From Austropuccinia psidii (Eukaryota; Basidiomycota; Pucciniomycetes; Pucciniales; Sphaerophragmiaceae): a DNA stretch of 64,000 bases. Location of the stretch: assembly GCA_023105745.1 (NCBI GenBank), contig JALGQZ010000015.1:813501-877500 (forward strand), written 5' to 3'. Made by a program: the position numbers and the translations under genes. The notes beneath the pieces were generated by a model. That model was given only the letters and a program-made list of their open reading frames with translations, was not told where the DNA came from and ran no database searches. Positions 1 to 64,000 of this stretch are shown here, one piece after another (position 1 is the stretch's first letter; each line of letters begins with the position of its first letter).

Positions 1-1750
1 CAGTAATTATCCACTAGAATCAATTACAAGTATTTATTAATAAACCTTCTTTATTAAAATAATAAAACTATTTTAATGTATAATTATCTTTCTCAAGAAT
101 AATTATAAATATAATTCTTGAAGAAAACAATTACTAGAGAAAAACTTTGCAAATTATGATGAATCACTCACTAATACTCCAAAGAACTTATTAAAGATAG
201 AAGTAGAGAGATTTGACAGATAATTGTGGATTTAAAAGACCAAAAATGCATTTATAACAGTATTACAACAATATTTAGTTTATTTATATGATTTAACGTA
301 TTTCTGATTGATTCTGAAATATTAAAACACTTAAGATAAGTTTTAACTAATACTTACTTGTTAGTAATAAAGGTATAATATAATGATGTGATGATTTGGA
401 AACAACAGCAAGAGGGGGCCTCTTTTAAGTTTAAGACAGCTCACAGAGGTGTTCCATGGAGCAAACTGAAAAAACAGTGAGTGAGAAAACAATAAGCCTT
501 ATTGGATTATTTATTGTATCATCTGTTGTCATATAAGATTATCATAATTACTTAATTGATGCTTTTACATGACTACAAACCCATTTATGGTTAAGAATAA
601 AAGGAGTAAAAATTGTAAATATGCTTTCATTCCAAAATAATTATTCATTTATCCAAATTATCAATGTTATTGGAAGCTTCATCACAGAGTGTATTTTCTG
701 TGAATTTTGAAAGATTCAGTATTTCACACGTAATCATCAAACATGGACTGTAAGTAAAACTTTAAATTTTACTTTTAAAAGTATTATTATTTTTGGTTTT
801 TATATGAATCATTCAGTTATTCATTGGTCCTAAATGTTTAACAAAGATTTGTTAAGAATTGTATTTTTATTGAATTTTTGAAGTTTTTACCTCATTTCTA
901 GGTAGAATTGCAAAAAGCACTATATGGCGGGTTCCTATAAGGTAAATCAATGGATAATAATCCAAAAAGGGTTTCTATGAATTCTTTGGGGTTTATCTAT
1001 GGACAGTAATTAAGAATTGATATGGTTACAGGAGTCTAAGCCACTCTTTACCTCCTTGGCACATCAAAATAGCAGCTTATTTGCTATTTTCTTATGATAT
1101 AATGAAGTTTTGAATTGGTAACCAAGTTCCCAAAAGGTTTTAGTTTACTAATTGGGCCAAATTCAGCCATGGATCCAAGCTTTAAGTCTTTCCATGCCTC
1201 AGAGGCCTCAGAAGCTGGATAACCTGACTCTCTTTGATGTCTGTTGTCCCCCTTGACTGGTTTTTATGTCAAAATAGAAATTCAGGCTCAAAGTGAGATA
1301 TCCACTATGGGTCTACCAAAGGTTTATGTAAGAATACAATAATATTAAGTGCCACAAACATGCATAACACTATTCTTAGTGTATTTGTCACATGGGATTT
1401 CTCACATTCCCATTATTTTGGCGTGAAATTGATAAAAACAAAAATTTTCACGGATCTTTTATGTGATATTGATGATGTGGTATTGAAGTATTTTCCATAT
1501 TACCACCTAAAAAGTTGATTTGACCTTATTCACTCCATGGAGCTACCCTAGGTGAAATTTTGTTTAGAATCCAAATCTGGCCTTAAATTCATGGATTTAC
1601 TTTCTCAATAAAAGGTTATTTATCTTTTCTGAAATCAAAAATAATGAATTTTGAATGTATGACTTACTTATGGGTTATGCATAGTTCAGATTTTCTTTTT
1701 AAGATAATTGCGGCCTATTTGGGTATGTAAAATATATCTCAAGGCTTGCA
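1..1750 (-). repeat. Solo or partial LTR, family C (copy C1), cut by the left window edge
   Basis: Collinear by eye with the split LTR C2 (from about 34727 to 35939, then 56070-56603). Roughly 160 bp of its outer end lie outside the window. The right end AAGGCTTGCA matches the C2 end AAGGCTCACA with two changes. The next base enters element B2 in the middle of ORF1, so C1 probably inserted into B2, but the second target copy is out of view. The sense strand is inferred as minus because the ends resemble those of A and D LTRs, which have internal regions. No ORF of note. Confidence 0.8.
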
Positions 1751-2536
1751 TGGATAGTGGCTTGATTCTCCCTTATCCTGTTTGCCCTCACCTCTAGGAG
1801 TCTGAACTGCCTTGCGGGATTCCAACCTTTGGTTATTACCATAAGGTCTTCAAAGTCTATCTCTTTGAGACATATCTTCTGGAAACTTGCTCCAAGTTCT
1901 TCCCAGTTGGATGCTAGGTTTAACCTGTTGTTCATGCTCCATTGAAAAAGGTCTTTAAGGAGTTGGTGGAGCTGAATAACTTGATCCATTTCCTTCCAGT
2001 CCTCTGGTTTGAGGTGTTTGTTGAATTGGCAAGGGAATGGCATAGTGGGTATAATTTCCCTCAATGTCTTGCCATCCACCACTATGTCCAAGGTGTCCTC
2101 CTTCAGGTCTTCTGGTTCTAGACAAGGCTTATCTGTCCTCTGGCTGGTTCCTTTGGAAGCCAAGGTTTCTGAGATCTACAGGTGACATATCAGTGTTTCC
2201 AAGAAGTCAACAACTTAATTTTCTTAGGGTATTTACCTTTGACTGTGCCTTGTAAAAATCTGTTGTATCCAGCTCTTGGTAATTTGCCTTTAGAGGTTAA
2301 AACTGGGTTGATTATTGTAATCTTCCTTGTAAAATTGGTTAAGGTGGTTTTACCTTGTATTGATGCAGAGTTTTGTGGTTTTCTATCCCTATGAGTGGCA
2401 ATTGGTGTCCAATTTTTAGCTTTACTAAGCCTTTCACTGTGCCTTTTTCCTTTGCCCTTGCTGCCCTCTGGTCCTGAGCATGTCACTTGTGTGTTGGCCT
2501 GTTACCAGGTCTTGATTGGGATGTAGTTTTCTTTGA
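1751..2536 (-). pseudogene. ORF1 of element B2, exons 1 and part of 2 (truncated)
   Basis: On the minus strand, exon 1 is 2536-2237 (300 nt, same length as in B) and exon 2 begins at 2168. The intron between, 2236-2169, is 68 nt exactly as in B, with donor GTAAAT and acceptor CTCAG. A Gag ATG lies in this intron at 2188-2186. Intron 1 would run 3090-2537 (donor GTGAGG, acceptor ATCCAG). Exon 2 encodes the ITKGWNPARQFRLLE segment that matches B. The exon 1 start reads TC where B has TG, so the splice-made start codon is lost here. Truncated at 1751 by C1. Confidence 0.7.
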
Positions 2537-3127
2537 CTGGATAAAACAGGAGAAAGAGGGCTCAATTTCAGTTAAGACTTCTTAAAAGGCTGTTTGCATG
2601 TCTAAGAATGGCCTCTGGGAAATATATTTCTATATTATGCCCTTGTATTATGATAGTGCAATTGAAATTAACAATTAACTATCAGAAATACAGCTTATGA
2701 ATATCTGGTACACTGTTTTTATACCAGTATTACATAGATTAATTTGTAATTAGCAAGTATAATCCAAAAGTGGTTCTTGAAAGGGTAATTGAAATTATCA
2801 ATATACCCAACCACGCCTCTAATACTGCTGTTTTACAGTAAGAGGTGTCCCTTTTAATTAAGCAATAGAAAGTCTTGATGGGTTGAAGTGTTTTCATATG
2901 TGAAAAACACCAAAGATAAAGGTTTTGTGGTGATTAAATTATAATCAACCACACAACAAGGCAATTAAAAAACAAAACCCACAGTGGTATATAGCATATA
3001 CCACTCAAAAAAAACATAAGATATGTATTCTAATTTATTTTTGAATAAAATTACACCTCAAAAAGAAACAAAATTTCATAAAAACCTCACTTTTTTGTGT
3101 AAAAAAGGTCCAAAAATCTAAAAAACA

Positions 3128-3145
3128 CACCGCCAGGCCCCAAAA
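3128..3145 (-). other. Primer-binding region of B2
   Basis: Directly inside the LTR; the minus strand reads TTTTGGGGCCTGGCGGTG, close to the same site in B, D1 and D2. It starts within a few bases of the LTR end and contains TGGGG, as expected for a site complementary to a tRNA ending in CCA. Primer tRNA not identified. Confidence 0.6.
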
Positions 3146-4565
3146 TGTCAGGCTCAGTATATGATGAAGCTGATTAATGAGTATTTGAAAGCTTTAAATA
3201 TGACTGTGACACAGTGAAAATAGTATGAAAAGGATTTTTTGTGATAATAAAAGGTAAATAAAAAAATAATAAGGCCTTTACTATTGAGGATTGGTGGTGG
3301 TGGGCACTGTTGAAAGCCCTGGGTGCAGCTTGACCTTTTGGGTTACAATAATTAAGATTATAATCATACCAGGCTATTTCCAAGAGTGTAATTGTTGTTG
3401 AAAGTTGTACTACGTAGGAATTCAAGAAAAGGAGAGGAACCCTTTTCTGGTGGAGAAAACACTCCATTTTATCCCAAAATGAGGTGAAAAGGTTGTTAGA
3501 CCTCTCCACGTAGAGGAAGTGAATATTTTTCACTTCCAAGGACTGGCTTGTGGTTTGAACAGTGCCTGTATAAAATATATTTGGCTCAGATGTGGCTTTG
3601 AAACCACATCTGAGAAGCTTTCACCAATACAGGGTGAAAACCTTCATCTGGGGACCACACAGCCCTCTTCTGATGTGTATGACATATATAATACTGTACA
3701 GAACCTGTATTGGACCCCAGTATTGAATGAATTATGAGTTATTGTAGTATAAACATGCTTCTTCTTCTGTTTGATACCTCATAATCATAATTATGGGATA
3801 TTATCCCATGGTAAGACTGTATTGGTCAGACTGTGAGATTTTGACGTTAAAACTGCCATAAATTTGTCTGTTTTGAGATATCAAGCTCAGAGATGGTTCA
3901 TTGTGTAGCCCTGAATGTGCTCTACACAATGAAACCTTTTTTGATATTTTTACCATTAAATATGGCAATGTTATGCCATGTACAAGATTTTTTGTACATA
4001 TGTATGATTTACTTAAAATCTGTATAGAGCTTGTTTGCCCCATAAGATTTGTCCTAGAGAAGATATGAGGAAGTGAATGGCACCATCAGATAGCCCTTAT
4101 TTTGTTCTTGTCAAAAATAACCCACCTTTAGGTATCTCACACTAAAACTGTAAAAGCTAGATGAGAGGTGAATGTTTAATTCCCCCTTATTTGACCTTAT
4201 TTTGGCCATAACTCCTGCAATTATTATGCTAGCTCAATTTGGCTAGTAGCATTGAAGAGCCTTGAATGATGGCTTCATTTTTAATACCCAGTTGATGGGG
4301 TTAAGCCTCTTCCTCTGGATTTCAGCTGAGAGGTGAAAATTAAGGTTTATGCTCATCAACAACTTTGAGCAGGAATAACTTTGTTATTATTTGTCCTATG
4401 ATGGTGGGACTTGTGTATTTGGAGAGTTGTGGGTTTCCTCTTTCTTTTGATACCTTTTGAGTTGATTTGGCTCAGCTCCATGGTTTAGGGGTATCTTGGC
4501 TATACCATTGATTTATTGTATTTGGCTGTCATGCTTGTGCTCTGGTTTTGAGTCACAGGCTGACA
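3146..4565 (-). repeat. 5' LTR of element B2
   Basis: 1420 bp, bounded by TGTCAG and CTGACA. It matches the LTRs of B (1430 and 1446 bp) along its whole length with clear divergence. The GGATAAAA TATA-like box and the inner CAGATGTGG hairpin are kept on the minus strand. Confidence 0.88.
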
Positions 4566-5060
4566 GCATTTATGAGCACTTGGTTGTTCCATTTGGGCTC
4601 ACCAATTGTCCTGCCTATTTTCAAACTCTTGAAAATTTTATTTTCTCTGATCTCTTAGATTTTTACATTGTGGTTTATCTGGATTATATTATGGTATCTG
4701 CCAAGTCTGAGGAGGAACATGTTACTGATGTGTCCACTGTTCCTTCCAAACTCAGGGCTAATAAGCTGTTTGAGAAGGCATCCAAGTGCCTTCTTCATGC
4801 TTCAAGTGGTGAATACCTGGGTTATGTTGTTTCTTCTGAAGGCCTCCCAATGAACAAATCAAAAATCCAGAAGATTCCCAATTGGCCTTCTCCATGAAAA
4901 CTCAAGGCTCTTCAATAATTTCTTGGCTTTGCCAACTTCTCACACCAATTCATCAAGAATTATTCCAAGACAATCATTTCACTCACAAAATTCCTCCAGA
5001 AAGATTTAGTTTTTCCCCCAAGAGGAAGCTGTTAGCCAGTTTCACTAACATTCCTTTTTA
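4566..5060 (+). pseudogene. Dead Ty3/gypsy reverse transcriptase fragment (unrelated family)
   Basis: The frame to 4897 reads LVVPFGLTNCPAYFQ, then VVYLDYIMVSAKSEEEHV, then GYVVSSEGL. These are the PFGL, Y-x-DD (here LDYI, second Asp changed) and GYVVS blocks of gypsy RT. After a stop the same frame continues with FLGFANF and FIKNYSK, the usual RT to RNase H connection, again with stops. Several stops fit C to T changes at CAA or CGA codons. The 5' part is missing at the junction with B2. It differs clearly from the RTs of A, B and D (LGH-VSG type), so this is a fourth gypsy lineage. Nonfunctional. Confidence 0.75.
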
Positions 5061-5480
5061 GGGTTTTACCCAGACTTGGAACTCTTTGAATATTCAAAAT
5101 GCTTCTTTTTGGTTATCAAAAATCTACTTGACATTAACCCTGTGAGCTGATCTATAATTAGAATGAGTAATTTAGCTCTAGACAGGGATTTTGTTTGAAT
5201 TAGGCCACAGTTATTCATATTCACGCACTAAAGAGGGAGAAAAGTGGAGCAAAATCCCTGAGAAAGTGGCACGTTGGTGAGATAAATCCTTGCATATTTA
5301 TTATAGAGGTATATCTTCTTATTTCAGGCCAAAGCAAAGATTTTCATTTTTGAATAATGCATTTGTCCTGGATTCCTATTGCAGGGTAAGTCTGATATTC
5401 ATATCACTAGATATTTTTCAGTTGTTAGTGCCAGTTTTGTCTCAAGTATGTGAGTGTTTGCTGGACAGATGAGCAATTGA
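5061..5480. other. No gene recognised
   Basis: AT-rich DNA between the gypsy RT piece and the copia-like piece. It may hold a decayed RNase H continuation of the former at its left end, but I cannot follow a frame. The 60-aa ORF at 5290-5472 shows no family features. Confidence 0.5.
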
Positions 5481-6480
5481 GAACTTGATTTTTTGAGGAA
5501 GACCTCAAGGGTAATTTTTTTCCTTTTGATTTTTCTCTCTTGAGTAATCCTGGAAAGAGCTATGATATTATTAGTTAGACTAAGAACATAAATACAGTCA
5601 ATTAGAACTCAGCAGTTGTTGTTGCTGTCCTCTATTTTTTAATCTCCTCTACCCACTGCTTTCAACCTCCAATGGTCACATCTGGTAGACATAAGGAGAT
5701 TGGTACCTTTCTTTGGGCAATTGTAAAAAAGTTTTTTGTTGAACATGTCACTTGATCCTTGTGTATCTAGAGAAAAATTTAAAGGCTTTCTTTGAACTTT
5801 GAAGGAAGAAGTGATCATCCCTTGTTCTATCGTGCAGTCTCTCTCAGCTTCCCTGTTTAATGTCTCTGGCCTCAGTGCAGGGTGCAGTTTCCAGTATGTT
5901 TGGGGTAGGTGATTTTCCAAAGGGCTGTTCCCGACATTGCTTTTCTAGTGAATGGTTTTAGATTCAAACAATTGCCTTCTGAGAGCTACTTCTTATCACG
6001 AGGTTTTTCTAGGGTTCATTTTATCTTGTTTTAGCGAAATGGCATCCATATTCCCTTGGGTCTAATAGTTGAGAATTAATTTCTCAATCAAATTTTGGAA
6101 ATAACTAGGTAGTTTTTTTCGGATAGAGAAACTGAGGATTTTGTGCCTATTGTTACCCCAAATTTTTTCAATTCTTTGTTGCTCCTCTGGCAATCTGTGA
6201 AAAATTCTGTAGGTTCCTTGGTAGGTAATATTCAATAATATACTTCATACTCTAGCGTGACTGTTGAAAATTTATGAATAAAACAGATTGGTGATCCTCT
6301 TTCATAAGATATGAAGCCTTTCCATTAATACATATTTGTCCACGATTTCCTAAATATCTCTTTACTCTAAAGAGCTGTTGATAATATTGCAGGCTTCTAT
6401 GTTAGTATCTATGAATTTTACTTCAAAAGCTACATTTCGCGCTCCTTGAGGCAGGGTAGCAGTTGTGCAGTGCAATAGTA
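5481..6480 (-). pseudogene. Decayed Ty1/copia-like Gag/protease remnant
   Basis: The clearest part is the open stretch 5920-5639 on the minus strand. It contains YWKLHPALRPE, resembling the tail of a copia Gag zinc knuckle (CWKLHPxLRPE), then SLDTQGSSDMFN, resembling the copia protease core (LDTGASDHMFN) with a disturbed active-site motif, then LKAVGRGD. Past the stop the frame goes on with VLIDCIYVL and SLTNNIIALSR, like the segment between protease and integrase. Upstream (about 5950-6480) scattered Gag-like fragments are visible but unreliable. Family assignment rests on motif resemblance only; both ends are uncertain. Confidence 0.55.
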
Positions 6481-7479
6481 GTTTTCTTTGAAAGAGAAAT
6501 ACAATAGTTCATCTTTCCCAATTGGGAAAGCTTTATTCACTGATCATGGGAAGAGGTCTTTTGGTGAGATGGAATTCAACTTTGGAAGCCTTGAGGTCCT
6601 ATCTTTTAGTTATTTTGTATACCTCAAGAGTGTAAATCTGTGAATATTTTAGGGAGAAAGTTAAAGAGCTAATTTCAGTATTGGAGAAGAACAACAGTGC
6701 ACAAGGAAGGCTAAAGGTACCTAAGGATAAGAAAACAGCTACTTATTATAAAAAAGGATAAACACATAGTAACAGAAACAGTAGCTACATTGTGGAACAA
6801 GAGGAGGTTGGCACTGAATATTAATAACAAGTAGAGTGTAAATCTCAATATGCAATTAGTGAGGGAGTAATTCAAGACCAAATAGAAAGAGTAAATTAGT
6901 TAGATAAAATGATAGATTGAGATAGAAGTAAAGATAATAATAATAAGAACACTGATGGGAAGAAATAAAGGATATTGAGTGGCTTCTATAACAAAGGAGG
7001 ATGGAGAAAGGGAGGGTATTTTTAACTTGAAGATTTCGCCTTTTTAGTGACATTTTTGGTTGGTGGCTATTTCTAAAAAGAAGTTATTTTGAAAGTTGAC
7101 GCTTGTAGATCTCTTCTTCTAGCGGATAATACTGTTAATAAGCCACATTAGGCTTTATACGGAGGACGTTTACTACCCAATGTTGAAAAGTGATACCCCT
7201 ACCTAATTCATTCATCATAGGGTCAGTCTGAAAAAGAGGATTTTCTAAAAAAACATGTCATACTGACACTTTGTTGAAGGAGAGCTTCTGAAGTAGATAA
7301 TATCTAAAATGTTTTACGGCTTATGTTAAAGACTGACGCATTGGGTCTTAGACTAAATAGTTCTTATTTTTTTCATTTAGCTCAAAAGTAACCCAACTCT
7401 TGAAATACAAAAGATATCAATAACAATTACCTGGAATTATGACACTTCAAAACCGGGCTCTTTTAAATACCGAACCAAC
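6481..7479. other. No gene recognised
   Basis: AT-rich with scattered CpG, unlike the CpG-poor elements B and D. ORFs here (up to 65 aa) lack recognisable motifs. Probably old degraded repeat or intergenic DNA. Confidence 0.5.
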
Positions 7480-9370
7480 ATATAAGCAGGTACCCAAAGA
7501 GTTGTCTGTATTTTCATGGGCTTAGAATCTCTCCTCTGGGTTGTCTAATGATGAAAAAATAAGGGAAATCTTATTTAGACATATAAATAACCAGTATTCC
7601 TATAATTCTACGAGTCTTTTTGAAGGATGGAAAATGGATTTTGAGGAAAAGAAAAGTAGAGAAATATTCACTTCTCATATGCCCATATGTGAAAAACGTT
7701 TTCCCGGATCTCCACGAAGCAAAAAATCATACAAATTTTGAGGATTTATTTCTAGATTGATTGATTCTACGGCTCATTTCATGCTATATCTGGGGTTACC
7801 AAATATGGAAAGGACTTCATAAATTGAGTATGAAAATTTTGGCTTGAACGGGATTTATAATCTGGTTGTGATAATGAATTTTTCACACTTCAAAGGAGAA
7901 AGAAATTCAATATTAATAAGGGACTCATTTTCGGTATCATCAAATTCCTCTCATGAGACTCATTGTGTCTTCATGAGATGAAATTCACTTTTAGATATAT
8001 TCTTGATTGCTGAGGAATATGGAGGGCTGTACCTTCAACAGCATGGAATAAAAAAAAATCTTGAAGCTTCAAATGAATGACTTAAAATGTTAATAGAGCT
8101 TAAAATTAATTTCTTCATGGGTGCAGTAGTGTAGCGGTTAAGGTGGTCTTAATGCCAGGGCCCGCTGTTCGAGTCCTGCTCTTGCTCACAGACTCCTTGT
8201 ATGTAGATTTACACATGTAATTGCCTTCCTGAGTCTGTGAGCACTTGTAACTAGTATAAAAGAGCCCAAAAAAAGACCTTGGTAAGGAATTGGGTAGTAA
8301 ATCCCACAGTTTCTTCCCTTCCAAGGTCTATTCAAATGATTCCTACGTTCTTATGAATAGAGAGAATTCAAGACTTGCTTATTGAAACTTAAGTGATAGT
8401 ATAAATTACGAATATATAATGGGAAGTATCAAAGAGTGGATCAAGGTTGTAAAATGCGGATTGAGATAGTGGGTTCTGGCAATGAGACATCCCTAGGGGT
8501 ACCCGTGATGGTCACTACTGTAACTCAATTTTTTAACAATTGGAAAAAGGTTCTATTTTTTAAATACAGCTTTGTTAAAAATATAATTCAAGTAATTTTT
8601 CTTTTATTCCTTCGACTTCTGAGAGAAAAAGGCCAAATGTACCCATTCTGATAGAATTGAGACATCTCCATTTTCCAACAATAGTATCCATTCCGCTTCT
8701 GATTTGAAAACTCAAGGAAAATGAAATTAAAAGGAAATGAAGGTCTAAGTAGCTGTATTGAATGGGTATTTTGTTTCATGAGTAATTTAATATCAATCAG
8801 GAATTGTTTTCGTATGAAAGTTAAGAAAAGAAATATGGAATCAGAGTTATATTTCCAATTGGTATAAATCCGCCACAAAATCAAAAATCACATGATTTTA
8901 GGAAATCCTATATTATTTATAATTTTATCTCCCAAATTTGACATGTCTTGAAGATAATAAAATATATTATAGAAACCTTTAAGAAAGGAATGCTCAGAGC
9001 TTTAGAGATCTTCTAGGGAATTAAAGAAGTTTTTTATTCCAAATTTATTGGGGGAGAAGCTTTCCCTAAAGATTATTTGGGATGAATATTTCAGTTATAT
9101 TCTTAAACTTTCTAAATTTTAATTGCTTATCTGATATTCATCAAATCTTTGTAGCTTCAAAAGTGATATTATTTCACAAACTGACATTAAATGTCATCTT
9201 TACAGAGAAAGATCCACCTTAAGAGGCAGGAAGCTTTATAGAAAATATTGGCTACAATTTCAATACCATGGCCTTCAAGTAATGATTGCACTCATTCCAT
9301 TTTTCTTCAAGTATATTTAGAAGAAACTTCCAGAAAGCCTTAAGATAAAAATAGGAATGGTTTTATTCGA
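7480..9370 (+). repeat. Diverged dispersed repeat F, left copy
   Basis: Collinear by eye with 60470-62430 in the same orientation. Shared landmarks, in order: ATAAGCAGGTAC, a CTCATGAGA hairpin, a tRNA-like segment, two further hairpins, a 66-nt island with two mismatches, then weaker matches such as GACATCTC and TTAGGAAATCCT. Most of the repeat is too diverged to align base by base, and the outer ends are approximate. No coding frame is shared by the two copies. It could be an old transposon or an ancient duplication. Confidence 0.65.
8115..8522 (+). ncRNA. Candidate tRNA-derived SINE or structured noncoding RNA, left copy
   Basis: Starts with a Pol III-like promoter: box A TAGTGTAGCGG (8127-8137), fitting TRGYNNARNNG, and box B GTTCGAGTCC (8167-8176) at normal tRNA spacing. 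Then comes a 13-bp perfect inverted repeat (TGCTCACAGACTC 8183-8195 with GAGTCTGTGAGCA 8231-8243) and a second hairpin with AGACCTTGG and CCAAGGTCT arms (about 8274-8330). It ends in a 66-nt block (8457-8522) nearly identical to 61518-61583. It is not a true tRNA gene, since acceptor and anticodon stems do not fold. A tRNA head plus conserved body fits a SINE; function unknown. Confidence 0.5.
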
Positions 9371-10252
9371 TAAACTATATTCCCTTTTTACTGCAAAACC
9401 TTTACATAACCCCTTTTTCAATATCGTGAACTTAGAACTATCTTCAAAGATTTCAAAATATTAATTGAAAACAATGAATATAAAGTTCAACAAACTGCAA
9501 TGGTTTTTGAAAATCAATCAAGAAATTTTCCCAGGCTTACTTTATGGAGTGGCTCATATTGCTGATTGATAAGGCCAATTATATCCATTTTTAATGGTAA
9601 ATTAAGTTTCAAGAAATACCCAAAGACTATACAGTAGTATTATAGTGGTTATTAATCTTTTGAGAAACGTTCTTATGGCAGGATAAGGTCAATTTTAATT
9701 ATATCAGATTAATGCTTGGAGTATCACTCCTTGATACTTAGAAGCTTGTATGAACCTTGAATATGAATCCTTGGGGAGAAAGATGAGACACTGAAATAAG
9801 TTAGAAGCTAATGAAGAGAAGGGAAATAATATGTATGCTTCCTAAAGACTGAATGGATTTTGTGGCAATAGAAAAAGTCAGCCAATAACCCTTCATTTCA
9901 GGAAACAGGATATCTTGCCCAATTTTAGATAATAATGTCCATAAAAAACCTATTTTTAAATTCTCTACTATTAATGCCCCATTTCCTCATTCTCTTGTTT
10001 TAATATCAAATAAATACAGTCAATACAAGATAGCAACCCATTGCAATCAGTATGATGATACCAGGAATGGTAATGTCACAATACTTTCTGCCTGACCTCA
10101 ACAAAGGAAACTCTTTCCGAAAGCGCTATTGACCTGGTCAAAAGATTGGTTAGTACTGGAAAGCTGTAGATCACATACCATCAGGTGACAGCTAATCAAC
10201 ACATTCCTCTTCTGTCACCATGAAAAATAAATTGAAGAATTGATGATAGTGG
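9371..10252. other. No gene recognised (left flank of the nested block)
   Basis: AT-rich sequence up to the target site of element A (GAGGC, 10253-10257). I see no coding signature. It is probably the pre-insertion DNA; its continuation appears as a short remnant at 24648-24678 and again from 58399. Confidence 0.5.
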
Positions 10253-10257
10253 GAGGC

Positions 10258-11698
10258 TGTAAGGTTTGACTATGAAACAATAAGTAAAAATTACTAATAT
10301 TTTACTTATTGTACTATGAATGTCCTTATAAATGAAATAAATAAGATAAAAATAATTATAATAATAAAGAATTATTATAATTATGGCGTAAAATAATTAT
10401 ATTATTAAATAAATATAATAATATAATTCATATTATAAAAAATAATATATATAAAAGAAATATATCAATATGGGATAATTAATATATTTGAAAGCACTAT
10501 ATTATTGTTACCAACAAATAGTAAAGGCATAAAAAATTGTTTTTTATTAATAAAAAACAATTAATAACAATAATATTACCAATATTACAGTTATAAATTA
10601 ATATAAATACTATTCATATCAATTATAGAATTATTAAAATTGATAATAGAGAAAAGTTATTATAATAAGAGAAATAACCTACTTTTAATGCTTAATATAA
10701 TATTTTTGAGTAGATTTACGCCTAGAAATGTAAATAAAACTTATGTAAATTGTAGTTACAATAAAATCTAAAAGAAATTACAAATTTTCTGGATTTTACG
10801 TGGAATTGAGGTTTTTAAGAGAAATTTAAACAAAAACAATTAAGTAATTGTAATAATCACATCAAAGATGAATATTGTTATAAGATTATCTTTGGTCTTT
10901 AATAATATAAAGTTTTTATATATAAAGAATAGAGAAATTCGATTTTTATTTAATGATTTAATGTTTCGTAAGCATCTGAGGGGGAAATAGAGTAAAAAGA
11001 GCTCTATTTATATTAAATTCCTTCCTCATAGAGTCCAACAGGATTCTAGTAGACGTTCACTGATCATATCCACTAGAATTAATCAATTTTTAAAGGCTCG
11101 GTGACGATTACATCATGATGAAACCATATTATCTCATTATTACGCCATCATTTAGAGTTATCACTATAACTCTACGTTTGATGATGTCAAGACGTGGCAG
11201 AACCCCAAAATTCGTGGATTTTATTGGTTTTAATCATAAAATAACAGTATTCACCAATTGTATCACTCATATGACTGTTAAACTTAATTTAAGGTTACAG
11301 TGAGTGATGATATATGATGAAATTAAGCTCAAACTTTGATCCTTAATGACTTTTAAGATTTACATGCTACAGCAATTCAGAGAGTGAATTTGAATAGCTT
11401 GGCATAACCGTATTATTCTTCCAAGAGAATTTCATTACATCATCAAAACTGTATTTTTGATGATTTTTCGTGTAACTCATCTTTTCTAACGAAACTTAAT
11501 ATTTTAAACTTCAAACCATGATTTCAAGGGGTTATACCTTGAATATTATAATAAAAAACACATCATTCTTCACGAATGAACTAGTAGAATCCAAATTTCT
11601 ACTTTTTTTTAAGTTGGGACCACTTTTACAACAAAGTGGTCAACAGCTCTATTGATTTTAATCAATAATCCCTTACAGGTTTTAACCTTGTTTATAAT
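10258..11698 (-). repeat. Element A 3' LTR, first part
   Basis: Begins TGTAAGGTTTGACTATG and continues beyond solo LTR A2 at 13650-14189. Together they give about 1981 bp versus 1984 bp for the right LTR. ATAAT at 11694-11698 is the A2 target copy (ATAAC with one C to T change). The 62-82 aa plus-strand ORFs in LTRs of this family are antisense to the element and probably fortuitous. Confidence 0.92.
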
Positions 11699-13644
11699 TG
11701 TAAGGTTTGACTATGAAACAATAAGTAAGAATTACTAATGTTCCACTTATTGTACTATGAATATCCTTATAAATAAATTAAATAAGATATAAAATAACTA
11801 TAATAATGAAGAATTATTATAATTATGGCGTAAAATGATTATATTATTAAACAAATATAATAATATGATTTATATTATAAGAAATAATATATATAAAATA
11901 AATATATTAATATAAGATAATTAATATGTTAAGAAGCACTTTATTATTGTTACCAACAAATAATAAAGGCGTAAAAAACTGTTTTTTATTAAAAAAAACA
12001 ATTAATAACAATAATATTAGCAATATTAAAGTTATAAATTAATATAAATACTATTCATATCAATTATAGAATTATTAAAAGTAATAATAGAAAACGATTT
12101 ATTATAATAAGAGAAATAACCTACCTTTAATGCTCAATATAATAATTTTGAGTAAATTTACGCCTAGAAATGTAAATACAACTTATTTAAATTGTAGTTA
12201 CAATACATTTTAAGATAAATTACAAATGTTCTTGATTTTATGTGGAATTGAGGTTTTTGAGAGAAATTTAAACAAAACAATTAAATAATTTTAAAAATAA
12301 AATCAAAGATGAAGATTATTATAAGATGATATTTGGTCTTTAATAATATAAAAATTTTATATATAAAGAATAAAGAAACTACCTTTTTTATTTAATGATT
12401 TAATGTTTTGTAAGCATCTGAGGGGAAAACAGAGTAAAAAGAGCTCTATTTATAGTAAATATCTCCCTCCTAGAGTCCAACAGGCTTCTGGTAGACGTGA
12501 AAAGATCATATCCACTGGAATTGATCAATACTTTACGGTTTGGTGATGATTACATCATGAGTAAACCATATTATCTCATTATTACGCCATTATTGAGAGT
12601 TATCACTATAACTCTAGGTTTGATGATGTCAAGGCTTGGCAGAACCCCAAATTTTGTAGATTTTATTAGTTTTAATCATAAATTAACAGTATTCACCTAT
12701 TGTATCACTCATATGACTGTTAAACCTAATTTAAAGTTACAGTGAGTAATCATAAATGATCAAATTAAGCTCAAACTTTGATCCTTGATAACTTTTAAGA
12801 TTTACACGCTACAGCAATTCAGAGGGTTAATTATAATAGCTTGGCATAGCCTCACTATTCTTCCAAGAGCATTTCATTACATCATCAAAGATCTATTTTT
12901 GATGATTTTTCTTGTAACTCATCTTTTCTATTGAAATTTAATATTTCAAACTTCAAACCATGATTTCAAGGGGTTATACCTTGAATATTATGATAAAAAA
13001 TACATCATTCTTCACAAATGAACTAGTAGAATCACAACAAGGTGGTCAACAGCTCTGTTGATTTTAGTTAATAACCCTTACAGGTGTTAACCTTGTTTAT
13101 AACTTGTGAGATAAACTTCATTTCTTTATTTCTGGAGTAGTTACGTCATGACTTTATTTTTGGTTCATCACTCTATCATACATATTTCAAAAGATATTAG
13201 CTAAAATCCTTGAATATATGCATTGACCAAAAAAGTGCATATATTCAGCGTAATTCCTTAAGTATTGACTTTGGAGCTTAGCTTCTCAATTGTTTAATAT
13301 GTGAATTTCTATGGAGAATCCAATGGTACCATTTATTTTGCAGGCTGCTCCATTCGTCTTTGAAATAAATAACGATTTGTGTTTTTTATAAGGTATTATT
13401 ACTTATAACTCATTAAATATTGACTTTACAGATATGCCATCAAAATGGTATATGTGTATTTTACCATGGGGAATCCAATGAAAGAATTTATTTCACATGT
13501 TTGCTCATTGGGGTTTAAGTTAAACCAAGTTTTATGCCAATTTATGGCATTTTTGTAGCTTTAAGGTAATTATTTTTATGCATAATTACTTGAAATATTT
13601 CTTGTGACATTTTTGGGTATGTGGTAATATCTCAAAGGTTCACA
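11699..13644 (-). mobile_element. Solo LTR A2 (family A) nested in the LTR of element A
   Basis: 1946 bp, from TGTAAGG to TTCACA, flanked by ATAAT (11694-11698) and ATAAC (13645-13649). The uninterrupted right LTR of element A reads ATAAC at this place, so the left copy mutated after insertion. No internal region: a solo LTR left by LTR-LTR recombination of a same-family insertion. Confidence 0.92.
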
Positions 13645-13649
13645 ATAAC

Positions 13650-14189
13650 CTTTGAAGTAAAGTTCATTTCTGTATTCCTACAGTAATTACCTGATGACTT
13701 GATTTTGGTTCATCACTCTATCATGAATATTTCAAAAGATATTAGCTAAAATCCTTGAATATATGCATTGACCAAAAAAGTGCATATATTCAGCTCAACT
13801 CCTTAGGTATTGACTTTGGAGATTTGATTCTTAATTGTTTATGTGTGGATGTTTATGGATAATTCAATGGTACCATTTATTTCACATGTTGTTTCATTGG
13901 TATTTGAAATAATTAAGGATTTATGTTTTTTATAAGGTATCATTACTTATAACTCATTAAATATTGACTTTACAGATATGCCATAAAAATGGTATATGTG
14001 TATCTTACCATGGGGAATCCAATGGTATAATTTATTTCACATGTTTATTCATTGGACTTTAAGTTAAACCAGGTTTTATGCCAATTTATGGCATTTTTGT
14101 AGCTTTAAGGTAATTATTTTTAATGTATAATTATTTTAAATATTTCTTGTGACTGTTTTGAGTATGTGGTCATATCTCAAAGGGTCAAA
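13650..14189 (-). repeat. Element A 3' LTR, second part
   Basis: Resumes the LTR after A2 and ends near CAAAGGGTCAAA where an intact end would read CTCACA, so the terminal TG of the sense strand is mutated. The polypurine tract follows at once. Confidence 0.88.
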
Positions 14190-14201
14190 TTCCCTACCAC
14201 C
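14190..14201 (-). other. Polypurine tract of element A
   Basis: The minus strand reads GGTGGTAGGGAA directly before the 3' LTR, the position where plus-strand DNA synthesis is primed in LTR retrotransposons. Compare AGGGGGAGGGAA in D2. Confidence 0.6.
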
Positions 14202-14314
14202 AAAAAAAGACTGTACCACAATCTGATATGTGTAATTAGGGTATCATCCACTGTCATACATCTTGAATAGACCTTGTTAGTCTTGAAGCTCAATAATGCT
14301 TAACTATTCTATTT

Positions 14315-17300
14315 TCAAGGTTTTCCTTGATGTCTGAACCTTCTTAGTAGTTTATCAGCATTTTTTATGTCTTTCTTAAGTAGCCATTCATCTTCTTGAG
14401 TTGAATTTCTATACCTTACAAGGTATTCTCTTTCTTTTTTGTTTCTTGTCCTTCTTTCTTTAAGGAATTTTACAATTTTCTTTTCTTCTCCTTCTTCCAA
14501 GGGGGGAATTTCAAGTGGGTGTTTATTTCTTAGTGGAAATACCTCCTTGTCACTTGAGCTGTAAGTTTTTATCAGACTTACAGGGAAAGTTGGGTGTTTG
14601 TTAATTAACTCACCTGTGAGTTATAGTTGCACAGCATTGGTTCCATGGAGTGCTTTTATCATAAATGGTCCTGCAAAGGAATCTTTCAATTTCTTTGGAC
14701 CTCTTATGTTATTGAAATGAAGTGTTGATACTAGGACCAAGTCTCCTATTTTGAAGTCAGGTGGTTTATTACTTTTATCCCATCTTTCTTTTGCATATTT
14801 GAAAGAATATTGCATACATCTGTTTTCATGGTGCCTTGTTTTGTCAAGCATTATCTTAAAACTGCTTGCTGTTGGATGTATATCCACTAAGTCCTTTTTG
14901 AGGGTATCATAAGGAAGTCTTGGAGCCCAACCTTTTTTTAGAATTGCTGGTTTTTTTCCAGTAGAAGAATGGATTGACATTTTATATGCCATTTCAAGAG
15001 CTGGTATCAGTGTACACCAATCATGGGTAAAACCATCAGAATCTTTGAGTTCTAGTGCATAAGCACAGAATCTTCGGATTATGTCCTCCAAGGTCTGTAT
15101 CATTCTTTCTGCTAGACCATCAGTTTGAGGATGGTAAGCTGTTGAGAATGATAATTTTGTCCCAAACAAGTTATGGAGATTTGTCCATAATGCTGAAGTG
15201 AATTTTGGGTCTCTGTCACTTATAATATTCTGGAATAGGCCTGTATGGCTAATGACTTTATTCCATATCATTATGGCTGTGTCCATAGCTGTGTCATCTT
15301 TGTGACATGGTAGGAACATGGGAGTTTTGCTATACCTGTCAACTAATACTAGGCATGCATTATAGCTTCTGTCTCCTCCTGGAGGTAATGTTGTAACCCA
15401 ATCCATATGAACTATTTCCCAAGGGGATTTCGGTTCTTGGATTTGGATCATCATTCCAAATTTCTTTCCTGTGGCTCTCTTCGCTTTTTGACATCTGGCA
15501 CAGGTTTGGAAGTATTCTGAAACATGTTTCTTCCAATTTGGCCACCAAGAGCAGGTTTTCACCCTCTCTAGTGTTTGGTCTTCTGAAAGGTGTCCAGCTA
15601 CAACACTATCATGACACTCATGTAAAATAGTATTTATCAGGGTTCTCTCTGTTAAGGCCATAACACATGTGTGTTTTGTTCTATGGTAAAGGATTCCATC
15701 AAGGAGGTGGAATCTTCCTTCATCATATGCCTTTTTCCATGTTTCATCTAATTTTGATGAAAGTGATGGGTATTTGCAGTATTTCATTAAAAGTTGGCTT
15801 AAGATATGGCAATTCTTGTCTATCTTATAGCTTTTTTTAACTTGGTTAAAGATTTCTGTGCCAATGTATGTGTTATATATTCCTTCTATATGGTGCTCTT
15901 CCTGTGGTACCCATGTTGGATTCTCAGGGGTATTTGCTAGAGCCCATCTGCTAAGACCATCTGTATTTTTATGAATAGTGCCAGCTTTATGAACAATAGT
16001 CATATTTCCTCTGTATTCTTGGAAATCAATTTGCCATCTCAGCATGTGTCTATTTGGAGCTTTCATATTTAATAGAGATTTTACAGCATTACAGTCTGTA
16101 ATCACATCAAATACTGTTCCATCCAAGTAATAGTGTAATTTTTCTAAAGCCCACACTAAGCAGAGGCATTCCATTTGGCTTGCTCCATATCTTGCTTCTG
16201 TTGGCTTTATCTGTCTTGAAATAAAACAAATTGGTCTTTCCACCGGTTTATCATTGATAATTTGTGTCTGGCGTAGTGCAGAACCTAGTCCTTCTCCACA
16301 AGCATCAATGTACAGTTTGAAGGGTAGTTTCCTATCTGGAATTAGAAGAAATGGGGAATTTGTTAGGGAATTTTTCAATTCTTCATATGCCTTGACTCTT
16401 TCTTCTGTCATTTCATAGACTGTTTGTTGATCACATAGCTTATACAAGGATTTGGCAATTTTCGCAAAGTCCTTTATATGCTGTCTATAGTAACCAGCAA
16501 ATCCTAGAAATGATTGCATTTCTTTTTTGGTTTGAGGCATTGCCTTAAGTAGTACGGCTGCTACTTTATTCTTGTCTATTCCTAGACTAAGTCCAGATAC
16601 AACATGTCCTAATGCCTTTAGTTCACTATATGCAAAGTGACACTTTTTCAAGGAAATTTTCATATTTACTTGCACTATTTTTTGGAGTACCCTTTCTAGT
16701 CTTGTAAGGTGATTTTCCCAAGTTTCTGAGCAAACTATGATATCATCAATATAGATAATTAACCATCCTTCTGATAATTCTTCAGGAAATATGGTATTTA
16801 TCATTCTTTGATAATGGGAAGGTGCATTTTAATGCAAATGGCATTCTTAAGTATTCAAAAATTCCACAGTGGACTATTATCCTCAGTAGTTTTTTTAAAT
16901 TGTCTGTTAAGACATTTTGATGAAAACCCTTTAAGGCATCCATTGCTGTAATGAACTTAGCTTGTGACAATTGTGTCAATGTCTCATGGATTCTGGGTAT
17001 TGGATATCTCTCTGGAACGGTATAGGTGTTCAGCGCTCTGAAGTCTCCCACCATTCTTGATTTTCCACTATGCCAAGTTATAATGAAAGGTGTAGTGACT
17101 TCTACCTGTTCATTATGTCCTACATTTCTTAATACTCCAAGGTCCATTAATTCTTTAACGTGTACCTCCAAGGCTTCTCTAGCCCTTGGACTAGCTGGGT
17201 AAGCAGGTCTCCTTAGTAAATGTGGATAAGACTTTTCTACATTAAGAATTATATCCACCTCATGCCCAATTATGGCACCAAGTGGCTCCTTGTCAGTTGC

Positions 17301-17893
17301 AAAGGCATTTTTGTATTTAAATAAGTGGTCAATCAATTTTCCTTTCATTTTTTCTGTTAATTCTCGATTGAATTCTGCCTCTTTGAGTTGTTCAGATATA
17401 AAAAGTACCTTTTCTGGAATTTTCTCTTCATTCTTAAGAACTGTGATTTGTTTTTGTTATTTAAGAAGCCAAACATTTGTCTTTTGTTGTCTCCTATGGT
17501 AAAATATCTATCTTTTTGGTTAGGGATATCTATACCATAAATTTATAAGTAGTCGTTTCCAAGTATGAAGTGATTACTAGTACAGTTGTCCATTACTACA
17601 AACTCTACTTTAATTCTGACACACTGTGAGGGGTGAGGAAAAATTAGTGTTCAATCAATTATACCAAGGGGCTTCATGCTCTCACTTGCACTACTAAATT
17701 TGACACCTTGTATTGGTATAAGTTTTTCTTGCCAGTCTGGGACAATGCTTTTTGAATAACTTTTACCAACACAGGTGCAATATGCTCCTGTATCCAAGTT
17801 CACTTTTCCTTCTTGGTTATCAACAATAACAATACTTATACTTGATTTTCCAGCTGTATATCCCATTCCTTTTGCAGGCTTGGTTCTGTACAT
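14315..17893 (-). pseudogene. Element A Pol (protease, RT, RNase H, integrase, chromodomain-like tail), broken
   Basis: Minus-strand frames in order. 17893-17651 has the protease core NLDTGAYCTCVG, with the normal D-T-G. 17348-16782 holds RT start, with ALKGFHQNV. 16804-14621 holds the RT catalytic box YIDD (16753-16742), [11 protein letters not shown], RNase H, an H-H-C-C zinc region (GHLSED to CARCQKAK), integrase [21 protein letters not shown] and [10 protein letters not shown]. 14500-14315 has EREYLVRYRN and a WLLKKDI segment like a chromodomain. A one-base loss in an A run near 16820 breaks RT, and a TAA near 14620 cuts off the tail. The tail, which in relatives guides integration to chromatin, ends at RRFRHQGKP. 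Nonfunctional. Confidence 0.9.
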
Positions 17894-18006
17894 TTTGGCA
17901 TGTTGTATATTTGTCAGGTTTGTGTCAGATGTCCCAACTTGTGGTAAGTTTGAGTTAACATCTAGTACTTCATAAATTATATCAATATTATTAATTTGTG
18001 CATTAG

Positions 18007-20102
18007 TTATATTAATTTCATCACTTTCAGAACTTTCTGACTCTTCTGTTTCTTTTTGAGAGTCAGGATCCTCCTCTTTGTCATTGTGGTTTCTCTTTCC
18101 ACAATTACATTAATCTTTGCATTTTTGAGGCAATTATTGGCTAAGTGTCCAATACCTGCAAATCTATGGAATTTTCTTTGTTCATTATTGTTGGATGTAT
18201 TGGGCTTGAAAGCTTCTTTTGATTTATCCTTTTTGATAAATGGTTTATTTGGACTTTTAATGTCCAATTTCTTCCAAGTTCTGCCAATTTTTGTTCTTGT
18301 CACTATGTCTTCTAGTGCATTGATATACTCTTCTGTGGAGCATGGCTCTATACACCTGCTTCTTAGGGCATGTTCTGGCTCTCCTCCACATTTCTTAAGT
18401 ATTTTCATGTGCACCAATTTTTGTGACATTTCTGGGTACAATGCATTGAGTCTTTCAACTTGTTTTAAGAAACAAGTTGAAGGTTTTCTTTGTCTGGGTC
18501 AAAGAAAGAAGTTCCAAATGCATTTTCTATCTTGTACCTCCAGGCATCATTAGCCCACTTGTTGATTATTTCTTGTTTCCACCAAGACCAGGTATTTTTG
18601 CCATTTGTTGGCCTTATGCCATAATACCGTCTTTTTTCAGATTTTTCAAACAATGAATGTAATCTTGCAGTAATGAATTCATCTGGTATGGCATAATCTT
18701 CTTGTAGCATGTCAATTGTTTTGATAAATGACATGTGGTCATATTCACCTTCTCCTGTGAATGTTGGCCATTCTTTCAACTGAGGTGCTTCCTTCATTAA
18801 GACTTGGTTATTGTCTTGGTAACTCAAGTCTGTTATGAATGGATTTGTTAGTGCCTCTTTTGGTTTAACAGGTCTTCTTATATGAGAAAACTGTGTTGAT
18901 AACGTTTGGCATATTTGAGTTATCCTCATTAATTTTATCCGTTTTATCAGTGGTAAGCCTTGTTTCACTTTGAATGTCATCTTTCAGATGCATTCTTGCT
19001 TCATCACTCTTTTCCACATGGTCCAAAAGTAATTTTTGGAGTGATGAAGTCTTTTCTTCAAATTTTTCTACAGAAATGCCTAATTTGTTTAATTTTTCTG
19101 TAAGATTATCAATACTCACGTCATAATTGATTTTCAAAGTTTTTTCTTTGATATCACTTATGTATTTGTACAACTCTTGTTGTCCTTGTATTAATCTCTG
19201 AGTTTTATCAATTAATACTTTTGCTTTATTATTTTCAATCATAAATTTTATGTTATCAATTTCTTTCTTATTTTGCACAAAAAGCATTGTTAAAGATGTT
19301 AAGTATTTATTTATTTCTTGGAAAGATAATAAACTATTCTTAATTTCTTTAAGAGGTAAAATACTATTTTTAAGCTCTGTTGAAGTATTTACAACATCAG
19401 GAGACCAGATTATTTCTTTTGGAAATGGGGTTGTCTCATTCTTTGTTCCTCTTTGTCTTTGAATTCCATCAAGGTTTTGGCCATGTTGAATACATTGTCC
19501 ATGGCATCCTTTTGAATTTTGGAATCCTGTAGCTTGGGGAATATGGTTTTCTCCAATTCTTTTTCTTGTTCTTCTTCCCTTCTTGGGGAGGTGGGCTGGC
19601 CTGGGGCTTGCTGGTAGAAGCTACTGGGGCTTCTTCATTGGTTGCCTCCTTCTTTTTGGCATTGTACTCCTTGATCTTTTTGATTTGAGGTTTGGATGAT
19701 AGTGGATTCCATCCATTGGAGTATCTCACTATTTCCTCCTCTTTGAGGAACTCTTTCAGGATCTGGCAGGAGTTCATCACTCCTTGGTGTATTTGGGGCA
19801 ACATTTCCCAATCCTTGTCTTTGTACCCTGTGTAGTACTATATGTACTGGCTCATGTAAATGTCTATTTGAGCCCTCTGAATGTGATTTGGATCTGTTTG
19901 AGTCACTCATACTTAGTTCCAATTCTGGTTCAGATATCATGGGCATTTCTGGGACTTGCCTTTGGGATAAGGCACTTCCTTGTGTGGATTCTGTTCCACT
20001 GGGGATATTGCCCTTCCTTTTCCCTTTGGAGGAATCAATTCTACCTTCGAGTCCAGCTTCATCTGCTTGGATGGAGTATTGGGAGCCTCTTCTGGTAGTC
20101 AT
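18007..20102 (-). pseudogene. Element A Gag, broken
   Basis: The ATG at 20102-20100 opens MTTRRGSQYSIQADE, a polar Ser/Gln-rich N-terminus running to 19635. Later segments lie in shifted frames at 19287-18865, 18980-18465 and 18441-18007. The capsid-like part has EWPTFTGEGEYDHMSF, matching the EWPHFSGEGEYDHMEF segment of family D. The zinc knuckle reads FHRFAGIGHLANNC: the first two Cys of C-x2-C-x4-H-x4-C are both Phe. The start codon lies inside the candidate ORF1 intron (20180-20092), 11 nt before the acceptor. Confidence 0.85.
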
Positions 20103-20316
20103 ATTTTAAGAAAAACAAAAAAATAAGAGGATTTCAGAACAGGAATTCTTCTTATGGCAATTTATAAATGGGGTACTCACCTTCAGAGTCCTGGAAAGTC
20201 CAATTTCTTGGCTTTCTTTTTCTTAGTGATTATTGGTGTTGGAGAACTTTGACAAGTTTCTTCCACCAATCTTTCAACAGTGGTTTTGTTGTCCTATGTT
20301 GGATTGTCTTAAAACA
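19469..20316 (-). pseudogene. Element A ORF1 (spliced frame overlapping Gag), broken
   Basis: On the minus strand, exon 1 would be 20316-20181, after acceptor CTTTTTTAG and starting with TG as in B and D. Exon 2 starts at 20091 and ends at the stop at 19469. Its frame is offset from Gag exactly as in the other families. The exon 2 segment 19804-19469 contains SNGWNPLSS and SYRIPKFKR, matching GWHP and GYRIPK in family D. Exon 1 has two internal stops, a one-base phase error and a TGA near its end; exon 2 has a TGA near 19940. No clear upstream donor found, so exon 1 is the weakest part. Confidence 0.55.
20092..20180 (-). other. Candidate intron 2 of element A ORF1, contains the Gag start
   Basis: 89 nt. 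Donor AAG then GTGAGT at 20180-20175, acceptor ACCAG ending at 20092. The Gag ATG (20102) sits 11 nt before the exon border. Position and frame relation agree with intron 2 in B, B2, D1 and D2 although the sequences differ. Confidence 0.65.
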
Positions 20317-20630
20317 CTAAAAAAGGCAAATAAATATAAGTCTTTTATATATGAAGTGTTATTTTTGGTAAGATATGGAAATTTTCCACATAATAATTGC
20401 TTTTATATCTTTAAAAAGTGAGAAGACTTAAAGAAATGAAATTGAAATGAATAAAATAACTTTTTTATTGGTTTTTATTATTTTTTTATTATTTTTTATG
20501 TTTTTATTTTTAAAGAATAAAACAAAAATGAATATGATTCTTTTATAGAATTAATTTATAATATATAATTATTTTTAATTTATAAAATATCTTTTTCAAT
20601 TACTAGAGTCACTCAAAGAAAGTTCTTTCA

Positions 20631-22458
20631 TGTAAGGTGTGGATATGAAACTTTGATTAAAAATCAAGTACTTTTCCTGTCCTCAAAATTTGTATAAGGT
20701 AAAAATCAATTAAAAATAGTATGAAATATTATTTTTAAGAGAAAACACGCCAATTTTATTGTTTATAACTTTATTAGTATAAAACAATAATATTATAAAA
20801 ATTTATTGTTTTACCAACAATAAAGATTTATCCAAAAAATACTCTACAAGAGATATTTTAAGGCTACAAAAGAAATTTCTTCAAGAGCAATTTCAATTGG
20901 AATTAATTGAGCAAAGAACTGCAAGCAATTAATTAAAGAACAAAGTCTTTAAAAAGAATATTAAAGAGAAAACACGCCCAAAAGTGACCAGAGTGAATTT
21001 GGAAACAAAGTGACAAAGTTTACAGTGATGAAAGATGCTTTAATTCACTTTTGGGGTGGTTCAGGGGTAAAAATGATTATAAGAGTTACAAACAATGATT
21101 ATAATGATTTTTTCACGTGGTTAAAAGGATTAAAATGATTTAAAAAGGGTGGTTGGAATCTTTTATTGATTGGTTTAACAGTTTTAAACTAATTAATAAA
21201 AGGAAAAGATTCTAACATGAAGAGAAAAGTGGGGCAAAGAAGACATTCTTTTATAGCCATCAATTCTCTTGCTCCAAAAGTAAAATTTACTCTTGTCAGT
21301 CGTGAAAAACAGTCTGACAACAGAAAAGCCAATTATGGCATCATTGAACCCTGGTTTAGACCAAAAAAGGCTGGTTTAAGCCATTTTTAGCCATTTTAGA
21401 CCCTTAAATCAGCCATTACTATAGCAATACCAGGCCTAGAGCCTTCAAAACACGTCAGAATGTGTGTCAGAGGCGTAGAAACCAGTTAAAACTGTTTTTA
21501 TTATGATTGTTTTATCTTAAGGGTAGTTTTACCCTCTTGGCAACAGCTAAAACTACCCCAGTTGGTATCAAAACCTCATCATCAATTGAGTCCACAGACC
21601 CTGTAACTCAATTCCAGGCCAAAAGTGATGAACTTTTGCGTGAATTTTGACATCCCACGCCTGTCAGCAAGGATTTTGGGGGTCTAGCTCCCCCTTAGAG
21701 CTGGAGTTCCTTTTCCCCCCCAAATTTAATCTTTCCAATTTATTTTTCTTTTAATTCCTCATCATGTATTATACTTATAATTTACACATGTAATTCAATT
21801 CAATTGTACAGTACAATACAGTAATAATTGACACCTCATATGTAAATCAAAGTTCACTTATGTAATACACGCGCACATTTTGACATTTCAATTGAATTCA
21901 ATTGAAAATACTTTAATTCCTCATAACTTCTAAACTAAACACAACACCTCAATTTTAACACAAAAATTGATGGTTAACACCACATGTGGTGTGAATTAAA
22001 TTAAGGTTTTGAGGATTTTCAACTTTTGTATTGAAAATACTAAAAACTTAATTTAAGCTTATTTAGAGTTGAGTTACAAACATTTCACTCAGAGGTGACC
22101 CCACCTGATTTTTTATGAGGAATCCAATGGTGAAATAAAATCTATATGTTTATTTATTGGATAAAAAGTTATAATAAATTTTATTTAACTTTTTTCCAAA
22201 TTTATTTATTTTTTCACAATTTTGTTAAAATTTCATTTTTACTTAAATTTTTCAAGTATAAATGTAATTTTATATTTACAAAATTTAAAGTAATTTTATT
22301 TTTAAATTATAATTAATTTTTTATTTTTAATATAATTTTATATTTATATTTTTTATTTTTATTTTAATAATATAAATAAATTTATTTTATTTATATTAAT
22401 ATGTTATTTTTTATATTTGTGGTCTTTTGGGTATATGAAATTACCTCTAAGGCTCACA
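20631..22458 (-). mobile_element. Solo LTR of family D in the leader of element A
   Basis: 1828 bp, from TGTAAGGTGTGGATATG to AAGGCTCACA, with target duplication TTTCA at 20626-20630 and 22459-22463. It matches the D1 and D2 LTRs throughout, including the TATA box (minus strand, near 21255), both copies of the 15-bp GGCGTG repeat and the 16-bp palindrome. It separates the primer-binding site of A from its gag, so A was already unable to move, or became so. Confidence 0.95.
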
Positions 22459-22463
22459 TTTCA

Positions 22464-22658
22464 AGTCTAAGGATGTGAAAAACCACGTGTAAGACAGTAA
22501 GTACAATTGCTTTCCAAATGCCTCAATTGTATTTAAAATCAATAAATATAAAATTATTATATAATATTATGATTATAATTATATTTTATTATTTGATAAG
22601 CCCAATTGAAATCTTTTTAAAGGTCCTTTAGATTAAATATCACTGCCAGGCACCCAAA
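22464..22658 (-). other. Leader and primer-binding region of element A
   Basis: AT-rich untranslated leader. The primer-binding region (22658-22641) reads TTTGGGTGCCTGGCAGTG on the minus strand, the same frame as TTTGGGGGCCTGGCCGTG in D2. No gene. Confidence 0.65.
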
Positions 22659-24642
22659 TGTAAGGTTTGACTATGAAACAATAAGTAAAAATTACTAATA
22701 TTTTACTTATTGTACTATGAATGTGCTTATAAATGAAGTAAATAAGATAAAAATAATTATAATAATAAAGAATTAGTGTAATTATGGTTTAAAGTAATTG
22801 CATTATGAAATAAATATAATAATGTAATTTATATTTTAAAAAATAATATATATAAAATAAATATAATAATATAATATAATTGATATATTTAAAAGCACTT
22901 TATTATTGTTACCCAAAAATAATAAAGGCATAAAAAATTGTTTTCTATTAATAAAAAACAATTAATAACAATAATATTACCAATATTAAATTTATAAATT
23001 AATATAAATACTATTTCTATCAATTATAGATTTATTGAAAGTAATGATAGAGAAAAATTATTATAATGGGAGAAATAACCTACTTTTAATGATTAGGATA
23101 ATAATTAAGAATAATTCCACGCCTAGAAATGCAAATACAACCTATTTAAATTGTGGTTACAATAAAATTTAAGAGAAATTACAACTTTTCTGGATTTTAC
23201 GTGGAATTAAGGTTTTTAAGAGAAATTTAAACAAAAACAATTAAATAATTGTAATAATCACATCAAAGATGAAGATTCTTATGATATTATCTTTGGTCTT
23301 TAATAATATAAAATTTTCATATATAAAGAATAAAGAAATTACCTTTTTACTTAATGATTTAATGTTTTGTAAGCATCTGAGGGGGAAATAGAGTAAAAAG
23401 AGCTTTATTTATATTAAATTCCTTCCTCCTAGAGTGCAAAAGGCTTCTAGTAGACGTGCACTGATCATATCCACTGGAATTAATCAATATTTTAAGGTTT
23501 CGTGATGATTACATCATGATCAAACCCTATTATCTCATTATTATGCCATTATTTAGAGTTATCACTATAACTCTAAGTTTGATGCTGTCAAGACTTGGCA
23601 GAACCCCAATATTAGTGGATTTTATTAGTTTTAATCATAGAATAACAGTATTCACAAATTGTATCACTCATATGACTGTTAAACTTAATTTAAGGTTACA
23701 GTGAGTGATCATAAATGATCAAATTAAGCTCAAGCTTTGCACATTAATAACTTTTTAGGTTTTAAACGCTACAGAAATTCAGAGAGTTAATTCTAATAGC
23801 TTCGCATAACCGTATTATTCTTCCAAGAGAATTTCGTTACATCATCACAACTCTATTTTTGATGATTTTTCTTGTAAATCATCTTTTCTGTCAAAATTTA
23901 ATATTTTAAACTGCAAACCATGATTTCAATGGGTTATACATTGAATATTATGATAAAAAAGACATCATTCTTCACGAATGAACTAGTAGAATCCAACTGT
24001 CTACTTTTTCTTAAGTTTGGACCACTTTCACACCAAAGTGGTCAACAGGTCAATTGATTTTAATCAATACTCCCTTACAGGTTTTAACCTTGTTTATAAC
24101 TTGTGAAATAAAGTTCATTTCTGTATTCCTACAGTAATTACGTGATGAATTTTTTTTGGTTCATCACTCTATCACGCATATTTCAAAAGCTATTAGCTAA
24201 ACTCCTTGAATATATGCATTGACCAAAAAAAGTGCATATATTCAGCTTAACTCCTTGAGTATTGACTTTGGAGATTTGCTTCTTAATTACTTTATGTGTG
24301 GATGTTTATGGATAGTTTAATGGTACCATTTATTTCACATGTTCTTTCATGGGTATTTGAAATAATTAAGGATTTATGTTTTTTATAAGGTATTATTACT
24401 TATAACTAATTAAATATTGACTTTACAGATATGCCATAAAAATTGTATATATGTAGTTTGCCATGGGGAATCCAATGGTATAAATTATTTCACATGTTTA
24501 TTCATTGGATTCTAAGTTAAACCAGGTATTATGCCAATTTATGGCATTTTTGTAGTTTTAAGGTAATTATTTTTAATGTATAATTATTTTAAATATTTCT
24601 TATGACCTTTTTGGGTATGTGGTCATATCTCAAAGTTTCACA
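22659..24642 (-). repeat. Element A 5' LTR
   Basis: 1984 bp uninterrupted LTR, from TGTAAGGTTTG to AGTTTCACA. It contains the intact ATAAC target used by A2 in the other LTR. It is clearly diverged from the left LTR, so element A is older than B and D. Confidence 0.92.
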
Positions 24643-24678
24643 GAGGCAATATCCTCCCCACAGCTTCAATTCCATCTG
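24643..24678. other. Remnant of pre-insertion DNA between elements A and A3
   Basis: 36 bp: target copy GAGGC of element A, about 26 bp of unique sequence, then target copy ATCTG of A3 (24674-24678). It links the left flank (up to 10257) with the right flank (from 58399), so before the insertions these were contiguous. Its last two bases also belong to the TGTGT target of B. Confidence 0.88.
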
Positions 24679-25612
24679 TGTTGTCAGCCTGTGACTCAAA
24701 ACCAGAGCACAAGCATGACAGCCAAAATACCATAAACCAATGGTATAGCCAAGATACCACCAAAACATGGAGCTGAGCCAAATTAGCTCAAAACGTATCA
24801 AAAGAAAGACGAAACTCACCTCTTTCTGAAAATATAAGTCCCATCACCATGGGACAAGAAATAACAAAGTTATTCCTGCTCAAAGTTATTGCTGAGCATA
24901 AACCTTAATTTTCACCTCTCATCTAAAATCAAGAAGGAGAGGCTTAACCCCATCAAATGGGTATTCAGAATGAAGCTCTAAGCCAGGGCTATCTAATGGT
25001 GCTAGCAAAACTGAGCTAGCACCAGTATTACTTGAGTTATGGTGAAATTCAGACCAAATAAGGGTGAACAAAACATTCACCTCTCATCTAACTTTTACAG
25101 TTTTAGTGTGAGATACTTAAAGTGGGGTCTTTTTGGAAAGAGCACAATCAGGGCTATCTGATGGTGCCATCCATTTCCTCATAGCTCAACTACAACAGAA
25201 GTTATTGGCCAAACAAGCATAATACAGCTTTTGCCCAGACCACGCCAATGTACAAAAATACTTGTACATGGGATAACTTTGTCATATTTAATGATAACCA
25301 TGTCAAGTTGGGTACTATTGTGTAGAGCTCATACAGAGCTATTCAATGAACCAATTCTGAGCTTGATATCTCAAAAACTGACAGAGTTATGACCATTTTA
25401 AGCTCAAAATCCCACCTGCTGTCATATACAGCCTTACCATGGGATAATATCCCATAACCATGAATATGAGGTGTCAAATAGACAAAGAAGCATGTTTTTA
25501 CTTCAATACCTCATATGTCAGTCAATACTGGGGTCCCATACAGTTTCTGTACAGCATTCTACGCGTCATACACGTCAGAATCAGGCTGTGAGGTCCCCAG
25601 ATGAACATTTTC

Positions 25613-25676
25613 ACCCTGTATTGGTGAAAACCGCCCAGATGTGGTTTCAAAACCACATCTGAGCCCAATACAGGGT
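25613..25676 (+). promoter_or_regulatory. Two-tier inverted repeat upstream of the element B promoter
   Basis: Outer arms ACCCTGTATTGG (25613-25624) and CCAATACAGGGT (25665-25676); inner arms CAGATGTGGTTT (25636-25647) and AAACCACATCTG (25650-25661). Both pairs are perfect, with a 2-nt inner loop. It lies about 100 bp before the TATA-like box and recurs in the 3' LTR. In B2 the inner arms survive with one wobble pair. Role unknown; regulator site or cruciform are possible. Confidence 0.6.
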
Positions 25677-25775
25677 ATACAGGTTGTTTGCAAACCACAA
25701 GCCTATCATAGAGAGTGAAAAATCATCACTTCCTCTACGTGGAAAGGTCTAGCAGCCTTTCCACCTCAATTTCAG

Positions 25776-25784
25776 GATAAAAGG
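25776..25784 (+). promoter_or_regulatory. TATA-like box of the element B LTR
   Basis: GATAAAAGG in a plausible position about 335 bp before the LTR end; B2 has GGATAAAATGG at the same place. The start site would be about 25-35 bp downstream. Inferred from sequence only. Confidence 0.5.
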
Positions 25785-26111
25785 AGGGCTTTTCACAGTC
25801 AAAAGCCTTTCCTCATGCTGCTCTTGAATAACCTACGTAGTAAACTGTCAAAAACAGTTTTACTCTTGGTTAATAATCAGGTATAATTATAAGTTTTAAC
25901 TATTGTAGTCTTTTATTATTGTAACCCAACAGATAAAACTGCACCCAGGGCTTTCAACAGCGCTCACCACCACTACAACCACTATAGTAAAGCCCTTTAA
26001 ATTTATTCTTAATAATCTCAAAACCTTCTTAAAGTATTTTTACCGTGTCACAAATATAGTTTGAGTTGTAAATAGCCTATATTACCACTCTTTCATCGTT
26101 TCATCCTGACA

Positions 26112-26130
26112 TTTGGGGGGCCTGGCCGTG
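26112..26130 (+). other. Primer-binding region of element B
   Basis: TTTGGGGGGCCTGGCCGTG directly after the LTR end. Nearly the same 18-19 bases occur at this place in D1, D2 and B2, and a variant occurs in A. The primer tRNA is not identified. Confidence 0.65.
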
Positions 26131-26158
26131 TTTTTTAACCTTTTTTGGACCTTACAAA

Positions 26159-26707
26159 GTAAGTCTTTTCTCTTTTTTATGACTTATTGATAAGTGTTTT
26201 ATCTTTTTTAGGCGTAATTTCTCTATTTAAATATATATTTTATATATATTTATCCTTTTTTATATATATACTCATATTATAAGAGTATTATTCACGTAGT
26301 TAATACCCACTGAAAATAACTATTTTTGGTGTGTTTTGTATATAAAAACACATAAGCCATCAATAAGTCCTGTATTCTTGACTGAATAAGGACACCTCTG
26401 ACTGCAAAACCATCAGTTGAGGCGTGGATTAAGTGTATTGTTAACTCAATAACACTTATACAAAGCCACTTGTACAGAATACACTTGAAAACCACAAGTG
26501 TATCTGTGGGATACTGGCACACAAACAGTGTGACAGGGTACCAAAAGCTGTAATTCTGACGTGGAACTGTTGATTCAATTACACTGTCATTATACAGGGC
26601 ACATTTTAGTAACATACAAGCCCAGAGGCCAACCTTAGACGTGAAAAACCAGCATTTTTAAGAAGTCTTAACTGACATAAGCCCTCCCTTTTCTGCCTTG
26701 ATTTCAG
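26159..26707 (+). other. Candidate intron 1 of element B ORF1
   Basis: 549 nt. Donor ACAAA then GTAAGT, acceptor preceded by a pyrimidine-rich stretch ending TTGATTTCAG. The upstream exon ends in A and the downstream exon starts with TG, so joining yields ATG GAA GAA. B2 has the matching donor (GTGAGG at 3090) and acceptor (ending at 2537). No ATG opens the ORF1 exon 1 frame otherwise. Confidence 0.65.
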
Positions 26708-27776
26708 TGGAAGAAAATTATATCCCACTTGAGACCCAGTCACAGGCCAACACACCAGTGACACCCTCAGAACCAGAGGGCAGCAAGGGCAAAGGAAAGA
26801 GGCACAGTGAAGGTCTCATCACAGCAAAGAAGTGGACACCAATAGCCACTCAGAGAAGTAGAAAAACACGAAACTCTGCATCCATACAAGGTAAACCAAC
26901 CTTAACCACTTGTACAGGAAAGATTACAATTATTAACCCAGTTGTAACTTCCAAAGGCAAACTGCCCAAGTCAGCAGACAATAAATTTGTACAAGGCACA
27001 GTCAAAGGTAAATAGCCTAAGAACATAAAGTTTTTGACTGCTTGCAAACACTGATATGTCCCCTGTATACCTCAGAGACCTTGGCTTCCAAAGGAACCAG
27101 CCAGAGGATAGAGGAGGATTTTCCAGAACCACAAGACCTGAAAGAGGACACCCTGGACACAATGGTGGATGGAAAAACAATGAGGGAGATAATATCAACC
27201 TTGCCATTCACACTCCAATTCAACAGAAGCCTCAAACCAGAGGACTGGAAGGATATGGATCAAGTTCTTCAGATCCACCAACTCCTCAAAGATTTATTTC
27301 AATGGAGCATGGACAACAAGAGGTTCAACCTAGCAACTCACTGGGCAGAACTGGGATCAAGTTGCCAGAAGATCTATCTCAAAGAGATAGACTTCAAAGA
27401 CCTTATGGTAATCACCAAGGGTTGGAATCCTACCAGGCAACACAGACTCCTGGAGGCAAGGGCACATAGGATAAGGGAGAATCAAGCCACTATCCTAGCT
27501 ATAGAAGAACAGTTAACCCAGACAGGGCCTACTCAGATTCCTTCAGGTTCACAAGGAGCAGGCCAAATCAGCTCTCCAGTGGCTTCACACCATTCAGGAA
27601 CCAGCAGATCAGTGGCCGAGAGTCACCATTCTTCACAATTCCAGGAAGTTTCCAGGAGAAGACAAGGAAACAAGGGCAAGAACAAAGCCTCCTTCAACCA
27701 GAGGAGGAAAGAGTCAGACCCCATGATCCAGAAGCTGTTAGATTTGGTAAAAGAAGTACACAAGAACCAGAAATAG
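26708..27776 (+). CDS. Element B ORF1, spliced protein overlapping Gag (333 aa, unknown function)
   Basis: Exon 1 is 26708-27007 and exon 2 is 27076-27776. With the A supplied by the upstream exon, the length is 1002 nt, 333 codons and a stop, with no interruption. The protein starts MEENYIPLETQ, has a basic Ser/Lys-rich part (EGSKGKGKRHSEG), then acidic and helical segments (LKPEDWKDMDQVLQIHQLL), the conserved GWNP at residues 216-219, LLEARAHRIREN, a Ser/Gln-rich linker and a helical end QKLLDLVKEVHKNQK. GWNP lies 114 codons after the junction versus 113 in family D. No domain recognised; it could be a nucleic-acid-binding or particle-associated protein, but that is a guess. Exon 2 overlaps Gag in the frame one base apart. 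Confidence 0.65.
27008..27075 (+). other. Candidate intron 2 of element B ORF1, contains the Gag start
   Basis: 68 nt. Donor AAAG then GTAAAT, acceptor TACCTCAG. B2 has the same length, donor and acceptor. Removing it joins the 26708 frame to the SETLASKGTSQR frame without a stop. The Gag-Pol ATG (27056-27058) lies 20 nt before the exon border and is lost on splicing. Confidence 0.7.
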
Positions 27777-30700
27777 TTGTAAACCACTCTAGAATCAGTA
27801 GTCCTAGTAATAGAAACATTACCCCCACTCAGAATGAAAATAACATTGTCACATCTGAGAGTAACATCAACAGTGATACACTGTGGTTACAAAATTCCCA
27901 ACATGCTGAAAAATCTGCAAAGCAGTTTTCAGAAATTAAAGCTAGCCAAGAGAGGATGAGACAAACTCAAGCCTCCTTGGAAGAAATAGTTAAAAATCTT
28001 CAAGAAGGATATGCTCAACTGAGCAAAGCCTCTGAAGAAACCAACAAAAGACTGAATATAGTCTTTGAAGAACAACACCACAGCACAAGGGACAGGGAGT
28101 GTCTGGATCAAGACATTAACAAATTGTTTAATGCCTATCATAGCTTGAAGCCCCAACCACAAGGCCAAGCTATGGAGAATCCATATCAACCAGATGACAT
28201 CAAACCAGATGCCATGTTTTTGAATAAGGCAAGATCGCCATCACAATACCAGGATGGAGATGGCATGTCTTATTCAGAGAAGGAAGCCTTGAAACAGCTT
28301 CCTGAGGCCTCAAACTGGCCCAAATTCTCTGGATCAGGAGAATATGATCATATGGAAATCATAGATTATATTTATGGACTCTTCATTGATGTACCAAGCA
28401 TACCAGACTACTGGATTACTGCTAGATTAAATACTGCATTTAAAGGTCATGCAAGTATATGGTACACAGAAATAAAAGAAATCCATGGCAGAAGAAACTG
28501 GCCATGGTGGAAGAGTCAAATCATCCAAAAGTACAGTAATGGAACTTGGATATGGCAAAAGACCATGTCATTTGAGAATGACAAATACTCTGTGGACAAA
28601 GATCCATATGAGTGGTGTCTTAGACAGTCTAAAAGACTTAAAGCCATTTATCCTCAAATGAACATCCAAATTAGGAATCACAAACTTCTGACACAACTGC
28701 CAGGAGAACTAGAGCATGCAGTAAAATGCAGATGCAACCAAAATTGCACTCTAGATGACATAGCCAACACCTTACAAGATATAAGGAAGAGGACAAATAT
28801 AGGGAAATTCACCCCATATAAGAGCAGTGGTTTCAAAGAGAAGCAACCTTTCAGGGTAGAGTTTAAAGACAAACCCAGAGAGAGAGTGGCAGAAGTGGCA
28901 AAGAAAAGGAATTCTTGTCACAATTGTGGTTCAACAGACCACTATACCAACAACTGTCCAAAAGCAAAGAAAAAAGTCTATGCTATAGAAAAAGTCCCTG
29001 AAGAAGAACCTCCAACAGAGGATTCTGAATCAGACTCTATGGGAGATGCCATCAGAGAACCATCTGATGATGATCAAGACCCAAGAGAGGAATTTCTAGT
29101 GGAATACCAAGAGGAAACCCCATTGGAAATCCAGGATATACAGTTGGAAGCAGGCATGCCACAGGACACTGCCAACAGGAACTTGTGCAAACACACACAA
29201 TATGCACAAACATTCCTTGTTACACCAACCAAAGGAATGGAATATATACATGGAACAGCCACAAAAATGACTGTATGTATTGACAATGCTCAGGACCCAC
29301 TGATCATTGCCAGTGGAGCACATTGCTCCATAGTGGCCAGAAATTATCTGGATAACCACTTCCCAAACTGGGAAAAGCAGCTCTTGCCCACTAAAGCAAG
29401 GAACTTCAAAAGTGCATCAGGGAAGATGACTTCCATTGGGACAATTATCAAAGAGATAACTATACCCCACAGGAAGGGTAATATCAGACTCAACCCAGAG
29501 TTTGTAGCGCTTGAAGATGCCCACATCCAAGGGTTTTTACTGGGAACAGATTACCAGAGGATGTATGGCATAGATATTTACAACAGCAAAAACAGGCACA
29601 TTACCATTGGTACCAACAAGGAAAAGAAATTTTCACTTGATATATACCACATATCTTCACAGGATCCACTAGAAGAACTCTTGAAGGAATTCAAGGAGGG
29701 ACAGTTTAGCACTACCCTCACCAGTAAACAAAAACTAAGTTTACTGAAGATGCTGAGGAAGAACAGACCAGCATTTGCCATTGGTGAAGAGCTACTAGGC
29801 AAGATTAAAGGCCATGATATAGAACTATATCTGGATGTGCAAAGACCTTATCCACCCATGCTGAGGAGACCTCCTTATCCAGCAAGTCTGGAAACCAGGA
29901 AAGAAATTGAAAAACACATCAATGAACTCCTGGACATGGATGTCATCAGGAAGATTGGACATAATGAAATAGTGGAAATCACCACTCCTGTCCTGATCAC
30001 CTGGCATGATGGCAAGTCTAGATTGTGTGGAGACTTCAGAGCCCTGAATAACTACACAAAAGCAGACAGGTACCCTATACCAAGGATACCTCATGCCTTG
30101 GATAAGCTGGCCAAAGCCAAATACATAACAAAGATGGATTGTATGAAAGGCTTCCACCAAAATGGAGTTAAACCAAACTTCATGAAGTTGCTCAGAATAA
30201 TATGCCATATGGGCATATATGAGTACACCAGGATGCCATTTGGCATCAAGAATGCACCAGCCACTTCCAAAGGATGATGGACACCATATTTCAAGAAGAA
30301 ATAATAGAAGGCTGGATGGTAGTATATATTGATGATATCATTATGTACTCAGAGACATGGGAAGACCATGTACAATACATAGACAGAGTGCTAAGTAAAT
30401 GTACACCCATCAATCTAGAAATTTCACTTAAAAAGTGTAATTTTGGCCAACAAGAGCTACTAGCTCTAGGACACAAAGTCTCAGGCCTTAGTCTGGCAAT
30501 TGACCAGAACAAAGTAGCAGCAGTACTGCAAAAGCCAGTACCAAAGAACATCAAAGAGATGCAATCTTTCCTTGGATTTGCTAGCTACTATAGAAACCAC
30601 ATCAAAAGCTTTGCCCACATAACTAGTAGTTTATACAAGTTATGCTCAAAGTATGTAGTTTTTGAAATAACCAAGGAAAGGAGGGATGCATATGAGAGGA

Positions 30701-32910
30701 TCAAATATGAACTCACAAATGCACCTGTGCTCATCTTGCCTGACTTTGAACTACCATTCAAGTTATATATAGATGCAGCATGCAGCCAAGGCTTGGGAGA
30801 AGCCCTTCACCAAAGACAAATTGTGGATGGTGAACCAAGAGAAGGTGTAATATGTTACATCTCCAGGAAGCTGAAAGATTCAGAAACCAGGTATGGGGCC
30901 ACCCAGACAGAATGTCTATGTCTAGTCTGGGCTCTAGAAAAACTCCATTATTATTTGGAGGGTGCAGTCTTTGAAGTCTACACAGACTGCAAAGCCTTGA
31001 AGTCTTTACTAAACATGAAGACTCCTAATAGACACATGCTGAGATGGCAAATAGCGATCCAGGAGTATAGAGGGAACATGACCAACATATACAAGGAAGG
31101 TAAAAGCCATACCAATGCAGATGGCCTTAGCAGATGGCCACTGGACAATGTCAAAAGCAATCCAGCTTATGACCCTGAAGTTGCTGCAAAAATTCCTATC
31201 CATTTTATGGAAATAAATAGGAAGAAGAACTTCAGATTCTCTGAATGGGCACCAGGGAGTGGTACCCTTGACAGTGGAAACACTGATTCAGAAGGGACAG
31301 AAACCCCCATACTGGGAATAAGTTCCTCAGAACTGCACAATGAATTTTTCAATGCAGTACTGAAATCTCATTCTAAACACAAACAGTGTAGCATACTACT
31401 CCAACTCCTTCAACAAAAATACAGGAGCCCAGAACTGGAAACCCAGCTGGAGGAACACTGGTTGAGGGCCTATAAGGACAATAAATTTTTCCTTATAGAT
31501 GGCCTGATTTATCACAGAGAAAAGCACACCAGTGCACTCACAGTGATAGACAGAGACCACATCTCTTTAATCCTGCAGGAATGCCATGACTGCCCCTATA
31601 TGGGACACATGAGTGAGGACAGGACTAAAGGGAGGGTAGCAAGCACAGCTTGGTGGCCCAAGTGGGAGCAAGAGTTGAGTGAATACATCAACACTTGTGA
31701 AAGATGCCAAAAGGCAAATAGAAAACATGGGAAGAAATATGGGTTGCTTCAACATATAGAAGAACCCAAACACCCATGGGAAACCATCAACATGGACTGG
31801 GTCACAGGACTTGTCCCAGGAGGCAAAGAAAACTACAATGCCTGCTTAATCATAGTTGATAGGTTCAGCAAGAGCATGAGATGTCTACCATGCCATAAAG
31901 AGGACACAGCCATGGACACTGCTCTGTTATTTTGGAATAACATCATATCCACCTGTGGAGTCCCTAAGATCATAATCAGTGACAGGGACCCAAAATTCAA
32001 GTCTGAATTTTGGACCAATTTATATGACATGCTTGGCACCAAGCTTGCTTTTTCCACAGCTTACCATCCACAAACAGATGGCCTAGCTGAGAGGATGATC
32101 CAAACAATGGAGGACATCCTCAGGAGGTTCTGTGCCTATGGCATGGAATACAAGGACCATGAGGGATACACCCATGATTGGGTCACCCTCTTAGCAGCAG
32201 TCCAACTGGCTTATAATACAAGCCAGCACTCTACCACAGGAAAAACACCTGCACTGGTAGAGAAAGGGTGGAATCCCCTGTTACCTGTGGATCACTTGCA
32301 GAGAAATCTTCTGACCATCCACCCCACAGCCAAAGACTTCCATGATATGTGGAAGAAAGCCTGTGATACTGCTGCCAAATGCATAGCTGAGGCCAAAGAG
32401 TATAACAAGCAAAGGTGGGACAAATCACATATGGAACCTGACTTCAAGGAAGGGGACCAGGTGTTAGTGTCTACACTGAACTTTAACAATCTCAAAGGAC
32501 CCAAGAAAATGAGAGACTCATTTGTAGGGCCCTTCACTATCATTAAGTTGATAGGGAAGAATGCAGTAGAGGTCAAGCTCACTCAGGAGTTTTCTAGGAA
32601 ACACCCAGTCTTTCCAGTGAGCCTGGTCAAACCATACTTCCAAACAGGGGAGGATAAATTGCCCTCCAGGAAGAAAAACATCACTCCACCAGAAATAGTG
32701 GAAGTAGAAGACTCTCCTGGACCTGTGAGTAAAATCATCAGGGCCAGAAAAATCAGACTTAATGGGAAGGATCAGAGACAATATCTAGTCAGATTCAAGA
32801 ACCAGACAGCTGACAAAGACAAATGGTTGGCAGAGGATGCCATACCAGATGGGAACCTTCATCTAAGGAGATTCAGAGCCTCTAGGAGGACTGAACAGTC
32901 TCATCAATGA
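27056..32910 (+). pseudogene. Element B Gag-Pol, one stop and one frameshift
   Basis: The ATG at 27056 opens MSPVYLRDLGFQRNQ. Only a TAG at 27467-27469 interrupts the frame before 30277; B2 has CAG there. Gag shows SGSGEYDHMEI and zinc knuckle CHNCGSTDHYTNNC. The protease core reads IIASGAHCS: the codon expected to be Asp is GCC (29309-29311). RT continues to FGIKNAPA, where a one-base loss near 30262 shifts to 30274-32910. There lie YIDD (30325-30336), RNase [17 protein letters not shown] zinc region ending CERCQKA, integrase Asp (31795), Asp (31981) and Glu (32089), spaced D,D(35)E, and a chromodomain-like tail ([10 protein letters not shown]). The polyprotein would process and integrate the element copy. 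This copy is defective. Confidence 0.92.
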
Positions 32911-32923
32911 TGAGCCTTTTTTT

Positions 32924-32935
32924 AGAGGGAGGGTA
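32924..32935 (+). other. Polypurine tract of element B
   Basis: AGAGGGAGGGTA immediately before the 3' LTR, 14 bases after the Gag-Pol stop. Position and composition fit the plus-strand primer. Confidence 0.7.
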
Positions 32936-34381
32936 TGTCAGCCTGTGACTCAAAACCAGAGCACAAGCATGACAGCCAAAATACCAGAAACCAATGGTAT
33001 AGCCAAGATACCACCAAAACATGGAGCTGAGCCAAATTAGCTCAAAAGGTATCAAAAGAAAGAGGAAACTCACCTCATCCTGAAAATATAAGTCCCATCA
33101 CCATAGGACAAGAAATAACAAAGTTATTCCTGCTCAAAGTTATTCCTGCTCAAAGTTATTGCTGAGCATAAACCTTAATTTTCACCTCTCATCTAAAATC
33201 TAGAAGGAGAGGCTTAACCCCATCAAATGGGTATTCAGAATGAAGCTCTAAGCCAGGGCTATCTAATTGTGCTAGCCAAACTGAGCTAGCACCAGTATTA
33301 CTTGAGTTATGGTCAAATTCAGACCAAATAAGGGTGAACAAAACATTCACCTCTCATCTAACTTTTACAGTTTTAGTGTGAGATACTTAAAGTGGGGTCT
33401 TTTTGGAAAGAGCACAATCAGGGCTATCTGATGGTGCCATCCATTTCCTCATAGCTCAACTACAACAGAAGTTATTGGCCAAACAAGCATAATACAGCTT
33501 TTGCCCAGACCACGCCAATGTACAAAAATACTTGTACATGGGATAACTTTGTCATATTTAATGATAACCATGTCAAGTTGGGTACTATTGTGTAGAGCTC
33601 ATACAGAGCTATTCAATGAACCAATCCTGAGCTTGATATCTCAAAAACTGACAGAGTTATGACCATTTTAAGGTCAAAATCCCACCTGCTGTCATATACA
33701 GCCTTACCATGGGATAATATCCCATACCCATGAATATGAGGTGTCAAATAGACAAAGAAGCATGTTTTTACTTCAATACCTCATATGTCAGTCAATACTG
33801 GGGTCCCATACAGTTTCTGTACAGCATTCTACGCGTCATACACGTCAGAATCAGGCTGTGAGGTCCCCAGATGAACATTTTCACCCTGTATTGGTGAAAA
33901 CCGCCCAGATGTGGTTTCAAAACCACATCTGAGCCCAATACAGGGTATACAGGTTGTTTGCAAACCACAAGCCTGTCATAGAGAGTGAAAAATCTTCACT
34001 TCCTCTATGTGGAAAGGTCTAGCAGCCTTTCCACCTCAATTTCAGGATAAAAGGAGGGCTTTTCACAGCCAAAAGCCTTTCCTCATCCTTCTCTTGAATA
34101 ACCTACGTAGTAAACTGTCAAAAACAGTTTTACTCTTGGTTAATAATCAGGTATAATTATAAGTTTTAATTATTGTAGTCTTTTATTATTGTAACCCAAC
34201 AGATAAAACTGCACCCAGGGCTTTCAACAGCGCTCACCACCACTATAACCACTATAGTAAAGCCCTTTAAATTTATTCTTAATCATCTCAAAACCTTCTT
34301 AAAGTATTTTTACCGTGTCACAAACATAGTTTGAGTTGTAAATAGCCTATATTACCACTCTTTCATAGTTTCATCCTGACA
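32936..34381 (+). repeat. Element B 3' LTR
   Basis: 1446 bp; longer than the 5' LTR by a 16-bp tandem duplication (the AGTTATTCCTGCTCAA unit, near 33121-33155). Otherwise collinear, about 98% identical by eye. Confidence 0.95.
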
Positions 34382-35939
34382 TGTGTAAGGTGTGACTATG
34401 AAAAAATAAGTGAATATTACCAATATTTCACCTATTGAACTATGAATGTACTTATGAAACTGAATAATAAAATACAAAATGATTATAATAATAAAGGAGT
34501 ATTATAATTTTGGTGTAAAATCCTTACATTATTAAATAAATAAAATAATATAAGAAGGAGAAATATTGTAAGATGTGACTATGAAACTGATGATAATATT
34601 ACTATAAATCAAAAGTACTATGTCTGTTCTTATGAAATGTAATAATAAAATATGATTATAACCACAATTAAATAATTAAGAATTATTTCTTTCACATGTT
34701 AAACACTACTAGTGATTTTAACAGTGAGCAAGTAATTTTCTACAAGAAGATTTTAATGATAAAAACTTCTTTTATTAAAATAATAAAATTATTTTAATAT
34801 ATAGTTATCTTTTGCAAGAATAATTATAATGGTCATTCTTGAAGAGAACTAATTTCAGAGAAAAACTTCAAGAATTAAAGATAAATTACTCACTAATATT
34901 CTAAAGAACTTATTGAAAGATAAAGTAAAGAGATTTAACATAGAATTGTGGATTTAAGGGATCAAAATGTATTTATAACAGTATTACAACAATATATAGT
35001 TGTATTCTATGATTTCACGTCTTTATGATTGATTTTGAAAGATTTAAAACACTTAAGAATAGCTTTACTAGTACTCCTTGTTGGTAATAATGGTTTAAAT
35101 GAATAATAAGATGATGATGTTGAAAAAACAGCAAGAAGAGGCCTCTTTTAAGTCAACAAAAGCTCACAGGGGCGTGCCATGGAGCAAACTGAAAAACCAG
35201 TGAGTGAGAAAACAATAAACCTTTTTGTATTATTGATTGCATCATCTGCTTCCACGTAAGATTATCATAATTACTTAATTGATGCTTTTACGTGACTACC
35301 AACCCAATATGGTTAAGAAGTAAAGGAGTAACATCTGTAAATCTCCTTTTATTCCAAAATAATCATTGATTTCTCAAAGTTATCAATGCTATTGCCAATT
35401 TAATCACAGGTTGTAATTACTGTGAATTTTTGAAGATTCAGTGTTTCACGTAGAATTGTCAAAAATGGACTGTAAGTAAAGCTTTTAATTTTACTAGTAA
35501 AACTGTAATTCTTTTTGGTTGTACCATAGATATTACAGTTCTCCATTAGTCCTGAAAGCTTCAGAAAGATTCATTAAGAATTGTATTTTTAATGAATTTT
35601 TGAAGTTTTTATCTCATTTCTACGTAGAATTGCAAATATCAGTGTTTCACTGGTTTCTATGAGGTAAATCAATGGATACAAGTCCAAAAAGGGTTTTGAT
35701 TAATCTTTTGGGGTTTATTCATGGAATGTCATTAAGAATTGACATGGTTACAGGAGTCTAAATAGGTCTTTACCTCCTTGGCATGTCAAAATAGCAGGAT
35801 ATTTGCTATTTTCTTAAGTTTTACGGTAGTTGTAACATGGTAACCAAGTTTCCAAAAGGTTTTAGTTTACCAATTAGGCCAAGATCAGCCATGTATCCAA
35901 GCTTTAGAGCTGTCCACGCCTCTGATGCCTCAGAAATTG

Positions 35940-37751
35940 TGTAAGGTGTGGATATGAAACTTTGATTAAAAATCAAGTACTTTTCCTGTCCTCAAAATTT
36001 GTATAAGGTAAAATTCTATTAAAAATAGTAAGAAATATTATTTTTAAGAGAAAACACGCCAAATTTATTGTTTATAACTTTATTAGTATAAAACAATAAT
36101 ATTATAAAAATTTATTGTTTTACCAACAATAAAAATTTATCCAAAAAATACTCTACAAGAGATATTTTAAGGCTACAAAAGAAATTTCTTCAAGAGCAAT
36201 TTCAATTGGAATTAATTGAGCAAAGAACTGCAAGCAATTAATTAAAGAACAAAGTCTTTAAAAAGAATATTAAAGAGAAAACACGCCCAAAAGTGACAAA
36301 GTTAACAGTGATGAAAGATGCTTTAATTCACACTTGGGGTGGTTCAGGGGTAAAAATGATTATAAGAGTTACAAACAATGATTATAATGATTTTTTCACG
36401 TGGTTAAAAGGATTAAAATGATTTAAAAAGTGGTGGTTGGAATCTTTGATTGATTGGTTTAACAGTGTTTAAACTAATTAATAAAAGGAAAAGATTCTAA
36501 CATGAAGAGAAAAGTGGGGCAAAGAAGACATTCTTTTTAGCCATCAATTCTCTTACTCCAAAAGTAAAATTTACTCTTGTCAGTCGTGAAAAACAGTCTG
36601 ACAACAGAAAAGCCAATTATGGCATCATTGAACCCCGGTTTAGACCAAAAAAGGGCTGGTTTAAGCCATTTTTAGCCATTTTTAGCCATTTTAGACCCTT
36701 AAATCAGCCATTACTATAGCAATACCAGGCCTAGAGCCTTCAAAACACGTCAGAATGTGTGTCAGAGGCGTAGAAACCAGTTAAAACTGTTTTTATTATG
36801 ATTGTTTTATCTTAAGGGTAGTTTTACCCTCTTGGCAACAGCTAAAACTACCCCGGTTGGTATCAAAACCTCATCATCAATTGAGTCCACAGACCCTGTA
36901 ACTCAATTCCAGGCCAAAAGTGATGAACTTTTGCGTGAATTTTGACATCCCACGCCTGTCAGCAAGAAATTTGGTGGTCTAGCTCCCCCTTAGAGCTGGA
37001 GTTCCTTTTCCCCCCCAAATTTAATCTTTCCAATTTATTTTTCCTTTAATTCCTCATCATGTATTATACTTATACTTTACATATGTAATTCAATTCAATT
37101 GTACAGTACAATACAGTAATAATTGACACCTCATATGTAAATCAAAGTTCACTTATGTAATACACGCGCACATTTGACATTTCAATTGAATTCAATTGAA
37201 AATACTTCAATTCCTCATAACTTCTAAACTAAACACAACACCTCAATTTTAACACAAAAATTGATGGTTAACACCACATGTGGTGTGAATTAAATTAAGG
37301 TTTTGAGGATTTTCAACTTTTGTATTGAAAATACTAGAAACTTAATTTAAGCTTATTTAGAGTTGAGTTACAAGAATTTCACTCAGAGGTGACCCCACCT
37401 GATTTTTTATGAGGAATCCAATGGTGAAATAAATTTTATATGTTTATTTATTGGATAAAAAGTTATAATAAATTTTATTCAACTTTTTTCCAAATTTATT
37501 TATTTTTTCACAATTTTGTTAAAATTTCATTTTTACTTAATTTTTTCAAGTATAAATGTAATTTTATAATTTCAAAATTTGATGTAATTTTATTTTTAAA
37601 TTGTAATTAATTTTTTTATTTTGAATATAATTTTATATTCATATTTTGATTTTTATTTTAATAATATAAATAAATTTATTTTATTTATATTAATATGTTA
37701 ATTTTGTATTTGTGGTCTTTTGGGTATATGAAATTACCTCTAAGGCTCACA
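35940..37751 (-). repeat. Element D1 3' LTR
   Basis: 1812 bp. Compared with other D LTRs it lacks 26 bp between two AAAGTGAC copies (near 36295), has one more TTTTTAGCCA unit near 36665, and has lost two bases of the TATA box (minus strand, near 36537). Confidence 0.93.
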
Positions 37752-37763
37752 TTCCCTCCCCCT
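37752..37763 (-). other. Polypurine tract of element D1
   Basis: The minus strand reads AGGGGGAGGGAA next to the 3' LTR, identical to D2. Confidence 0.75.
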
Positions 37764-37774
37764 AAAAAAGAATA

Positions 37775-40700
37775 TTACTTTGTAATATTGGTGTTTCTAG
37801 TGTGTCTGAATCTTCTGAGGAGTTTCGTAGCTTCTGGTATTTCTTTTTCTTCTAACCATTCATCTTCACAAGTTGGGTCACTGTACCTAACAAGGTATTC
37901 CCTTACCTTCTTGGTTCTTAATTTCCTTTCTTTAATAACTTTGGTAATTTTCTTAGCACCAGATGTCTCAATAGGAGGTATAACTTGGGGAATCTTATTC
38001 CTCAAGGGAAATTTCTCAGCATCACTAGATTTATATGGCTTTATCAAGCTCACTGGAAATGTAGGGTGCTTATTGCTAAGTTCTTCAGATAACTCTACTT
38101 CAACAGCATTTTCTCCATGGAGGGCCTTAATCACAAAAGGCCCTGCAAAGGAGTCTTTCAACTTTTTACATCCTTTGATGTTATTGAAGTTAGTGGTGGA
38201 TACAAGTACTAGGTCCCCCACTTTGAAATCTGGAGTTGCATGTGATTTATCCCATTTATCTTTAGCATATGCAAAAGAGTCCTCCATGCATCTCACTGCA
38301 TGCTTTCTAGCTTTGTCTAGCATTCCTTTGAAGCTAGCAGCTGTGGGATGTATTTCAATTAAGTCTTTCCTCAAGGAATCTTGGGTTAACTTGGGGTTCC
38401 ATCCTTTTTCTAGAATAGCAGGAGTCTGATTGGTGCTGGCATGGATTGATGTTTTATATGCTAATTCCAGTGCTGGCAACAGAGTACACCAATCATGGGT
38501 AAATCCATCACAATCTTTGAATTCAAGGCCATATGCACAAAATCTTCTCACCATGTCCTCTAAGGTTTGGATCATCCTTTCAGCCAGGCCATCAGTTTGT
38601 GGGTGGTAGGCTGTAGAGAAAGACAGTTTAGTGCCAAATAATTGGTGAAGATTTGTCCATAGTGCTGAAGTGAATTTGGGATCTCTATCACTGATGATAT
38701 TTGTAAATATCCCAGTCCATGACACTACTCTATTCCATATCAGAAGAGCTGTATCCATGGCTGTATCATCTTTGTGACATGGTAAAAAGATTGGAGTTTT
38801 ACTGAATCTGTCCACAATTACTAGGCAAGCATTATAGCTCCTGTCACCTCCTGGTGGTAGGCCAGTTACCCAATCCATATGGACAATTTCCCAAGGTCTG
38901 TTTGGTTCTTGGATTCTTATCATATTTCCAAGTCTTTTGCCAGTGGATTTATTTGCCTTTTGGCATCTGTCACAGGTTTTGCAATACTCTGCAACATCTT
39001 TCTGCCACATTGGCCACCATATGCAGGTCTTTACTTTCTCTCTTGTTCTGTCTTCAGACAGATGTCCTGAAAAGGGACTATCATGGCATTCTTTCAGTAC
39101 AAGATTGATTAATGACCTGTCTACAACTGTCATGACACATGTGTGCTTGGTTCTGTGGTAAATTATACCATCCAGTAGGTGAAATCTTCCTTCATCATAA
39201 GATTTTCTCCATACTTCATCCAAGGCATGTATTAGAGAGTTGTCTTTACAGTCTTTGTTAAGTAATTGGCATAAGATGCTACAATTCTTATCTTGAGTAT
39301 AGCTGCTTCTGACTTCTTCAAAGAAGGTGGTTTTCAAGTCTGTAACACTTATTCCTTCTATTGGAATTTGTGGTGAAGCTTCTTCTGGCACATAAGCAGG
39401 ATTATCAATATTATTTGGTAATGGCCATCTGCTTAGTCCATCTGCATTCTTATGAAGCTTCCCATCCTTATGAACAATAGTCATATTTCCTCTGTATTCT
39501 TGTATGGCTATTTGCCATCTGAGCATGTGTCTGTTAGGTGTTTTCATGTTCAAAAGTGATTTGACAGCTGTACAATCTGTTATTACTTCAAAAACACATC
39601 CCTCTAAGAAGTAGTTCAATTTCTCCAAGGCCCAGACAAGGCATAGACATTCTATTTGACTTGCTCCATATCTGGCTTCAGTTGGTTTGATTTGCCTGGA
39701 TATGAAACATATGGGTCCTTCTACAGGCTTATCATTTATGATCTGAACTTGGTGAAGTGCAGCACCCAGTCCATCCCCTGATGCATCAATATACAGTTTG
39801 AAAGGCAATTTAAAGTCTTGCATCAGTAAGAGTGGAGCAGTGGTCAATGCTTCTCTTAGAGACTCAAAAGCTTTGACTCTGTCAACAGTCATCTCAATCA
39901 CTGTGTCTTTGTCACACAACTTATAAAGTGGTCTTGCTATAGATGCAAAATCTTTAATGTGTTGCCTGTAATATCCTGCAAAACCTAAGAATGACTGAAT
40001 TTACTTTTTATTCTGAGGCATGGGCTTTAATAATACTTCTGCAACTTTGTTTTTGGCAATTCCAAGGGACAAACCAGATACAACATGTCCTAGTGCTTTA
40101 AGTTCTTTAAATCCAAAATGACATTTCTTCAACGAGATTTTCATGTTTACTGATTGGATTTTTGTCAAAACTCTTGATGATCTGTACATGTGCTCCTCCC
40201 AAGTCTTTGAACAGATAATAATGTCATCAATGTAAATGATTAACCATCCCTCTGAGAGTTCTTCAGGGAAGATTTCATTCATCATTCTTTGGAAGTGTGA
40301 AGGTGCATTTTTGATACCAAAGGGCATCCTTAAGTATTCATACACTCCACAATGAACAATAATTCTCAAGTATTTTCTTGCTCTTGGTGTTACCACATTT
40401 TGATGGAATCCTTTAAGGGCATCCACAGTGGTTATATACACTGCTTGAGATATTTGAGTAAGGGCAATTTGGATTTTTGGTATTGGGTATCTGTCTGGGC
40501 CAGTGTAAGTGTTCAGAGCTCTAAAGTCCCCAACCATTCTAGATTTTCCATTATTCCATACCACTATGACTGGTGTACTTATTTCTACTTCATTGCGGCC
40601 TACTTTTCTTATTACACCAAGGTCCAGAAGTTCTTTGATATGAATTTCTAGAGCTTCTCTTGATTTTGGACTTGCTGGATAAGCAGGTCTTCTTAAGAGT

Positions 40701-43696
40701 GGTGGATAAGGTCTCTCAATGTTAAGAATGATGTCAACTTCATGACCAATAATTGCTCCCAGAGGTTCTTTGTCTGTAGCAAATGCTCCTCTGTGGTCAT
40801 ACAAAAGGGAAGAAAGTTTATTTTCTTGTTTATCAGTCAGATGAAGGCTTATCTCAGCCTCATTTAACTGTTCAGACTTGAATTTTTCTAACTCTAAGTT
40901 AACTGGTGATAATTTGTTTACTGTAATTTGTCTTTTAAATGGTAAAAAGGCAAATTTCTGGCGCTTATTGTCCCCAATTGTAAAGTATCTGTCTTTGTTA
41001 TTATGTAAATCTATCCCATACATGATTAAATAGTCATTTCCCAATATAAAATGGGTACTAGAGCAATTTTCCATAACAACAAATTCAACTGTGATCCTTA
41101 AATTCCCATTTATGTGTGGGAATATGACATTGGTCTCAAAGATTCCTAATGCTTTCATTGGGTTACTTGCACTGTTGAATTTTATACCATCAATTGGTAA
41201 CAATTGGTCTTCAAAATTTGGTACACAAGTCTTAAGAAAAGATTTTCCAACACAAGAGCAGAAGGCTCCTGGGTCAAGCAAAAGTTTAGTGGGTTTGTTG
41301 TCAATCACCACTTCTGTTATACAGGAGTTACCAGCTGTATAACCTTTTCCTCTGTTTGGTTTTGTCTTCATAAGTTGTGCATCTTGAACTTTTGATAAAT
41401 CAACTTGACCATTGCTCAATTGTGGTAAGTGGGAATAAGATTCCATGATGTCAAAAGTGGCATTGATATTTTCTATATCTTTTGAAGATTCAGAAAATAT
41501 GGATGACTTATCATCTGAATTGTCTTCAATTATGTCTTCTTTTTCAACATCTGGTCCCTTTTCAATGTCAATTTCATTGATTTTCCCCCTTTTTGGACAT
41601 GTATTGGCTAAATGGGTGGTGCTTTGGCAAATATGGCATTTTCTGACTGTATCTGCAGATTTATATTTAATATTACTAGAATTTTCTTTGGGGTTTTTGT
41701 CCACAGAATTTTTCCAAGGTGTATTAAACCTTGTTTTAAGATTCACCCTACTAGAACCAATTTTGGTTCTGGTGGTTACTTCTTCTAGTATATTTATAAT
41801 ATCCTCTGCTGAAGATTGTTCAGTAGTCCTGCTTTTGACAGCATGCTCTAAGTCACCTCCACATTGTCTCAGAATTTTTCTATGGATCATAAATTCTGAC
41901 ATGTCAGGATATAATGCTGTTAATCTGTCCTTTTGTTGGCAAAACCATGGTAAAGCTTTGTCTTTATCAGCATTAAATTTGGCAGATTCAAAGGCTGTTT
42001 CAACTTTAAACCTCCAAGCATCATTTGCCCATTTGTTGATGATTTGTGTTTTCCACCAAGTCCAACTCTGGTGTCCATGTGCTTGTCTTATTTTGATGTA
42101 CCATCTGTGAGCTGATCTGTTAAACAAGGTGTTAAACCTGGCTGTTACCAATCTGTCTGGTAATTCAAAATCCTCTTTGATCATGTCAATACCTCTAATG
42201 AATTCCATATGGTCATACTCTCCTTCACCACTGAAGTGAGGCCATTCTTTAAGTTTTGGAACTTCTTTCAAGAGTGCTTGGCCCATTGATGGTTCCAAGT
42301 TATGAAAAAAAGTGGATAATTCATTTTTTAATTGTGAATTATCAGGATCCAATACTTGTGGATTTGGGATTCTTGTGCCCTCATTTTGATTTAGAGGTGT
42401 AGACATTCTTGGTAAGGTGTTCAGTATTTGTTCAATGTCATTCATTTTACTGTTGCTACACCTTTGGGAATTTCTGTATTCATGTTGGAAGCGTTGTATT
42501 AAATTTATTACTTCAATTTTATACATGTCTTCCTCATGTGTCAGTTCTTGCCATAACTCTGTCTGTCTTGTATTATCAGCAGTGACTTGATTCAATTTCA
42601 TTGATAATTTTGATACTTCTTCTTGTGAAGCATCAAAACACTTTTTCAAGGCAATGGTATATGTCTTTACTTCAGTAAATGAATTTGAAATGTCATCAAG
42701 GACTTTCTTGTTATCTGTCTTGATAATATTTATGGCTTGTTTAATTCTTGTTTCAATTATGTCATCAATATTGAATTTAGAATATTTATCTGTTAATTCT
42801 TTAATAATGGCAGATTGTTCATTTATTTTATTGTTAGAAGAATTATCATTATTGGAAATTTTAATTGTTCTCAAAACTTTTTCAAAACACATAAGTGTTT
42901 CATTAATTTGGCACAGACTCAGGTTGTTTGTTTTAATGTTGTTACAAATGGTTTCATTTTTATCAGAAAGATGTTTTTTCACGTCATTTATAGCATTATA
43001 CAACTCTGGGATGGAATCAAATATGTCAGAAATCATTTCTGGGACCTTAATCTGGCTTCCTCCTTCTTCTGTAATTCCATCATGGTTCTGGCCATCTGAA
43101 ATACATTTTCCATGGCATCCTGCTGAATCTTTGGGATTCTGTAGCCCTGGATGTAGGGTTTTGGGGCTGGTGCCTTCCCTTTGCCCTTGTTTGGAGTTTG
43201 TGGCTGCTTTTTCACGTTGGAATTGCTGCTTCTGGCCACTGGGGCTGTTTTTGGCACTGGTTTGGGTGGTGGAGGGTTGTTTTTCCTCCATTCTAGTGTC
43301 AAAAGCATCATGTTTTTCTTCTCCATCAATGGATGCCATCCATTGAGCAATTTGCAAGTGTTGGGATGGCCCAAGAATTTTCTTACTGTCAGGTAAGAAT
43401 TCATGCAATTCTTCCACAGGTCTGCAAGGATCTGGTACTCCTTGAATTGAAGTGCATTGTTGTATGCACTGTGGCTGGCTTTGTATATGTCCACAGAGGC
43501 TTGTTGTGGCGGTGTCAGCTCTTTTTGAAGGTAAAATAGTACTATCAGCTTCAGAATGACCCAATTTAGTTGTTTGGAAGTCATCAACTGACCCTTTTCC
43601 TTCTGTACCTGGTTGGCTTCTGCCATAATCACGTCTATTACCTTTTTGGGCGCTGCTTGAGGGGTTGTAGCTGGCTCCTGACCTGGTTGAAGGCAT
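37775..43696 (-). pseudogene. Element D1 Gag-Pol, one in-frame stop
   Basis: Single frame of 1974 codons from ATG 43696 to the stop at 37775, interrupted only by TAA at 40003-40001; D2 has GAA there, between RT and RNase H. Domains match D2: Gag with FSGEGEYDHMEF and CHICQSTTHLANTC, protease core [10 protein letters not shown] (D-P-G where most relatives have D-T-G or D-S-G), RT with YIDD, RNase [17 protein letters not shown](35)E integrase and a tail with REYLVRYSD like a chromodomain. The stop would release Gag, protease and most of RT but no RNase H or integrase. The start codon lies inside ORF1 intron 2. Confidence 0.93.
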
Positions 43697-43948
43697 AATT
43701 ATGGTTTAAAAAAAAAGGCTTAAAATAGTATTTTTACGTCAAAAACTTACTATTGGCCAAATTTTTAGCTTTCTGAAGGGTATTACTTATGTCCAAGTTA
43801 ATCAATTCAGAAGATATTGGTTCAGGCTGGTTATTTTGAGTCACAATAAAAGTACTATTATGATCAGAATTAACAGTACTGGCAGGGATAATGCTGGTTA
43901 CTGTTGAGGCTGTTTCAATGTTTTCTTGTCTTACCACGTTGTCAGACA
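43033..43948 (-). CDS. Element D1 ORF1, spliced protein overlapping Gag (282 aa, intact)
   Basis: Exon 1 is 43948-43751 (198 nt) and exon 2 is 43682-43033 (650 nt). With the A contributed by the upstream exon this gives 849 nt: 282 codons and a stop, no interruption. Exon 1 has no ATG in frame, so the start (MSDNVVRQEN) depends on splicing. Exon 2 runs on from SQEPATTPQAAPKKVIDVIM through helical segments, GWHP (residues 181-184), a proline/lysine-rich linker (NNPPPPKPVPKTAP), KPYIQGYRIPKIQQD, and a helical end (MENVFQMARTMMELQKK). D2 has TAG where D1 has the second Lys of PKK. Unknown function; no database family recognised. Confidence 0.7.
43683..43750 (-). other. Candidate intron 2 of element D1 ORF1, contains the Gag start
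   Basis: 68 nt. Donor ATA then GTAAGT, acceptor TCAACCAG. The Gag-Pol ATG at 43696 is 14 nt before the exon border. Splicing restores a continuous ORF1 and removes that ATG. Confidence 0.75.
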
Positions 43949-44025
43949 CTAAAATTAATGAAAAAGCCAATTAATTAAGTAAAAAAAAGGTTATTTCAAA
44001 AAAGAAATAAAAATATAAGCCTCAC
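43949..44025 (-). other. Candidate intron 1 of element D1 ORF1
   Basis: 77 nt, the same length as in D2. Donor TATAA then GTGAGG, acceptor CATTAATTTTAG. Joining places A before TG and makes the ORF1 ATG. Confidence 0.65.
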
Positions 44026-44158
44026 TTATAATATGAAAAAAAAAAGTTATTTTTTATGGATTTTTTGAATTATAAGTATTTTTTATATGTTTTTAAATTT
44101 TTCAATATAAGAAAAAAGATTTAAAAAGAGTAAAAAAAATATGTCACAGGTAAAATAT

Positions 44159-44176
44159 CACGGCTGGGCCCCCAAA
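44159..44176 (-). other. Primer-binding region of element D1
   Basis: The minus strand reads TTTGGGGGCCCAGCCGTG right after the 5' LTR; two bases differ from D2. Confidence 0.65.
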
Positions 44177-45605
44177 TGTAAGGTGTGGATATGAAACTTT
44201 GATTAAAAATCAAGTACTTTTCCTGTCCTCAAAATTTGTATAAGCTAAAATTCTATTAAAAATAGTAAGAAATATTATTTTTAAGAGAAAACACGCCAAA
44301 TTTATTGTTTTACCAACAATAAAAATTTATCCAAAAAATACTCTACAAGAGATATTTTAAGGCTACAAAAGAAATTTCTTCAAGAGCAATTTCAATTGGA
44401 ATTAATTGAGCAAAGAACTGCAAGCAATTAATTAAAGAAAAAAGTCTTTAAAAAGAATATTAAAGAGAAAACACGCCCAAAAGTGACCAGAGTGAATTTG
44501 GAAACAAAGTGACAAAGTTAACAGTGATGAAAGATGCTTTAATTCACTTTTGGGGTGGTTCAGGGGTAAAAATGATTATAAGAGTTACAAACAATGATTA
44601 TAATGATTTTTTCACGTGGTTAAAAGGATTAAAATGATTTAAAAAGTGGTGGTTGGAATCTTTGATTGATTGGTTTAACAGTGTTTAAACTAATTAATAA
44701 AAGGAAAAGATTCTAACATGAAGAGAAAAGTGGGGCAAAGAAGACATTCTTTTATAGCCATCAATTCTCTTACTCCAAAAGTAAAATTTACTCTTGTCAG
44801 TCGTGAAAAACAGTCTGACAACAGAAAAGCCAATTATGGCATCATTGAACCCTGGTTTAGACCAAAAAAGGGCTGGTTTAAGCCATTTTTAGCCATTTTA
44901 GACCCTTAAATCAGCCATTATAATAGCAATACCAGGCCTAGAGCTTTCAAAACACGTCAGAATGTGTGTCAGAGGCGTAGAAACCAGTTAAAATTGTTTT
45001 TATTATGATTGTTTTATCTTAAGGGTAGTTTTACCCTCTTGGCAACAGCTAAAACTACCCCAGTTGGTATCAAAACCTCATCATCAATTGAGTCCACAGA
45101 CCCTGTAACTCAATTCCAGGCCAAAAGTGATGAACTTTTGCGTGAATTTTGACATCCCACGCCTGTCAGCAAGAAATTTGGTGGTCTAGCTCCCCCTTAG
45201 AGCTGGAGTTCCTTTTCCCCCCCAAATTTAATCTTTCCAATTTATTTTTCCTTTAATTCCTCATCATGTATTATACTTATACTTTACATATGTAATTCAA
45301 TTCAATTGTACAGTACAATAGAGTAATAATTGACACCTCATATGTAAATCAAAGTTCACTTATGTAATACACGCGCACATTTTGACATTTCAATTGAATT
45401 CAATTGAAAATACTTCAATTCCTCATAACTTCTAAACTAAACACAACACCTCAATTTTAACACAAAAATTGATGGTTAACACCACATGTGGTGTGAATTA
45501 AATTAAGTTTTTGAGGATTTTCAACTTTTGTATTGAAAATACTAGAAACTTAATTTAAGCTTATTTAGAGTTGAGTTACAAGAATTTCACTCAGAGGTGA
45601 CCCCA
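44177..45605 (-). repeat. Element D1 5' LTR, inner part
   Basis: 1429 bp, continuing at 55711-56064 after D2. Lacks about 48 bp (near 44308) bounded by AATTTATTGTTT repeats that other D LTRs have. Carries the TATA box on the minus strand near 44754. The last five bases (CCCCA) are the D2 target copy. Confidence 0.93.
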
Positions 45606-46071
45606 TGTGATCCTTAGAGGTAATTTCATATACCCAAAAGACCACAAATATAAAAAATAACATATTAATATAAATAAAATAAATTTATTTATATTATTAA
45701 AATAAAAATGAAAAATATAAATATAAAATTATATTAAAAATAAAAAATTAATTATAATTTAAAAATAAAATTACTTTAAATTTTGTAAATATAAAATTAC
45801 ATTTATACTAGAAAAATTTAAGTAAAAATGAAATTTTAACAAAATTGTAAAAAAATAAATAAATTTGGAAAAAAGTTAAATAAAATTTATCATAACTTTT
45901 TATCCAATAAATAAACATATAAATTTTATTTCACCATTGGATTCCTCATAAAAAATCAGGTGGGGTCACCTCTGAGTGAAATTTTTGTAACTCAACTCTA
46001 AATAAGCTTAAATTAAGTTTTTAGTATTTTCAATACAAAAGTTGAAAATCCTCAAAACCTTAATTTAATTC

Positions 46072-46087
46072 ACACCACATGTGGTGT
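46072..46087 (+). promoter_or_regulatory. 16-bp perfect palindrome in family D LTRs
   Basis: ACACCACATGTGGTGT, self-complementary throughout. Present in all D LTRs and unchanged in the strongly diverged LTR piece at 62979-62994, where neighbouring AT-rich DNA has drifted. A dimeric regulator site is a reasonable guess. Confidence 0.5.
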
Positions 46088-46505
46088 TAACCATCAATTT
46101 TTGTGTTAAAATTGAGGTGTTGTGTTTAGTTTAGAAGTTATGAGGAATTAAAGTATTTTCAATTGAATTCAATTGAAATGTCAAAATGTGCGCGTGTATT
46201 ACATAAGTGAACTTTGATTTACATATGAGGTGTCAATTATTACTGTATTGTACTGTACAATTGAATTGAATTACATGTGTAAATTATAAGTATAATACAT
46301 GATGAGGAATTAAAGGAAAAATAAATTGGAAAGATTAAATTTGGGGGGGAAAAGGAACTCCAGCTCTAAGGGGGAGCTAGACCCCCAAAATCCTTGCTGA
46401 CAGGCGTGGGATGTCAAAATTCACGCAAAAGTTCATCACTTTTGGCCTGGAATTGAGTTACAGGGTCTGTGGACTCAATTGATGATGAGGTTTTGATACC
46501 AACTG

Positions 46506-46543
46506 GGGTAGTTTTAGCTGTTGCCAAGAAGGTAAAACTACCC
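46506..46543 (+). promoter_or_regulatory. Inverted repeat upstream of the family D TATA box
   Basis: Perfect 11-bp arms GGGTAGTTTTA (46506-46516) and TAAAACTACCC (46533-46543) with a 16-nt loop, about 275 bp before the TATA box. Kept in the D1, D2 and solo LTRs. Confidence 0.5.
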
Positions 46544-46670
46544 TTAAGATAAAACAATCATAATAAAAACAGTTTTAACTGGTTTCTACGCCTCTGACAC
46601 ACATTCTGACGTGTTTTGAAGGCTCTAGGCCTGGTATTGCTATAGTAATGGCTGATTTAAGGGTCTAAAA

Positions 46671-46697
46671 TGGCTAAAAATGGCTAAAAATGGCTTA
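46671..46697 (+). repeat. Short tandem repeat in family D LTRs
   Basis: Tandem AATGGCTAAA-type units. Copy number differs among LTRs: the D1 3' LTR has an extra unit near 36665 and the solo LTR near 21385 has fewer. Confidence 0.6.
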
Positions 46698-46818
46698 AAC
46701 CAGCCCTTTTTGGTCTAAACCAGGGTTCAATGATGCCATAATTGGCTTTTCTGTTGTCAGACTGTTTTTCACGACTGACAAGAGTAAATTTTACTTTTGG
46801 AGTAAGAGAATTGATGGC

Positions 46819-46826
46819 TATAAAAG
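46819..46826 (+). promoter_or_regulatory. TATA box of the family D LTR
   Basis: TATAAAAG, followed about 20-40 bp on by a pyrimidine-rich stretch (CCCCACTTTTCTCTTC) suitable for initiation. Present in both D2 LTRs and the solo LTR; disrupted in the D1 3' LTR. Start site not determined. Confidence 0.65.
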
Positions 46827-47095
46827 AATGTCTTCTTTGCCCCACTTTTCTCTTCATGTTAGAATCTTTTCCTTTTATTAATTAGTTTAAAACTGTTAAA
46901 CCAATCAATAAAAGATTCCAACCACCCTTTTTAAATCATTTGAATCCTTTTAACCACGTCAAAAAATCATTATAATCATTGTTTGTAACTCTTATAATCA
47001 TTTTTACCCCTGAACCACCCCAAAAGTGAATTAAAGCATCTTTCATCACTGTAAACTTTGTCACTTTGTTTCCAAATTCACTCTGGTCACTTTTG

Positions 47096-47337
47096 GGCGT
47101 GTTTTCTCTTTAATATTCTTTTTAAAGACTTTGTTCTTTAATTAATTGCTTGCAGTTCTTTGCTCAATTAATTCCAATTGAAATTGCTCTTGAAGAAATT
47201 TCTTTTGTAGGCTTAAAATATCTCTTGTAGAGTATTTTTTGGATAAATCTTTATTGTTGGTAAAACAATAAATTTTTATAATATTATTGTTTTATACTAA
47301 TAAAGTTATAAACAATAAAATTGGCGTGTTTTCTCTT
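47096..47337 (+). repeat. 15-bp direct repeat pair downstream of the family D promoter
   Basis: GGCGTGTTTTCTCTT occurs at 47096-47110 and again at 47323-47337, perfectly repeated 227 bp apart. Both copies persist in every full D LTR in the window (as AAGAGAAAACACGCC in minus-oriented ones). They lie within the expected transcribed LTR part, so they could act on DNA or RNA. Confidence 0.6.
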
Positions 47338-47443
47338 AAAAATAATATTTCATACTATTTTTAATTGATTTTTACCTTATACAAATTTTGAGGACAGGAA
47401 AAGTACTTGATTTTTAATCAAAGTTTCATATCCACACCTTACA

Positions 47444-47461
47444 TTTGGGGGCCTGGCCGTG
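47444..47461 (+). other. Primer-binding region of element D2
   Basis: TTTGGGGGCCTGGCCGTG right after the 5' LTR. Shared with B and, with changes, with A and B2 although their LTRs are unrelated. Confidence 0.65.
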
Positions 47462-47593
47462 ATATTTTACCTGTGACATATTTTTTTTACTCTTTTTAAA
47501 TCTTTTTTCTTATATTGAAAAATTTAAAAACATATAAAAAATACTTATAATTCAAAAAAAACCCATAAAAAATATTTTTTTTTCATATTATAA

Positions 47594-47670
47594 GTGAGGC
47601 TTAAATTTTTATTTCTTTTTTTGAAATATCCTTTTTTTACTTAATTAATTGGCTTTTTCATTAATTTTAG
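47594..47670 (+). other. Candidate intron 1 of element D2 ORF1
   Basis: 77 nt. Donor TATAA then GTGAGG, acceptor CATTAATTTTAG. The exon before ends in A and the exon after begins TG TCT GAC AAC, so splicing makes ATG. Matches D1 in length and both sites. Confidence 0.65.
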
Positions 47671-48582
47671 TGTCTGACAACATGGTAAGACAAGAAAACA
47701 TTGAAACAGCCTCAACAGTAACCAGCATTATCCCTGCCAGTACTGTTAATTCTGATCATAATAGTACTGTTATTGTGACTCAAAATAATCAACCTGAACC
47801 AATATCTTCTGAATTAATTAACTTGGATATAAGTAATACACTTCAGAAAGCCAAAAATTTGGCCAATAGTAAGTTTTTGACGTAAAAATACTATTTTAAG
47901 CCTTTTTTAACCATAATTATGCCTTCAACCAGGTCAGGAGCCAGCTACAACCCCTCAAGCAGCTCCCAAATAGGTAATAGACGTGATTATGGCAGAGGCC
48001 AATCAGGTACAGAAGGAAAAGGGTCAGTTGATGACTTCCAAACAACTAAAATGGGTCATTCTGAAGCTGATAATACCATTTTACCTTCAAAAAGAGCTGA
48101 CACCGCCACAACAAGCCTCTGTGGACATATACAAAGCCAGCCACAGTGCATACAACAATGCACTCCAATTCAAGGAGTACCAGATCCTTGCAGACCTGTG
48201 GAAGAATTGCATGAATTCTTACCTGACAGTAAGAAAATTCTTGGGCCATCCCAACACTTGCAAATTGCTCAATGGATGGCATCCATTGATGGAGAAGAAA
48301 AACATGATGCTTTTGACACTAGAATGGAGGAAAAACAACCCTCCACCAGCCAAACCAGTGCCAAAAACAGCCCCAGTGGCCAGCAGCAGCAATTCCAACG
48401 TGAAAAAGCAGCCACAAACTCCAAACAAGGGCAAAGGGAAGGCACCAGCCCCAAAACCTTACAGCAAGGGCTACAGAATCCCAAAGATTCAGCAGGATGC
48501 CATGGAAAATGTATTTCAGATGGCCAGAACCATGATGGAATTACAGAAGAAGGAGGAAGCCAGATTAAGGTTCCAGAAATGA
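47671..48582 (+). pseudogene. Element D2 ORF1, one stop codon
   Basis: Exon 1 is 47671-47868 and exon 2 is 47933-48582; total 849 nt with the upstream A, exactly as D1. A TAG (second codon after PQAAP) replaces the Lys codon AAG of D1, so the spliced product would end after about 80 residues. The rest of exon 2 is open to 48582 and differs from D1 at only eight or nine residues, with GWHP at 48274-48285. The part after the stop could only be made from a downstream ATG (MIMAEANQ, 47983). Confidence 0.7.
47869..47932 (+). other. Candidate intron 2 of element D2 ORF1, contains the Gag start
   Basis: 64 nt. Donor AATA then GTAAGT, acceptor TCAACCAG. The Gag-Pol ATG is at 47919-47921, 14 nt before the exon border. 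The intron is T-rich with TTTTTTAAC upstream of the acceptor as a possible branch region. Confidence 0.75.
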
Positions 48583-51500
48583 TTTCTGACATATTTGATT
48601 CCATCCCAGAGTTGTATAATGCTATAAATGACGTGAAAAAACATCTTTCTGATAAAAATGACACCATTTGTAACAACATTAAAACAAACAACCTGAGTCT
48701 GTGCCAAATTAATGAAACACTTATGTGTTTTGAAAAAGTTTTGAGAACAATTAAAAATTCCAATAATGATAATTCTTCTAACATTAAAATAAATGAACAA
48801 TCTGCCATTATTAAAGAATTAACAGATAAATATTCTAAATTCAATATTGATGACATGATTGAAACAAGAATTAAACAAGCCATAAATATTATCAAGACAG
48901 ATAACAAGAAAGTCCTTGATGACATTTCAAATTCATTTACTGAAGTAAAGACATATACCATTGCCTTGAAAAAGTGTTTTGATGTTTCACAAGAAGAAGT
49001 ATCAAAATTATCAATGAAATTGAATCAAGTCACTGCTGATAATACAAGACAGACAGAGTTATGGCAAGAACTTACACATAAAGAAGACATGTATAAAATT
49101 GAAGTAATAAATTTAATACAAAGCTTCCAACATGAATACAGAAATTCCCAAAGGTGTAGCAACAGTAAAACGAATGACATTGAACAATTACTGAACACCT
49201 TACCAAGAATGTCTACACCTCTAAATCAAAATGAGGGCACAAGAATTTCAAATCCACAAGTATTGGATCCTGATAATTCACAATTAAAAAATGAATTATC
49301 CACTTCTTTTCATAACTTGGAACCATCAATGGGCCAAGCACTCTTGAAAGAAGTTCCAAAACTTAAAGAATGGCCTCACTTCAGTGGTGAAGGAGAGTAT
49401 GACCATATGGAATTCATTAGAGGTATTGACATGATCAAAGAGGATTTTGAATTACCAGACAGATTGGTAACAGCCAGGTTTAACACCTTGTTTACCAGAT
49501 CAGCTCACAGATGGTACATCAAAATAAGACAAGCACATGGACACCAGAGTTGGACTTGGTGGAAAACCCAAATCATCAACAAATGGGCAAATGATGCTTG
49601 GAGGTTTAAAGTTGAAACAGCCTTTGAATCTGCCAAATTTAATGCTGATAAAGACAGAGCTTTACCATGGTTTTGCCAACAAAAGGACAGATTAACAGCA
49701 TTATATCCTGACATGTCAGAGTTTATGATCCATAGAAAAATTCTGAGACAATGTGGAGGTGACTTAGAGCATGCTGTCAAAAGCAGGACTACTGAACAAT
49801 CTTCAGCAGAAGATATTATCAATATACTAGAAGAAGTAACCACCAGAACCAAAATTGGTTCTAGTAGGGTGAATCTCAAAACAAGGTTTAATACACCTTG
49901 GAAAGATTCTGTGGACAAAAACCCCAAAGAAAATTCTAGTAATATTAAATATAAATCTGCAGATACAGTCAGAAAATGCCATATTTGCCAAAGCACCACC
50001 CATTTAGCCAATACATGTCCAAAAAGGGGGAAAATCAATGAAATTGACATTGAAAAAGAACCAGATGTTGAAAAAGAAGACATAATTGAAGACAATTCAG
50101 ATGATAAGTCATCCATATTCTCTGAATCTTCAAAAGATATAGAAAATATCAATGCCACTTTTGACATCATGGAATCTTATTCCCACTTACCACAATTGAG
50201 CAATGGTCAAGTTGATTTATCAAAAGTTCAAGATGCACAACTTATGAAGACAAAACCAAACAGAGGAAAAAGGTTATACAGCTGGTAACTCCTGTATAAC
50301 AGAAGTGGTGATTGACAACAAACCCACCAAACTTTTGCTTGACCCAGGAGCCTTCTGCTCTTGTGTTGGAAAATCTTTTCTTAAGACTTGTGTACCAAAT
50401 TTTGAAGACCAATTGTTACCAATTGATGGTATAAAATTCAACAGTGCAAGTAACCCAATGAAAGCATTAGGAATCTTTGAGACCAATGTCATATTCCAAC
50501 ACATAAATGAAAATTTAAGGATCACAGTTGAATTTGTTGTTATGGAAAATTGCTCTAGTACCCATTTTATATTGGGAAATGACTATTTAATCATGTATGG
50601 GATAGATTTACATAATAACAAAGACAGATACTTTACAATTGGAGACAATAAGCGCCAGAAATTTGCCTTTTTACCCTTTAAAAGACAAATTACAGTAAAC
50701 AAAGTATCACCAGTCAACTTAGAGTTAGAGAAATGCAAGTCTGAACAGTTAAATGAGGCTGAAATAAGCCTTCATCTTACTGATAAGCAAGAAAATGAAC
50801 TTTCTTCCCTTTTGTATGACCACAGAGGAGCATTTGCTACAGACAAAGAACCCCTGGGAGCAATTATTGGTCATGAAGTTGACATCATTCTTAACATTGA
50901 GAGACCTTATCCACCACTCTTAAGAAGACCTGCTTATCCAGCAAGTCCAAAATCAAGAGAAGCTCTAGAAATTCATATCAAAGAACTTCTAGACCTTGGT
51001 GTAATAAGAAAAGTAGGCCACAATGAGGAAGTAGAAATAACTACACCAGTCATAGTGGCGTGGCATAATGGAAAATCCAGAATGGTTGGGGACTTTAGAG
51101 CTCTGAACACTTACACTGTTCCAGACAGATACCCAATACTAAAAATTCAAATTGCCCTTACTCAAATATCTCAAGCAGTGTATATAACCACTATGGATGC
51201 CCTTAAAGGATTCCATCAAAATGTAGTAACACCAAGAGCAAGAAAATACTTGAGAATTATTGTTCATTGTGGAGTGTATGAATACTTAAGGATGCCCTTT
51301 GGTATCAAAAATGCACCTTCACACTTCCAAAGAATGATGAATGAAATCTTCCCTGAAGAACTCTCAGAGGGATGGTTAATCATTTACATTGATGACATTA
51401 TTATCTGTTCAAAGACTTGGGAGGAGCACATGTACAGATTATCAAGAGTTTTGACAAAAATCCAATCAGTAAACATGAAAATCTCCTTGAAGAAATGTCA

Positions 51501-53844
51501 TTTTGGATTTAAAGAACTTAAGGCACTAGGACATGTTGTATCTGGTTTGTCCCTTGGAATTGATAAAAACAAAGTTGCAGCAGTATTGTTAAAACCCATG
51601 CCTCAGAATAAGAAGGAAATTCAGTCATTCTTAGGTTTTGCAGGATATTACAGGAAACACATTAAAGACTTTGCATCCATAGCAAGACCACTTTATAAGT
51701 TGTGTGACAAAGACACAGTATTTGAGATGACTGTTGACAGAGTCAAAGCTTTTGAGTCTCTAAGAGAAGCATTGACCACTGCTCCACTCTTACTGATGCC
51801 AGACTTTAAATTGCCTTTCAAACTGTATATTGATGCATCAGGGGATGGACTAGGTGCTGCACTTCACCAAGTTCAGATCATAAATGACAAACCTGTAGAA
51901 GGACCAATATGTTTCATATCCAGGCAAATCAAACCAACTGAAGCCAGATATGGAGCAAGTCAAATGGAATGTCTATGCCTTGTCTGGGCCTTAGAGAAAT
52001 TGAACTATTTCTTAGAGGGATGTGTTTTTGAAGTAATAACAGATTGTACAGCTGTGAAATCACTTTTGAACATGAAAACACCTAACAGACACATGCTCAG
52101 ATGGCAAATAGCCATACAAGAATACAGAGGCAATATGACTATTGTTCATAAGGATGGGAATATTCATAAGAATGCAGATGGACTAAGCAGATGGCCATTA
52201 CCAAATAGCATTGATAATCCTGCTTATGTTCCAGAAGAAGCTTCACCACAAATTCCAATAGAAGGAATAAGTGTTACAGACTTGAACACCACCTTCTTTG
52301 AAGAAGTCAGAAATAGTTACACTCAAGATAAGAATTGTAGCATCTTATGCCAATTACTTAACAAAGACTGTAAAGACAACTCTCTAATACATGCCTTGGA
52401 TGAAGTATGGAGAAAATCTTATAATGAAGGGAGATTTCACCTACTGGATGGTATAATTTACCACAGACCCAAGCACACATGTGTCATGACAGTTGTAGAC
52501 AGGTCATTAATCAATCTTGTACTGAAAGAATGCCATGATAGTCCCTTTTCAGGACATCTTTCTGAGGACAGAACAAGAGAGAAAGTAAAGACCTGCATAT
52601 GGTGGCCAATGTGGCAAAAAGATGTTGCAGAATATTGCAAAACCTGTGACAGATGCCAAAAGGCAAATAAATCCACTGGCAAAAGACTTGGAAATATGAT
52701 GAAAATCCAAGAACCAAACAGACCTTGGGAAATTGTCCATATGGATTGGGTAACTGGCCTACCACCAGGAGGTGACAGGAGCTATAATGCTTGCCTAGTA
52801 ATTGTGGACAGATTCAGTAAAACTCCAATCTTTTTACCATGTCACAAAGATGATACAGCCATGGATACAGCTCTTCTGATATGGAATAGAGTAGTGTCAT
52901 GGACTGGGATATTTACAAATATCATCAGTGATAGAGATCCTAAGTTCACTTCAGCTCTATGGACAAATCTTCACCAATTATTTGGCACAAAACTGTCTTT
53001 CTCTACAGCCTACCACCCACAAACTGATGGTCTGGCTGAAAGAATGATCCAAACCTTAGAGGACATGGTGAGAAGATTTTGTGCATATGGCCTTGAATTC
53101 AAAGATTGTGATGGATTTACCCATGATTGGTGTACTCTGTTACCAGCACTGGAATTAGCATATAAAACATCAATCCATTCCAGTACCAATCAGACTCCTG
53201 CTATTCTAGAAAAAGGATGGAACCCCAAGTTACCCCAAGATTCCTTGAGGAAAGACTTAATTGAAATACATCCCACAGCTGCTAGCTTCAAAGGAATGCT
53301 AGACAAAGCTAGAAAGCATGCAGTGAGATGCATGGAGGACTCTTTTGCATATGCTAAAGACAAATGGGATAAATCTCATGCAACTCCAGATTTCAAAGTG
53401 GGGGACCTAGTTCTTGTATCCACCACTAACTTCAATAACATCAAAGGATGTAAAAAGTTAAAAGACTCCTTTGCAGGACCTTTTGTGATTAAGGCCCTCC
53501 ATGGAGAAAATGCTGTTGAAGTAGAGTTATCTGAAGAACTTAGCAATAAGCACCCTACATTTCCAGTAAGATTGATAAAGCCATACAAATCTAGTGATGC
53601 TGAGAAATTTCCATTGAGGAATAAGATTCCCCAAGTTATACCTCCTATTGAGACATCTGGTACTAAGAAAATAACCAAAGTTCTTAAAGAAAGGAAATTA
53701 AGAACCAAGAAAGTAAGGGAATACCTTGTTAGGTACAGTGACCCAACTTGTGAAGATGAATGGTTAGAAGAGAAAGATATACCAGAAGCCACCAAACTCC
53801 TGAGGAGATTCAGACACACTAGAAACACCAATATTACAAAGTAA
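47919..53844 (+). pseudogene. Element D2 Gag-Pol, one frameshift (about 1975 codons)
   Basis: ATG at 47919 (MPSTRSGASYNPSSS). Residues 1-221 are polar and overlap ORF1. Capsid-like region about 480-640, zinc knuckle CHICQSTTHLANTC 687-700. An extra A in a run at 50267-50271 (D1 has four, D2 five) shifts the frame just before protease; the second part is open from about 50272 to 53844. Protease core [10 protein letters not shown] (Asp near 808), RT box YIDD 51385-51396 (near 1156), RNase [11 protein letters not shown] (near 1302), H-H-C-C zinc region, integrase Asp 52744, Asp 52930, Glu 53038 with D,D(35)E spacing, and a chromodomain-like tail (REYLVRYSD, near 1930). RYPIP of RT reads RYPIL. 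As it stands, only Gag would be made. Confidence 0.93.
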
Positions 53845-53855
53845 TATTCCTTTTT

Positions 53856-53867
53856 AGGGGGAGGGAA
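53856..53867 (+). other. Polypurine tract of element D2
   Basis: AGGGGGAGGGAA directly before the 3' LTR and 11 bases after the Gag-Pol stop. Confidence 0.78.
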
Positions 53868-55705
53868 TGTGAGCCTTAGAGGTAATTTCATATACCCAAA
53901 AGACCACAAATATAAAAAATAACATATTAATATAAATAAAATAAATTTATTTATATTATTAAAATAAAAATGAAAAATATAAATATAAAATTATATTAAA
54001 AATAAAAAATTAATTATAATTTAAAAATAAAATTACTTTAAATTTTGTAAATATAAAATTACATTTATACTAGAAAAATTTAAGTAAAAATGAAATTTTA
54101 ACAAAATTGTAAAAAAATAAATAAATTTGGAAAAAAGTTAAATAAAATTTATTATAACTTTTTATCCAATAAATAAACATATAAATTTTATTTCACCATT
54201 GGATTCCTCATAAAAAATCAGGTGGGGTCACCTCTGAGTGAAATTTTTGTAACTCAACTCTAAATAAGCTTAAATTAAGTTTTTAGTATTTTCAATACAA
54301 AAGTTGAAAATCCTCAAAACCTTAATTTAATTCACACCACATGTGGTGTTAACCATCAATTTTTGTGTTAAAATTGAGGTGTTGTGTTTAGTTTAGAAGT
54401 TATGAGGAATTAAAGTATTTTCAATTGAATTCAATTGAAATGTCAAAATGTGCGCGTGTATTACATAAGTGAACTTTGATTTACATATGAGGTGTCAATT
54501 ATTACTGTATTGTACTGTACAATTGAATTGAATTACATGTGTAAATTATAAGTATAATACATGATGAGGAATTAAAGGAAAAATAAATTGGAAAGATTAA
54601 ATTTGGGGGGGAAAAGGAACTCCAGCTCTAAGGGGGAGCTAGACCCCCAAAATCCTTGCTGACAGGCGTGGGATGTCAAAATTCACGCAAAAGTTCATCA
54701 CTTTTGGCCTGGAATTGAGTTACAGGGTCTGTGGACTCAATTGATGATGAGGTTTTGATACCAACTGGGGTAGTTTTAGCTGTTGCCAAGAAGGTAAAAC
54801 TACCCTTAAGATAAAACAATCATAATAAAAACCGTTTTAACTGGTTTCTACGCCTCTGAAACACATTCTGACGTGTTTTGAAGGCTCTAGGCCTGGTATT
54901 GCTATAGTAATGGCTGATTTAAGGGTCTAAAATGGCTAAAAATGGCTAAAAATGGCTTAAACCAGCCCTTTTTGGTCTAAACCAGGGTTAAATGATGCCA
55001 TAATTGGCTTTTCTGTTGTCAGACTGTTTTTCACGACTGACAAGAGTAAATTTTACTTTTGGAGTAAGAGAATTGATGGCTATAAAAGAATGTCTTCTTT
55101 GCCCCACTTTTCTCTTCATGTTAGAATCTTTTCCTTTTATTAATTAGTTTAAAACTGTTAAACCAATCAATAAAAGATTCCAACCACCCTTTTTAAATCA
55201 TTTTAATCCTTTTAACCACGTGAAAAAATCATTATAATCATTGTTTGTAACTCTTATAATCATTTTTACCCCTGAACCACCCCAAAAGTGAATTAAAGCA
55301 TCTTTCATCACTGTAAACTTTGTCACTTTGTTTCCAAATTCACTCTGGTCACTTTTGGGCGTGTTTTCTCTTTAATATTCTTTTTAAAGACTTTGTTCTT
55401 TAATTAATTGCTTGCAGTTCTTTGCTCAATTAATTCCAATTGAAATTGCTCTTGAAGAAATTTCTTTTGTAGCCTTAAAATATCTCTTGTAGAGTATTTT
55501 TTGGATAAATCTTTATTGTTGGTAAAACAATAAATTTTTATAATATTATTGTTTTATACTAATAAAGTTATAAGCAATAAAATTGGCGTGTTTTCTCTTA
55601 AAAATAATATTTCATACTATTTTTAATTGATTTTTACCTTATACAAATTTTGAGGACAGGAAAAGTACTTGATTTTTAATCAAAGTTTCATATCCACACC
55701 TTACA
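53868..55705 (+). repeat. Element D2 3' LTR
   Basis: 1838 bp, same length as the 5' LTR, with TGTGAGCC start. Differences from the 5' LTR that I noted are all single bases. Confidence 0.96.
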
Positions 55706-55710
55706 CCCCA

Positions 55711-56064
55711 CCTGATTTTTTATGAGGAATCCAATGGTGAAATAAATTTTATATGTTTATTTATTGGATAAAAAGTTATAATAAATTTTATTCAACTTTT
55801 TTCCAAATTTATTTATTTTTTCACAATTTTGTTAAAATTTCATTTTTACTTAATTTTTTCAAGTATAAATGTAATTTTATAATTTCAAAATTTGATGTAA
55901 TTTTATTTTTAAATTGTAATTAATTTTTTTATTTTGAATATAATTTTATATTCATATTTTGATTTTTATTTTAATAATATAAATAAATTTATTTTATTTA
56001 TATTAATATGTTAATTTTGTATTTGTGGTCTTTTGGGTATATGAAATTACCTCTAAGGCTCACA
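55711..56064 (-). repeat. Element D1 5' LTR, outer part
   Basis: 354 bp continuing the LTR interrupted at 45605. It resumes at CCTGATTTTTT after the second CCCCA and ends AAGGCTCACA, followed by AATTG, the D1 target copy. Confidence 0.93.
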
Positions 56065-58398
56065 AATTGGGTACCCTGGCTCTCCTTGATGTCTTTTGTC
56101 CCCCTTGCCTATTTTTCACGTCAAAATAGAAATTTAAGCTTAAAGTGAGATATCCACGATGGGTGTACCAAAGGTCCATGTAATAATACCATGATATTAA
56201 GTGCTCAAAACATGCATAACACTATTCTTAGTGTATATGCAACATGGGATTTCTCACATTCCCATTATTTTGGTGTGAAATTAAGAAAAACAAAACTTTT
56301 CACGGATCTTTTATGTGGTATTGATGATGTGGTATTGAAGTATTTTCCATTTTACCACCTTAATGAGTTAATTTGAGCTTAGTCACTCTATGGAGCTACC
56401 CTAGGTGAATTTTTGTGTAGAATCCAAATCTGGCCTCAAATCCATGGATTTACTTACTCAATGAAAAGTTATTCATCTTTTCTGAAATTAAAAATGATGA
56501 ATTTTAGATATATGCATGACTTATGAGTTATGCATAATTCAAAATTTATTTTTAAGATAATTGTGGCCTATTTGGGTATGTAAAATATACCTCAAGGCTC
56601 ACAAATATATTAATATTTATTGATTAATATATTTATGGCACTTTATTATTCTTACAAACAAATGATAAAGCTGTAATAAACTGTTATTTAATAATGAAAA
56701 CAATTTTATAACAATAATATTACAAATATTAAAGCTATATATTAATATAAAAACTATTTATAATTATAAAAGAATTATTAAGATAATAATAAAGAGAAAA
56801 TTATCATAAAAGATAAAAATAACCTACTCTTGACCCTTGATAGAATGATTTTGAGTTAACTTAAGCATAAAAAAGTAAATGAAACTTATTCAAATTGTAT
56901 TTACAATTAAAAATAGAAGAAATTACAAATATTCTTGTTTTTACATGGAATTAGAGATTTTGAAGAGACATTTAACAAAAATAATTAGAAATTGGTTTAA
57001 TGATGTAAATATTGATCATTAGAATAAATAATAAATTGAGTCTTTCAATATATAATAGCTTCATATAAAAAGGATAAAGCTTTTACCTGTTATTTTAATG
57101 ACTTAATGTTTTTGTTGCATCTGAAGGGGAAATAGAGGTAAAAATAGCTCTATATATAGTAAAATACTCCCTCCTAGAGTCCACAAGGTTTCTAGTAGAC
57201 GCTAACTGATGGTATCCACTGGAAGTGATTAGTATGTCCATTTTTAGTGATTATTACATCATAATTAAACAATCTTATCTTGTTATTATGCACATTATTT
57301 AGAGTTATCACTGTAGCTCTAAGGTTACTGACATCCTAGTCTTGGAAGAAAGCTAAGCTTATTGATTTTATTATTTTTAATCATGATTAACTAGTATTCT
57401 CCACTCTTATAGCTTTTATTTCTGTTAAAATTAAATAAAGATTACAGTTAGTGATCATAAATGATCAATTTGAAGTTTAAACTTTGATCATTAATAAATT
57501 TTGCGTTATACACTCTACAGATATTAAAGGAGTGAATTCTGATAGGTTGGCATGTTATTATTAAACTGTGAAGAGCATTACATTACATAATCAAAACTCT
57601 ATTTTTGATTATTTTCCTTGAAACTCATCTTTTCTGTTGAAATTTACTATTTTAAACTTCAAACCATGATTTCAAGGGGTTATACCTTGCATTTAATAAT
57701 AAAAATTAAATCATCATTAATGTATGAGCTATTGGAATCTGAATATCTACTTTCTTAAGCTTGTACAACTTTCACAACAAAGGTGGTTAACAGCTATAAC
57801 AATTTTGTTCAATAAGCCCTTCAAAGCTATAAACTTGCTTATAACTTGTCAAATAAAATTTATATGGGTATTATTAAAGTAACTCCTTGGTACCTTTAAT
57901 TTTTTTGTACTCTCTATCATGTATATTTCAAGAGATATGACCTAAAAACCATGAATATACACACCAATCATAAAAGTGCATATATTCAGGTTATTTCCTT
58001 AACTATTGACTTTACAGATATGAAATTAAACTTTTATATGTGCTTTATTTGATGGCTAATCAAATGGCCTTATTTATTCACTTTTTTTTTCATTTGTGTC
58101 TGAGATAAACAGGAATGCATGCCTTTTTATGGCAGTTTTACTAGTTACACAGTAAGTATTGGCTTTAAAAATACAACATAAAAAGTTATTTGTGTATTTT
58201 ATCATGAGGAATCTAATGGAACAATTTCTTTTACATGTTTACCCATAATATTCTGAGTTAAGCAAGAATTTTTGCTATTTATGGCATTTTTACTTTTTTT
58301 AAAATAATATTTTTAATTCTTATTATTAGAATGATTTTGGTAAAGTTATTTTGTGAAATTTTGGGATTTTTGGTCATATCTCAAAGGCTCAAAATCTG

Positions 58399-60469
58399 GA
58401 TGTTTTCCGTAATCGCCTAGCCCCTCCAGGGTGGCTTTTTGAAAGCAGATTATATTCATAATATCTCTGATTATCTCTGAATTTTCAATATATAATGCTT
58501 AAATAAAAAATAAATGTTGCTTTCAAGTAGAATAGAGATTTCAAACTGAACCACAGATATTTTAGGTGTCACATAATCCAAACATTTCCTTCAATAAGAT
58601 ATCAAAAATGTATGAAAGAAATCTGTAGGGATTTTTTGATTACTCATTGCAAAATAGGAATGAATTTTGCCTATTTACACATAATAAAAACTGTAAACTT
58701 GTAAGAAAAATATTGAAGTTTTGTACTCAAGTTATTCTTTTTTAAATAATAGATGACTTTTCAAGAAATAATGTTATTTTGAAAAAAGAAGATATGAAAA
58801 TCTAATGGGAAAAGTTCCCATTTTAACATTTCCAGATATTATTCAAATGGATAATCGCTATGAATAATTGATGGAAAAAAATTAATTAATTATAATAAAC
58901 AGATTTCATTGCTTTCAAAAGAATGAATTTTTTGACAAATAGAGGTGGTCGCAGAATATATGGTGTTTATGTCAATCAAAGCTTTATATTTCAAGTGATT
59001 GAGAAATAGTTCCAGATTAAACACAGTATTTAATCATGTTATTTATCATATAGCCTCCATCGAGTATCATTAAGTAAATATGGTATTTAATAAATAGCTT
59101 CTTCCACTAAATAAACCTTCAGTTACTGAAAAGGCTTGGGTAATCTTACAATTCATCTTTACTTAACCTAAATGACGTATGGTAAACCATGGTTTCTGTA
59201 ATTCCACCATTGTTTTATCTTGTGGCGAAGAAAAAATTTAATAAGCCCCAAATATAGGTTCATGGTCCTACTCACATATTTTGCGGAGAAAGGATCAATT
59301 CTTAAGCTTTCCGTATTGATGTTGTATTTGGCGTTAGCTGAATCCGTAGATTCGAAAGTTAAGTGAGGTTAGGGGCTTCATTTACATTCGGAAATCGTCT
59401 TGATAGCCTAAATAAGTGTAGAAGTTTCATCCAATCCCAATCTATTTATAATCGTGGGAAAAGGGTAACCTTTTTATTGATGGGAATGCATATTTTTGAT
59501 CAAAAATCTTTTGAATAAGTAATTTTAGAGTTTCTAAAGGCAGTTAACAGAGAACGTATTATGGAGATATAATGTTGAAATAGAAGATAGATAAAGAAGA
59601 ATCCACAGATTCAAACTGAAATAACTATCTAAAAAATACCAATCATAAAGATAATAATTATAGCTTTAGAATTAATTAATGTCGTAAAATAGGAAATTTA
59701 AAGAAAAACATTTGGATTTGGATTTTTCAATGAACCTCTTTAAGTCTCATATTTCATACTTCACTAAAATGATCTCTCAGTATATTTAACAGAGAAGACC
59801 TAACTTTATATTTCATTGGATCCATTTTTTGAAGTACCTGTATATTTCAGCCCTTAATTTTCATTCTAATATCTATAGTAATAGGGGAGAAAAATAACTT
59901 TGAGTTATCCGGAAGATAAATTATATTATTTATTGGAAATCGTATCTGCGTAAAACTAAAATATTTATCCTCCCTTGTTTTATTCCTTAATTAATTACAT
60001 CATTGGATATACCAACTCCTTGAATAGAAAATTTAATGAATTCCTTTGATTATCATTTGCATCCACAATCGCATTTCTGCTTGCGTTTAGGGGGGTTCTG
60101 TAAATGTCATAAACTATTTATAATCAATTCATCAGAATTATGGATCTTGGGGGTACAGAATTCAAAGTGGATGCTTGAATTATGAGCAGACTAAGTTATA
60201 GTTAACCTTAATGTATTAAATAATGCGGACTTCTTTCTATCAATATATTTTTTTTCAAAAAGGTGTTACTGACTATTTCTTAAAACAAAGCTTTACGAGA
60301 GGAGAGGAAAAATATTATCTGTAACTGATTGGAAATTCTGAGTCATTGATTCCTAGATATAATAGATCTTGTTCTTTGATTTAAGCGAAGAATACTTCCT
60401 ATGTAAAAGGAGGAAAACATTAAAAAATAAATTAAAAGACTTATCATGATCTAATTCATACTTTTTGAA
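58399..60469. other. No gene recognised (right flank of the nested block)
   Basis: Continuation of the pre-insertion DNA after the ATCTG target copy. AT-rich with scattered CpG and no ORF with recognisable motifs. Probably old degraded repeats. Confidence 0.5.
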
Positions 60470-62430
60470 GCACTAAAACAATAAATAAGCAGGTACTCAA
60501 TGAGCTGTCTGCCCGTTTCATGACGTGGGAGACTCCCCTTTGGTAGCTCTTCTTATGAACAGTGATGGTAATACTATATCTAAATTTATGAGTAAGTAGA
60601 AATATATCTATTTCTGATAGATAAAATCCCTTTCTCTATAATAAGACATATAATGTCTCATTGAAGTCAAGATATTATTAAAGAATTACGTAGGAAATCG
60701 AGAAAAATGAAAGTGGGGAAATATTCGCATAATGCAGGCTCAAACATGACAAAATGCTTACCAGATCTCCACAGAATGGGATATCTAACACCTCATGTGA
60801 ATCATTGTTTGATCTTTTGTATCCTTCTACACCTGTTTTAATTATTTGACTAAGCGTATCTAGTGTTAGGCCAAAATTTTTATATAAATTGTTGAGTTTT
60901 TTTATTGAAGGGGATACATAAGCTAGCCCTGATAAAAAAGTATTGATACTTTAAAGGAGAAATTACTTCAATCTTCATCAGGGACTTATTTTACATATTA
61001 TAATATACATCTCATGAGACTAATTTTGTATTCATGAGATGAAATTCACTTTTCGAAGGATTCTTAATTATTGAGAAGTATGGAGGGTTGTAATTTCAAC
61101 ATAATCTAATTAAAAAAACATGGAGATTCAAATAAATAACTTGAAATATTGATAGAGCTTCCAGTAAGGTTCCTCATGAGTAAATTAGTGTAGCGCGCGG
61201 TTAAGGTGGCCTTAACGATGGGGTCCACTTTTCGAGTCCTGCTCTTGCTCACAAACTCATAGTACGTAGATTTACACATGAATTCGCCTTCCTGAGTCTG
61301 TGAGAACTTGTAATTAGTATAAAGGCCGAAGAACAGACCTTGGCAGGAAAATGGGTAGTAAATCCCAGGGTTTCTTGCCTTCCAAGGTCTCATCAGATGA
61401 TTCCTACTTTCCTATGCAAAGAGCAAATTCAAGGCCTGTTTCTTTACACTGAAGGGATAGCTTAAAACACGAGGACATAATAAACAGTATCCAAGAGTAA
61501 TTCAAGCTTGTAAAAAGCGGATTGAGATAGTGGGTTCTGGCAATGAGACATCTCTAGGGGTACCCGTGATGATCACTACTGTATGTCAATTTTTTACCAT
61601 TTTGAAAAAGGTTCTATTTGGTGAGTTTCAATTTCTTCGCAATAGAAATAAAGTCTGTTTGCTTCATTTGTTAAACTTCTTATAGTAAAAAGAAGTATAT
61701 ATCCGTTGTGAAGGAATATTGACATCTCTAATTTCCAATATAGGTGTTCATTACAATTTGTTTTCGGAATCTCAATAGAAAGTAAGTCAACATGAAACTC
61801 AGGTAGAATGATTTTTGTTCAGTGGATATCCTGTCTCAAAAAGGAGTCAATGTTAATAAGAAATTTATCTATTGAGAAAGTTAAACGAAGACTGGAAATA
61901 GGGGTATATTTGAAAATGCTATATATATCAGTCCTCAAAATGAAAAATTACAGTATTTTAGGCAATTCTACGTTCTTCATAGCTTTTTATTATTCTTCTA
62001 AGGGTATTGAAGATCCTAAATCCCATCATAATATTGAAAATTGGAGTAAAGCATATCTTATATCTTTGGATATTTCTCCTTGAGAATCTCACAAGTTACT
62101 TTATTCAAACTATATTTGGGGATAAGCTTCATTTCAAAGGATTTGGCATCAATATTTGAATTAAATTTTGAGATACTCATTACTCATCTTATATGAAACA
62201 AAGGGGTAGGTGAAAAGGTAAAATTTTGTCAAAAAAAAACATACAATGTTCTCTTTTCAGAGGAATATTCATATTAAGAGCAAGGTTTTTATTTGAGAAA
62301 TACTTTCTACAGTATTAATTTTGATTTAATTTAGCAGCTATTGGGACATTTCCATTGCTTTACAAGGAGTGGAAAATAATATTAGCAAAAGTCCTGATAA
62401 TAAAGATATGAAGGGTTTCATTTCATTATG
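60470..62430 (+). repeat. Diverged dispersed repeat F, right copy
   Basis: Collinear with 7480-9370 and in the same orientation, so the whole nested block lies between the two copies. It keeps ATAAGCAGGTAC near 60485, the CATCTCATGA hairpin (61008-61017 with 61032-61041), the tRNA-like segment, and the 66-nt island. The 91-aa ORF at 61808-62083 has no counterpart in the left copy. Confidence 0.65.
61178..61583 (+). ncRNA. Candidate tRNA-derived SINE or structured noncoding RNA, right copy
   Basis: Same order as the left copy. Box A is interrupted (TAGTGTAGCGCGCGG, about 61186-61200), box B reads TTTTCGAGTCC (61229-61239). The CTCACA/TGTGAG stem has one mismatch. The AGACCTTGG / CCAAGGTCT hairpin is kept and so is the 66-nt block at 61518-61583. 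The two-base insertion in box A suggests this copy is not transcribed by Pol III. Not a tRNA. Confidence 0.5.
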
Positions 62431-62522
62431 AACATTCATTTGATATTAACAAAAATTCTAACTACCTGTTTGCCATATGGTGAGTTGAAAATGATTTTTC
62501 AACCAGTAAAAACATCAATTTC

Positions 62523-63274
62523 TCTGAGGCTTAAAGGTATTTTCATATACCCAAAAGACCACAAATAAAAAATAAGTTATAAATATAAAGAAAATAAATT
62601 TATATATATTATAAAAATACAAATAAAATATAAATATAAATTTATATATAAGATATAAGTATAATTTAACAATAAAATTACATCAAAACTTTTAATTGTG
62701 AAAACACATTTTTACTTAAAAAGATCAAGTAAAAATTAATTTTCAACAAAAATACCAAAATTGAAATATTTTTGGAAAAAAGTTAAAAACAAATTATAAC
62801 AACTTTCTATCAAGCACATAAGCATATGGAGATTGTTTTGCCATTGGATTCCTCATAAAAAATAAGGTGGGGTCATCTCTGGGTAAAGTTTCTGTAACTC
62901 AACTCTAAATAAGCTTATATTAAGTTTTTAGTATTTAATTTAAAAAAGTTGAAAATCTTCAAGAACTTAATTTAATTCACACCACATGTGGTGTTAATAA
63001 TCAGTTTTTGTGTTCAAATTGAGGTGTTGTGTGTAGTTTAGAAGTTATGAGGAATTGAAGTATTTTAAATTGAAATGTCAAAATGTGCGCATGTATTGCA
63101 TAAGTGAGTTTCAATTTAAATATGAGGTGTCAATTATTACGGTAAATGTATTGTAAAACTCAGTTGAATTACATATGTAAATTACAGTTATAATATGTGA
63201 TGAGGAATTGAAGGAAAAATAAAATGGAAAGATTAATTTGGGGGGAAGGAACTCTAGCTCTAAGGGGGAGCCAG
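62523..63274 (+). repeat. Diverged partial LTR related to family D
   Basis: Starts TCTGAGGCTTAAAGG (TGTGAGCCTTAGAGG in D2) and follows the D LTR through CATATACCCAAAAGACC, the 16-bp palindrome and the CTCTAAGGGGGAG segment. There it is cut at 63275, before the TATA box. Much more diverged than D1, D2 and the solo LTR, so an older relative. Confidence 0.85.
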
Positions 63275-64000
63275 TGTCACAGGGGCTCTTATGGAAGCAA
63301 GAGGGCCTGGCACTCAGGAATCAAGAACTCACTTGGAGGGCTCCAAAAGATATAAGGAATAATAAGGATTAAATTTCTTTAAAGAAGAATAAGGGGAAAG
63401 ACAAGTATGCCAAAGATAAAAGAATAGATAAGAAGTCAAAGGCCAAAGATAATAAAAGAAGCCAACCAAGTGAATCCTCAATTCACTTTTTCATCCTTCC
63501 AGAAAAGGAAATGGAATTAGTAAAGGATATGACCACCAATATCCACTGACAGGTGAGGAAGAAAAAGAGAAAAGGTTCTGAATGACTCACTTAAGATTAT
63601 AAGCATTAACTTTAATAATGTAAAAAAAATAAAGATAAAAATGAATCCAATATATTAATTAGCTGGGGAAAAAGTCCCCAGGTGCTGAAAGGTGGCCAGT
63701 ATATGTGAAAAGTTGAAAGACTGATCCTGGAAGGTGAGTCACCAGCTGTATTGTCTGAGTTGAGTCAATACAGATCTGGCCATCTTGAAATTTAAACTGT
63801 GTGACTGAATTCTCACAGTGGAATATGGATTGGCCCAAGTGGGCCAAGTACATACAGGTTGATTGATTGACGCCTCTATGAACCAATGGAGTTGTCCAAG
63901 GATTATTCAAATACTTGATGCCTTGACAACTGATTGAAATGTTGTGTAACCTCTGAGAATGGCTCTTGGACTAATCCTGAATGAAATTGCCAACCCAACT
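63275..64000. other. Unidentified sequence inserted in the LTR fragment, continues off the right edge
   Basis: Begins TGTCACAGGGGC exactly where the D-like LTR breaks off, so it may be the end of another LTR element. It contains an inverted repeat CTGGGGA / TCCCCAG around 63663-63680. The 83-aa minus-strand ORF at 63659-63910 has no motif I know. Identity unknown. Confidence 0.4.

What the first reader, a model, noticed from the sequence alone, without database searches (positions are those of the whole stretch)
47869..47932. The Gag-Pol start codon lies inside the removable intron: a possible splicing switch between two proteins
Seen at five loci: Gag ATG at 47919 (D2), 43696 (D1), 27056 (B), 2188 (B2) and 20102 (A), always 11, 14 or 20 nt before the acceptor of a 64-89 nt intron. 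Unspliced RNA keeps the Gag-Pol ATG; spliced RNA loses it and opens ORF1 instead. Inference: intron retention could divide transcripts between genome/Gag-Pol and ORF1, comparable in logic to retroviral splicing.
Basis: partly seen in the sequence, partly recalled or inferred. Interest (0 to 1): 0.9.

Follow-up and report, generated by a model that had tools for sequence, protein, structure and literature searches.

The report
Splicing swaps a retrotransposon's start codons
In jumping elements of a rust-fungus genome, cutting introns out of the RNA appears to remove the start signal of the main Gag-Pol protein and, by joining two pieces, to build a new start signal for a second, uncharacterised protein, so one RNA could serve two exclusive purposes.

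Summary
In detail: at all five loci a Gag ATG lies 11, 14 or 20 nt before the acceptor of a 64-89 nt GT-AG intron. These are Ty3/Gypsy elements of a 1.015-Gb genome that fits Austropuccinia psidii. Unspliced leaders are nearly ATG-free for about 1 kb. Intronless genomic copies show past splicing: one D copy lacks exactly introns 1 and 2 (and a third) and carries the made ATG; with up to one mismatch, 12 places carry the spliced B junction 2 and 5 the B junction 1, reversed-pattern controls 0. Codon-position bias indicates selection on exon 1 (one diverged pair) and ORF1. The anatomy recurs in five families, but intron-1 donors of A, E and F are unresolved. The named copy D2 has a stop in ORF1. 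Not shown: isoform levels, translation, ORF1 function; a CERV/Rev-like role is a guess.

The parts
46859..47918 (+). D2: nearly ATG-free stretch (3' part of the 5' LTR, PBS region, leader, exon 1, part of intron 2); its one ATG, at 47682, is GTG in 17 of 19 D copies translated there
47594..47670 (+). D2 intron 1 (77 nt): CATATTATAA|GTGAGG ... TTTTAG|TGTCTGAC; removal joins A|TG
   Evidence: removed in processed copy L063
47671..47868 (+). D2 coding exon 1 of ORF1 (198 nt; its first two bases complete the split start codon)
47869..47932 (+). D2 intron 2 (64 nt), contains the Gag ATG
   Evidence: removed in L063
47919..50288 (+). D2 Gag-Pol reading frame from the intronic ATG to the first stop (the frame breaks here in D2; D1 runs on)
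47933..48582 (+). D2 ORF1 after intron 2, overlapping Gag; closed in D2 by TAG at 47971-47973
48023..48094 (+). D2 intron 3 (72 nt, GTCAGT...CAAAAAG) within ORF1
   Evidence: removed in L063
43949..44025 (-). D1 intron 1
43751..43948 (-). D1 exon 1 of ORF1
43683..43750 (-). D1 intron 2 (68 nt) with the Gag ATG at 43696
43033..43682 (-). D1 ORF1 after intron 2, open to its stop; intron 3 at 43592-43521
26159..26707 (+). B intron 1 (549 nt): TTACAAA|GTAAGT ... GATTTCAG|TGGAAG; contains a short upstream ATG at 26179
   Evidence: spliced junction of this family at 5 genomic places
26708..27007 (+). B exon 1 of ORF1 (300 nt), with a candidate further 66-nt intron at 26891-26956
27008..27075 (+). 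B intron 2 (68 nt) with the Gag ATG at 27056
   Evidence: spliced junction of this family at 12 genomic places
27076..27776 (+). B ORF1 after intron 2, overlapping Gag
20181..20316 (-). A exon 1 (decayed copy; open in relative L062)
20092..20180 (-). A intron 2 (89 nt) with the Gag ATG at 20102
2169..2236 (-). B2 intron 2 (68 nt) with the Gag ATG at 2188 (decayed copy)

Best explanation
A start-codon switch made by splicing in Ty3/Gypsy LTR retrotransposons. Unspliced RNA: ribosomes scan an almost AUG-free leader to the Gag-Pol AUG, which lies just upstream of the acceptor of intron 2; this RNA is also the genome that is reverse transcribed. Spliced RNA: removing intron 1 joins a leader ending in A to an exon beginning with TG and so makes an AUG; removing intron 2 deletes the Gag AUG and joins that exon in frame to ORF1, which overlaps the Gag N-terminus in another frame; in D a third, in-frame intron can be removed too. 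The two proteins should therefore come from mutually exclusive RNAs. Shown from sequence: anatomy, frame relations, AUG-poor leaders of D and B, protein-level constraint on D exon 1 and ORF1, and past splicing of introns 1 and 2 in D and B (processed genomic copies). Inferred: that splicing is partial and regulated, that both proteins are translated, that A, E and F make their start codon the same way, and what ORF1 does. My best guess for ORF1 is a regulator or accessory factor of the intron-containing genomic RNA (CERV/Rev-like), about 0.25.
For: ATG-poor leader: D1 0 ATG in 1020 nt against 6-20 of each of the other five A/T/G orders; 20 D copies x 722 nt, 9 ATG against 101-319; 20 B copies x 720 nt, 10 against 77-357. 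Gag ATG kept in 20/20 D and 19/20 B copies; exon-1 acceptor AG|TG in 19/20 D, in B 18/20 by the pattern used, the two misses (L021, L031) also reading AG|TG; first donors D 19/20, B 18/20. Spliced frame of 282 codons or more (intron 3 left in) in 17 of 22 D copies. Junction phase the same in the one copy per family examined in five families, exon 1 of 198, 300, 150, 159 and 117 nt, all multiples of 3. Codon-position bias: exon 1 D1 vs L054 3/66, 2/65, 21/65 (p 2e-7); overlap without intron 3, ORF1 third position fastest (L054 p 0.0035, L057 p 1e-5). ORF1 finds other families better than the Gag frame does in the overlap (best piece 94 vs 34 bits in L044; window A, L045 and L059 alike). Processed copies.
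Against: No transcript or protein evidence. Given its Met-free protein, exon 1 alone is not significantly ATG-poor (P 0.16 to 1.0 in four families). The exon-1 position bias rests on one D pair: D2, L048 and L057 against D1 differ too little to tell (L048 3/66, 0/65, 2/65), and it is not significant in E, F, A or B vs B2. No strong intron-1 donor was found in A, E and F, and one of two E copies reads AG|TT. F leaders hold 3-6 ATGs and old A and E leaders 1-4, some explicable by CpG decay. B keeps a short upstream ATG at 26179. Processed copies may stem from few events. The spliced ORF1 mRNA could be the usual product, with retention rare or unregulated.
Confidence: 0.86

Rival explanations
1. 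ORF1 is made from unspliced RNA by leaky scanning past the Gag AUG to an ATG in its own frame (the one in ...VIDVIMAEANQ...), and splicing is incidental.
For: ORF1 has an in-frame ATG soon after intron 2; some MF-1 gene models start there, e.g. P0011. By a motif search 89 of 120 listed D-type and 94 of 120 listed B-type models lack exon 1.
Against: Exon 1, useless in this model, is under protein-level constraint in D and in the same phase in five families; intronless copies exist; unspliced ORF1 of L044 and L059 holds stops in the intron-3 region, though these are old copies.
Confidence: 0.06
2. The introns are constitutive: nearly all RNA is spliced to ORF1, and Gag-Pol comes from rare unspliced leakage with no control.
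For: Clean GT-AG sites at introns 2 and 3 and at intron 1 of D and B; processed copies lack two or three introns at once.
Against: The top 150 D-type and 150 B-type ORF1 matches keep the end of intron 2, so unspliced RNA seems to be what is chiefly copied.
Confidence: 0.2
3. ORF1 is the old gene and the Gag N-terminal extension up to the intronic ATG is not translated; Gag starts further downstream.
For: In the overlap the ORF1 frame is better conserved than the Gag frame.
Against: The D and B leaders are AUG-poor up to this ATG, the ATG is kept in 39 of 40 fetched D and B copies, and its distance to the acceptor is 2 modulo 3 in the five families.
Confidence: 0.07
4. The 'processed' copies are recombination or gene-conversion products rather than reverse-transcribed spliced RNA.
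For: Only one exact D hit; B hits could be one event re-amplified.
Against: Joins lie exactly at GT-AG borders predicted beforehand for introns 1 and 2, in two families; reversed-pattern controls 0.
Confidence: 0.03

Closest known systems
Cer1 / CERV, Ty3/Gypsy retrotransposon of C. elegans (PMC10309623: abstract and passages seen)
   Same: Gypsy element with unspliced genomic/Gag-Pol RNA and a spliced mRNA for a novel, species-limited protein
   Different: [quoted passage not shown] here the extra ORF overlaps the Gag N-terminus, its start codon is made by splicing and Gag's ATG is intronic. An export function is shown for CERV, unknown here.
GCR1 of S. cerevisiae (PMC7826247: passages seen)
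   Same: unspliced mRNA starts at a start codon inside the retained intron, spliced mRNA at an exon-1 start
   Different: host transcription factor with two isoforms of one protein, and the start codon of the spliced form already exists in exon 1; here the two proteins are in different frames and the start is assembled by splicing
EVADE/ATCOPIA93 and other Arabidopsis Ty1/Copia shGAG (PMC8892269: passages seen)
   Same: spliced subgenomic and unspliced full-length RNAs divide labour
   Different: there the spliced RNA makes Gag; here it removes Gag's start
Complex retroviruses, HIV-1 Rev (as described in passages of PMC10309623, otherwise recalled)
   Same: unspliced RNA = genome and Gag-Pol, spliced RNA = regulatory protein
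   Different: the Gag AUG lies at the 3' end of a 64-89 nt intron; ORF1 overlaps Gag; not a retrovirus (env not searched for)
Ogre and Diaspora plant Gypsy elements (PMC1142308: passages seen)
   Same: long leader; in Ogre an extra ORF upstream of gag
   Different: that 2005 paper states that no intron upstream of gag had been reported in any LTR retroelement; no start switch described in the passages seen

Membership tests
Ty3/Gypsy LTR retrotransposon | long terminal repeats flanking the element | tested here: met
   D2: pieces of 45605-47444 and 53866-55705 (about 1.84 kb) both match the same stretch 20630-22460 at 99% (I3-I6)
Ty3/Gypsy LTR retrotransposon | RT and RNase H upstream of integrase | tested here: met
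   RVT_1, RT_RNaseH, Integrase_H2C2, rve, SH3_Tf2-1 in this order
Ty3/Gypsy LTR retrotransposon | tRNA primer binding site after the 5' LTR | tested here: inconclusive
   TTTGGGGGCCTGGCCGTG stands at the end of the LTR in D2 and a near-identical stretch in B; not matched to a tRNA
Cer1-like element with a spliced regulator (CERV) | extra protein encoded by a spliced RNA | tested here: met
   processed copies and coding exon 1; protein itself not shown
Cer1-like element with a spliced regulator (CERV) | extra ORF between pol and 3' LTR, homologous to CERV | tested here: not met
   ORF1 overlaps gag, not the pol-LTR interval; homology to CERV was not searched directly
Cer1-like element with a spliced regulator (CERV) | protein needed for nuclear export of unspliced RNA | not testable with these tools
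   no experiment
GCR1-type intronic-start switch | start codon inside an intron that can be retained, alternative start when spliced | tested here: met
   anatomy only; use in translation not testable
Ty1/Copia shGAG strategy | spliced RNA encodes Gag | tested here: not met
   splicing deletes the Gag ATG
Retrovirus with env | env gene | not tested
   no dedicated search

The most novel reading that the evidence does not exclude
A single splicing programme flips a retrotransposon between two mutually exclusive start codons, one destroyed and one assembled by the same processing, with a coding exon read only after splicing. The arrangement is old, shared by at least five diverged Gypsy families in a gigabase rust genome, and ORF1 is the first of a class of fungal Rev/CERV-like regulators of intron-containing genomic RNA.
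Probability: 0.25. Interest if true: 0.92.

Novelty: new variant of a known kind. Interest (0 to 1): 0.8.

Why it matters
How an LTR retrotransposon divides one RNA between genome, Gag-Pol and another protein is little known outside retroviruses (my judgement). Here an answer seems to be written in the DNA: an AUG-poor leader, a Gag start inside an intron and a start codon that exists only after splicing. It predicts exact junction reads and peptides that can be sought in existing data, gives a conserved ORF1 protein family that the listed database entries mostly call hypothetical or uncharacterised proteins, and concerns elements of a one-gigabase fungal genome made mostly of Gypsy elements (PMC8063080, passages). 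It also warns annotators: a split start codon is easily missed; by a motif search 89 of 120 listed D-type and 94 of 120 listed B-type models lack exon 1.

Tried and rejected
Rejected: ORF1 starting at ATG 47682 (GTG in 17 of 19 D copies translated). Rejected: an exon 1 + Gag fusion (the spliced frame is ORF1's, not Gag's). Revised: stops in the ORF1 frame of E and F as decay only; part of them lie in an intron-3-like stretch (the E candidate is 86 nt, the pattern found none in F).

Led nowhere: Pfam on ORF1 (none at E 0.01 for the window pieces; in the alignments only weak matches, the commonest DUF4535 in 12 of 40, best E 0.0024, and WXG100 in 4 of 38); D-type vs B-type ORF1 profile comparison (no homology); AlphaFold models of ORF1 (mean pLDDT 60 and 54; no fold search run on them). 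Public homologues: the 120 listed of 574 and of 908 are all named A. psidii MF-1; other rusts were not reached. Exon-1 ATG avoidance beyond the protein sequence: not significant. B vs B2 position bias: not significant, and the Gag-only part of that alignment is unusable. Spliced junction of A, more D junctions 1, and a degenerate D junction 2: not completed. Spliced junctions of E and F were not asked.

Full report
What is there. The window is G000:C15:813501-877500 of a 1.015-Gb assembly in 84 contigs. Its ORF1 proteins match hypothetical proteins of Austropuccinia psidii MF-1, whose published genome is 1.02 Gb, over 90% transposable elements, mostly Gypsy (PMC8063080, passages seen). I take the organism to be A. 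psidii or a very close relative; no tool named it. The D and B loci are Ty3/Gypsy elements: RVT_1, RNase H, Integrase_H2C2, rve and SH3_Tf2-1 in order, with zinc-knuckle matches below cut-off in Gag, and LTRs of about 1.84 kb in D2 (inferred).

The observation. At all five loci the Gag ATG sits 11, 14 or 20 nt before an AG that closes a 64-89 nt GT-AG stretch. The three distances are all 2 modulo 3. The named copy D2 is not a good example of its own system: its ORF1 frame has TAG at 47971-47973 (79 codons after splicing) where D1 has AAG.

The missing half. Exon 1 of D begins straight after TTTTAG|TGTCTGAC. The ATG at 47682 is GTG in 17 of the 19 D copies whose exon 1 was translated and in MF-1 models such as P0002, which start SDNVV. 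Upstream stands CATATTATAA|GTGAGG. Splicing this 77-nt intron gives A|TG TCT GAC, a start codon that does not exist in the DNA. In B the same logic holds with other sequence: TTATAA or TTACAA(A)|GTAAGT ... GATTTCAG|TG GAA GAA, intron 1 about 550 nt. Joined over intron 2, with intron 3 left in, the D frame runs 282 codons or more in 17 of 22 D copies (20 fetched plus D1 and D2); of the five others L004, L011 and L017 were not computed, because one splice-site pattern failed in each, L018 stops at 48 and D2 at 79. In B the frame is 333-335 codons in 17 of 21 (20 fetched plus B; L032 stops at 88; L021, L031 and L037 were not computed because a pattern failed; the script supplied the leader's A, and in L025 and L039 no first donor was found). 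The 20 D and 20 B copies were picked from the best 150 ORF1 matches each, so openness is biased upwards.

ATG-poor leader. D1 has no ATG between 44719 and 43696; D2 only 47682 between 46856 and 47919; B only 26179 between 25815 and 27056. Of the 20 fetched D copies 14 have no ATG in the 722 nt before the Gag ATG and six have one or two. Base-order controls: in D1's 1020 nt ATG 0, against AGT 14, TAG 9, TGA 20, GAT 6, GTA 13; over 20 D copies (722 nt each) 9 against 101-319; over 20 B copies (720 nt each) 10 against 77-357. Dinucleotide shuffles of B leaders expect 12-15 ATGs where 0-4 stand, in the 17 of 21 copies with a recognised PBS; for D only 2 of 22 copies had the PBS spelling that the script asked for, with 0 and 1 against 6.4 and 6.6. 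Against: with the Met-free protein held fixed, exon 1 alone is not significantly short of ATG (P 0.40, 0.16, 0.57, 1.0 for D, B, A, F). So the depletion belongs to the whole leader and to the lack of Met in exon 1.

Selection. D1 against L054, from the evenly spaced sample, differs in exon 1 at 3/66, 2/65 and 21/65 first, second and third positions of the spliced frame (p = 2e-7). The other three pairs are too close to tell: D2 2, 0, 6; L048 3, 0, 2; L057 2, 0, 4. In the overlap without intron 3 the fastest class is ORF1's third position (= Gag's first): 39/191 against 19 and 20 of 191 in L054 (p 0.0035), 35/185 against 10/184 and 12/185 in L057 (p 1e-5); in the Gag-only part Gag's third position is fastest in all four pairs. 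D's ORF1 finds other families better than the overlapping Gag frame does: best piece 94 against 34 bits (L044), 62 against 31 (L059), 64 against 38 (window A), 60 against 43 (L045). Exon-1 bias was not significant in E (L044/L045), F (L059/L054), A (window/L060) or B/B2.

More families. Twenty evenly placed 10-kb stretches and two short pieces of copies with long open frames gave families E, F and relatives of A. In the one copy per family used the junction phase is the same and exon 1 is 198 (D), 300 (B), 150 (A), 159 (F) and 117 nt (E; in this E copy the Gag ATG reads ATA). Exon 1 begins AG|TG in the copies of D, B, A and F used there and in one of two E copies (the other reads AG|TT); it is free of stops from there in the D, B, A and F copies used, while E L045 has a stop as its second codon, and older A copies hold stops too. 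L062 (A) has no ATG in 617 nt before the Gag ATG. Against: L061, L059 and L054 (F) hold 4, 3 and 6 ATGs and the older A and E copies 1-4 in this stretch; some are CpG decay products (GCCGTG to GCCATG, CACGTG to CACATG). No strong donor for intron 1 was found in A or F (pattern) or E (by eye); weak candidates (F: AAAA|GTATAA in 3 of 3 copies) also end in A.

Splicing has happened. If spliced RNA is ever reverse transcribed, the genome should hold the exact joints. The D joint GGCCAATA|GTCAGGAGCC occurs once, the reversed-pattern control 0 (exact matches only). That copy (L063) keeps the PBS and leader, lacks intron 1 at the predicted borders (TATTATAATGTCTGACAA, with the new ATG), lacks intron 2, and lacks a third, 72-nt intron GTCAGT...CAAAAAG that 19 of 20 D copies carry. 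I had not proposed intron 3 from the DNA beforehand, but several MF-1 gene models remove it (e.g. P0039, P0046). For B, junction 2 (up to one mismatch) occurs at 12 places, 7 exact, control 0; junction 1 at 5 places, 4 exact, control 0, three of which are copies also found with junction 2. In two B copies the leader piece GGACC lies 240 nt before the end of exon 1 (coordinates; sequence), which fits exon 1 less a 66-nt GT-AG stretch found at 26891-26956; this extra intron is inferred from distance. How many independent events these are is unknown.

Mechanism and degree of proof. Shown: anatomy, phase, constraint in D, past splicing in D and B. Inferred: initiation at the two AUGs, partial splicing, exclusive proteins. 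The top 150 D-type and B-type ORF1 matches keep the end of intron 2, which suggests that unspliced RNA is what is mostly copied; the lists are capped and the queries themselves held a few intron bases, so this is a leaning only. ORF1's role is open: the D part after intron 2 is basic (pI 10.0), D exon 1 acidic (4.4), B exon 1 basic (10.1); the models are helical but of low confidence; no convincing Pfam match. Cer1's CERV, made from a spliced RNA and needed for export of the unspliced genome (PMC10309623, abstract and passages), is the nearest working precedent, and the reason for my guess.

What is known. Intronic start codons in a retained intron are known from yeast GCR1 (PMC7826247, passages); division of labour by splicing from Arabidopsis EVADE (PMC8892269, passages). 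In the open-licence library, the papers listed by searches, judged by title and start of abstract except for those read in part, show none that describes an LTR element with a Gag start inside an intron or a splice-made start codon; the rust TE paper PMC12210899 does not hold the words gag, intron or splic- in its main text. Subscription literature was not searched.

Noticed in passing
window 47444-47470 (D2); D1 leader; L002, L009, L012, L063: Two spellings of the D primer binding region: TTTGGGGGCCTGGCCGTG (D2, L012) and TTTGGGGGCCCAGCCGTG (D1, L002, L009, L063); could mean two primer tRNAs or a drifted site.
   Followed up: no
window 47886-50288 / 50248-53844 and 43705-40001(-): D2's Gag-Pol frame breaks near 50288, whereas D1's frame is open for 1234 codons and breaks near 40001; so no programmed frameshift need be assumed.
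   Followed up: partly
window 26159-26212: In B a short GTAAGT...TTTTTTAG stretch holds the only upstream ATG (26179); an alternative acceptor here would remove it from Gag mRNA.
   Followed up: no
window 20630-22460: A stretch matching the D2 LTRs lies beside element A, perhaps a solo LTR (I3-I6).
   Followed up: no
window 10258-14137: Direct repeats with spacing about 1442 nt, with further copies near 22.7-24.6 kb and 56.7-58 kb.
   Followed up: no
L061, L059, L054 leaders: CpG sites of the leader are decayed to TpG/CpA in F copies, making new ATGs in the PBS region.
   Followed up: partly
proteins P0011, P0028, P0046, P0060, P0089, P0093: Database names beginning 'No apical meristem-associa' for ORF1 proteins; of these P0046 and P0089 were in the alignment scanned, and no such family is among the 25 listed at E 1.
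   Followed up: partly
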